From IMG/VR virus record IMGVR_UViG_3300025832_000027, positions 1 to 36,264 of that record: DNA of 36,264 nt; one strand, given 5' to 3'. Positions 1-36,264 of the stretch are shown here, in pieces (the stretch's first letter is position 1; each line of letters opens with the position of its first letter). Under the pieces are notes generated by a model. The model saw only the letters and a program-made list of their open reading frames with translations. It was not told the DNA's origin and ran no database searches. Made by a program: the position numbers and the translations under genes. The DNA is from a virus.

Positions 1-158
1 CGGGCGGCATAGGCGGCGGCATAGGCGGCATAGGCGGCATCGGCGACATCGGCGGCGGCATAGGCGGAACGGGCCTGTGACCAGTCTCCGCCAGAAACCA
101 GCGCATCCATTCCCTCTATCACAGGATCAATTACCGCCTGAATGTCCGCTGTGACTGT
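1..158. repeat. Left copy of the terminal overlap (circular closure)
   Basis: Bases 33-158 are identical to 36139-36264. To the left of that the two copies still align as the same GC-rich 9-base repeat tract, but this copy has one extra 9-base unit, and base 32 is A where 36138 is C. Both copies lie in the same reading frame of one gene, so the simplest reading is a circular or circularly permuted genome whose contig ends overlap. A true short direct terminal repeat cannot be excluded. Confidence 0.9.
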
Positions 159-488
159 TGGCAGTGCGCGAAGTTCCGCAGCCAAAAACGCCCAGTGAAC
201 CCTTGACAGGTCTTTCCCGTCACGACCAACAGCCTCTGGCAATGCGGCAAAGAATCCCTTTGCATCATCCGCAGGCAGGCGCTCGAAGATGCTTTCTGCA
301 AGGCGCAGCAACGGTTCTGGCAAGCCAAACCTCTCGTGGGCAGGCTTTGGGTCACTGGAGTGTGTCAAGCATCCGATGAAACAGCCTTTATGACCATCCC
401 AGTATTCGCCTTGAATTACGGCATCGGCCTTGATGTGCTTGGCAACCTCAAGCGTCAGGTCTGCGTGATTGCGTGTAAGAATTGTCAT
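1..488 (-). CDS. Alanine-rich repeat protein, N-terminal part (continues across the contig joint)
   Basis: Reading leftward from the ATG at 488, the frame is open to base 1 and continues at the other end of the contig to a stop at 36019. The first ~125 residues are an ordinary globular sequence beginning MTILTRNHADLTLEV, with a WDGHKGCFIGCLTH segment whose two Cys and one His could bind metal. They are followed by GGDWSQARSAY and then a low-complexity Ala/Tyr/Asp repeat. From memory, uncharacterised phage and prophage proteins share the early W-x-x-G-x-x-C-x-x-x-C pattern and also carry Ala-rich tails; function is unknown. The start has an AGAGAG-type ribosome site 8 bases upstream. It is followed directly (TAATG) by a small secreted-type protein. 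The repeat unit number differs between the two contig ends. Confidence 0.85.
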   Translation of the reverse strand, partial: MTILTRNHADLTLEVAKHIKADAVIQGEYWDGHKGCFIGCLTHSSDPKPAHERFGLPEPLLRLAESIFERLPADDAKGFFAALPEAVGRDGKDLSRVHWAFLAAELRALPTVTADIQAVIDPVIEGMDALVSGGDWSQARSAYAAADVADAAYAAYAAAYAA

Positions 489-506
489 TGTGTTCTCTCT
501 TTCTGT

Positions 507-536
507 TTGATACCCAGCCGAAGCGGGGCGTTTCAA
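507..536 (-). promoter_or_regulatory. Possible leftward promoter before the Ala-rich gene
   Basis: On the minus strand TTGAAA (531-536) is followed after 18 bases by TATCAA (507-512), a fair match to a sigma-70 promoter. It lies in the 119-base gap between the 154-residue protein gene and the Ala-rich gene, the largest gap in this part of the unit. The spacer holds a GC-rich UUCG-loop hairpin. The predicted leader would be only about a dozen bases, which weakens the call. Confidence 0.3.
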
Positions 537-607
537 TCTCAACTAGGTTGTGGTTGGTCGAGCGTTACCGAATGCGCCACATTTACTTTCACTCGCGCCC
601 CGCACGA

Positions 608-1072
608 CTACCTAAAAGCCTCAACATCAACCGCATAGCGTATTTCTGTCAGCGGCCCTACGCTGATGACTGCCCTTGCTGCCTCCCCGCGCTTTGTCAG
701 GTCATCCAACGCCACGGTCACATCAGATACTTCTTGCCTAGTGTTAGAGCCAAGCAATTCCATTGTGACGTGCTGCGCCAACATACTACAGTCGTGGTCT
801 GTCAGAATATCCAGCACGTCCTGATCATCCCAATCTTCCTCAAGCCCTTCCTCTGGCATAACAGGTGCGCCTGTCAGCTTGATTGCCCGCCACGGCGTTG
901 TATCGCGCCTGTCAGCAGCGTTGGGCGCAAGCATTGCCTCATAGTCCTCACCGATGGCCAAATCAAATTGACGTGCCAGTGACGCCGGGATGAACACGCT
1001 TTCGCCGGTGTCTGGAATGACGCCAAAAGACGTTCTTGTGTCCAGTATTCCAGTGATGATGATTGTTTTCAT
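608..1072 (-). CDS. Hypothetical protein, cold-shock/OB-like N-terminus
   Basis: A 154-residue protein starting MKTIIITGILDTRTSFGVI. The first ~65 residues have the spacing of a small beta-barrel: FGVIPDTGESVFIPASLA, then a loop rich in D and P, then TPWRAIKLTG. This pattern resembles cold-shock/OB nucleic-acid-binding domains, but it is a visual resemblance only. The C-terminal half is acidic and helical (EEGLEEDWDDQDVLDIL). The ATG at 1072 overlaps the TGA of the upstream gene (ATGA), so the two are translationally coupled. The function may be transcript or RNA modulation if the OB reading is right; otherwise unknown. Confidence 0.75.
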   Translation of the reverse strand: MKTIIITGILDTRTSFGVIPDTGESVFIPASLARQFDLAIGEDYEAMLAPNAADRRDTTPWRAIKLTGAPVMPEEGLEEDWDDQDVLDILTDHDCSMLAQHVTMELLGSNTRQEVSDVTVALDDLTKRGEAARAVISVGPLTEIRYAVDVEAFR

Positions 1073-1473
1073 TTCATGTCTCCAAAGTTTGGTTTATCTT
1101 CTGCACGCCAGTAGCGATATTTTTTGTCGTTTAGCTTTTGAAACTTAATCCCGAACTCCGCTGGCGATGTTCTGAACTTATCGCACCATGATGCCATTGT
1201 TCTCATATCAACGCCAACACCTTCAGCCAAATCAGTTGTTCGCGCGTATGGATGCTTTTTCAAATGCGCCCGCACCAATCCGGCCCGGCGCTTCCACTCT
1301 GATTTATGCCAATTGTGCTTATCCTTCGTGCATCCGATGTTCTTCGTGTTGCCGTGCGGGCGGTGCAATGATGGAGGGGTCTTGCGCCCGCCCTCATAAC
1401 TCAAAATTGCCTGACCGATAAGTTCCTCATACCGCGTGGCAATGGTTGGGTGTGTGCTAAATGCTTGGATCAT
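1069..1473 (-). CDS. Hypothetical DNA-binding (HTH-like) protein
   Basis: A 134-residue basic protein. I place the start at the ATG at 1473, which overlaps the stop of the upstream 28-residue peptide (TAATG); a longer version from a TTG at 1518 would run over that peptide gene. The centre is rich in K, R, H and W (KDKHNWHKSEWKRRAGLV). Residues ~70-95 look like a helix-turn-helix: ARTTDLAEGVGVDMRTMASW. The family is not recognised. A sequence-specific DNA-binding role, perhaps a regulator, is inference. It is coupled downstream to the OB-like protein gene. Confidence 0.7.
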   Translation of the reverse strand: MIQAFSTHPTIATRYEELIGQAILSYEGGRKTPPSLHRPHGNTKNIGCTKDKHNWHKSEWKRRAGLVRAHLKKHPYARTTDLAEGVGVDMRTMASWCDKFRTSPAEFGIKFQKLNDKKYRYWRAEDKPNFGDMK

Positions 1474-1559
1474 TACAGGCTCCACCCAATAACAAGGAAC
1501 GAATAAACAATTGCGCAAAACGCAATAAATGCGATGAAGTCGATGAGAAAATCTTTCAT
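1473..1559 (-). CDS. 28-residue single-pass membrane peptide
   Basis: A tiny gene beginning MKDFLIDFIAFIAFCAIVYS and ending VIGWSL. Almost the whole peptide is one hydrophobic helix with charges (K2, D3, D7) at the N-terminus, so it should sit in the inner membrane. Support for it being real: an AAGGA ribosome site 7 bases upstream of the ATG at 1559, and a stop (TAA) overlapping the next ATG at 1473. Function is unknown. Such phage micro-proteins can modulate host membrane proteins or superinfection, but nothing in the sequence says which. Confidence 0.7.
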   Translation of the reverse strand: MKDFLIDFIAFIAFCAIVYSFLVIGWSL

Positions 1560-1592
1560 TGGGTTTTCCTTTTGGTGTTGTCGGGGCGCTGA

Positions 1593-1838
1593 TTACCAGC
1601 GAACCCCAAGTGACGCAAAATATGCTGCGGCGGTGGCATCTGTTTCTGGAATAAAGCTAAAGCAAAGGATGCTTTGAAGTGTGCGCAGCGCCAAGTCGTC
1701 AAACTGGCTTTCGTCAGCCTCGCCTTCTGCAATAGTGTCATTGGCATTTTGTGCGGCTAACAATGTGTATTGATACATATCCTGCGGCGCGCTGTCTGAT
1801 TCTGCTTGTGCGCGGATTGTTTCGAATGTGAGTGTCAT
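1593..1838 (-). CDS. Hypothetical acidic protein
   Basis: An 81-residue protein starting MTLTFETIRAQAESD and ending AAAYFASLGVRW. It is acidic (AEGEADESQFDDLAL) and probably helical, with no recognised family. The start at 1838 is chosen because an AAGGA ribosome site lies just upstream; that leader belongs to a 24-base sequence repeated before the neighbouring gene. An in-frame extension to 1970 would run into the preceding gene without a better start. Confidence 0.75.
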   Translation of the reverse strand: MTLTFETIRAQAESDSAPQDMYQYTLLAAQNANDTIAEGEADESQFDDLALRTLQSILCFSFIPETDATAAAYFASLGVRW

Positions 1839-1856
1839 ATCTTGGTTTCCTTCGTG
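1833..1856 (-). repeat. 24-base leader repeat, copy A
   Basis: Identical to 2077-2100. On the minus strand it contains an AAGGA ribosome site, a short spacer and the ATGACA start of the gene that follows. Two adjacent, unrelated small genes therefore carry the same translation leader. Confidence 0.9.
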
Positions 1857-1884
1857 GTTAATGGGGGCGCTTGGCCCCCGTTTG

Positions 1885-2082
1885 TTATGCGAAGCGGAAA
1901 TGACCAGCTTCGATTTTTGCGACAACCCAATCAGCGGCATTTTGATAAGTTCCGCCAAGGCTCTCAACACGCTGCATCGCTGCGACCCTGATCAAAGTGT
2001 TTTGACGATCCCAACCGTCATCAGACGCATCAAAAAAGAGTTCGATCATTGTGATGCCTGTGTTTGTTTCAAGTTTTGTCAT
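1885..2082 (-). CDS. Hypothetical protein
   Basis: A 65-residue protein, MTKLETNTGITMIELFF at the start and WVVAKIEAGHFRFA at the end. No family is recognised. The middle (DDGWDRQNTLIRVAAMQRVESLGG) suggests a small alpha/beta fold. The ATG at 2082 is chosen because it follows the AAGGA site in the 24-base leader repeat. It is the first gene after a good promoter at 2120-2147 and so may head a sub-operon of the leftward unit. Confidence 0.72.
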   Translation of the reverse strand: MTKLETNTGITMIELFFDASDDGWDRQNTLIRVAAMQRVESLGGTYQNAADWVVAKIEAGHFRFA

Positions 2083-2100
2083 ATCTTGGTTTCCTTCGTG
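2077..2100 (-). repeat. 24-base leader repeat, copy B
   Basis: Identical to 1833-1856 and placed the same way, covering the ribosome site and first codons of the 65-residue protein gene. The similarity stops at both ends, so this is a duplicated leader and not a duplicated gene. Confidence 0.9.
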
Positions 2101-2119
2101 TTTCGTTGTTGGTGCCACC

Positions 2120-2147
2120 TTTATACACCCAAAACCCCCACCTTCAA
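2120..2147 (-). promoter_or_regulatory. Leftward promoter for the distal small-gene block
   Basis: On the minus strand TTGAAG (2142-2147) and TATAAA (2120-2125) are 16 bases apart. The -10 matches consensus at five of six positions. The predicted start near 2112 leaves about 30 bases of leader before the ATG at 2082. It overlaps the end of the VRR-NUC gene, so it would give the downstream small genes expression independent of the replication genes. Confidence 0.5.
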
Positions 2148-2539
2148 CCCATTTCTTTCACAAAATCTAAAATACTTGACGACGCGTCCGCAGCGCCCTT
2201 GCCCACAATCACATCGTGTCCCACCCCTTCAAGGTATTCAATCATCGCCTTTTGCTCTGGCGACAGACGCCCGCCCTTCACCCGTTTCATCTCAATCCAA
2301 AGCGTCCAGGCAGGCACAAACAAGTCAGGGATACCCGCCACAACGCCCTCTTTTTTCAGCATCTGGGCCGTGCTGATGGCCCTATGCCCACCGTTGGGAA
2401 TGGCGAAAATCAACACGTCAGGAAACCGCTCACGAAACCAATTCACCAGCCCAACCTGTTCCTCATGCTCAGAAGGGTATGTCTCTGAACATTTCTTCAA
2501 GGTTCTTGTCGAACGTCTCTTTCTCGGCTTGCGCGGCAT
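2144..2539 (-). CDS. VRR-NUC domain nuclease
   Basis: A 131-residue protein. After a basic N-terminus (MPRKPRKRRSTRTLKK) it has the compact VRR-NUC order: SEHEEQVGLVNWFRERFP, then IPNGGHRAISTAQMLKKEG, VAGIPDLFVP, LWIEMKRVKGGRLSPEQ and a final LEGVGHDVIVG. The PD...E-x-K core (PD in GIPDL, E-M-K in WIEMK) is the catalytic metal site of the PD-(D/E)XK superfamily. Phage stand-alone VRR-NUC proteins are thought to act on branched DNA or nick DNA during recombination or packaging. Ribosome site AAGGAG stands 8 bases before the ATG. It lies downstream of the SF2 helicase gene. Confidence 0.92.
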   Translation of the reverse strand: MPRKPRKRRSTRTLKKCSETYPSEHEEQVGLVNWFRERFPDVLIFAIPNGGHRAISTAQMLKKEGVVAGIPDLFVPAWTLWIEMKRVKGGRLSPEQKAMIEYLEGVGHDVIVGKGAADASSSILDFVKEMG

Positions 2540-2576
2540 AGTTTATCTCCTTGGGTTTGTAATCAAGCTGACATTG

Positions 2577-4154
2577 CTAATAGGCCATCGCGACAATCTT
2601 TTGAAACTTGCCGTCCGGCTGCGTCTTAATGCGGCTGGGCTTTACCCAAGTCTCGCACTCCTCCAGCGCCTCTGCCAGCGTCTTGGCTTTACCCCCCAGA
2701 ACAGGCAACCGCGCCAGATACTTGCTTGCCGCATAGCCGCCGTGATCGGGACATAGCCACTCATTCACCCGCGTCATCATGCCGTTGTGATACGTCACCT
2801 TGAGCGTGTCGGGCTTGCCCTCTTTTCCCTTCCACCGCTCATAAGTCACGTCGTCAACGTCCATCCATTCCGCAACAACCTGCGTCGATAGCATGGCACC
2901 ATCATAAGACTTCTGCGCGTGGTTCAATGCAGGCGGTGGAAACTGATGCCCGCAGCCGGGGCATACTTGTGTTGCCGTTGGCAGCATCTCTTGGCAATCT
3001 GGGCATTGCTTGGCCGGCGCGTCACCGTCACCCCCCGCCCCTTGCCGCTTGGCCTTTACTTGGTCAATAAACCCGTGCCGCTGTACGTTCTGCCCGTAGT
3101 CCAGAATAAGACAATCATCCTTGCCCTCAGACAATCGCGTTCCGCGTCCCACCATCTGCACATAGAGGCCCGCCGATAGCGTGGCCCGTACCAGCGCCAC
3201 CAAATCAACATTCGGCGCGTCAAAGCCCGTTGTCAGGACATTGCAGTTGACCAAGCAACGCACGTTGCCACTCTTAAACCGCTCAATCTTTGAGGCACGT
3301 TCCTTTGGCGGGTCTTCCCCAGTCACCACCTCACAAGTGTGACCATATTCGCGGATCCCGTCTGCAAGCATTAGCGCGTGGTCAATCCCAGACGCAAAAA
3401 CCAGCCAGCTTTTGCGAGCGGCCCCAACTGTCACAATCTCCTCAACAGTTGCGGCCACAAGTTCCGGGTCAGACGCGGCCATTGCCAAGTCGCGCTCAAC
3501 AAACTCCCCGCCCCGCTTTTTGACGTTGGTCAGGTCAATCTGTTTCAACCCGCCTTTGGATATGACCGGCGACAGATAGCCTTGGTCCATCAGCATCCCG
3601 ATAGGGATGTCGTAGGCAATGCCGTCAAACAGCGCACCGTCGCCCTTGTGGAGTTCGCCGCTGTCCAAACGGTATGGCGTGGCCGTCAGCCCCACCACCT
3701 TCACTTGCGGATTACAAACCAGCAAATCAGCCAGAAACTTTCCATATCTGGTCTCGCTGTTCTTTGGCACCATGTGCGCTTCGTCAATAAGCACCAAATC
3801 GGGCGGCGGAACCATATTGTAGGCCCATTGATAAATGCTCTGGATGCCCGCAAACGTGATGGGCTTGTCCAGCCGCTTCTGCCCGATGCTGGCGCTGAAA
3901 AAGCCAATGTCAGCGTCAGGATACATGCGCAGCAGTCCCTCGGCCCCCTGCGTCAGCAATTCCTTCACATGCGTCAGCACCAGCACCCGCGTGTCTGGGA
4001 ATGACATGGCGTCTTTGACAATCTGGGCGATGATAGCCGTCTTGCCTGCCCCAGTCGGTGCCACAATCAACGGGTTATTCCCCCGCTGATCGGCCCAGTA
4101 TTGATACAGCCCGTCAACGGCTGCGCGTTGGTAGTCTCGGAGTTGGAAGGTCAC
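2577..4154 (-). CDS. DEAD/DEAH-box SF2 helicase with zinc ribbon
   Basis: A 525-residue superfamily 2 DNA helicase. Motifs in order: Q-like LRDYQRAAVDGLYQYW at the N-terminus, Walker A APTGAGKT (32-39), DEAH (124-127), TATP (157-160), and in the second RecA-like lobe TTGFDAPNVD and QMVGRGTR (333-340, motif VI). Behind the helicase core is a four-cysteine zinc ribbon, CPDC (384-387) and CPGC (398-401). This arrangement is common in phage SF2 helicases that remodel replication forks or recombination intermediates. The start is a GTG at 4154 overlapping the TGA of the nuclease gene, with GGGAG upstream, so the two proteins are probably co-produced and may cooperate in end resection. Confidence 0.93.
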   Translation of the reverse strand: MTFQLRDYQRAAVDGLYQYWADQRGNNPLIVAPTGAGKTAIIAQIVKDAMSFPDTRVLVLTHVKELLTQGAEGLLRMYPDADIGFFSASIGQKRLDKPITFAGIQSIYQWAYNMVPPPDLVLIDEAHMVPKNSETRYGKFLADLLVCNPQVKVVGLTATPYRLDSGELHKGDGALFDGIAYDIPIGMLMDQGYLSPVISKGGLKQIDLTNVKKRGGEFVERDLAMAASDPELVAATVEEIVTVGAARKSWLVFASGIDHALMLADGIREYGHTCEVVTGEDPPKERASKIERFKSGNVRCLVNCNVLTTGFDAPNVDLVALVRATLSAGLYVQMVGRGTRLSEGKDDCLILDYGQNVQRHGFIDQVKAKRQGAGGDGDAPAKQCPDCQEMLPTATQVCPGCGHQFPPPALNHAQKSYDGAMLSTQVVAEWMDVDDVTYERWKGKEGKPDTLKVTYHNGMMTRVNEWLCPDHGGYAASKYLARLPVLGGKAKTLAEALEECETWVKPSRIKTQPDGKFQKIVAMAY

Positions 4155-5092
4155 TTCATTCTCCCTTCAAACAATTCGCGGCTGTTGTTGTGGTTGACGA
4201 CAATCTCGCCTTCCTCATCGTGATACTCTACTCGGTTACTTGATGCGTCACGCACCTCCCAGCCGCGCGGCATAATCTGGGGGATGTAAAGATGCTCATC
4301 GCACAGCCCGTCAGCATCCCAGCCCTTTCCGCAGGACCATGTGCCTTCGCGCTTCGGCGTGACGTGGGCGCAGGTCCGGCAGCTTGGCTCTGGTATCTTG
4401 CATCCCCAGCACACCGCCCAATAAGGACAAAACTTGCAGGCGAATGAAGACGGGTCAGATGCAATGCGCTCCGGCGGCGTGTCGGAAAACACAATGCTTT
4501 CAGCCTTGGCCACCAGCTTCAATGCTTGCGCCGCGTCATACTTGATGCGCTCGCCGTAGATGGCATCCGTTTCTTTGCATATCGAAAAGAAATAGCATCG
4601 CGTCAGGCCCGCCAGGTGCATCCCAATCTGGCATTGCGCCCAATAGATTGGCTTCACTTCTTCCAGCCCCTTGTTTGTCAGCGCCCGGAACGTCTTTGTA
4701 TTCATCGTTTTGAACTCGAGTGTGTGGGGCTCTTTGCTTTCCGCAAAGCCCTCACCAACACCGTCAAGGCTTAGTGCAAAGTGTCCACCACAAGCCTCAA
4801 AGCGGATCTGTTTTCCGGTCTCTGGGTCTCGGTCCCAAATCGTCACGCCGATGTCGCGCAGGTTGCGGACAATGCGGTCCTCTTCGCGGTCGCCAGTCTC
4901 AAACAACCGCAGCATCCGGCCCTCGAACTTTGGCGTCCAAGCCCAGCGGAATTGATACCAAAGTGCCCGTGCGCAATCGTTGCCAATCTGACTGCCGCCC
5001 AAGTGTGGCCGATGCTCGTTCTTTCGATTGGCTTTGTAGTGATCAAATATGCGCTTTATGGTTTCGGGTGTGGTGTGGGTTTCTAGGTTCAT
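4151..5092 (-). CDS. Cas4/RecB-like PD-(D/E)XK exonuclease with Fe-S cysteine set
   Basis: A 313-residue nuclease of the RecB/Cas4 group. The catalytic core is visible as LDG (D110), EFK (E126, K128) and the QxxxY-like region WAQCQIGMHLAG. Cys40 (GNDCARALWY) together with C219, C222 and C228 (CKFCPYWAVC) match the one-plus-three cysteine pattern that binds a 4Fe-4S cluster in Cas4 and AddB. More cysteines follow (CGC, CRTC, CGKG, CDEH), perhaps an additional zinc site. Likely role: 5' or 3' end resection for Sak4-type annealing recombination. There is no CRISPR array or other cas gene, so a Cas4 role in adaptation is not suggested. Ribosome site GGAGAG precedes the ATG. Confidence 0.88.
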   Translation of the reverse strand: MNLETHTTPETIKRIFDHYKANRKNEHRPHLGGSQIGNDCARALWYQFRWAWTPKFEGRMLRLFETGDREEDRIVRNLRDIGVTIWDRDPETGKQIRFEACGGHFALSLDGVGEGFAESKEPHTLEFKTMNTKTFRALTNKGLEEVKPIYWAQCQIGMHLAGLTRCYFFSICKETDAIYGERIKYDAAQALKLVAKAESIVFSDTPPERIASDPSSFACKFCPYWAVCWGCKIPEPSCRTCAHVTPKREGTWSCGKGWDADGLCDEHLYIPQIMPRGWEVRDASSNRVEYHDEEGEIVVNHNNSRELFEGRMK

Positions 5093-5115
5093 GTCTCTCT
5101 CCGTTCATCCAGTGA

Positions 5116-5135
5116 CACGGCCCCGCAAGGCCGTG
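5116..5135 (-). promoter_or_regulatory. Intercistronic hairpin
   Basis: A 7-bp perfect inverted repeat (CACGGCC / GGCCGTG) with a 6-base loop, in the 51-base gap between the DUF669 gene and the nuclease gene. No U-tract follows on either strand. It is more likely an RNA stability or processing element than a terminator. Confidence 0.45.
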
Positions 5136-5143
5136 CTTCTAAA

Positions 5144-5608
5144 TCAACGCTTCCAAGGCGGCGTAGATGCTGCCGCAGCAGCCGCAGGTGCGGACGCTAC
5201 AGACCCACCACCGCTGTTGGTGTCTGCATACTCCTTAATGTCATTGGAAGGCCCGTAAGCGCCGTCTGCTGGCTTTACTGCCACCTTCACCATGAAAGGC
5301 TTGTCGTGCAGGTCGCTTGAGTCCCGTGGCGTCATCACACCAACCGCCCGGCAGATGCCGGACAATGTACGCTGGGCAATCTCGACTGCCGTGCTGTTCG
5401 GGTTGTTCAAGTTCAGTCGCTCAATCAGCTTTCGCCCTTGATGCTCGCCCTCAATGATTTCAGCGGTCAGTTGCAGGTAGCTGCCCGTCTGCGCCTTCGT
5501 TGGCTTTTCTTCGCTCTCTGTAAAGACAGCCTTATACCAGCCCGCAGGCAGTGGCACATATTCGGCTGTTGGCTCTACATCAGCCGCGTTAAATCCATTC
5601 AGTTCCAT
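5144..5608 (-). CDS. DUF669 family protein, probable ssDNA-binding protein
   Basis: A 154-residue protein matching the DUF669 pattern: LPAGWYKAVFTESEEKPTK, then GSYLQLTAEIIEGEHQGRKL, LNLNNPNSTAVEIAQRTLSGICRAVG, and KPFMVKVAVKPADG. The last ~25 residues are a flexible Gly/Ser/Ala tail ending TPPWKR, similar in layout to SSB tails. DUF669 proteins sit beside Sak4/RecA-like ATPases in many phages and are regarded as the cognate ssDNA-binding partner; biochemical support is limited. Clear AAGGAG ribosome site 9 bases before the ATG. The gene lies between the Sak4-like ATPase and the exonuclease, the expected context. Confidence 0.85.
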   Translation of the reverse strand: MELNGFNAADVEPTAEYVPLPAGWYKAVFTESEEKPTKAQTGSYLQLTAEIIEGEHQGRKLIERLNLNNPNSTAVEIAQRTLSGICRAVGVMTPRDSSDLHDKPFMVKVAVKPADGAYGPSNDIKEYADTNSGGGSVASAPAAAAAASTPPWKR

Positions 5609-5624
5609 TGTGAAAACTCCTTGT

Positions 5625-6380
5625 TCACTTTGCTACAAATTGCTCGAAAGGGTTGCCGCCGTCGAAAGTAAACGCCAATGGCGCATCAATCGCAAAGCGG
5701 TTCTTGGTGACGCTGGCCGCCTGTGGGTGGCAGATGATTTCACGCGCCCCTGTGCTGATTGCCCGCTTTTTATCGCCATCGCCCCGTGTGTGGGTAACAA
5801 GCCTAATCATGCAGACAGCATCCACGTTGTCGGTGTAGTGCGCGATTGACTTCTTGTGCAGGCGCACGGAATAGCGGTTATAGCTATCCATGTCCGGCAA
5901 ATCCATCGTCTCGGTATCAGCGTGGCCAATGAACACGATGTTCATGTTCTTCTCATATGCCAATGAGCCTGCCCACTCTCGGACCTGCCGGTGCTTATCA
6001 GACGCCGCGCCATAGCCAGCACCATACCCGCCACCGGCTTGATTGATGCTTTTGGCTTTCGGGTCCGCCGCGACAATCTCCGCCTCAATCATCGTTGCAA
6101 GCTGCGTGATGCTATCCAGAACCAGCGTCTTGTGGTCATGCTCTTGAGTGGCCAATGCCTCAATCGCGTCCAGCACATCTTGCACCGTGTTGGCCACCGG
6201 AAACATTGACACATTCTCGTTGCCTTGCAGCGATGCCGTGCCGTCCTCGGTGCGGATAAAGACAGGCTTGGGAAACATAGCTGCCAGCGTTGTTTTTCCC
6301 ATGCCGCCCTCGCCAAAGAGCGTCATGATGACGGGCCTTTGGCCAGTCGGCTTGCTCAGTTGTGATAAATCAATAGCCAT
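5625..6380 (-). CDS. Sak4-like RecA-fold ATPase (AAA_24), ssDNA annealing/recombination
   Basis: A 251-residue single-domain P-loop ATPase. Walker A is GEGGMGKT (23-30) and Walker B TLVLDS (85-90). The later segment NIVFIGHADTETMDLPD fits the AAA_24/Sak4 pattern, with a Q/Y-rich loop GGGYGAGYGAASDKHRQV between. Sak4 proteins are short RecA/Rad51 paralogues lacking the N- and C-terminal RecA domains; they promote single-strand annealing together with an SSB. The start at 6380 is set by GGAG 8 bases upstream; a longer in-frame extension would cover the neighbour. It forms a block with DUF669 and the upstream conserved small proteins. Confidence 0.88.
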   Translation of the reverse strand: MAIDLSQLSKPTGQRPVIMTLFGEGGMGKTTLAAMFPKPVFIRTEDGTASLQGNENVSMFPVANTVQDVLDAIEALATQEHDHKTLVLDSITQLATMIEAEIVAADPKAKSINQAGGGYGAGYGAASDKHRQVREWAGSLAYEKNMNIVFIGHADTETMDLPDMDSYNRYSVRLHKKSIAHYTDNVDAVCMIRLVTHTRGDGDKKRAISTGAREIICHPQAASVTKNRFAIDAPLAFTFDGGNPFEQFVAK

Positions 6381-6591
6381 TGTTGTTCTCCAAATAATCG
6401 CGTTCCTGTTCAGCCAACTTGATTGCGACACCGAGTGCGCCGACAATCGCAACTGCCTCTTCAACCGTGAAGTGTTCCAAATCTGGTTGAGACTTTCCAA
6501 CACATTTCGTAGCAATCGCAACGGAACCTCGGCCCTCGCCAACCTCAATCAAAAAATCTTGGCCGTCTTCGGCTTGTATTTTGATAATCAT
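6370..6591 (-). CDS. Small conserved-type hypothetical protein
   Basis: A 73-residue acidic protein, MIIKIQAEDGQDFLIEVGEG to EQERDYLENNNGY. The first part is beta-rich and the second (TVEEAVAIVGALGVAIKLAEQERDYL) a helix pair. No family is recognised. GGAG lies 8 bases before the ATG at 6591. Its end overlaps the first codons of the Sak4-like gene by 11 bases, so it is translated as part of the recombination block and may be an accessory factor. Confidence 0.75.
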   Translation of the reverse strand: MIIKIQAEDGQDFLIEVGEGRGSVAIATKCVGKSQPDLEHFTVEEAVAIVGALGVAIKLAEQERDYLENNNGY

Positions 6592-6968
6592 GCCAACTTC
6601 TCCACTTTTACACCGACTTTCCCCGGCTTTGTTGTGAATGCCTCTGCAACAGACGCCCAAAGCGTCGGCTCGTTCTGAGCAAGGTATTTCATGCCCTTTG
6701 CATCAGCTTTCGGCACCATTGAAACAGGGTGCATGTTTTCAGGCAGGCGGTGCTTCACCATATCCCAAGCGTTCGCATCAACCGACCGCGTAATGGGCTG
6801 GTTCAACGTAACCTTGTAGTTTTCGGTTTTGTGGGTAATGGCCCCTTCGTCCTTGGCTTCAAATGCCGCGACGATTTCAGCCTCAATTTTTATACGGTTG
6901 CGGTTCGCAGTCGTTTCAATTTGCTTTTGCTCCAGCCAATCGGCCAGCAGTTGATCGGTATTGCTCAT
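6588..6968 (-). CDS. Conserved phage protein of the recombination block (DUF7173-like)
   Basis: A 126-residue protein. It opens MSNTDQLLADWLEQKQIETT, continues as a helical stretch (RNRIKIEAEIVAAFEAKDEG), then a beta region (THKTENYKVTLNQPITRSVD), and ends FTTKPGKVGVKVEKLA. This layout, including the terminal T-T-K-P-x-K, resembles a widespread phage protein (DUF7173 by my recollection) that precedes DUF669 and Sak4-like genes. Function is unknown; the context suggests recombination or ssDNA metabolism. AAGGAG precedes the ATG at 6968. It is the first gene after the leftward promoter at 7003-7031. Confidence 0.78.
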   Translation of the reverse strand: MSNTDQLLADWLEQKQIETTANRNRIKIEAEIVAAFEAKDEGAITHKTENYKVTLNQPITRSVDANAWDMVKHRLPENMHPVSMVPKADAKGMKYLAQNEPTLWASVAEAFTTKPGKVGVKVEKLA

Positions 6969-6999
6969 ACCATTCTCCTTTTCAACTTCTTCAACACCA

Positions 7000-7028
7000 T
7001 TGACGTTACCCGCGCACTTTGGCATGGT
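7000..7028 (+). promoter_or_regulatory. Rightward promoter of the HTH gene (overlaps leftward promoter)
   Basis: TTGACG (7000-7005), 17-base spacer, CATGGT (7023-7028). The -35 is strong and the -10 weak, so activation or low basal use is likely. The predicted start is near 7035, 25 bases before the HTH ATG at 7060. The element physically overlaps the leftward promoter on the opposite strand. Confidence 0.45.
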
Positions 7029-7031
7029 CAA
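7003..7031 (-). promoter_or_regulatory. Leftward promoter of the recombination block
   Basis: On the minus strand TTGACC (7026-7031), 17-base spacer, TAACGT (7003-7008). The start would be near 6996, about 28 bases before the ATG at 6968. It shares most of its bases with the rightward promoter at 7000-7028, so the two polymerases cannot bind together. The -35 and spacing match the candidate at 11405-11433. Confidence 0.5.
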
Positions 7032-7059
7032 CAAGAAATTTCACATTGGGGAAAATAAT

Positions 7060-7236
7060 ATGAAACCGCTCAAAAGTATCGCCGCCCGCCTTCACGGATT
7101 GAATCTTGCATATGTCATGGAGCAAACAGGCCTCACTTACCCGACCCTGCGTCGTATTCAGCAGGGCCGCGAAAACATCCATGTCGGCACGTGGAAGGCA
7201 TTGTCAGACTTCTTTGAGCGTGAGGATCAGCTTTGA
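7060..7236 (+). CDS. Small HTH transcriptional regulator (Cro-like)
   Basis: A 58-residue DNA-binding protein, essentially one helix-turn-helix domain: LAYVMEQTGLTYPTLRRIQQGRENI spans the two HTH helices, followed by a Cro/CI-type end TWKALSDFFEREDQL. It is the only rightward gene within the leftward unit and is divergent from the recombination block, sharing the 92-base region with overlapping promoters. The expected role is to control the balance of those two promoters. GGGGA lies 7 bases before the ATG at 7060. Its end overlaps the end of the convergent methyltransferase gene by 10 bases, with no terminator visible after it. Confidence 0.82.
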   Translation: MKPLKSIAARLHGLNLAYVMEQTGLTYPTLRRIQQGRENIHVGTWKALSDFFEREDQL

Positions 7237-8384
7237 ATGGCGTCCACCATGTTTATTCTTTCTCCAATCCAGCGCATCACTGGGACAGCCATGCTGTTGC
7301 CCATTGCTTTGTATCGAGGGCCATCTGGGCAATCCTCTGGTGCCTTGTTGCGCCATGCGATCTGCGTGTAACCGTCGGGGAAGCCTTGCAGGCGCTCACA
7401 TTCAATTGGTGTGAGGCGGCGGACCTTCATGTCAGTTTGCATTACGCCTTCGTGACGTCCGCCAGCTCCGCCTCGCTGAATTGTGGGCTGGAGTTCTTTA
7501 AGCGCGTTTAGTTCTTCACTCCATCCTATCACCACCGCAGGCGTTTTGCTCTTATCCAGCGTTGGCGTGACTTCCGTTGACACGCTGTCGCCTTGTTTGG
7601 CGCTGTTTTGTGCGCCGAAGGCTATGGGCACCATATGACTTTGCTGTGCATCTTGCGCGGACATTGCGCGGCCAGTGCGAGCGCATAGCGACCCGCAAGT
7701 ATCTGGGACAAACAATGGCGCACCGCCGTTTATGTGCTGATCTTCTAGCCCCTGTTTTGATCCGAATGCAGCGTTGAGCGTAGAAGCGCACTGTGCAGGC
7801 CATCCGGCAACTTCTTCCCGCGTTTCTCGGCTCGGCGCAGGATGCCATGACAGGCTTTCTCGCTCAAATAAAACCGCTGCGGCACGTCGCCAGTCTCCAA
7901 GGTATCCGACAACGAACACACGGCGGCGTCGCTGGGCCACTCCGAAGTATTGAGCGTCAAGCACTCGGTATGCGAACCCATACCCGAGTTCGCCCAGCGC
8001 CCCGAGGAAGGTTCCAAAATCCCGTCCTCTGTTCGAAGACAGGACGCCGGGGACGTTCTCCCAAACCACCCACTTGGGCTTATGTCGTGCAGCAATGGCA
8101 AGATAGGTGAGCATGAGATTTCCCCTTGGGTCATCAAGCCCTTTGCGAAGGCCTGCGACGCTGAAGGATTGGCAGGGGGTTCCTCCCACAAGAAGGTCGA
8201 TTGGGTCATTTTGCCACTCCTTAAAGTTTGTCATATCGCCGTAATTCGGCACGTCTGGGTAATGATGCTCAAGCACTGCGCTTGGGAACTTCTCAATCTC
8301 GCTGAAGAATTGCGGCTTCCATCCAAGCGGATGCCATGCAACCGTTGCCGCTTCTACGCCGCTGCACACTGAACCATATTTCAT
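7227..8384 (-). CDS. C5-cytosine DNA methyltransferase (Dcm-like, orphan)
   Basis: A 385-residue SAM-dependent enzyme that methylates carbon 5 of cytosine in DNA. All main motifs are visible: motif I near the N-terminus (GSVCSGVEAATVAW), motif IV GGTPCQSFSVAG with catalytic Cys, motif VI WENVPGVL, motif VIII QRRRRVF, and motifs IX-X RLTPIECERLQGFPDGY and GNSMAVPVMRW. The variable region between VIII and IX (~residues 165-315) sets the target, which I cannot predict. No restriction endonuclease gene is adjacent, so it is probably protective against host restriction or regulatory. The ATG overlaps the stop of the HTH gene at 8381 (ATGA), with GGGAG upstream. Confidence 0.95.
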   Translation of the reverse strand: MKYGSVCSGVEAATVAWHPLGWKPQFFSEIEKFPSAVLEHHYPDVPNYGDMTNFKEWQNDPIDLLVGGTPCQSFSVAGLRKGLDDPRGNLMLTYLAIAARHKPKWVVWENVPGVLSSNRGRDFGTFLGALGELGYGFAYRVLDAQYFGVAQRRRRVFVVGYLGDWRRAAAVLFERESLSWHPAPSRETREEVAGWPAQCASTLNAAFGSKQGLEDQHINGGAPLFVPDTCGSLCARTGRAMSAQDAQQSHMVPIAFGAQNSAKQGDSVSTEVTPTLDKSKTPAVVIGWSEELNALKELQPTIQRGGAGGRHEGVMQTDMKVRRLTPIECERLQGFPDGYTQIAWRNKAPEDCPDGPRYKAMGNSMAVPVMRWIGERINMVDAIQS

Positions 8385-8578
8385 TCGCCCTCTCCCGCGC
8401 TAATACCCCGAAGCATCATCCCGATGGCATAGGCTGCCACTGGGTTTAGCGGCCTGTCGCCCTGCTCCCAGCGGCGGATTGTGCGCCCGCCATTGGCCCC
8501 CATGCCCCACTCGTCGGCCAGCGCCTGCTGGCTGTATGCGAGAGCGCGTCTGGCCTCTTTGAACTGCTCTGGCGTCAT
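8381..8578 (-). CDS. HTH (XRE-like) regulator
   Basis: A 65-residue helix-turn-helix protein: MTPEQFKEARRALAYSQQAL, then ADEWGMGANGGRTIRRWEQGDRP, typical of XRE/YiaG-type domains in which the recognition helix follows the ANGGRTIRRWE turn. The ATG at 8578 is preferred over 8593 because GGAGG lies 8 bases upstream. It is part of a chain of four genes with overlapping start and stop codons ending in the methyltransferase, and could regulate that chain through the palindrome at 8978-8989. Confidence 0.85.
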   Translation of the reverse strand: MTPEQFKEARRALAYSQQALADEWGMGANGGRTIRRWEQGDRPLNPVAAYAIGMMLRGISAGEGE

Positions 8579-8718
8579 TGTGTAAACCTCCATCCCCCGC
8601 GAGGCCCAAATTTTACTTTGCGGATGCTGTCGTCGGCCATCATAACAACGGCCACGATTTCAGACTTTTCGCGTTTTGCGCGGAGGTAAACCTCCCGGAA
8701 TGTAGGAACCGCGCTCAT
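8575..8718 (-). CDS. 47-residue basic hypothetical protein
   Basis: A short gene starting MSAVPTFREVYLRAKREKSE and ending RKVKFGPRGGWRFTQ. It is strongly basic, with a helix followed by a beta hairpin. It is real by context: its ATG (8718) overlaps the upstream TGA and its TGA (8575-8577) overlaps the downstream ATG, both as ATGA. The family is not recognised. It could be a nucleic-acid-binding accessory to the HTH gene it is coupled to. Confidence 0.7.
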   Translation of the reverse strand: MSAVPTFREVYLRAKREKSEIVAVVMMADDSIRKVKFGPRGGWRFTQ

Positions 8719-8924
8719 TGCGCGGCACCATATGTTTGGATGCAAATTTCTGCGAGGTATTCGCGAAGCGGCTCGTTTTCAAGCAGCTCAATAACCATCT
8801 GTCCTTCGGGCAGGTTTGCCTTTCGGGCAAAAGCTTCAACTGCCGTCGGCAGCGCAATAAGCGCCTTCGCAGGCATCCGCATTTTTGCGGCAATCGGAGC
8901 GAGAGAGTAAGAACAAAGAGCCAT
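8715..8924 (-). CDS. Hypothetical protein, first gene of the methyltransferase chain
   Basis: A 69-residue helical protein, MALCSYSLAPIAAKMRMPAK to LAEICIQTYGAAQ. The segment KALIALPTAVEAFARKANLP could be a helix-turn-helix, but I cannot assign a family. Strong AGGAGG ribosome site 5 bases from the ATG. It heads a four-gene overlapping chain (this gene, 47-residue protein, HTH, methyltransferase) transcribed from the candidate promoter at 8989-9017. Confidence 0.75.
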   Translation of the reverse strand: MALCSYSLAPIAAKMRMPAKALIALPTAVEAFARKANLPEGQMVIELLENEPLREYLAEICIQTYGAAQ

Positions 8925-8977
8925 GATGGCCTCCTATTTTGCCGGTAAAACCTCCGGCTGGGCTGGGCTTCATTGCC

Positions 8978-8989
8978 CTATGCACATAG
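8978..8989. promoter_or_regulatory. 12-bp palindromic operator candidate
   Basis: CTATGCACATAG, a perfect inverted repeat of CTATG and CATAG around two bases. It sits at the predicted transcription start of the methyltransferase chain, touching the -10 element, the usual place for a repressor site. Either HTH protein (8381-8578 or 7060-7236) could bind it. Confidence 0.5.
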
Positions 8990-9017
8990 AAATAGGACAT
9001 CTGGCCCTCAGTGTAAA
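8989..9017 (-). promoter_or_regulatory. Leftward promoter of the methyltransferase chain
   Basis: On the minus strand TTTACA (9012-9017), 17-base spacer, TATTTC (8989-8994). The -35 is good, the -10 moderate. It lies in the 118-base gap after the PrimPol gene. The leader downstream also contains a GCCGG/CCGGC hairpin before the AGGAGG ribosome site. Confidence 0.4.
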
Positions 9018-9042
9018 GGGGGTCAGGTCACTTTTTTTGAAA

Positions 9043-11328
9043 TTATTGAATACCCCGATGGATAATGGACGGGCGGCCCTTGCCGCTCTCCGGCTTTACC
9101 ACCAGCCGCTCAATCTCATAGTCCTCGACCACCATTGCCAATAAGCCATCGCGCTCGTGCTTCTTGAGGTTGCCCAGGCGCGGCACTTTCTTGAGCAGTT
9201 CGTTCATCTTCACCCCTGCGCTCCCCGACTTCACAATCGCGTCTGCAACCAGCTTTCGCAGTCCGTCTGTATCGCCTTCTGACAGGTTCACATCCATGAT
9301 GCCCAGCGTTTGTGTCAGGTAAAACTCCACATAATCAATCGCCCATTGTGCCGCCGTTTCGGTGATTTCAGCATCGCCCAGCGACACCGCAACAATCAGG
9401 CTCAGTCGCATGGCAATCTCGCGGCTGCGGTTCATCATGTCAGCAATCATCGGCGTTGATGCATTCTGCCTGTCAACAATCGTTTGCTCATAGGATGTAA
9501 ACATTTTCCGCGCAGCCAAATTGAACGGCACCAGCACCGGCTCAGGTGGAAACTCCGCGCCATTGTCTTGCAGGTTTCCGCCCTCGCCCTCAGCCACCGA
9601 CACCGCCTTAATCCAGCCCACCACCGAGCCAGGCACATCAATGTTTTCAGGAACCCGCGACAATTCGCGTGGCCGCTTGCTTTCCACAATCAGCAGCCGG
9701 TTCAGGAACCCGCTTGCCACGTCCTTGGCCCCAATCGCCTCGTAAAATGTTTCTGGCGTCGTCATGCCGATGATCGTCAGCGATGGTGACTTAACCTCAA
9801 CTTGCAGTGCTTTCTTCTGGCTTTCCGTCGCCATCATCGTTGAATAGCCCACGTTGCGCAGCGTTTTTATCTGCCTACCCCATGCTTCCATGAGCATTGT
9901 CAGCGCGTCTTTTTTGTGCTGGTTTCCCTTGGCGCTTGCCGAGGCCAGCATTGAGCCAAACTCATCAATGACAGAAATATGAACAGGCTGGTCGTTCAGC
10001 GTGGACAGAACCCCGCTTGATGACGTGTAGCCGCTCGGCCCCCGCAAGTGCATCGCCCCTGCCGCTTCAAGCGCATCCTCAATGACCGTGTTGGCATGCT
10101 CTTTGCCAGATCCTGTCTTGCCCACATTCAGGAAGTAGAGGGATGACATATTGCGGTTGTCAGTGATGAACCGCCGCCCCATTGCCACCGAGCCGAGTGC
10201 CAACGCCGTTTGCACATCAAATTGGGGTTGTAACTTGATTGCGGTCTTTGCGCTGTAGGCAACCAAATCCCCCAGAACGCCCGGCACAGTCAGAAGGTGA
10301 GGCGGTATGTCGTCAACCACCTCCTTGCGCCCCATGATGCTCTTTGCCACCTCCGCGCCGTGCTGCATCATTGCCCTGTCTTCCTCAGACGGGCCTTGCG
10401 GTAGGGATTGGATTTGCAGCAACTCAGCCGCTGCCTTCACCGCGTTGGATACGTTGCCAAGGTGCTGGTACTGGCAAAACACCTCAAAGGCGTCGAAAGC
10501 GTGGGATGGGTCAAAAGGGTCGGATGCGTGGTGGCTGTAGGCCTTCCCATCGTCAAAGATAACCACGCCAGGGATCTTGGATGTGGATGACGGTGACAGC
10601 CAGCGGTTGCCAAACTGTTTATATCCCGCCTCCGTCAAAGCCTGCGCCATTGGCGTGGCATCGTTGTAGGTATCAATTACGGACGTGTCCCTGCTTTCAA
10701 TCCGCCTTTTCTTTGGTGGTGGCCGAAACTCCTCCACCCGCTTCCAAGGGCATAGGTCTGCCATCTGTGGCCGAAACCTGTCCCACTCATTCCATATGGT
10801 GAGAAGCTGGGGCGGTATCGGGCCAATCTGGTCGAACGGGATCCCTGCCCATTGGTATGGGTTGCCAGTGTCAGGGTGGATGGAAGGTGGTAGCACGTCT
10901 TGGACCGAGCCTGCCCGCAGCTCAAACACCACCTCGCGCAGCCTCGGGTCGTTGGGTGTTGGCCAGCTTATCTTGCGGGTGCTGAGGTTCTCGCCATCCG
11001 GCGCAAGAAACAAAACCTTGCCGCGCTCAGGCCGCCCAACAATTCGCGGGGCCGTCGCAAGGATGTGGTCGAGGTCAATGTTCAGCGCTTCAAAGATGGT
11101 GCGCGTGTTTTCCATGTGGTCAATGTCCAGCGCCACCGTACCGCTCATCGAGTGCAGCAGCCCGACGTTGTGCGTGGGGTTGGAGGACCAGAAGTCCGGC
11201 GGCGTGGGCTTGGTCTGCCATGAGAAGGTTTGTGGTGCCTTGCTGCCAGCAGGTATGGCCACAAGTTTCCAGCCCAACGCATCATAGGCATTGGCATGCT
11301 CAAGGGTATCTGATAGGGTTTTGGTCAT
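9043..11328 (-). CDS. Bifunctional primase-polymerase / helicase (PrimPol-DUF3987 type)
   Basis: A 761-residue replication protein. The N-terminal ~220 residues are an archaeo-eukaryotic-type prim-pol domain: IPAGSKAPQ, the metal-binding VALDIDH (D68, D70) and the conserved VLPPSIHPDTGNPYQW near 145-160. A middle linker (~200-340) leads to a DUF3987-like ATPase with Walker A GKTGSGKE (403-410) and Walker B VIDE (453-456), and a C-terminal winged-helix-like region (MNELLKKVPRLGNLKKHERDG). It should prime and unwind phage DNA and may extend primers. The ATG at 11328 is preceded by AGGAG 8-9 bases away; a longer frame upstream would include the hairpin and promoter and is rejected. First gene of the leftward unit. 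Confidence 0.9.
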   Translation of the reverse strand: MTKTLSDTLEHANAYDALGWKLVAIPAGSKAPQTFSWQTKPTPPDFWSSNPTHNVGLLHSMSGTVALDIDHMENTRTIFEALNIDLDHILATAPRIVGRPERGKVLFLAPDGENLSTRKISWPTPNDPRLREVVFELRAGSVQDVLPPSIHPDTGNPYQWAGIPFDQIGPIPPQLLTIWNEWDRFRPQMADLCPWKRVEEFRPPPKKRRIESRDTSVIDTYNDATPMAQALTEAGYKQFGNRWLSPSSTSKIPGVVIFDDGKAYSHHASDPFDPSHAFDAFEVFCQYQHLGNVSNAVKAAAELLQIQSLPQGPSEEDRAMMQHGAEVAKSIMGRKEVVDDIPPHLLTVPGVLGDLVAYSAKTAIKLQPQFDVQTALALGSVAMGRRFITDNRNMSSLYFLNVGKTGSGKEHANTVIEDALEAAGAMHLRGPSGYTSSSGVLSTLNDQPVHISVIDEFGSMLASASAKGNQHKKDALTMLMEAWGRQIKTLRNVGYSTMMATESQKKALQVEVKSPSLTIIGMTTPETFYEAIGAKDVASGFLNRLLIVESKRPRELSRVPENIDVPGSVVGWIKAVSVAEGEGGNLQDNGAEFPPEPVLVPFNLAARKMFTSYEQTIVDRQNASTPMIADMMNRSREIAMRLSLIVAVSLGDAEITETAAQWAIDYVEFYLTQTLGIMDVNLSEGDTDGLRKLVADAIVKSGSAGVKMNELLKKVPRLGNLKKHERDGLLAMVVEDYEIERLVVKPESGKGRPSIIHRGIQ

Positions 11329-11361
11329 TGGAACCGCTCCTCCCTTTAAGGTTTCAATCGC

Positions 11362-11395
11362 GCCCCAGGTTGTTTCAGCAACGCTGGGGCTTTTT
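11362..11395 (+). terminator. Rho-independent terminator, rightward orientation
   Basis: GCCCCAG-GTTG (11362-11372) pairs with CAAC-G-CTGGGGC (11379-11390), an 11-bp stem with one bulged G and a 6-base loop, followed by TTTTT (11391-11395). It acts only on rightward RNA. The nearest rightward gene upstream is the HTH gene more than 4 kb away, so it would end antisense transcripts just before they leave the PrimPol gene. On the leftward strand the same hairpin lies in the PrimPol leader. Confidence 0.75.
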
Positions 11396-11404
11396 CGTGG
11401 CCCC

Positions 11405-11433
11405 TTGCTAGCCCTATAAAGTTCGACGGTCAA
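11405..11433 (-). promoter_or_regulatory. Leftward promoter of the PrimPol gene
   Basis: On the minus strand TTGACC (11428-11433), 17-base spacer, TAGCAA (11405-11410). The same -35 and spacing occur in the leftward promoter at 7003-7031, suggesting a shared early promoter type. The -10 is weak. The leader of about 70 bases contains the strong hairpin at 11362-11390. Confidence 0.4.
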
Positions 11434-11556
11434 GGGGCGAAGTAAGTCGCGAGTTTAGTCAGGCGCTCAAGAAAGTCTAAACTTCGTAGAAATCTAGTTT
11501 GATTTGAAACGTGGTTACGAATTTTGTAATCGTCAATGAAACAAGGGGTGTTGGTG

Positions 11557-11600
11557 TAGTAGTAGTAGTATATATATATATATATTCTTTATTATATACC
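11557..11600. repeat. TAG trinucleotide and TA dinucleotide tract with AT-rich flank
   Basis: Four TAG units pass directly into a run of TA units (to ~11585), then an AT-rich stretch. This is the most easily melted DNA in the window. It could serve as a DNA-unwinding element; simple repeats are also prone to slippage. Confidence 0.8.
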
Positions 11601-11830
11601 TATACACCCGTGAGGCACACACAGTCCTAGTGGGCTAGTGTCGGCAAGTTTTATCATTTTTATAATTAGGTAATCGCCACAACAAGATCATGCCAACACC
11701 ATAGACACCACGCACCTAGCGTGGCTGGAATGCGCATGAGAGGCGCAGAGCGGCTCTGTGAGCGGCGTTAGGGTGTGCTTGGCTACCCTTATCACCAAAT
11801 GAATGAGATGGCTCTGTATGGGGCTGTTTG

Positions 11831-11930
11831 GTGGGGGTTGGGGTTTGGTGGGGGTGTTGGGGTGTTGGGTGTTGGGTGTTGGTGGGGGTTGGAGGTTGGG
11901 GGTTGGAGGTTGGAGGTTGGGGGTTGGAGG
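11831..11930 (+). repeat. G-rich imperfect tandem repeat block (quadruplex potential)
   Basis: About 100 bases made almost only of G and T with some A. It contains repeated GGTGTTGGGTGTT-type and GGAGGTTGGGGGTT-type units and at least nine runs of three to five G. The G-rich strand is the late coding strand. Several G-quadruplexes could form. Open frames through it are low-complexity artefacts. Confidence 0.85.
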
Positions 11931-11980
11931 CGCGCTCACGCACACACCGCTGGCCGCACAGCCTCGAGCGCGGGACGCTG

Positions 11981-12013
11981 ATAGGTCCAGTTGACGATGC
12001 CGAATAGGTCCAG
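11981..12013. repeat. Direct repeat pair ATAGGTCCAG
   Basis: ATAGGTCCAG at 11981-11990 and 12004-12013, 23 bases start to start, about two helical turns, so a protein bound to both would lie on the same face. It sits just before the CAAAAGCGGTCC series. Confidence 0.6.
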
Positions 12014-12033
12014 ATTAGGGGGCGGGATGACGC

Positions 12034-12079
12034 CAAAAGCGGTCCGCCTGAACATCAAAAGCGGTCCCAAAAGCGGTCC
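12034..12079. repeat. Three iteron-like repeats CAAAAGCGGTCC
   Basis: Exact 12-base copies at 12034-12045, 12056-12067 and 12068-12079; the last two abut. Direct repeats of this size are typical of initiator or small-terminase binding sites. The terminase small-subunit gene starts 287 bases downstream. Confidence 0.75.
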
Positions 12080-12290
12080 CAATTATATGTCGGATCGCTA
12101 ACGTGCTGTTATCATTGGATTAAATGAGGCTGGTTTGGTGCCTGCTGTGGGCACCCAACTGAACACAGCTCCAGATTGGCCAGACCCCCCCCGTGGTGTG
12201 GGCGCGGCGGGGGCGGCTGTGACAGAGACATCCACACACACAAAAATCCCCTACCTACACCAAACCCCAGCTACCCCCCCCCTACCCCAT

Positions 12291-12304
12291 GCGTTCTGGA
12301 ACGC
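12291..12304. promoter_or_regulatory. 14-bp palindrome upstream of the late promoter (operator candidate)
   Basis: GCGTTCTGGAACGC, 6-base arms around TG, ending 3 bases before the -35 element. A GAACGC half-site recurs at 12345-12350 around the predicted transcription start. The layout suggests a dimeric activator or repressor controlling late transcription. Confidence 0.6.
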
Positions 12305-12307
12305 ACC

Positions 12308-12336
12308 TTTTCAAAAAAAATTTTGCGTTGTATGAT
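12308..12336 (+). promoter_or_regulatory. Late rightward promoter
   Basis: TTTTCA (12308-12313), 17-base spacer containing an A8 run, TATGAT (12331-12336, five of six consensus). The predicted start is near 12343, about 23 bases before the terminase small-subunit ATG. No other good promoter is seen for the whole 22-kb late unit. Confidence 0.6.
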
Positions 12337-12365
12337 TTGGATTGAACGCATTTGGGAGAGTATCG

Positions 12366-12845
12366 ATGGCGGGTCGCAAGTTTCGTAGAATGGTTATGAA
12401 GCACTTGGAGGATTTGGGCGGGACGGATTACGTCTTGGATTACATTGGCGATGGCGGGACTGTGAAGGCTTTGTCTGAGAAGACAAATTGCAGCCGTAGT
12501 TTTTTGAGCCGTGTATTGAATGGCACGCCCGAGTATCGGGCTGCGTTGGATGAGGGCCGGCGTATTCTGGCTGACAAGATGGCTGATGATAGTTTGGCGA
12601 TGGTTGATGATCTGGCTGGCAAGGAGGATTTGACGTCGCAGGACGTTCAGTTGGCGAAGGAGCGGATAAGTGTTCGCAAGTGGATGAGCGCGCTGAATCA
12701 TCCTGATCGGTTTGCGCCGAAGAAGGAGGAGGTCACGATTAACATTGGCCAGCTTCATCTTGGTGCGTTGAAAAAGATCAAGGCTGAGATGCTGGATGTG
12801 ACGCCGGTTGCTGAGGCGATTGAGGGCAACACGTCTGATGAGTGA
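12366..12845 (+). CDS. Terminase small subunit (putative)
   Basis: A 159-residue protein. Residues ~30-65 form a helix-turn-helix (GTVKALSEKTNCSRSFLSRVLNG), followed by a long charged helical region for oligomerisation (EYRAALDEGRRILADKMADD) and a C-terminal segment that could contact the large subunit. Small terminases recognise the phage packaging site and load the motor. Assignment is by fold pattern and its place three genes before the large subunit. The ATG at 12366 has GGGAGA 7 bases upstream; a TTG at 12342 is a weaker alternative. Confidence 0.8.
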   Translation: MAGRKFRRMVMKHLEDLGGTDYVLDYIGDGGTVKALSEKTNCSRSFLSRVLNGTPEYRAALDEGRRILADKMADDSLAMVDDLAGKEDLTSQDVQLAKERISVRKWMSALNHPDRFAPKKEEVTINIGQLHLGALKKIKAEMLDVTPVAEAIEGNTSDE

Positions 12846-13011
12846 TGTGATCCCTGAAAAAATCACGCGTGAAATGCTTTGGCAACTGCTGGGTGATTAC
12901 GCACTAACTGTTGCGCTGCAGGAGGGCGTGTTTTTTACTGAAAATCCTTACGTTTTACTGGCGGCTAAGCATCGTAAGGGAGAGATGATCCATGAGGGAA
13001 TGATCAAGTGA
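12838..13011 (+). CDS. 57-residue hypothetical protein between the terminase genes
   Basis: Starts MSDVIPEKITREMLWQLLGD and ends AKHRKGEMIHEGMIK. It is helical with no recognised family. The ATG at 12838 lies inside the end of the small-terminase gene (8-base overlap) and the stop overlaps the next GTG, so all are co-translated. Confidence 0.7.
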   Translation: MSDVIPEKITREMLWQLLGDYALTVALQEGVFFTENPYVLLAAKHRKGEMIHEGMIK

Positions 13012-13277
13012 CGAATGATGTGACGTATATCAGGGGTGCGCGGCCTGACGATAGTGGTTCTGAGCCTCGGCCTGCGTTGGTTGAGTATTTGGAGGAATTG
13101 CTTGAGCGTGCGCGGTCTGGTGATTTGCAGGGCATTGTGACTGTTGGGTCTGACGCTGACGGGTATGCGAGTTATGGTCTTGTTGGGGCCTGCGGTGGTT
13201 TTTCAATGCAGGGTGCGTTGGCTTGCGTTTCGACGTTGGTTGCCGAGGTGAATTTGAGTCAGCTTGATGACGAGTGA
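13008..13277 (+). CDS. 89-residue hypothetical protein
   Basis: Starts at a GTG overlapping the preceding stop (GTGA). The sequence has a helical first half (RPALVEYLEELLERARSGDL) then GIVTVGSDADGYASYGLVGACGGFSMQGALACVSTLVAEV, a beta-strand/loop/helix arrangement. Similar short proteins occur in phage genomes without known function. Its end overlaps the large-terminase start by 11 bases. Confidence 0.7.
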   Translation: MTNDVTYIRGARPDDSGSEPRPALVEYLEELLERARSGDLQGIVTVGSDADGYASYGLVGACGGFSMQGALACVSTLVAEVNLSQLDDE

Positions 13278-14670
13278 TGTAAATCCTTTAGAGGAGTTTG
13301 CGCGGACGTATTACAGCGATCCTGTTGGGTTTGTGCGTGATATGTTGGGCGTTGAGCCTTTGCCGTATCAGGCGGAGTTTTTGGAGGCGCTGGCGAGCGG
13401 CGAGCGGCGGATCTCGGTGCGGTCTGGCCACGGCACGGGTAAGTCGACGGCATCTAGCTGGGCTATGCTTTGGTTTTTGTTGTTGCGGTTTCCGAATAAG
13501 GTTGTGGTGACTGCGCCAACGAGTGGCCAGTTGTTTGACGCATTGTTTGCTGAGTTGAAGCGGTGGGTGAATGAGCTGCCGCCTGCGATTAAGGCGATGC
13601 TGACGGTGAAGTCTGACCGTGTTGAGCTGGTTGCGGCCCCGAGTGAGGCGTTTATTTCGGCGCGGACGAGTAGGGCTGAGACGCCAGAGGCGTTGGCTGG
13701 GGTTCACTCGGATAATGTTATGCTGGTTGTTGATGAGGCGTCTGGTGTGCCTGAGCAGGTGTTTGAGGCTGCGGCTGGTTCGATGTCTGGTCATTCTGCT
13801 GTAACGATTATGCTATCGAACCCGACGCGATCGAGCGGGACGTTTTTTGAGAGCCAGACGCGGCTGTCTGGATCTTGGTGGACTCGGCGGTGGTCTTGCG
13901 TTGAAAGCCCGCTGGTTTCGGGTGAGTTTGTTGACGAGATGCGGCTGCGGTACGGTGAGGAGAGCAATGCTTTTCGTATTCGTGTTTTGGGTGAGTTTCC
14001 GACTGCCGATGACAACACGATTATTCCGTTTCATTTGGCTGAAAGCGCGATGCACCGTGATATTGAGATGACGCCTGGGCTGCAGCCGATCTGGGCGATC
14101 GACCCAGCGCGATTTGGGTCTGACAGGACGGCATTTTGCAAGCGCGTTGGCAATGTGATTACCGAGATCACGTCTTGGCAGGGTTTGGATTTGATGCAGA
14201 CTGTTGGGCGCGTGATGGCAGAGTATGAGTCTTTGCCGATCAGCCAGCGGCCCAGCGAGATCCTCGTTGACAGCATTGGCGTTGGCGGCGGAGTTGTTGA
14301 CCGTTTGCGGGAGCTGGGTGCGCCTGTGCGTGGCGTAAATGTTTCCGAGGTGCCGTCGATGGGCAAGACGTATAACAACTTGCGGACTGAGCTTTGGTTT
14401 AAGACGAAAGCGTGGCTTGAGGACCGATCTTGTAAAATTCCTGACAACGATGCGTTGGTCGCTGATCTGACTGGGATTCGGTATTCATTTACGTCGTCTG
14501 GGAAAATGCAGGCGGAGAGCAAGGACGCGATGAAGAAGCGCGGGCTGAAGTCGCCGGACCTTGCTGATGCTGTTTGCCTGACGATGGCGTCTGACGCGAT
14601 TACGGCGCTGAGTGGAAAGCGATCTGTGTGGGGTAAGCCGCTGCGCAGGGCGTTGAAGGGGATAGCTTAG
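13267..14670 (+). CDS. terL: Terminase large subunit
   Basis: A 467-residue packaging motor. The ATPase domain shows the adenine region PLPYQAEFLEAL, Walker A SGHGTGKST (53-61) and Walker B with catalytic Glu VVDEASG (154-160), followed by the coupling motif SNPTRSSGTF. The nuclease domain carries WAIDPARFGSDRTA, ILVDSIGVGGGV and SPDLADAVCL, the three acidic clusters of the RNase H-like fold. It cuts and translocates phage DNA into the prohead through the portal. I start at the ATG at 13267. Codon choice here favours G- and T-ending codons more than in the capsid genes. Confidence 0.96.
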   Translation: MTSDVNPLEEFARTYYSDPVGFVRDMLGVEPLPYQAEFLEALASGERRISVRSGHGTGKSTASSWAMLWFLLLRFPNKVVVTAPTSGQLFDALFAELKRWVNELPPAIKAMLTVKSDRVELVAAPSEAFISARTSRAETPEALAGVHSDNVMLVVDEASGVPEQVFEAAAGSMSGHSAVTIMLSNPTRSSGTFFESQTRLSGSWWTRRWSCVESPLVSGEFVDEMRLRYGEESNAFRIRVLGEFPTADDNTIIPFHLAESAMHRDIEMTPGLQPIWAIDPARFGSDRTAFCKRVGNVITEITSWQGLDLMQTVGRVMAEYESLPISQRPSEILVDSIGVGGGVVDRLRELGAPVRGVNVSEVPSMGKTYNNLRTELWFKTKAWLEDRSCKIPDNDALVADLTGIRYSFTSSGKMQAESKDAMKKRGLKSPDLADAVCLTMASDAITALSGKRSVWGKPLRRALKGIA

Positions 14671-14706
14671 GGCTAGCCTTGCCAGAATGGCCTATTGCGT
14701 GTAAGT

Positions 14707-14721
14707 TAAGCCAAAGGCTTA
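14707..14721 (+). promoter_or_regulatory. Small hairpin in front of the 124-residue protein gene
   Basis: TAAGCC-AAA-GGCTTA, a perfect 6-bp stem with a 3-base loop, 37 bases after the terminase stop and 13 before the next ATG. It is not followed by a U-tract. It may limit ribosome access or mark an RNA processing site. Confidence 0.4.
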
Positions 14722-14734
14722 CGGGGTGCAAGGC

Positions 14735-15109
14735 ATGATGGGTTACGGATACGGCAGCGGCGATCAGCGGGTGAATGCTGTTATTGATATGATCAATGGC
14801 GGCGGTCAGGGCCGTGCCGGTCAGCAATTTGAGGGCGGCGGGCTTTTGAGCATGCTTGGGAATGCCATTGCGCGGCCTTATGGCGCCGATGCTGACGCCC
14901 CTGCTTCCTCTATGGCACCTCTGGCGCGTCCTGCTTCATTTGCAACTGCCACGCCTATTCAATCGAGCATGCCTGCGCAGGCTCCGATGCCTGTGTTTCA
15001 GCCGCCTGCGCCTGTGCAGACATCGTACCTTGATCCGCAGTTTGATTTAGAGCGCATTCTTGCTGGTTTGAACCAGATGCAAGATCCTCGTATGGTTGGG
15101 CCTCGGTAG
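14735..15109 (+). CDS. Hypothetical Gly/Pro/Ala-rich structural protein
   Basis: A 124-residue protein: MMGYGYGSGDQRVNAVIDMI, a Gly-rich centre, then a Pro/Ala/Met-rich low-complexity region (SSMPAQAPMPVFQPPAPVQ) and a C-terminal helix LDPQFDLERILAGLNQMQDP. It looks like a flexible virion or ejection component; no family is recognised. The stop TAG abuts the transglycosylase ATG. The start could equally be the second ATG at 14738. Confidence 0.65.
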   Translation: MMGYGYGSGDQRVNAVIDMINGGGQGRAGQQFEGGGLLSMLGNAIARPYGADADAPASSMAPLARPASFATATPIQSSMPAQAPMPVFQPPAPVQTSYLDPQFDLERILAGLNQMQDPRMVGPR

Positions 15110-15628
15110 ATGGCTAATGACCTTGTAACATTCGATAAGCTGATGCGGGCAATCGCAATGCGTGAAAGCACCATGAATCCGAATGCGGTTTCTGATGCGG
15201 GCGCGGTTGGGCTGCTTGGCATAATGCCCAAAGACGCAATGCGCGGAATGCGGGATGGCGTGCCGACTGTTTGGCAGGCTGCCGAGGCCGAAGGTTTTCA
15301 GCCGCCAGATCAAACATTGGACAGCGCAGTTTCTCTTTTAAAAGACCCAGCGGTCAATAGTATGATTGGCGAACAGTACGTCCAAGAGCTTATCAATAAA
15401 TATTATGGTGACACAGAGGGCGTTCTGACGTCTTACAATGCAGGCCCCGGCAAGTATGATAGACTTGGATCTGCTGCGGCTATGGATATTCCTGAGCAGC
15501 AAGAATACGCGCGAAAAGTTTCTGAGGATTATGAGAACTTCTTTGGCGCACCGTTGCCGGAGAATCTTGGTGTCTTGGTTTCGCCCCGCCCGCAGGTTCG
15601 GCCACGTGGCCTTATGGAGCAATACTAA
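15110..15628 (+). CDS. Lytic transglycosylase (SLT domain), virion-associated
   Basis: A 172-residue enzyme that cleaves the MurNAc-GlcNAc bond of peptidoglycan. The SLT signature is clear: catalytic Glu19 in AIAMREST, then [18 protein letters not shown], and downstream [16 protein letters not shown]. Embedded between terminase and tail genes and not in the lysis cassette, it is more likely carried in the virion for local wall digestion during DNA entry. There is no signal peptide. The C-terminal ~35 residues ([17 protein letters not shown]) are a short extension. Confidence 0.9.
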
Positions 15629-15759
15629 TGCCCCTTAAAAAAGGTTCGTCACGCAAGGTTATCTCTGGTAATATCCGCCAAGAAGTGAAGGCTGGAAAGC
15701 CGCAGAAACAGGCTGTTGCCATAGCATTGAGCAAGGCCAAGAAGGGAAAGAAGAAATGA
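15628..15759 (+). CDS. 43-residue basic protein (DUF6496-like)
   Basis: [20 protein letters not shown] at the start, then [20 protein letters not shown]. This lysine-rich micro-protein resembles a small phage protein (DUF6496 by my recollection) with the recurring S-x-x-x-I-S-x-N-I and G-x-P-x-K-Q-A-V-A-I-A. Function is unknown; binding to packaged DNA is a reasonable guess. TAATG overlap with the transglycosylase stop. Confidence 0.8.
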
Positions 15760-15845
15760 AGGCACCTAAGTTTAAGCCCTGCATGGGCTGTCCGACCCCC
15801 CGCCGGTGTGCGGCTGCTGGGCGTTGCCTGAAGGGCAAGAAATGA
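15756..15845 (+). CDS. 29-residue cysteine-rich peptide (zinc-knuckle-like)
   Basis: A micro-protein with four cysteines (C9, C12, C18, C24): [20 protein letters not shown]. The spacing would allow one metal ion. It overlaps both neighbours as ATGA (start at 15756, stop at 15843-15845 inside the adaptor ATG region), which supports translation. No family is assigned. Confidence 0.6.
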
Positions 15846-16462
15846 GCATCACAACCTACACCGAGCTGAAAGCGGCGCTTGCTGACTGGCTGCTGCGGGA
15901 TGACCTGACTGCGGTGTTGCCGACGTTTATCAGCTTGGCGGAGGCTGACATCAATCGGCGTGTGCGTCACTGGCGCATGGAAGAGCGGGCCACGTTGTCT
16001 ATATCTGGACAGTTTACGGATCTGCCTGCGGGCTTTCTTGAGGTTGCCATGTTGACGCTTTCGTCGTCGCGGCCCGTGCGGATGGAATTAATTAGCCGCG
16101 GTGAGATGCAGGACCGGCGCGAGATCAATGCGGACACGACAGGCGTGCCGCAGTATTACGCACTGACCGGCGGTCAGATTGAGGTTTATCCGACGCCGAA
16201 TGATACATATTCGGCCAACTTGGTGTATATTGCGGCCCCGACTGCACTGAGCGATGCGAATGCTGACAACTGGCTGCTGACGTATCATCCAGACATTTAT
16301 CTGTATGGGGCGCTGCTGCAGGCAGCACCGTATTTGAAGGACGATGAGCGGGTTGGCCTGTGGGGCGGATTGTTTAACGCGGCTATCGAGGCGGCCAATG
16401 TGGCCAGCGATAAGGCGCGGTTTAGCGGCACGACACCGCGATTGAAGATCAGGAGTTATTGA
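15842..16462 (+). CDS. Head-tail adaptor protein (SU10/P22 gp4-like)
   Basis: A 206-residue protein: [20 protein letters not shown], then LPTFISLAEADINRRVRHWRMEE, a beta-rich centre (TLSISGQFTDLPAGFLEV), GVPQYYALTGGQIEVYPTP, and a terminal helical part (YHPDIYLYGALLQAAPYLKDD). This order is that of the podovirus adaptor family (phiSU10/P22 gp4) that docks under the portal and connects to the tail hub. Its place before tail genes fits. Confidence 0.82.
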   Translation: MSITTYTELKAALADWLLRDDLTAVLPTFISLAEADINRRVRHWRMEERATLSISGQFTDLPAGFLEVAMLTLSSSRPVRMELISRGEMQDRREINADTTGVPQYYALTGGQIEVYPTPNDTYSANLVYIAAPTALSDANADNWLLTYHPDIYLYGALLQAAPYLKDDERVGLWGGLFNAAIEAANVASDKARFSGTTPRLKIRSY

Positions 16463-17349
16463 TGGCTACTTTTTCCTACACTAAGCCGACGGTTGGCGGA
16501 TCTGAGGATACTTGGGGCGATACGCTTAATGCAAACTGGGATGCGATTGGCACGTTTCTTGGCTCTTTGGACAGCACTGAGCTGGCTGTTTTGGACGGCA
16601 TCACGGCGTCCACGGCGGAGTTGAACCTGCTTGATGGTGTGACGGTTACTCTGTCCGACATTACGGCAACGGCGGCTGAGTTGAACCTGCTGGACGGAGT
16701 GACGGCATCAACTGCCGAGATTAACTATCTGGATGGCGTGACTTCGAGCATTCAGACGCAGATTGATAACATCCCTCAGCCCCCTGAATTGACTCAAGTC
16801 CAAGTCGAGGACGACACGTCTACGGTGTTCGGGCAGGTGTCGGGGCAGCGGTTGGCACAGGCATCCGCAAAGCACTCCTTTAGTGTTACGGAATTTACTT
16901 ACGACTTTGATGTATCCGGTGCCGTAGGGACGGTGGCGTTCACCTCCGATCTCAGTGGGTTCGACTATTTAGAAATTGAGAGTACATTATCTTTTAATGG
17001 CTCCACAACTCCAGATTTACAATTTTCCCCTAACGGCGGTTCGACTTATAGAACATCAGGATATATCGGTGGTGTTCAGGATGGCGTGGATGGTTCATCT
17101 ATCTCTAGTGGTATTCGTCTAATCAGAACGAACTCAGATGATTGCTTGGGTTTCTGCCGCATAATCGGTCTTGGCAACGCATCCGTAAAAACAACTGCAT
17201 CTGGTGTATTTGGTGGGGGGAGTAGTCGTGTAACTGCTACGGGTGGTCGCTATAACACTGACGAGGCCCACAATGCACTGCGGATTAATTTCAACGGGAG
17301 TCTTACCACTCAAGGAATCTTAAAGTTAAGGGGATATAAACGACCATGA
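16462..17349 (+). CDS. Tail fibre protein with ELNLLDGVT repeats
   Basis: A 295-residue fibre. The N-terminus (ATFSYTKPTVGGSEDTWGDTLNANWDAIG) is the virion-attachment segment common in phage fibres. Residues ~45-95 hold three collagen-like shaft repeats of the form TAELNLLDGVT / TAEINYLDGVT. The C-terminal ~190 residues are beta-rich and are probably the receptor-binding tip; from about 16860 the DNA is visibly more AT-rich than its surroundings, as expected for a swapped tip. It overlaps both neighbours (TGATG and ATGA). Confidence 0.82.
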   Translation: MATFSYTKPTVGGSEDTWGDTLNANWDAIGTFLGSLDSTELAVLDGITASTAELNLLDGVTVTLSDITATAAELNLLDGVTASTAEINYLDGVTSSIQTQIDNIPQPPELTQVQVEDDTSTVFGQVSGQRLAQASAKHSFSVTEFTYDFDVSGAVGTVAFTSDLSGFDYLEIESTLSFNGSTTPDLQFSPNGGSTYRTSGYIGGVQDGVDGSSISSGIRLIRTNSDDCLGFCRIIGLGNASVKTTASGVFGGGSSRVTATGGRYNTDEAHNALRINFNGSLTTQGILKLRGYKRP

Positions 17350-17612
17350 AAAAGTTTGTTTTTAGTGACGAAGGGCCTTTGATGGTTGACATGGGTGCGG
17401 CTGAAATCGCGGCCCTCAAACCCGACCCCACCACCCTCGCCTCCGAAGCCCGCTCCAAGCGCAACGCCTTGCTCACAGCATCCGACTGGACGCAGGTAGC
17501 AGACGCGCCTGTAGACCAATCGGCATGGGCTACCTATCGGCAGGCTTTGCGCGATGTGCCGGATCAGGCAGGTTTCCCCGATAACATTGATTGGCCCACC
17601 GCGCCGGAGTAA
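17346..17612 (+). CDS. Tail fibre assembly chaperone-like protein
   Basis: An 88-residue protein. After a short N-terminus it carries a motif typical of phage tail assembly chaperones: SKRNALLTASDWTQVADAPVD, then WATYRQALRDVPDQAGFPDN and a final IDWPTAPE. Such proteins fold or trimerise the fibre encoded just upstream. The ATG overlaps the fibre stop, matching the usual fibre-chaperone pairing. Confidence 0.8.
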   Translation: MKKFVFSDEGPLMVDMGAAEIAALKPDPTTLASEARSKRNALLTASDWTQVADAPVDQSAWATYRQALRDVPDQAGFPDNIDWPTAPE

Positions 17613-17616
17613 CTGA

Positions 17617-19098
17617 ATGGCACTTGTCCAACTTTCACCCCCGCCAGGGTTTCGTTATCACGGCACGGACCTTGAGAGCGAGGGCCGTTGGCGCGAGGGC
17701 AGCCTTGTGCGTTGGCGCGATGGATCTTTGCGGCCTGTAGGTGGTTGGGTTGATCGGTTCGGCTCTGTGGTCTACGCAGCAGCGCCGCGGGGGATGATCG
17801 GCTGGGAAGACAACACGGCAACAAGGTGGATTGCGGCAGGCACGTTTGAAAAGCTGCACGTCAGCAATCCAAGCGGCACGACGTACGACATTACGCCTGT
17901 GGGCTTTACGTCTGGGCTTGAGGACGCGGCTGTCAACACGGGCTACGGCGGCGGGTTGTACGGCACAGGATTTTACGGACAAGCGCGGCCTGACACTGGC
18001 AACTATTCAGAGGCGACAACGTGGTCAATGGATACGTGGGGACAGTATCTGGTTGCGTGTTCGTCCACTGACGGCAAGCTGTATGAGTGGCAGCTAAATA
18101 CGGCCACACCCGCTGCGGTTATTGCGAATGCGCCGACTGACAATCTCGGCGTTCTTGTGACCGAGGAAAGATTTGTGTTTGCTTTGGGAGCGGGCGGAGA
18201 TCCCCGCAAGGTTGCTTGGTCTGACTTTGAGGACAATACGCTTTGGGCACCGGCCAGCACCAATCAGGCGGGCGACTTGGAGTTGCAAACCCCCGGCCAG
18301 ATTATGGCGGGCGTGCGGACGCAGGGGCAGGCGTTGATTTTGACGGATCAGGACGCACACCGCGCGGTCTACGTCGGCCCGCCTTTTGTCTATCAGTTTG
18401 AGCGCGTGGGATCGTCCTGCGGGCTTGTTGCGCGTAAGGCTGTAGCGGATACGCCTGCGGGTGTATTCTGGATGGGCCAGCGCGGGTTCTTTGGCTACAA
18501 CGGATCAAATGCGCAGGAACTGAAGTGCGATGTGTGGGACAAGGTTTTCTTGGACATCAACACGGCACAGATCAGCAAAACGTGGGCAGTCACCAACGGC
18601 CAGAATGGCGAGGTGTGGTGGTTCTACTGCTCGGCAGCCAGCAATGAGATTGATCGATATGTGGCCTACGACTACAAGGAGGGCCACTGGTTGATGGGCG
18701 ACCTGTCACGCACGACCGGCATTGACCGTGGCGTATTCCGCACGCCTCTGTGGGCCGATGCTGACGGGTCTGTTTACGACCACGAAACCGGCTTTAACTA
18801 TGCGGGCGGAAATGTTTACGCCGAGAGCGGCCCGTTCAAAATTGGGTCTGGTGATAACTTGGCCGTGGTGACTGACTTGATACCCGACGAGGTAAATCTT
18901 GGCGACGTGACCACGACATTCAAGACGCGGCTCTATCCTACGGCGGCAGAGACGTCACACGGCCCCTACACGATGACAAACCCCACCAGCGTAAGGTTCC
19001 AAGGCAGGCAGGTCAGGATGCGCGTGACAGCGGCTGTGAACGGCCCGTGGAGGGTCGGGCGGTTCCGCTTTGATGTCAGGCAAGGTGGCAAGCGATGA
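17617..19098 (+). CDS. Tail hub/stabilisation protein (P22 gp10-like)
   Basis: A 493-residue beta-rich protein: LSPPPGFRYHGTDLESEGRW and LVRWRDGSLRPVGGWVDRFG at the N-terminus, GMIGWEDNTATRWIAAGT, then repeated W/Y/G-rich strands, and a C-terminal beta domain (TTFKTRLYPTAAETSHGPY). The pattern agrees with podovirus tail tube or packaged-DNA stabilisation proteins that close the portal channel below the adaptor. GGAG lies 8 bases before the ATG. The exact homology to gp10 needs profile comparison. Confidence 0.7.
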   Translation: MALVQLSPPPGFRYHGTDLESEGRWREGSLVRWRDGSLRPVGGWVDRFGSVVYAAAPRGMIGWEDNTATRWIAAGTFEKLHVSNPSGTTYDITPVGFTSGLEDAAVNTGYGGGLYGTGFYGQARPDTGNYSEATTWSMDTWGQYLVACSSTDGKLYEWQLNTATPAAVIANAPTDNLGVLVTEERFVFALGAGGDPRKVAWSDFEDNTLWAPASTNQAGDLELQTPGQIMAGVRTQGQALILTDQDAHRAVYVGPPFVYQFERVGSSCGLVARKAVADTPAGVFWMGQRGFFGYNGSNAQELKCDVWDKVFLDINTAQISKTWAVTNGQNGEVWWFYCSAASNEIDRYVAYDYKEGHWLMGDLSRTTGIDRGVFRTPLWADADGSVYDHETGFNYAGGNVYAESGPFKIGSGDNLAVVTDLIPDEVNLGDVTTTFKTRLYPTAAETSHGPYTMTNPTSVRFQGRQVRMRVTAAVNGPWRVGRFRFDVRQGGKR

Positions 19099-19748
19099 GC
19101 GCGCTCCTGCCGCCCCCTGTTGGCCCTGACTGGAAGATATGGGCGCGGCAGGTATCCACATTCCTATCGCGTGCCTTGCCAAGCCTTCAGTTTAAGACCG
19201 GCGATGAGACTGCCGCCACCAATGGCATTTTGCTTTGGGATGACATCAATGGATATCCAGTAGTATCTAAAAATGGCGAGTTTCGTCAGATTGTGTTGTC
19301 TGATGGGCAATATGAAGGCTCAATTACGGCAGACCAGACCGCGGCTGTCATAGATACGCCTTATGCACTGACCTACACGGCGGCAACGGCTGACGGCATT
19401 ACGAATGGCACGCCGGCGTCGCGTCTGGTGTTTGAGGAGGGCGGGCATTACATGGCCAGCTTTTCCGCGCAGATCACAAGCACGTCGAGCAGCACGGTGA
19501 CGTTTTATTTCTGGCCGCGTATTAACGGCGTTGACGCGCCAAATTCAACTATTGTTGCGTCCTTGCACCAGAATGACGCGACAACTGTTGTGAGCCGTGC
19601 GACAACTTTTGACGTGCAGGCCGGAGATTATCTTGAGGCGATGTGGGCTGTGGATAGAACGGACGGTTATCTTGAAGCGACCCCTGCCACGGCATTCTCG
19701 CCAGCGGCCCCCGCAACGACGCTTGGCATTACGAGGCTTTACGCATGA
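19095..19748 (+). CDS. Tail/virion structural protein with beta-sandwich C-terminus
   Basis: A 217-residue protein. Residues 1-70 are an attachment-like region (PPPVGPDWKIWARQVSTFLS). From ~85 onward is an alternating beta pattern (GGHYMASFSAQITSTSSSTV; TFDVQAGDYLEAMWAVDRTD; TPATAFSPAAPATTLGITRL) like the C1q/TNF-type jelly rolls at the ends of phage fibres and spikes. Probably an accessory fibre or appendage on the tail hub. Overlaps the preceding gene by 4 bases. Confidence 0.65.
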   Translation: MSALLPPPVGPDWKIWARQVSTFLSRALPSLQFKTGDETAATNGILLWDDINGYPVVSKNGEFRQIVLSDGQYEGSITADQTAAVIDTPYALTYTAATADGITNGTPASRLVFEEGGHYMASFSAQITSTSSSTVTFYFWPRINGVDAPNSTIVASLHQNDATTVVSRATTFDVQAGDYLEAMWAVDRTDGYLEATPATAFSPAAPATTLGITRLYA

Positions 19749-20164
19749 GCAAAGTCGGTGTTTTCTACGTTCCTGCTGACAAGATGGATCAGTATTGGCC
19801 GACATTCGGGCCAATGATTGAGCTGGCGCAGAAGCGGCTGGCGGATCAGTGCGGGATGGATGACGTGGAAGAATGGCTGCGCACTGGTCGATCGTTGCTG
19901 TGGGGCATTTACGTTGATGGCAAACCAATGGCTGCAATGATGACGGCGGAGAATACATATCCCCGCAAACGTGTTATGGTCATTGAAATGATTGGTGGCG
20001 AGCGGGCGGACCTTTGGTCGAAGCCGGCGCTGGATGAATTAGCAAGAGTGTCAAAGGCAGCGGGCTTTGACGCAATAGAAACGCATGCACGCGCAGGGTG
20101 GTCAAAAATGGCCAAACAGTATATGTTTAAGCTCAAGCACGTCGCCTATGAACTGGAGTTGTAA
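19745..20164 (+). CDS. GNAT-like acetyltransferase-fold protein
   Basis: A 139-residue protein: MSKVGVFYVPADKMDQYWPT, a helix with acidic residues, LLWGIYVDGKPMAAMMTAEN, KRVMVIEMIGGERADLWSKP, then LARVSKAAGFDAIETHARAG. The order (helix, two strands, V-x-x-I-E strand, helix with K, C-terminal strand) resembles GNAT folds found next to tail genes in several podoviruses. The usual acetyl-CoA loop Q/R-x-x-G-x-G/A is not obvious, so it may be non-catalytic. It sits between tail and ejection genes, and its role there is unknown. Confidence 0.55.
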   Translation: MSKVGVFYVPADKMDQYWPTFGPMIELAQKRLADQCGMDDVEEWLRTGRSLLWGIYVDGKPMAAMMTAENTYPRKRVMVIEMIGGERADLWSKPALDELARVSKAAGFDAIETHARAGWSKMAKQYMFKLKHVAYELEL

Positions 20165-20166
20165 TC

Positions 20167-21132
20167 ATGGGAAAAGGTAAAGAGACTACAACGCAGAAGA
20201 TGCCAGGTTTCCAGCAGGACTACCTGAAGAGTACAGTTCTGCCATTTGCGACACAAATTTCGGAAACGCCATTCCAAGCCTACACCGGTCCGATGGCACC
20301 TGAGATGAGCGGATACACAACGCAGGCTGCTGACATTTATGGCAACATGGCCGGTGCTGACACAACGCAGCAGCTTATTGATACGACGCAGGCGCTTTAC
20401 AACCCGTACCAGCAAAACGTGATTGATGCGTCATTGGCGCAGATGGGTCGGCAGCAGCAGCAGGCGCTGACTGGGCTTGAGGGTCAGCTTGCGGGATCTG
20501 GCGCATTTGGGTCTCGGGGCGAGGTTGCACGCGGTGAGTTTGCCGCTGGCAACTTGGCATCGCAGAACCAGCTTATCGCGCAGATGATGCAGCAAGGTTA
20601 CAGCGAGGCGCAGGCCCGCGCGATGGGTGCAATGCAGCAGCAGCAGGCCCAGCAGGGCGCAGCAGCGGCTGGGCTAACTGGAATCGGCGGCATGGAGAAT
20701 GCACTGAACGCGGCTGAGATTGACGCGCTGCGGAGTGAGTTCATGCGCGAGCAGCAGGACCCGTATCAGAAGCTGGCTGCCCTACAGGGTGGTGCAAGCA
20801 CCATCCCGACAGGTATTGGCACGACAACCGCGACAAAGACGCCGGGGCTGTTTGATTATTTGTCCTTGGCGGCGACTGCTGCGAGTGGAACAAACTTTAA
20901 TTCAGACATCCGCCTTAAAGAGAACATCCAGCCCCTTGAAAAAGTTGGCGGCGTTCAGTTCTATTCTTGGGACTGGAATGATGAGGGCAAGAAAGTCGCG
21001 CACAAAGATCAGCCGACGTTTGGCGTTATTGCTGACGAGCTTGCAGAGTCTCATCCGCACTTGGTTACACGCGGCGGCGATGGTTACCTGCGGGTCAATT
21101 ACGTTGGCCTTGCAACCGAATTAGGTGCTTAA
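20167..21132 (+). CDS. Ejection/internal virion protein with short Peptidase_S74 chaperone domain
   Basis: A 321-residue protein with two different parts. Residues 1-~235 are Gln/Ala/Met-rich helices (QMGRQQQQALTGLEGQLAGS; MGAMQQQQAQQGAAAAGLTG) as in podovirus DNA-ejection proteins. From Ser246 (codon 20902-20904) is the intramolecular chaperone signature SDIRLKENIQPLEKVGGVQF, then FGVIADELAESHPHLV and YLRVNYVGLATELGA. In the S74 family the Ser-Lys pair in SDxRLK performs self-cleavage that frees the chaperone. Here the domain ends about where others continue with long helices, so it looks short. Confidence 0.75.
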   Translation: MGKGKETTTQKMPGFQQDYLKSTVLPFATQISETPFQAYTGPMAPEMSGYTTQAADIYGNMAGADTTQQLIDTTQALYNPYQQNVIDASLAQMGRQQQQALTGLEGQLAGSGAFGSRGEVARGEFAAGNLASQNQLIAQMMQQGYSEAQARAMGAMQQQQAQQGAAAAGLTGIGGMENALNAAEIDALRSEFMREQQDPYQKLAALQGGASTIPTGIGTTTATKTPGLFDYLSLAATAASGTNFNSDIRLKENIQPLEKVGGVQFYSWDWNDEGKKVAHKDQPTFGVIADELAESHPHLVTRGGDGYLRVNYVGLATELGA

Positions 21133-22653
21133 ATGGCTGATTGGCAGCGGGACGACAGAGAGCTACTTGCACGCATTTTAGCGGCTGAGGCTGGTAATCA
21201 AGGCCCAGTCGGCATGACTGCGGCGGGCAACGTCATTATGAACCGAGCTAATTTGCCAGGGTATGGCGACGGTGTTCGTGGTGTGATTATGAAGCCAGGC
21301 CAATTTTCCCCAATGAACAGCGTGACCGGATACGCTGGCGGAGAGCAGGGCCAAAACATTGATGCGATCACGCCAAGCGAGACGGCATATATGGTTGCGG
21401 ATAGTTTGCTTTCTGGCACGGCTGGAGACATCACTGGCGGCGCAACGCACTTCTACAACCCAGAAATTTCAAACCCATCTTGGGCGCAAGGCGTAGGGTT
21501 CACACGGATTGGCGACCATTTGTTTGGTAAAGCTGACGCACCGCGTGGTCAATCAAGCGCGGCCAACACGACACAGAGGAGCCAGCCAATGGCGCAACCA
21601 ATGCAGACACAGCAACAGCCGCGCGGTATTCTTGAGATGTTTGGCGTGCAGAAAATGGACCCAGAGGCGCAGGGCGAAACGGCTTTGCCATTCTACCAGC
21701 GGCCCACGTTTAGCAACTTCATGGGCGACTTGGCCTTGGGGTTCAACCAGATGCGGCTGCGGCCCGACCCAAACCTTGCCCAGCGCATTGGCGGCCAGCG
21801 TCAGCAGCGCGCGCAGCAGGCGCAAACCAATCGCACGCTTGAGTATTTGCAGCAGCAGCCGGGTTCTGAGGCAGCAGTTGAGCTTATCCGCTCAGGCGCA
21901 AGCCCAACGCAAGCCTTGCAGTTTTATTATCAGTCTTTGCAGCAGCCGGAGGTTGAGCAAACGTCGGCAATGCAGAACTTTGCAGAATATAATCGCATTT
22001 TGCAATCGCAAGGTCAGGAAGCTGCGGACATGTTTATGTCAACTCTTGGTCGGGCCACAAATATTACCAATGTGTTGCCGGGCCAAGAAGCTGCACCGCA
22101 AATCGGGACCATTCCGCAAGGCTTTGTGGCGGTGCCAGACCCAGATTCCCCAGCGGGTTACCGCATGGAAGTTGTACCTGGTGGGCCAGAGGATATTTCA
22201 GGCCAAGAAAGCGAGGCGGCACAAAGGGCGGCATCTAGTGTTGAATTAATTGATAGCATTCTTGACGACCCCGCCCTTAGCGCAATCACTGGCATGGTTC
22301 AGGGGCGATTGCCCCCGATGACGCAAGAGGGAACAGACCTAAATGTAAAGATTGACCAACTGAAGGGACAAGCGTTTCTGCAGGCTTTTGAAAGTTTAAA
22401 GGGCGGTGGCCAAATTACAGAGCGCGAAGGCAGAGCGGCAACAGACGCTATGGCGCGATTGCAGCGTGAGCAATCAGGCGAAGAATATCGCCGGTCGCTG
22501 TCTGAATTGCGCTATGTCATGGACCGAGCGCGGCGGCGTGCCATGGGTGAAGAGATTGGTGATTATAATTTTGCGGAATCTTATGGCGGGACAACAGAGC
22601 CTAGCGGCGGTGACGTTTTGCGATACAATCCTGAGACAGGGGAGTTTGAATAG
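21133..22653 (+). CDS. SleB-type cell-wall hydrolase fused to an internal virion protein
   Basis: A 506-residue protein. Residues ~1-135 match the Hydrolase_2/SleB fold: ELLARILAAEAGNQGPVG with catalytic Glu19, AAGNVIMNRANLPGYG, GQFSPMNS and GATHFYNPEISNPSWAQGVG ending FTRIGDHLFG. The rest is Gln-rich and helical (GGQRQQRAQQAQTNRTLEYL), as in proteins expelled from the capsid with DNA. A virion-borne wall hydrolase would let the ejection conduit cross the peptidoglycan; the separate SLT protein (15110-15628) would act on the same substrate. Confidence 0.82.
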   Translation: MADWQRDDRELLARILAAEAGNQGPVGMTAAGNVIMNRANLPGYGDGVRGVIMKPGQFSPMNSVTGYAGGEQGQNIDAITPSETAYMVADSLLSGTAGDITGGATHFYNPEISNPSWAQGVGFTRIGDHLFGKADAPRGQSSAANTTQRSQPMAQPMQTQQQPRGILEMFGVQKMDPEAQGETALPFYQRPTFSNFMGDLALGFNQMRLRPDPNLAQRIGGQRQQRAQQAQTNRTLEYLQQQPGSEAAVELIRSGASPTQALQFYYQSLQQPEVEQTSAMQNFAEYNRILQSQGQEAADMFMSTLGRATNITNVLPGQEAAPQIGTIPQGFVAVPDPDSPAGYRMEVVPGGPEDISGQESEAAQRAASSVELIDSILDDPALSAITGMVQGRLPPMTQEGTDLNVKIDQLKGQAFLQAFESLKGGGQITEREGRAATDAMARLQREQSGEEYRRSLSELRYVMDRARRRAMGEEIGDYNFAESYGGTTEPSGGDVLRYNPETGEFE

Positions 22654-24389
22654 TGAGAGTTGAGCTTCCAGACGGTCGCATCCTTGAGTTCCCAGATGGG
22701 ACGTCGCAAGACGTGATGCGCGGTGCAATCCAGAGGTTGCTGGCTACTGAGCAAGTCGCACAGGAGCCGATTGTTCCAGACCGAGCGGTACCCCTTACGC
22801 AAGACCCAATGCTGCCAAGCCCAGACACTGACACTCGATCAACAGAACAATATCGGCGAGATGTGGGGCTAGATGTCCCGCTTGTTGACGCAGCCGCTGC
22901 GCTGCAAGAGCAGCCTATGCGCGCGCAAGGCGGGGCTGGCATGGATTTGTTGCGATCCAGCGCGTCTGGGTTAGCAAGGGGTGCAACGGAGCTTGCCGCT
23001 TTGCCAGCGACTGTGGGCGGAGGCTTGGACGCACTTTATGAACGGCTCGGCATTATCCCCGAAGGATCACGCGCGAACATACCAGACATAGGCGGCACCA
23101 TTCGTGATGCGGCTTCGTCACTTACCAGCGGCGCAACTGAATATCAGCCACAAACGACTGGCGGCCAATATGCGCAGACTGTTGGCGAGTTTGTTGGCGG
23201 CGGCGCGGGCGCGCGGGCTGGTATATTGGGCGGGCTTGCAAGCGAGGGCGCGGGGCAGTTGACAGAGGGAACCGTTGCCGAGCCTTATGCGCGCATTGGC
23301 GCTGGCATTGCCGGTTCAATGTTAGGCGCGCCACGTCGGCCGGCATTTTCAGGCGACGATGAAGCCGCCCGAATGGCTAATCTTTTGGAGCAGCAAGGCG
23401 TCAGAAATCTGACAGCGGGTCAGGCGCGTCAATCTCAGCCATTGATGAGGGCTGAAGGGCGTTTGCAAACGACACCTCAGCAAATTGACGATTACACCGC
23501 ATCGGTCATGCGCCAAATAGGCAGCACAGAAAAGCTGGCCACGCCGACAAACCTTGCCGCCGTTCAACGCAATTTGGTTTCGCAAATGGATGATGCTGTA
23601 AAGGGTGTTGATGTTGTGCCTGCGCCAACGCAAGCGCAAGCAGCTTTAAAAATTGGCACAGACTACATTGACCGCGTGCCTTCGGGTCAACTTACCCCGC
23701 GCATTCGTGGCATTGCAAACGAGATCAACGCGCTGGCGGCGTCAAATAAGTCTGCCCCGCTGTCAAGGCTTCGTGAATGGCGGTCTGACATCGGGCGGCT
23801 TTCAGTCTCGCCAGACGCCGCCACACGCGAAGCCGCGCACGGATTGCGCAGACTTATTGATGACATGACTGACACCGCTCTGCTGGCCGCCGGTCGCGCT
23901 GACGACATTCCCCGACTGGGTCAGGCGCGGCAATCCTACCGAGACTTTATAGCAGTTCGTGATGCGGCATCTCGCGCGGGAGCTGAGGGCGGCACACTAT
24001 CGCCGCAGGCGCTGAACCAATCTGTAATTCGCTCTCAAGGGCGTGAAGCGTATGCGACAGGACGCACCACACCAATGGCCGAGTTTACGCGCGCAGGCGC
24101 AGCGACTATGCGCCCAGCTCCTATGGTTAGCCCTGGGGGCGCGAGATCAATCAGTGAGGCTCTGCCAATGGCTGGAGCGGCAATGGCCGGTGGCGGTGCG
24201 CTGCAAGCGGGCATGGACCCGTTCGCTGCAGCTCTTTTGGCAGCAGGCGGGGCTACCGCGCCAGCTTTGGGGCAATCTTTAATGCGAAGCGCACCCGTGC
24301 AATCTTACCTACGCAACCCAGCCGCGTTTGCCTCATCGCCCGCTCGGTCTCTGCCCGGCATTCTATCTCAATATGAGGACACACGATGA
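22653..24389 (+). CDS. Large internal/ejection protein
   Basis: A 578-residue protein starting at a GTG that overlaps the previous stop (TAGTG). It opens with MRVELPDGRILEFPDGTSQD, a short N-terminal motif seen in many phage virion proteins. Residues ~95-230 are Gly/Ala-rich with hydrophobic stretches, the middle is charged helices, and near the end is a second hydrophobic Ala/Gly segment (LPMAGAAMAGGGALQAGMDP). Size, composition and position directly before the portal fit a podovirus ejection protein that may insert in the host membrane. No enzymatic motif is seen. Confidence 0.7.
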   Translation: MRVELPDGRILEFPDGTSQDVMRGAIQRLLATEQVAQEPIVPDRAVPLTQDPMLPSPDTDTRSTEQYRRDVGLDVPLVDAAAALQEQPMRAQGGAGMDLLRSSASGLARGATELAALPATVGGGLDALYERLGIIPEGSRANIPDIGGTIRDAASSLTSGATEYQPQTTGGQYAQTVGEFVGGGAGARAGILGGLASEGAGQLTEGTVAEPYARIGAGIAGSMLGAPRRPAFSGDDEAARMANLLEQQGVRNLTAGQARQSQPLMRAEGRLQTTPQQIDDYTASVMRQIGSTEKLATPTNLAAVQRNLVSQMDDAVKGVDVVPAPTQAQAALKIGTDYIDRVPSGQLTPRIRGIANEINALAASNKSAPLSRLREWRSDIGRLSVSPDAATREAAHGLRRLIDDMTDTALLAAGRADDIPRLGQARQSYRDFIAVRDAASRAGAEGGTLSPQALNQSVIRSQGREAYATGRTTPMAEFTRAGAATMRPAPMVSPGGARSISEALPMAGAAMAGGGALQAGMDPFAAALLAAGGATAPALGQSLMRSAPVQSYLRNPAAFASSPARSLPGILSQYEDTR

Positions 24390-26563
24390 AACCTGAAGAC
24401 ATGATCGAAGACGCAGAAATCGTGGACATCCTTGAGATTGCGCCTGTTGAAGATATTGAGGAAGAGGACAGCGGCCCAGAGCCTTTGACCGACGAACAGA
24501 TCGAGGGCATCCTTGCGGGTGCCATTGATGACGCGGTTGATTTTATTGAGAGCGACATTTCGCCTGATCGGATTAAGGCGCAGCGCTACTTTGACGGCGA
24601 CAGCGACATTGGCTATGAGGATGGCCGCAGCAAGGTTGTCTCCACAAAGGTGCGCGATGCGGTGCGGTCTGTTAAGCCCAGCCTGATGCGGGTGTTCCTG
24701 TCATCCAGCCGCCCTGTGGAATACATCCCACGCGGGCCAGAAGATGTGGCAATGGCCGAGCAAGCCACGGAATACATGCACTACAAGTTTCAGGAGCTTA
24801 ACGGCTTCCGTGTTCTGTCTGATGCTTTTCACGATGCGCTGGTCAAAAAGACCGGCATCGTGAAGACGTATTACGAGGAATACGACAAGAGCGAGATTCA
24901 CACGTTCACCGGCTTGAGCGAGGCACAATATCTTGCCGTCATGATGGACCCCGATGTTGAGGTGCTGGAGCATTCCGAAACCATTGAGGACACGCAGGTT
25001 TCCGTTGATGGATTACAGATGCCCGAGATGGTGTCGCGCACGCACGACCTGAAGATCATCAAGCGGGCCACCGACGGTGACATTTGCATGGTGTCTGTGC
25101 CGCCGGAGGAGTTCTTTATTGACCGTGGCGCGCGCTCGATTGATGACTGCTATGTCTGCGGCCACCGTAGCGATATGCGGGTTGGCGATCTGGTTGAGAT
25201 GGGCTTTGACTTTGATGAGGTTGTTGAGCTGGACAGTTCCAGCAGCTTCACCGACATGAGCGTCTTGGAAGATGAAGCCCGCAGGGGATACAGCGTCAAC
25301 TCTGACGAAGAGCAAAACTCGGTTGACCAGTCCAGTAAACTGGTGATGGTGACCGAGGCTTACATGCGGATGGACGTTGACGGCACCGGCACGCTGATGC
25401 TGCACAAAGTTATCCTTGGCGGCACTGGTTACAAGTTGTTGTCGGTTGAGCCATGCGACCAAATCCCGTTTGCCATTTTTGAGATTGACCCGGAGCCGCA
25501 TGCGTTCTTTGGCCGGTCGATTGCCGACCTGCTAACCGACGATCAGGATGCGGCCACATCTGTGATGCGTGGCATCTTGGATAACGTCGCCATGACAAAC
25601 ACGCCGCGCATTGGCATTGTTGAGGGTCAGGTTGACGTTGACGATGTGATGAACAACGAAATTGGTGGCATCATCCGCATGCGCCAAGCCGGCGCTGTGC
25701 AGCCATTTTCGGTGCCGTTTGCAGCGGGGCAGACATTGCCTGCCATGCAGTACCTTGACCAAATGATTGAGGGCAAGACGGGCGTGACGCGGGCGTCTAT
25801 GGGCCTTGATCCTGACGCATTGCAGTCCACGACAAAAGCGGCTGTCTCGGCCACTGTGCAGGCTGCTGCAGGTCAGACAGAAGTGATGGCGCGCAATCTT
25901 GCCGAGGGCGGGATGCGGCAACTGTTCAAGCTCATGCTGAACCTGATCGTAAAGCATGCAGATGCGCCAAAGTTCATGCGGCTCAACGGCGAGTTTCGTG
26001 AAGTTGACCCACGCGTCTGGGATACGTCAATGGACCTGTCTGTCAATGTTGGGCTTGGCACTGGCCGCGAGGAAGAAAAGGCGGCTGCGTACCGCGAAGT
26101 GCTTGGCTTGCAAATGCAGGTCTATAACGAATACGGCCCAAACAACGGCGTTGTGTCTCTGGTCAACATCCGCAACACGGTGGCCGACATGATGGCATCT
26201 GCGGGGCTGCGCAACAGCGAACGCTACTTCCAGCCAATCACGCCAGAGTATGAGCAGCAGCTTATGATGCAGGCGCAGCAGGCGGCAATGCAATCGCAAG
26301 GCCAGCCACAAGACGGACAGGCGGCAGCATTCTTGCAGGGCGAGCAGATCAAGGCGCAGACGAGAGCGCAGGCTGATATGATGAAGGCCCAGCTTGATGC
26401 GCAGAAGATGGTGATGGAAGACGACCGCAAGCGCGATGAGATGTATCAGGAGATGGCGCTGAAGAACGCAGAGTTGCAAGGCAAGTTCGGCCTGCAGGCC
26501 AGCGAGCAGCAAATTCGCGCGGAGCAAGAACGCCAGCGCACGATGAATCCGATGGGGTCTTAA
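24386..26563 (+). CDS. Portal protein (P22-like)
   Basis: A 725-residue portal. After an acidic N-terminus it shows the P22-type portal order: DRIKAQRYFDGDSDIGYEDG, SKVVSTKVRDAVRSVKPSLM, MHYKFQELNGFRVLSDAFHD, VKTYYEEYDKSE, the VPPEEFFID and IPFAIFEIDPEPHAFFGRSI strands, ADLLTDDQDAATSVMRGILDN, and a Gln-rich C-terminal helix (~residues 615-720) that forms the barrel inside the capsid. Twelve copies form the DNA channel at one capsid vertex. The length is close to that of P22 gp1 (725). ATGA overlap with the ejection gene. Confidence 0.92.
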   Translation: MKPEDMIEDAEIVDILEIAPVEDIEEEDSGPEPLTDEQIEGILAGAIDDAVDFIESDISPDRIKAQRYFDGDSDIGYEDGRSKVVSTKVRDAVRSVKPSLMRVFLSSSRPVEYIPRGPEDVAMAEQATEYMHYKFQELNGFRVLSDAFHDALVKKTGIVKTYYEEYDKSEIHTFTGLSEAQYLAVMMDPDVEVLEHSETIEDTQVSVDGLQMPEMVSRTHDLKIIKRATDGDICMVSVPPEEFFIDRGARSIDDCYVCGHRSDMRVGDLVEMGFDFDEVVELDSSSSFTDMSVLEDEARRGYSVNSDEEQNSVDQSSKLVMVTEAYMRMDVDGTGTLMLHKVILGGTGYKLLSVEPCDQIPFAIFEIDPEPHAFFGRSIADLLTDDQDAATSVMRGILDNVAMTNTPRIGIVEGQVDVDDVMNNEIGGIIRMRQAGAVQPFSVPFAAGQTLPAMQYLDQMIEGKTGVTRASMGLDPDALQSTTKAAVSATVQAAAGQTEVMARNLAEGGMRQLFKLMLNLIVKHADAPKFMRLNGEFREVDPRVWDTSMDLSVNVGLGTGREEEKAAAYREVLGLQMQVYNEYGPNNGVVSLVNIRNTVADMMASAGLRNSERYFQPITPEYEQQLMMQAQQAAMQSQGQPQDGQAAAFLQGEQIKAQTRAQADMMKAQLDAQKMVMEDDRKRDEMYQEMALKNAELQGKFGLQASEQQIRAEQERQRTMNPMGS

Positions 26564-26564
26564 T

Positions 26565-26822
26565 ATGGACACTGTTGCAAAAGCCGAGCGCGCCAAAACA
26601 ATTCTTGCTGATAATGTTTTCATCGAAGCCATGAATGTGGTAGAAGAGCAATATGTTGGGGTATTTAAGTACCCCACATCGTCAGACGATGAAGTTATGG
26701 AAGCTGCGCGAATGGTTCGTGCGCTGGCGCTTATAAAGGGGCAACTGCAATCCTTCGTGGATAACGGCAGACTCCTAGAGCGCAAAAAGAATGGAAAGGA
26801 TCGGCAACGTGCAAGCGACTGA
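26565..26822 (+). CDS. Hypothetical protein between portal and scaffold
   Basis: An 85-residue helical protein: MDTVAKAERAKTILADNVFI, EEQYVGVFKYPTSSDDEVME and a basic C-terminus ERKKNGKDRQRASD. Small proteins of similar look occur between portal and scaffold in related podoviruses with no known function. Its end overlaps the scaffold start by 32 bases. Confidence 0.7.
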   Translation: MDTVAKAERAKTILADNVFIEAMNVVEEQYVGVFKYPTSSDDEVMEAARMVRALALIKGQLQSFVDNGRLLERKKNGKDRQRASD

Positions 26823-27774
26823 TCTTGGAAGTATTGAGGCAGTTGCTGCCTCTATCATTGATGCACCGGTTGAAGAAGAAACCGTTGCAGAAGAATTGAC
26901 GGCAGAAGTTGAGGCCGCAGAGGTCGAAGCTGATGGCGTTGATGATGTGGCAGAGGTTGAGGAAACCGAAGGCACAGAAGAATATGACGAACCCGAGGCC
27001 GAGGAGGTTCAAGAGGAGCCTGCGCATGGCGAGCTTTACACTGTCAAGGTGGATGGCAAAACCAAGCAGGTAACCCTAGATGAGCTGACCCGCGGATATT
27101 CAGGACAGGCATATATCCAGCAGAACCTGGAACAAGTTGCGGAAGCCAAGAAGGCCATGCAGCAGCAGTATCAGGAGATGCAAAACGAGAGGCAATTCTT
27201 GGCAGAGTTGCGTCAAAAGGCAGAGCAAGGCCAATCTCTCATTCCGCCTAAACCCCCGTCGAAAGACCTCTTTGAGAAAGACCCAATCGGGTACATGGAG
27301 GCCAAAATCAATTATGACGAGGACGTAGCTGAGTTTCAAAAGCAGCAGCAAGTATTGCAGCAGATGGACCAGCGCGAAGCGACGGACAGAGAACAGCGGC
27401 ACATGCAGTATCTGCAACAGCAGATGCAAACCTTGCAGGAGCGTATTCCTGAATTTGCGGACCCCCAAAAGGCACCCGCATATCGGGACAAGATGATCCA
27501 AGCTGGCACGAATTTCTATGGGTTCAGCCCAGAGGAGTTGAGTGCAGAGGCAGATGCACGAAGGATTGCTGTTTTGAATGACGCGATGAAGTACCGCGAG
27601 ATGCAAGAAGCCCAAGGCGTAGCACGCCAGAAAGCTGATGGCGCTCGTCCGGTGGTTAAGCCTGGCACTAAGCGCACTGAACGCACCTCACAGGTGAAGA
27701 AAGCGCAGCAAGCCGCCTCTCGGATGAAAAAAACCGGCACCGTTGATGACGTGGCCAAATTCCTGCTGAGTTGA
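26791..27774 (+). CDS. Capsid scaffolding protein
   Basis: A 327-residue protein with the composition of a scaffold: an extremely acidic N-terminal ~90 residues (Glu/Asp/Val repeats), then long Gln-rich coiled-coil helices (QQNLEQVAEAKKAMQQQYQE; FQKQQQVLQQMDQREATDRE), and a basic C-terminal helix-turn-helix (TSQVKKAQQAASRMKKTGTV) that should grip the inner capsid surface. It guides assembly of the prohead and leaves before or during packaging. Immediately precedes the major capsid gene. A GTG at 26809 with AAAGGA upstream is an alternative start. Confidence 0.85.
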   Translation: MERIGNVQATDLGSIEAVAASIIDAPVEEETVAEELTAEVEAAEVEADGVDDVAEVEETEGTEEYDEPEAEEVQEEPAHGELYTVKVDGKTKQVTLDELTRGYSGQAYIQQNLEQVAEAKKAMQQQYQEMQNERQFLAELRQKAEQGQSLIPPKPPSKDLFEKDPIGYMEAKINYDEDVAEFQKQQQVLQQMDQREATDREQRHMQYLQQQMQTLQERIPEFADPQKAPAYRDKMIQAGTNFYGFSPEELSAEADARRIAVLNDAMKYREMQEAQGVARQKADGARPVVKPGTKRTERTSQVKKAQQAASRMKKTGTVDDVAKFLLS

Positions 27775-27789
27775 TAAAGGAGCCTCAAA

Positions 27790-28764
27790 ATGGGCGTTAC
27801 AGCAAATACCAATGAGACATATGATGTCTCTACAATCCGTGAAGACCTTCAGGACGCGCTGATCTCGATCAGCCCGACTGAAACCCCCTTCATGACATCT
27901 ATTGGCCGTCGTGATGTGAAGAACACATACTTCGAGTGGCCCGTTGTCGAGCTTGCTGCGGCAGTCACGACCAACGTGGTTATTGAGGGCGAGGCGGCAC
28001 CGGGCAACGATGCCCCAACCAACGCCAAGCGTTTGGCAAACTACACGCAGATCTCTGACAAAGTTGTCGAAGTTTCTGACACTGCCGACACTGTAAACGG
28101 TGCTGGCGATGCTCAGACTGTTGCCAAACAGATCGCTTACAAGCTCAAAGAGCTGAAGCGTGACATGGAGCAGATGCTTGTTGGTCACAACAACGCAGCG
28201 GTTGCCGGCGCTTCCGGCACGGCGCGCGAAACTGCGTCTCTGTCTGCCTTCCTGACATCCAACACCGACCGTGGTGTGGGTGGTGCTGACGGTACGCTGT
28301 CCGGCACAACTGAAGGCTTCCCAAATGCTGCCGCTACCGATGGCACGCTGCGGGCGCTGACAGAGACCATGCTCAAAGACGTGATTGCATCCTGCTGGGA
28401 TGCGGGCGCCGAGCCTTCGGTGGTTCTGTGTGGTTCTGGCGTAAAGCAGAAGATCTCCTCCACCTTCACTGGATCGGCTACTCGCTACCGCGACATCTCC
28501 GACCAGAAGATCGTGGCGTCGATTGACGTTTACGTGTCCGATTTCGGTGATGTGCAGATCGTGCCTTCGCGCTTCATTCGTTCGCGTGATGTGTTCGTTC
28601 TTGACCCAGGCATGGCGCGCGTTGCGTACCTGTCCAACACAAAGCAGAAGCCGCTGGCCCGCACAGGCCACGCTGACCGCACTCTGATCTCTGTTGAGTA
28701 CGGCCTGCAGGTGGATACAGAAGCTGCGCACGGTGTCATTGCAGACATTAACCCAGCACTGTAA
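27790..28764 (+). CDS. Major capsid protein (SU10/DUF5309-type HK97 fold)
   Basis: A 324-residue capsid protein. The family pattern is clear: ISISPTETPFMTSIGRRDVK near the N-terminus, EGEAAPGNDAPTNAKRLANY, a spine-helix region KQIAYKLKELKRDMEQMLVG, SVVLCGSGVKQKISS, and the C-terminal DFGDVQIVPSRFIRSRDVFV with LDPGMARVAYL. These belong to the DUF5309/SU10 major capsid group. It has the best ribosome site of the late region (AAGGAG, 7 bases) and uses C-ending codons heavily, consistent with high expression. A terminator hairpin follows. Confidence 0.93.
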   Translation: MGVTANTNETYDVSTIREDLQDALISISPTETPFMTSIGRRDVKNTYFEWPVVELAAAVTTNVVIEGEAAPGNDAPTNAKRLANYTQISDKVVEVSDTADTVNGAGDAQTVAKQIAYKLKELKRDMEQMLVGHNNAAVAGASGTARETASLSAFLTSNTDRGVGGADGTLSGTTEGFPNAAATDGTLRALTETMLKDVIASCWDAGAEPSVVLCGSGVKQKISSTFTGSATRYRDISDQKIVASIDVYVSDFGDVQIVPSRFIRSRDVFVLDPGMARVAYLSNTKQKPLARTGHADRTLISVEYGLQVDTEAAHGVIADINPAL

Positions 28765-28772
28765 TCTAACGA

Positions 28773-28797
28773 GGGGGCCGGTTCGCTGGCCCCCTTT
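28773..28797 (+). terminator. Terminator hairpin after the capsid gene
   Basis: GGGGGCC / GGCCCCC (28773-28779 and 28788-28794), 7-bp GC stem with an 8-base loop, followed by TTT. The U-run is short, so it probably attenuates instead of stopping transcription fully, letting lower amounts of the downstream adhesin and lysis mRNA through. Confidence 0.7.
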
Positions 28798-28817
28798 ACC
28801 AAATTCTGGAGAGACAC

Positions 28818-28976
28818 ATGAAAATCAAAGTGACAGGCACACGTCGGCCTTGGATTGACGGCAGCCCCCGCCCTGACGGCTGGGAGGGCGAAGTTGACAA
28901 CGCTTTAGGCGAACATCTTGTTGCCAACGGTTTGGCCGAGATTAAGAAAGGTCGTCCAAAGAAGGATGACGATTGA
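28818..28976 (+). CDS. 52-residue hypothetical protein
   Basis: MKIKVTGTRRPWIDGSPRPD at the start, ending EIKKGRPKKDDD. A short beta-type protein with a charged tail (K/R then D), as in small head-completion or decoration proteins that follow capsid genes; the function is not established. GGAGAG precedes the ATG and the TGA overlaps the next ATG (TGATG). Confidence 0.7.
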   Translation: MKIKVTGTRRPWIDGSPRPDGWEGEVDNALGEHLVANGLAEIKKGRPKKDDD

Positions 28977-29284
28977 TGACTTGGCGTCTGACTGACAACG
29001 GGGTTATGGAGCGCATGATTGAGGAGGACGGCAAGCTGCATGTCCAACGCGCTATGGGCGGCCTGACAAACCTGTTTGACCAGAATAAAGCTGAGGCGGA
29101 TATTCTAAACGATCAGAGCGGCATTGGCCGTTCAAACCGGCTGGTTGGCCGCATTGACATGGTGACTGCTGAAATGTGGTCCCGCGAGTGCGGCGCGGCT
29201 ATCGGCACGGCTGAATTTGCGGCATACTGCAAAAAGAAGATCATGGACGGGGACTTTTCCAAGTTCCGAGTTGAGGGCAACTGA
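28976..29284 (+). CDS. Hypothetical protein downstream of capsid
   Basis: A 102-residue protein: MTWRLTDNGVMERMIEEDGK, a helical centre (GLTNLFDQNKAEADILNDQ) and C-terminal FAAYCKKKIMDGDFSKFRVE. The segment SGIGRSNRLVGRIDMVTAEM is reminiscent of proteins found just after podovirus capsid genes, whose function I do not know. I start at the ATG overlapping the preceding TGA; an in-frame TTG lies one codon upstream. Confidence 0.75.
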   Translation: MTWRLTDNGVMERMIEEDGKLHVQRAMGGLTNLFDQNKAEADILNDQSGIGRSNRLVGRIDMVTAEMWSRECGAAIGTAEFAAYCKKKIMDGDFSKFRVEGN

Positions 29285-29286
29285 CA

Positions 29287-31293
29287 ATGGCTGACGAGCT
29301 GAACATCCCGACCCATCGCTGGTATCAGAAGCGCAACCACATCGCGCTGGCCAAAGAGGATTTCTCTCGTCAGTTTATTTACGACAGCGGCATCCAGAAG
29401 ATTGACGCATGGATCAACTCGCAGCCTTGGGGTGACGTTTACATCGTCAACCGCCTAAGCCCTCCCCTCGTTCTTGACTTCATTGAGGATTACTACCGCA
29501 CGGGTGGGTCTGCCTCTACGTTTGACGATGCGCTGAACTTTAGCCGTGCTGGTAACGCCACGATGCTGGACAGCGACGGGCTTGTTAAGTGGGCACCGCA
29601 TAACATCTTCCTAAACAGTCTTGAACCTGGTTCAGTATTTGCGGCCTTTGGTGGGTCAAGCATTGTTGATAGTGTAGCAAGGGTTAATCCTGACGGCGAT
29701 GTAAATGGCGTTTCAAGTATAACGTCTAGTGATGGCACAACTGTTAGGCAGGGGGCGCAGGCGTCAACAACTTTGGTGCTTGGTGCCGATTACACGTATT
29801 CAGTTTGGGTTGAGCGGGGTAACGCTCAATGGGTGCGACTGCTAACGCGAAATGAATCGTCATTGACGCAAGCAACTTGGTTTGACTTGACAAACGCGTT
29901 AATTGGAACTTCTGAGCATAGCGATGCAAGGATTACCGTTGCGGGTAACGGGTATTATCTTTTAGAGGTTGATTACAACTCTGGTGCAACAGATGTAACG
30001 TCAGCCCTGACTAACATAGAACCGACGAACGGAAACGAATTATCAGTCTATACTGGCGATAATGAGGTGGCCTTATACCTCTGGGGTACTCACCTCTACC
30101 GCTCCGACCTTGGTGGCATGGTGGATAACCCTGCGACGGGCAACAGCTACGTTCCTACGACTGACAGCGCACGTTACCTCCCCCGTGTAGGCAACCACGT
30201 CTACAATGGCTCTGACTGGGTGAACGAAGGCTTGCTGCTTGAGAGTGAAGCCCGGACGAATTTGATCACTCATTCATCAAGCTATGCAAGTGGCGATTGG
30301 GCGAAAGTTAATTTTACCCCCCCTGTTGCAGACGCTATAGGACCAGACGGGGAAACATCCGCAACAACGATGACTGCGGGTTCTGTGGGCGGATCGTCAA
30401 CAACATACTTTGGCTCTATCGTTACAGTTGCAACATCCACCGATTACACATTTTCCTTCTATCTTAAATCCGGTACGCTTGATTTTGCGATGCTTTTTTT
30501 AGCTGGGTTTACAACACCAGCAAATGATGGGTACTTCTTCAATCTGGCAACAGGCTCAGTGCTTTCCCCGCTCAATGCTGGTACTGGGATCACCCCAAAT
30601 ATTGAAGATGTGGGTGGCGGCTGGCACAGATGCTCTTTAACTTTTACAACAGACGCTGCTGATACCGCAGCGGAAGTTAGGATTTACCTGTCTGAGGGTG
30701 ACGGGGATTTTCAAGTTGCACAAGACGGCACCTCAAGCATCCTCATCTACGGCGCACAATTCGAAGAAGGCTCAACACCAAGTTCTTACATCCCAACAGC
30801 AGGTTCTACTGTCACTCGTGCAGCCGAAACACTTGATGTCGCCGCTGCTGATATGCCTGCGTACACAACCGCCGTAAGCATCCAGATGGATGGTGCGATG
30901 ACGTATGCTGATGATGACAGTTTCTTCCGCCCTGTGTCATGGACCATGGATACATCAAACTACATTGACTTCATAGTTGATTGGCGCAATTCGCTTGATG
31001 GGCGTCAAAGATTTTTGCAATTTGCAAGTGGCGTGGGGGATTTTGTTCAAGATGACACAGCATACTCCCCCGGCATCAACGTCCCATTCTCTATCGCATC
31101 CCGCCACGGCTCTACGTTTATCAACGGCGCAGAAGGTGGCACGGCATTCACAGCGAACACAACACCCACAGCCCTGCCTGACCTATCCACTACGGACTTT
31201 GACATCGGGCCTACCTTCATGGGAAATCTTGGCAAGCTGCGCGTCTGGGCAGAGGATTTGACTGACGAGGGTCTAGAGGAGTCCACATCATGA
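29287..31293 (+). CDS. Large tail fibre/adhesin with carbohydrate-binding-type modules
   Basis: A 668-residue protein. Residues 1-~100 (HRWYQKRNHIALAKEDFSRQ, SQPWGDVYIVNRLSPPLVLD) are probably the virion-binding part. Then come beta-sandwich modules with the pattern of concanavalin/carbohydrate-binding folds: at ~105-270 (YSVWVERGNAQWVRLLTRNE), at ~320-510 (FSFYLKSGTLDFAMLFLAGF, VGGGWHRCSLTFTTDAADTA, ending GAQFEEGSTPSSYIPTAGST), and a LamG-like last part (~515-668). A short link (LYRSDLGGMVDNPATGNSYV) separates the first two. GC content changes between blocks, suggesting module exchange. Likely receptor-binding protein. Confidence 0.82.
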   Translation: MADELNIPTHRWYQKRNHIALAKEDFSRQFIYDSGIQKIDAWINSQPWGDVYIVNRLSPPLVLDFIEDYYRTGGSASTFDDALNFSRAGNATMLDSDGLVKWAPHNIFLNSLEPGSVFAAFGGSSIVDSVARVNPDGDVNGVSSITSSDGTTVRQGAQASTTLVLGADYTYSVWVERGNAQWVRLLTRNESSLTQATWFDLTNALIGTSEHSDARITVAGNGYYLLEVDYNSGATDVTSALTNIEPTNGNELSVYTGDNEVALYLWGTHLYRSDLGGMVDNPATGNSYVPTTDSARYLPRVGNHVYNGSDWVNEGLLLESEARTNLITHSSSYASGDWAKVNFTPPVADAIGPDGETSATTMTAGSVGGSSTTYFGSIVTVATSTDYTFSFYLKSGTLDFAMLFLAGFTTPANDGYFFNLATGSVLSPLNAGTGITPNIEDVGGGWHRCSLTFTTDAADTAAEVRIYLSEGDGDFQVAQDGTSSILIYGAQFEEGSTPSSYIPTAGSTVTRAAETLDVAAADMPAYTTAVSIQMDGAMTYADDDSFFRPVSWTMDTSNYIDFIVDWRNSLDGRQRFLQFASGVGDFVQDDTAYSPGINVPFSIASRHGSTFINGAEGGTAFTANTTPTALPDLSTTDFDIGPTFMGNLGKLRVWAEDLTDEGLEESTS

Positions 31294-31679
31294 TCGAAGA
31301 ACCCACAGCACCCCGCAACGACTTCTTCCTGAAGCTGGCGTCTGAGGCTGACATGCCAACGGCTCTTGCGGCTTTCTATCATCAAGACACAGACACCACT
31401 GTTGATGACGAAACAGGGGAGGAAACTGTTACCAACGTAGGCGACCCGTACCTTGTGCCGCACACCAAGGACTACGCCATTGACGTGGTGGGTGTGATCT
31501 ATAGGCCCACAGGCAACATGCTGACCGATGCAGATGGCAACGAGTACCCCGAACAAGCCCCGCTGGACGGTTGGCATGTGAACATCAGGCTGATTGGTGA
31601 CGCCCGTATGGTTGACGTTGAGGCCGCAGACGAAGTTTATGGGGTCATCCCTGACAGCCCGGCGCGGGTATGGCTCTAA
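31290..31679 (+). CDS. Hypothetical protein, possible fibre partner
   Basis: A 129-residue acidic protein, MIEEPTAPRNDFFLKLASEA to YGVIPDSPARVWL, with a beta-rich centre (PHTKDYAIDVVGVIYRPTGN; LDGWHVNIRLIGDARMVDVE). It overlaps the adhesin stop as ATGA, the position of fibre chaperones or caps. No family is recognised. Confidence 0.72.
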   Translation: MIEEPTAPRNDFFLKLASEADMPTALAAFYHQDTDTTVDDETGEETVTNVGDPYLVPHTKDYAIDVVGVIYRPTGNMLTDADGNEYPEQAPLDGWHVNIRLIGDARMVDVEAADEVYGVIPDSPARVWL

Positions 31680-31691
31680 CGGAGACGACGA

Positions 31692-31949
31692 ATGACCGAC
31701 CCACTACCACTCATTGACGCAGTTATGCAGTATCTCATCGTGCCGGCGGTGGTGTGGCTGTGGATGCTGCACAAAACGCAAAGCTACCACGCCACAGACA
31801 TTGCAGTCCTGCGGGCCGAGGCCAACGCGCGGGACATTGCCCGCAAGGAAGAGCGTGAAGCCACGGCGGCGCAGCTCGATCAAATCCTTCAAATGCTGCA
31901 AACCATCAACGGGCGGATTGACGGCATGATGAGCAAAGGTGAGAAGTGA
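31692..31949 (+). CDS. Membrane-anchored coiled-coil protein (lysis accessory)
   Basis: An 85-residue protein with one N-terminal transmembrane helix (AVMQYLIVPAVVWLWMLH, ~residues 10-27) then a charged coiled coil (AEANARDIARKEEREATAAQ, ending TINGRIDGMMSKG). GGAGACG precedes the ATG and the stop overlaps the amidase start. The layout resembles XhlA-like or other small membrane proteins of lysis cassettes. A second holin or anti-holin is possible. Confidence 0.68.
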   Translation: MTDPLPLIDAVMQYLIVPAVVWLWMLHKTQSYHATDIAVLRAEANARDIARKEEREATAAQLDQILQMLQTINGRIDGMMSKGEK

Positions 31950-32485
31950 TGGAACGGGTGATATTGCACTGGACTGCTGGCACAAACACAGCCAGCGCGT
32001 TGGACAAGCGGCACTATCACTACATTATCCAAGGCGATGGCAGCATTGTTGAGGGCATATTCGCGCCGGAAGATAACATAAGCACGGCCACTCCCTATGC
32101 GGCGCACACACGCGGCATGAACACTGGTTCAATCGGCGTGGCGCTGGCCGCGATGCACGGGGCCACAGAGCGACCATTTAACGCTGGCAAGTATCCAATC
32201 ACTGCAAAGCAAGTTGATGCGCTGGTGAAGCTGGTTGCGCGTCTGTGCGCCGACTACGGCATTGCAGTCACGCCAGAAACTGTGCTGACCCATGCGGAGG
32301 TTGAGGGCAATCTTGGCGCAAAGCAGCGCGGCAAGTGGGATATTATGTGGTTGCCGGGCATGACGCAGGGCGGACACCCCAGCGCGGCCGGCGACTTGCT
32401 GCGGGTAAAGGTGCGCAACTATGATGATCGGCCCAAGTCAATCTGGGCCGCGATTGCAGCAATTTTGAAGGGACTTCGCAAATGA
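31949..32485 (+). CDS. Endolysin: N-acetylmuramoyl-L-alanine amidase
   Basis: A 178-residue Amidase_2 (T7 lysozyme-type) zinc enzyme that cuts the bond between MurNAc and the peptide stem. Zinc ligands are visible as H7 (VILHWTAG) and H115 (VLTHAEV), with D131 in KWDIMW as the third. Also typical are YHYIIQGDGSIVEG and AAHTRGMNTGSIGVALAAMH. There is no signal peptide, so it needs a holin. The ATG at 31949 overlaps the previous stop; an adjacent GTG at 31946 is less likely. Confidence 0.93.
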   Translation: MERVILHWTAGTNTASALDKRHYHYIIQGDGSIVEGIFAPEDNISTATPYAAHTRGMNTGSIGVALAAMHGATERPFNAGKYPITAKQVDALVKLVARLCADYGIAVTPETVLTHAEVEGNLGAKQRGKWDIMWLPGMTQGGHPSAAGDLLRVKVRNYDDRPKSIWAAIAAILKGLRK

Positions 32486-32667
32486 TTGGCCCGCTTTCAC
32501 GTATCATCGCACGATACATCTCAGGCTTGATGGTGTCGTATGGCCTCATGAGCCAAGGTGACGCCGCAGCTCTAATGCCTGACCTTGTGTTGATTGCTGG
32601 TGCGCTGCTCGGCCTCATCACAGAGGCCGCTTATGCATACGCCAAGCGCAAGGGGCTGCTCACATGA
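32482..32667 (+). CDS. Holin candidate
   Basis: A 61-residue hydrophobic protein with two predicted membrane stretches (ARYISGLMVSYGLM and PDLVLIAGALLGLITEAAYA) and a basic end AYAKRKGLLT. Size, topology and place between endolysin and spanin fit a small holin that forms the inner-membrane lesion. Holins lack conserved motifs, so the call rests on context. ATGA overlaps on both sides. Confidence 0.75.
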   Translation: MIGPLSRIIARYISGLMVSYGLMSQGDAAALMPDLVLIAGALLGLITEAAYAYAKRKGLLT

Positions 32668-32891
32668 TAAAGCAATACTTTGCAGGCATCATTGCGACCA
32701 TTGTCGCGGTCGGTGCTGCCTTGCTTTATCGCAAAGGCCGAAAGGACGCTGACGATGAAAACGTCATTGAAGATTTCAACGAATACCTCGCAACGCGCAA
32801 GCGAATGGATGAAACCGGGGGCCCTTCTGATGCTGATGTCCAGCGCTGGCTGCATGAGCGCGGCCAGTACAAGCGCCCCGGCGATCTGTGA
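32664..32891 (+). CDS. Inner-membrane spanin (i-spanin, Rz-like)
   Basis: A 75-residue protein: an N-terminal transmembrane anchor (YFAGIIATIVAVGAALLYRK) followed by a charged periplasmic helix (DADDENVIEDFNEYLATRKR). Type II membrane topology with a short coiled coil is that of Rz proteins, though this is shorter than lambda Rz (153). The decisive context is the lipoprotein reading frame that overlaps it (32809-33012), the classic Rz/Rz1 arrangement. The pair should link inner and outer membranes and fuse them at lysis. Confidence 0.78.
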   Translation: MIKQYFAGIIATIVAVGAALLYRKGRKDADDENVIEDFNEYLATRKRMDETGGPSDADVQRWLHERGQYKRPGDL

Positions 32892-33012
32892 TGGCTCGCT
32901 TGACCTACGGACGCATCATGCGGCGGCTTTATACGCGGATGGCGGGCCGCTATCGCAAAGGACAGGCGCGGCGCTAATCGCCAAGCTGGATGCTGGATGC
33001 GACGATGCCTAA
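32809..33012 (+). CDS. Outer-membrane lipoprotein spanin (o-spanin, Rz1-like), overlapping i-spanin
   Basis: A 67-residue frame starting MKPGALLMLMSSAGCMSAAS: Lys2, a short hydrophobic core and a lipobox SAGC with Cys15 as the lipidation site. The mature part has two further Cys (APAICDGSL and LDAGCDDA) that could form the disulphide often present in spanins. It begins inside the i-spanin gene in another frame and runs 121 bases past its end. A longer version from the ATG at 32755 would have a poor signal. This short-signal lipoprotein is easily missed by automatic annotation. Confidence 0.72.
   Translation: MKPGALLMLMSSAGCMSAASTSAPAICDGSLDLRTHHAAALYADGGPLSQRTGAALIAKLDAGCDDA
32891..32977 (+). 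CDS. Possible 28-residue basic peptide in the third frame
   Basis: ATG overlaps the i-spanin TGA (TGATG) and encodes MARLTYGRIMRRLYTRMAGR followed by YRKGQARR. It contains nine Arg and one Lys and lies wholly inside the o-spanin gene. The overlap-coupled start is like that of the proven neighbours, but the length is short and there is no independent ribosome site, so this remains tentative. Confidence 0.35.
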   Translation: MARLTYGRIMRRLYTRMAGRYRKGQARR

Positions 33013-34123
33013 GCCAACGATTGCAAATAAGGCTGTCACTGACGTTCAGCAGGAAGCCTATGACGCTGTGCTGAAGCATGGCACAATCAGGGCAGCGGCA
33101 AGGGCGTTGGGCAAAAACTACACAAGCGTTTATGAGGCATACAATAAAGCCAAGGCAAAGCTGGAACTTGACCCGGGCGTGGCCGATGCGCTGGATGAGG
33201 TCGGCATTCAAGACCCTACCCGCGTGCGCGGCGGCTGGCTCAAGACAAAGCACGCCAGCGTTCAGTTCACCATGCCAAGGGCCGAGGCAATCGGCGTTGA
33301 GGACAGCGCAGAGCGCATCAGGATGGCGCTGGCCGACATTCCCCCGCCAGAACCCATAGAAGCACCCACAGGGGCCGTTGAGGGGTTGCTGACGCTCTAT
33401 CCCATGCCAGATATTCATGCTGGCCTTAGAACGGACGCGCAGACGCTGGAAGGCACCGTTGAGCGGCTGGTAGGCGGTATGCGGGATTGCGTCAGCCGGT
33501 CGCCAAAATCTGCCACGGGCGTCGTGCTGGTGCTTGGTGATATGCTGCACCACAATGACAATGAGAACGCAACGCCAGCCAGCAAGCACGCGCTGGATGT
33601 GTTGGCCACCATTGAAGAAACTGCGCAGGCCATGATTGCAGGGCTGGCGCGTTGTATTGAGATTGCATTACTTCACCATCCCCGCGTAATTGTCAGCGTC
33701 CTGCGGGGCAATCACGACCGCGACGCATACTTGATTGTGCTTTACTCGCTGGCCGAAAGATACCGCAATCATCAGCGTATTGATGTGCAGCGCGATGAGG
33801 GCGAGTTCTTTGTTATTCAGCATGGCAAGTGCCTGCTGGCAGCGCACCACGGCGACAAGGCCAAGCCTGAGCGACTTGTTATGGCGCTGGCCGACGAGTT
33901 CCCGCAGCTTTGGGGCGAGACGCGGCACAGGTTTTACTACACAGGCCACCTACACCACCACAAGTCAGCCGATATAGGCGGCGTCCAGTGGGAGCAGCTT
34001 CGTGCCGTGACAAAGCGGGACAGATACGCAAAAGATAACGCCTACACCGCACGGTCTCAGATGCAGGCGATTACCTTTGATGAAGAGGTTGGCGAAGTCA
34101 GCCGGGTAAAGGTGGGACTTTAA
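33005..34123 (+). CDS. Metallophosphoesterase with N-terminal HTH
   Basis: A 372-residue protein. Residues ~15-55 are a helix-turn-helix (AVLKHGTIRAAARALGKNYT). From ~130 it is a calcineurin-like two-metal phosphoesterase: DIHAG (136-140), GDMLHHNDN (178-186), GNHD (235-238), HHGD (281-284) and GHLHHH (314-319), all five metal-binding blocks present. Such enzymes cleave phosphodiesters in nucleic acids or nucleotides. The fusion to a DNA-binding domain suggests a DNA substrate, possibly host DNA degradation or packaging-related nicking. The ATG at 33005 lies in the o-spanin end; 32990 is an alternative. Last gene of the late unit. Confidence 0.88.
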   Translation: MPKPTIANKAVTDVQQEAYDAVLKHGTIRAAARALGKNYTSVYEAYNKAKAKLELDPGVADALDEVGIQDPTRVRGGWLKTKHASVQFTMPRAEAIGVEDSAERIRMALADIPPPEPIEAPTGAVEGLLTLYPMPDIHAGLRTDAQTLEGTVERLVGGMRDCVSRSPKSATGVVLVLGDMLHHNDNENATPASKHALDVLATIEETAQAMIAGLARCIEIALLHHPRVIVSVLRGNHDRDAYLIVLYSLAERYRNHQRIDVQRDEGEFFVIQHGKCLLAAHHGDKAKPERLVMALADEFPQLWGETRHRFYYTGHLHHHKSADIGGVQWEQLRAVTKRDRYAKDNAYTARSQMQAITFDEEVGEVSRVKVGL

Positions 34124-34384
34124 TCAATCCCCCAACTCCCCGCCCAGCGCCAAGTAGCCCGCCCCATCAACGCTGCTGTCTCGATGCTTGCCGTTGCGCA
34201 GGCGGGCAATCTTGAGCAACGCCATGAGGTGGCACACGTCGGCGGGGCTGACAGCGTGGCCAAGATACGCCGACCACATCTCAGCGATGGCCAAAAAGTT
34301 CTCATGCGGCTCGCCGTAGTGCGCCTGCCGCTCGCCGTTGATAAGCGCGTCGGCCTCGGCCAATATCTCGCTGCGTTTTGTCAT
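34124..34384 (-). CDS. DUF6378-like protein
   Basis: An 86-residue protein: MTKRSEILAEADALINGERQ, AHYGEPHENFLAIAEMWSAY, then VSPADVCHLMALLKIARLRN and a final VDGAGYLALGGELGD. This matches a common phage family (DUF6378 by my recollection) related in motif content to MazG-like nucleotide-binding helices. Function unknown. It starts in an ATGA overlap. The first 15 residues resemble the start of the 99-residue protein two genes upstream, also at the DNA level. It ends tail-to-tail with the late unit with no spacer. Confidence 0.85.
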   Translation of the reverse strand: MTKRSEILAEADALINGERQAHYGEPHENFLAIAEMWSAYLGHAVSPADVCHLMALLKIARLRNGKHRDSSVDGAGYLALGGELGD

Positions 34385-34569
34385 CCTAGTCTCCAATCAA
34401 GTTTGCGTTCTTCTATCTCCCGCAGCAAATCATCCTGCTTCGGGTTGTCGTACCGAACGCAGGTCTTGTATGCGTTCAGCAGGTGTTCATTGAGCATGTC
34501 TTCAATGTAGATTATGTCGTCATGCGTGGCCCACATCCCCCGGCGGGCGCGGGCTTGCGGATCACTCAT
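34381..34569 (-). CDS. 62-residue hypothetical protein
   Basis: MSDPQARARRGMWATHDDII, then YIEDMLNEHLLNAYKTCVRY and a charged end LLREIEERKLDWRLG. Helical, acidic-basic mixed, no recognised family. ATGA overlaps at both ends tie it to the neighbours. Confidence 0.72.
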   Translation of the reverse strand: MSDPQARARRGMWATHDDIIYIEDMLNEHLLNAYKTCVRYDNPKQDDLLREIEERKLDWRLG

Positions 34570-34865
34570 TGTCCTGTCTTCTTCATTGCCCGTTCCACAA
34601 GGTCTGTGGGTGTGGGGATGGCGCGGATGTCCTCTGCCCCACCCTCACACTGCCCTTGTGGGTCCATCCCTACAGTAATTCTGCAACCATATGCGCGGTG
34701 GTCCATGACAGTAGCCGCATCTTCCAGCCCCATACGATAGGCGCGGGGTAGGGCGGCGTGGTAGGTTTCTAGTTCATCGGTAAGGATTGCATTTGCCCGC
34801 CGCTCGCCGTTGATGAGTTCGTCGGCCTCTTTCAGAATGTCGGTTCTGGTGTTCTCAATATCCAT
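34566..34865 (-). CDS. Hypothetical protein sharing an N-terminal segment with the DUF6378-like protein
   Basis: A 99-residue protein, MDIENTRTDILKEADELING at the start. DILKEADELINGER parallels EILAEADALINGER of the gene at 34124-34384, and the DNA is alike over about 30 bases (34799-34831 against 34328-34360). The rest (ALPRAYRMGLEDAATVMDHR; DLVERAMKKTGQ) differs and carries two Cys. It looks like a chimera of a shared head and a different body. Start at the ATG overlapping the preceding TGA. Confidence 0.74.
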   Translation of the reverse strand: MDIENTRTDILKEADELINGERRANAILTDELETYHAALPRAYRMGLEDAATVMDHRAYGCRITVGMDPQGQCEGGAEDIRAIPTPTDLVERAMKKTGQ

Positions 34866-35029
34866 CACTCTTGCTCCTTTGGTGTAGGGGTTTCACGCGC
34901 TGCGCCACATGCCTCGCAATACTGCCAGCCGTGGCGGGTTGAGTTGTCAGCCCAATAGTGTCCTTTGGCCTCGCAGTTTACGTTGAAGCTGTGGATCAAA
35001 TCGACAACGGCTTTACTTGCATCGGTCAC
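34865..35029 (-). CDS. 54-residue zinc-finger-like protein
   Basis: A short gene starting at a GTG (35029) that overlaps the upstream TGA, and ending in TGATG with the next gene. The sequence MTDASKAVVDLIHSFNVNCE continues with KGHYWADNSTRHGWQYCEAC. C19, H23, C41 and C44 (CEACG) could bind zinc. The family is unknown. Confidence 0.7.
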   Translation of the reverse strand: MTDASKAVVDLIHSFNVNCEAKGHYWADNSTRHGWQYCEACGAARETPTPKEQE

Positions 35030-35232
35030 TTTTCGGCCTCCTTTAGTTTCTGCTCGATTAGATCATCAAAACCTCTATCGAAGTTTGTGTATGGGGTTCT
35101 GGCTTTTGTTTGCATAGTAGCAAGGTCGTCGGCAGTATACATTTCCAGCATGGAAATAGCTGCGTCTTGGCCACGCTGGTACTGCGTCGGTTGCGGGAGC
35201 ATTCGTAGTTTAGTTTTAACCCAACTGGTCAC
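35026..35232 (-). CDS. 68-residue hypothetical protein
   Basis: Starts at a GTG at 35232 with a strong AGGAGG 8 bases upstream. MTSWVKTKLRMLPQPTQYQR, then a helical middle and end NFDRGFDDLIEQKLKEAEK. No family is recognised. Confidence 0.7.
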   Translation of the reverse strand: MTSWVKTKLRMLPQPTQYQRGQDAAISMLEMYTADDLATMQTKARTPYTNFDRGFDDLIEQKLKEAEK

Positions 35233-35239
35233 TTCAATT

Positions 35240-35266
35240 CCTCCTAATTATGGGTGTTGATTTCAG
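35240..35266. repeat. 27-base junction repeat, copy A
   Basis: 24 of 27 bases match 35434-35460. It covers the ribosome site of one small gene and the last codons (N-T-H-N) of the gene before it. Confidence 0.75.
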
Positions 35267-35426
35267 CTATTGCCACGTCCGCAGTGCGCAACCACTTGTC
35301 TTTTGTGTAGTGACTTTCCTTTGCAAAGGCAGCAACGGTTCGGCGGTTTGCTACAGTAAACATTTGTGATCTTTCGGCCTCTTCGCGCCACAGCGCTGTA
35401 GCTACTTTTGTTCTAAGGTCTGTCAC
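35244..35426 (-). CDS. 60-residue hypothetical protein
   Basis: GTG start at 35426 overlapping the upstream TGA. MTDLRTKVATALWREEAERS, then FTVANRRTVAAFAKESHYTK and an end DVAIAEINTHN. Helical; similar short phage proteins with T-x-V-A-x-A-L-W exist without known function. The last four residues are shared with the neighbour through the junction repeat. Confidence 0.7.
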   Translation of the reverse strand: MTDLRTKVATALWREEAERSQMFTVANRRTVAAFAKESHYTKDKWLRTADVAIAEINTHN

Positions 35427-35614
35427 TTGTCGGCCTCCTGATTATGGGTGTTGGATTCAGACCAGTAGCGGTCGTGTAACCGGTCTTCCAATTCACCAAC
35501 CGTCATGCCAACTGGAACGCCGATTTTTACCCGTCGCCCATCACGCGCAGTGATCCACATGGTGAAGGCATACGAATTGACCTTGAGTAGTCGTGACAGA
35601 AATTTAAAACGCAT
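35423..35614 (-). CDS. 63-residue basic hypothetical protein
   Basis: MRFKFLSRLLKVNSYAFTMW, then RDGRRVKIGVPVGMTVGELE and RYWSESNTHNQEADK. Predicted beta-hairpin plus helix. GGAGG lies 8 bases before the ATG, and the start overlaps the upstream gene by 11 bases. Its end carries the junction repeat. Confidence 0.72.
   Translation of the reverse strand: MRFKFLSRLLKVNSYAFTMWITARDGRRVKIGVPVGMTVGELEDRLHDRYWSESNTHNQEADK
35434..35460. repeat. 27-base junction repeat, copy B
   Basis: Partner of 35240-35266, 194 bases apart, lying in the 3' end of the 63-residue protein gene. Both copies include NTHN codons and a GGAGG-like motif. Confidence 0.75.
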
Positions 35615-35804
35615 CGCTTATTCCTCCTTTTAGTTCTTCGATTTGCTTTTCCAACTCCGCCGCATACGCCTCGGCCTCTTGGGCGTCACGCACAGCGGCC
35701 TCGTAAAGTTCCTTATAGTCCACAACCGTGCCAACCAGACGACGTGTCAGCGAGGCCAACTCCTCATCTGTGATCGGCTTGCGCCCTTGCGGTAGGCGAC
35801 TCAT
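35604..35804 (-). CDS. 66-residue coiled-coil protein
   Basis: MSRLPQGRKPITDEELASLT followed by a long charged helix (YKELYEAAVRDAQEAEAYAA; ELEKQIEELKGG). A dimeric coiled coil is likely. No family recognised. ATGA overlap with the upstream gene. Confidence 0.72.
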   Translation of the reverse strand: MSRLPQGRKPITDEELASLTRRLVGTVVDYKELYEAAVRDAQEAEAYAAELEKQIEELKGGISDAF

Positions 35805-36019
35805 TCCCCCAACCCTTCGGGCCTTGCCACAGGGCGTGGTGACGTTGCAGGGGCCGACGTGTAATCACAATATACGTCAACCTCATGCCCCAGCGCCTCG
35901 AAGTTGCGAGCGATAAACTCACCGTCGCGGACGCACTCCATCGGCTGCGTTGTCACGAACTCCTCGCCTGCATACGGGCCTGACGTGATGATGAATGTGA
36001 TGAATGCTAGAAGTTTCAT
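35801..36019 (-). CDS. 72-residue possibly secreted protein
   Basis: The first ~18 residues (MKLLAFITFIITSGPYAG) look like a signal peptide or membrane anchor, followed by a small domain with two Cys (MECVRDGEF and VDVYCDYTS) and a Pro-rich end. It could act in the periplasm with one disulphide. The ATG overlaps the stop of the Ala-rich gene (TAATG). Confidence 0.7.
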   Translation of the reverse strand: MKLLAFITFIITSGPYAGEEFVTTQPMECVRDGEFIARNFEALGHEVDVYCDYTSAPATSPRPVARPEGLGE

Positions 36020-36264
36020 TATCCTGCCTCCGAGATGATTCGCAATAAAGTGTTACGCTGACGCATTGTAGCGGCATCGGCCTCAGCGGCATCGGCGGCG
36101 GCATCGGCGGCGGCACGGGCGGCATAGGCGGCGGCATCGGCGGCATCGGCGACATCGGCGGCGGCATAGGCGGAACGGGCCTGTGACCAGTCTCCGCCAG
36201 AAACCAGCGCATCCATTCCCTCTATCACAGGATCAATTACCGCCTGAATGTCCGCTGTGACTGT
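36019..36264 (-). CDS. Alanine-rich repeat protein, C-terminal part (continues from 488-1)
   Basis: The C-terminal end of the protein that starts at 488. After GGDWSQARSAYAAADVADAA it runs through tripeptide-based Ala repeats with Asp, Tyr or Arg at every third or fourth position and ends TMRQRNTLLRIISEAG. The low-complexity part is about 45 residues and should form a helix with one charged/aromatic face. Total protein length is about 190 residues. Compared with the other contig end, this version lacks one Ala-Ala-Tyr unit and has Asp where the other has Tyr. Confidence 0.85.
   Translation of the reverse strand, partial: TVTADIQAVIDPVIEGMDALVSGGDWSQARSAYAAADVADAADAAAYAARAAADAAADAAEADAATMRQRNTLLRIISEAG
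36116..36264. repeat. Right copy of the terminal overlap
   Basis: Bases 36139-36264 are identical to 33-158; 36116-36138 align to 1-32 with one 9-base gap and one substitution. See the left copy at 1-158. Confidence 0.9.

Follow-up and report, generated by a model that had tools for sequence, protein, structure and literature searches.

Does a viral contig whose two ends carry the same gene in two different versions reflect two forms of that gene in one sample, or an error of assembly, and what kind of protein does such a gene encode? The question is raised by the IMG/VR virus record IMGVR_UViG_3300025832_000027, the whole of which (36264 bases) was analysed here and is called the window in the following. 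A gene on the minus strand has its start codon at position 488, leaves the left end of the window and resumes at the right end, where it occupies positions 36264-36019.

Two forms of one gene at the ends of the contig

As the original prediction stated, the two ends hold one and the same gene. Positions 33-158 recur without mismatch at 36139-36264, an overlap of 126 nt, identified by sequence comparison, that spans the N-terminal domain from Thr111 and the start of an Ala-rich array. The first mismatch past the overlap is a single base within this array (a at position 32, c at 36138), by which a Tyr codon (TAT) at the left end faces an Asp codon (GAT) at the right end. The left copy retains only 32 nt beyond the divergence point and can be aligned to the right copy with a gap of 9 nt, that is, with one additional GGCGGCATA unit. 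In the left copy, the conserved N-terminal domain extends from the start codon to Trp136 (MTILTRNHADLT...GGDW) at 81-488 on the minus strand, as delimited by sequence comparison and modelled by AlphaFold with a pLDDT mostly above 90, and is followed at 1-80 by the first part of the array in its long form, cut by the contig end. In the right copy, a short form of the array (36067-36186) is followed by a conserved C-terminal helix, MRQRNTLLRIISEAG (36022-36066; sequence comparison, helix pLDDT 94-96), and by the stop codon of the reading frame (36019-36021), all on the same strand.

The entire gene is contained in a second IMG/VR record, IMGVR_UViG_3300009505_001341 (5433 bases; hereafter L003). 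Positions 1-3947 of L003 correspond without mismatch to window positions 3947-1, and positions 3964-5433 to 36145-34675 save for one SNP, which is the sole difference outside the array in about 5.4 kb, with no other indel. The L003 array exceeds the one at the right end of the window by exactly 54 nt (18 codons, YAAYAAAYAARAAADAAA in the protein) and holds a 15-codon tandem duplication with an exact repeat of 52 nt, and the proteins come to 209 aa in the long form and 191 aa in the short form. The left end of the window matches L003 to its last base and stops 32 nt past the divergence point, within the longer array. It is thus a cut-off piece of an L003-type array, and the extra 9-base unit with a Tyr/Asp change, as which the difference was first described, can be aligned in that way but is only a partial view of a difference of 54 nt, for which L003 provides the only complete long copy. 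The map closes to a circle of 36106 nt with the short form and 36160 nt with the long form, which indicates that the window represents an essentially complete, circularly mapping genome of about 36.1 kb, opened within the array-bearing gene. When exact patterns of the flanks were used as queries, L003 was the only further copy of this phage to be recovered.

The form of the contig ends makes it likely that both array lengths coexisted in one sample. The overlap stops precisely where the long and the short form part, and its length of 126 nt, or 127-1, is what a forked assembly graph built with k=127 might leave behind, although with some assemblers the overlap at such a fork would be 127 rather than 126 nt. 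Furthermore, the exact homology between the short-form junction and the long form is just 6 nt, too short for a collapse of k-mers in a de Bruijn graph, so that reads of both forms were likely present. We also considered the possibility that there is a single array length, as in L003, and that the short-form junction seen at the right end is chimeric, either a product of PCR jumps from one GC-rich repeat to another or an error of the assembler. PCR chimeras would give the same picture as two true alleles. The array is GC-rich, with the 52-nt internal repeat in L003, and assemblies are interrupted there even when the isolates were plaque-purified, with adapter sequence found at the break. However, the homology at the junction is below any usual assembly k-mer, the exact overlap suggests a fork with reads behind both branches, and near-identical pairs from separate records likewise differ by array indels. 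We therefore regard a chimeric origin as rather improbable.

Fast turnover of the array in a conserved protein family

Profile searches identified related genes at 80 viral loci and two loci in bacterial MAGs, and further members were found in Xanthomonas phages and on two plasmids of Alphaproteobacteria. The family has a common design, in which a conserved N-terminal domain (N-domain) of about 136 residues, the last of which is Trp, is followed by an Ala-rich array and, in nearly all complete members, by a C-terminal helix. Six residues of the N-domain (F37, I38, C40, D90, G91 and L94) are invariant in 72 of 72 members, C36 is present in 68 and W136 in 71 of them, and the resulting signature (C-F-I-x-C, D-G-K-D-L and the terminal Trp) is found in the window gene. 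The QRD-type motif of the C-terminal helix is present in L003, at the right end of the window and in 64 of 65 complete relatives. The median dN/dS of the N-domain was 0.28 over 48 pairs, which are not independent of each other, indicating purifying selection on this domain. The original prediction had pointed to a C-x3-C-x2-H segment in this domain, which it took to be the possible working part of the protein; the two Cys are kept in 68 and 72 of the 72 members, but the His in only 46, and a metal-binding domain of this type was for this reason rejected. Searches of Pfam, NCBIfam, PADLOC and the PDB yielded no significant profile or fold match for the family, and PHROG gave marginal matches only (best 0.0011, in 3 of 72 members). 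In a survey of prophage spread among 289 genomes of its class, only the query genome was recovered.

In the IMG/VR set, the arrays are 27-110 residues long (some 80-330 nt) and consist of 51% Ala. Their lengths differ even between near-identical relatives, and the in-frame variation in protein length that was anticipated from the window is common in the family. For example, L090 and L091 are separated by one N-domain substitution and by no substitution over the 400 nt that follow, and their arrays differ by 51 nt of indels. The arrays of L034 and L037 measure 78 and 28 residues with a single substitution in the N-domain. Overall, pairs with one substitution in the approximately 400 nt of the N-domain have arrays that range from unchanged, as in the near-identical pairs L018/L019, L080/L081, L085/L086 and L035/L036, to unalignable, and in L034/L037, L051/L052 and L046/L074 the array has been replaced almost wholly next to a near-constant N-domain. 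In 11 close pairs, some of which share members, we counted 54 indel events in 2122 aligned nt of array. The N-domain had 3 such events in 4410 aligned nt, and these are probably located at the Trp border, where the division between domain and array is not certain. Since the sequence beyond the gene also diverges in some of the pairs, the clean cases are L090/L091, L076/L079, L068/L072 and L003/window.

The variation consists mainly of in-frame indels, and the near-identical alleles differ in the number of in-frame units. The spacings between repeats in the window gene are 9 or 12 nt throughout, in agreement with the prediction that all units are multiples of three, and the repeat is far from a chance occurrence, with 10 matches to a 17-mer with up to two mismatches against 0.01 expected. 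Ala is encoded by GCC or GCT in 93% of the cases in the arrays, as compared to an even use of its codons in the N-domain, and the GC content is 71% in the array versus 54% in the N-domain. The insertions in the L091 array look like tandem copies of neighbouring sequence. In L082 (3001-3684), a stretch of the array is read in a shifted frame (CRCRCR...LPLL) before the frame is restored, which appears to reflect compensating frameshifts inside the GCC-GCT repeat. At the level of DNA, the GCC-rich direct repeats of 9 and 12 nt change in number far faster than the flanks are altered, probably by replication slippage or recombination; we infer that slippage is the mechanism.

Coding minisatellites have units with a length divisible by three, the copy number of which is altered by slippage or recombination while the frame stays intact, and such repeats are usually described in surface proteins and fibres. 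The family studied here differs in that it comprises an early phage protein, that the units of 3 and 4 codons are in helical register, and that there is in addition a strong turnover of sequence. Our literature searches on Ala-rich hypervariable phage repeats found no relevant paper. The strong codon bias and the presence of direct repeats at the DNA level could also mean that the array acts as DNA, for example as a packaging or replication site, and that its coding is incidental. Yet frame and helical period are retained, conserved protein sequence flanks the array on both sides with the C-terminal motif in nearly every complete protein, and the related genes are located at varying places in their contigs, all of which makes a role as DNA very improbable indeed.

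An excess of contig ends in the array

Contigs end within the array in 16 of 78 cases, compared to 1.3 expected on length alone. In addition to the window, four records (36.5, 42, 53 and 208 kb) both begin and end within the gene. Since both ends of IMGVR_UViG_3300022839_000006 (G005; L041 and L102; 208230 bases) lie in one family gene, this record may be a nearly complete large phage genome that was broken at the array.

The Xanthomonas phages help to interpret this excess. The records of XapPhi1 and XapPhi2 stop within the homologous array; they lack about 300 nt and carry a tail sequence that we take to be a transposase adapter. XapPhi3-6 are four complete, near-identical isolates with one array length; XapPhi3/4 and XapPhi5/6 differ by five substitutions in 1.9 kb. 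According to the published description (PMC13168109), the phages of this collection were plaque-purified, and Illumina and SPAdes were used for their sequencing. As clonal isolates break in the array and yet the complete ones keep its length, the excess of contig ends is at least partly technical, and two alleles in one sample are for this reason likely rather than proven for the window. In GenBank, PP391659.1 and PP391660.1 (L109 and L116) are listed as 'complete' Xanthomonas phage genomes and yet end in the homologous array with an adapter-like tail, some 300 nt of the gene being absent.

Both array variation and loss of coverage in GC-rich sequence can cause an excess of ends, and the data do not separate the two. 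Tandem repeats longer than the assembly k-mer were rejected as a general cause, because the longest exact repeats in complete genes are only 9-65 nt (median 26), and 27-29 nt in the Xanthomonas genes of the family; one contig with a clean dovetail of 49 nt (G007) may be such a case. Variable loci, such as genomic islands and microdiverse sites, fragment short-read virome assemblies (PMC6487183), but those sites are blocks of variable gene content that extend over hundreds of bases to several kb, whereas the site described here is a short array inside one gene. For the window, our reading is that short-read assembly broke at the array, so that the contig of the 36.1-kb genome both begins and ends there. 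The array explains why several near-complete phage genomes end at one gene, and it would be wrong to take such ends for termini.

The predicted arm and its possible roles

Two members were modelled with AlphaFold, L003 and L032, in both of which the N-domain and the C-terminal helix were predicted at high confidence. The models support the earlier suggestion of a helical arm. In L003, the array forms helices at residues 138-161 and 170-207, that is, 24 residues out and 38 back, with a middle of low confidence (pLDDT about 50); in L032, which has an array of 106 residues, the helices span 143-191 and 197-259, or 49 residues out and 63 back. The returning helix is thus 14 residues longer than the outgoing one in both models, which is approximately the length of the conserved C-terminus. 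The Ala residues of 58 arrays show a periodicity with a peak at 3.55-3.75 residues, with z about 13-16 versus residue shuffles, a figure somewhat inflated by tandem duplication, and 3.3-3.9 versus unit shuffles. The array is thus predicted to fold as an antiparallel helical hairpin with an arm of variable length and a movable turn. No match to the predicted model was found in a fold search of the PDB; in BFVD, it matched A0A6J5QCR4 of an uncultured Caudovirales phage (E 3.9e-6, TM 0.72), which is uncharacterised like the window family.

We consider it fairly probable that a conserved N-domain and a C-terminal helix are joined by a slippage-prone Ala-rich hairpin arm, that the arm was present in two forms and that the assembly broke there. 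The array would fold back between the two conserved elements, and as its arms consist of Ala-X repeats of low complexity, a shift of the turn could absorb whatever is gained or lost in frame, leaving the conserved ends unmoved. The arm most likely serves as a spacer or lever under loose constraint, the exact length of which is of little importance.

The gene product is an early phage protein of an uncharacterised family. In the window, the gene is located beyond an early operon with a primase, a methyltransferase, an AAA protein, a DUF669 protein and a helicase, while relatives are located near genes for DNA polymerase, helicase and Thy1; no constant partner was found among the neighbours, which are mixed replication genes and small unknowns. 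The Xanthomonas phages KPhi1 (K1pha_60), phiXaf18, BsXeu269p/3 and XapPhi1-6 encode longer, likewise uncharacterised proteins (284-327 residues) with a related N-domain (28-33% identity, GCSVGC motif), an Ala-rich array in which S, R, E or W occupy the variable positions, and a conserved C-terminus; the gene comes after a VirE-like gene in KPhi1, phiXaf18 and BsXeu269p/3. Elsewhere in the window, a C-5 cytosine methyltransferase gene (7227-8384) has 84% DNA identity over 573 nt to the Roseobacter phages CRP-821 and CRP-822, and this gene was the sole match in a near-identity search of positions 1-20000 against phage records. The segment at 11549-12082, between the leftward early and the rightward late genes, contains TGGGGGT-type tandem repeats (11828-11930), TA/GTA microrepeats and CAAAAGCGGTCC repeats, and is a possible candidate for an origin or control region.

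Selection on the arm is also possible. One hypothesis is that the arm offers a surface to which a host or defence protein binds, so that variation of the arm is selected and the repeat serves as a contingency locus. The near-complete replacement of some arrays next to a near-constant N-domain would agree with this, as would the position of the gene in early and replication regions and, on the two plasmids, near Lar-type restriction alleviation genes. However, the arrays retain their composition and helical periodicity but not their sequence, which is the pattern that a spacer under loose constraint would show; the defence models gave no convincing match for the family; and array length is constant in the four complete Xanthomonas isolates. 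We think of a selected binding surface as unlikely, though worth keeping in mind, and it is doubtful that the array is an adjustable hairpin lever which selection keeps variable for changing host or defence targets, as a contingency locus outside the receptor-binding genes. Our preferred view is that the N-domain and the C-terminal helix are the working part of the protein and that the arm is a loosely constrained spacer.

Our findings describe a phage protein family with no entry in the libraries of families that were searched here. Its conserved domain bears an arm that changes faster than its surroundings while the helical period is kept. If the arm is under selection, it would represent an unusual case of a contingency locus outside the fibre genes; if it is neutral, it would provide a clean natural case of repetitive helices that tolerate indels.
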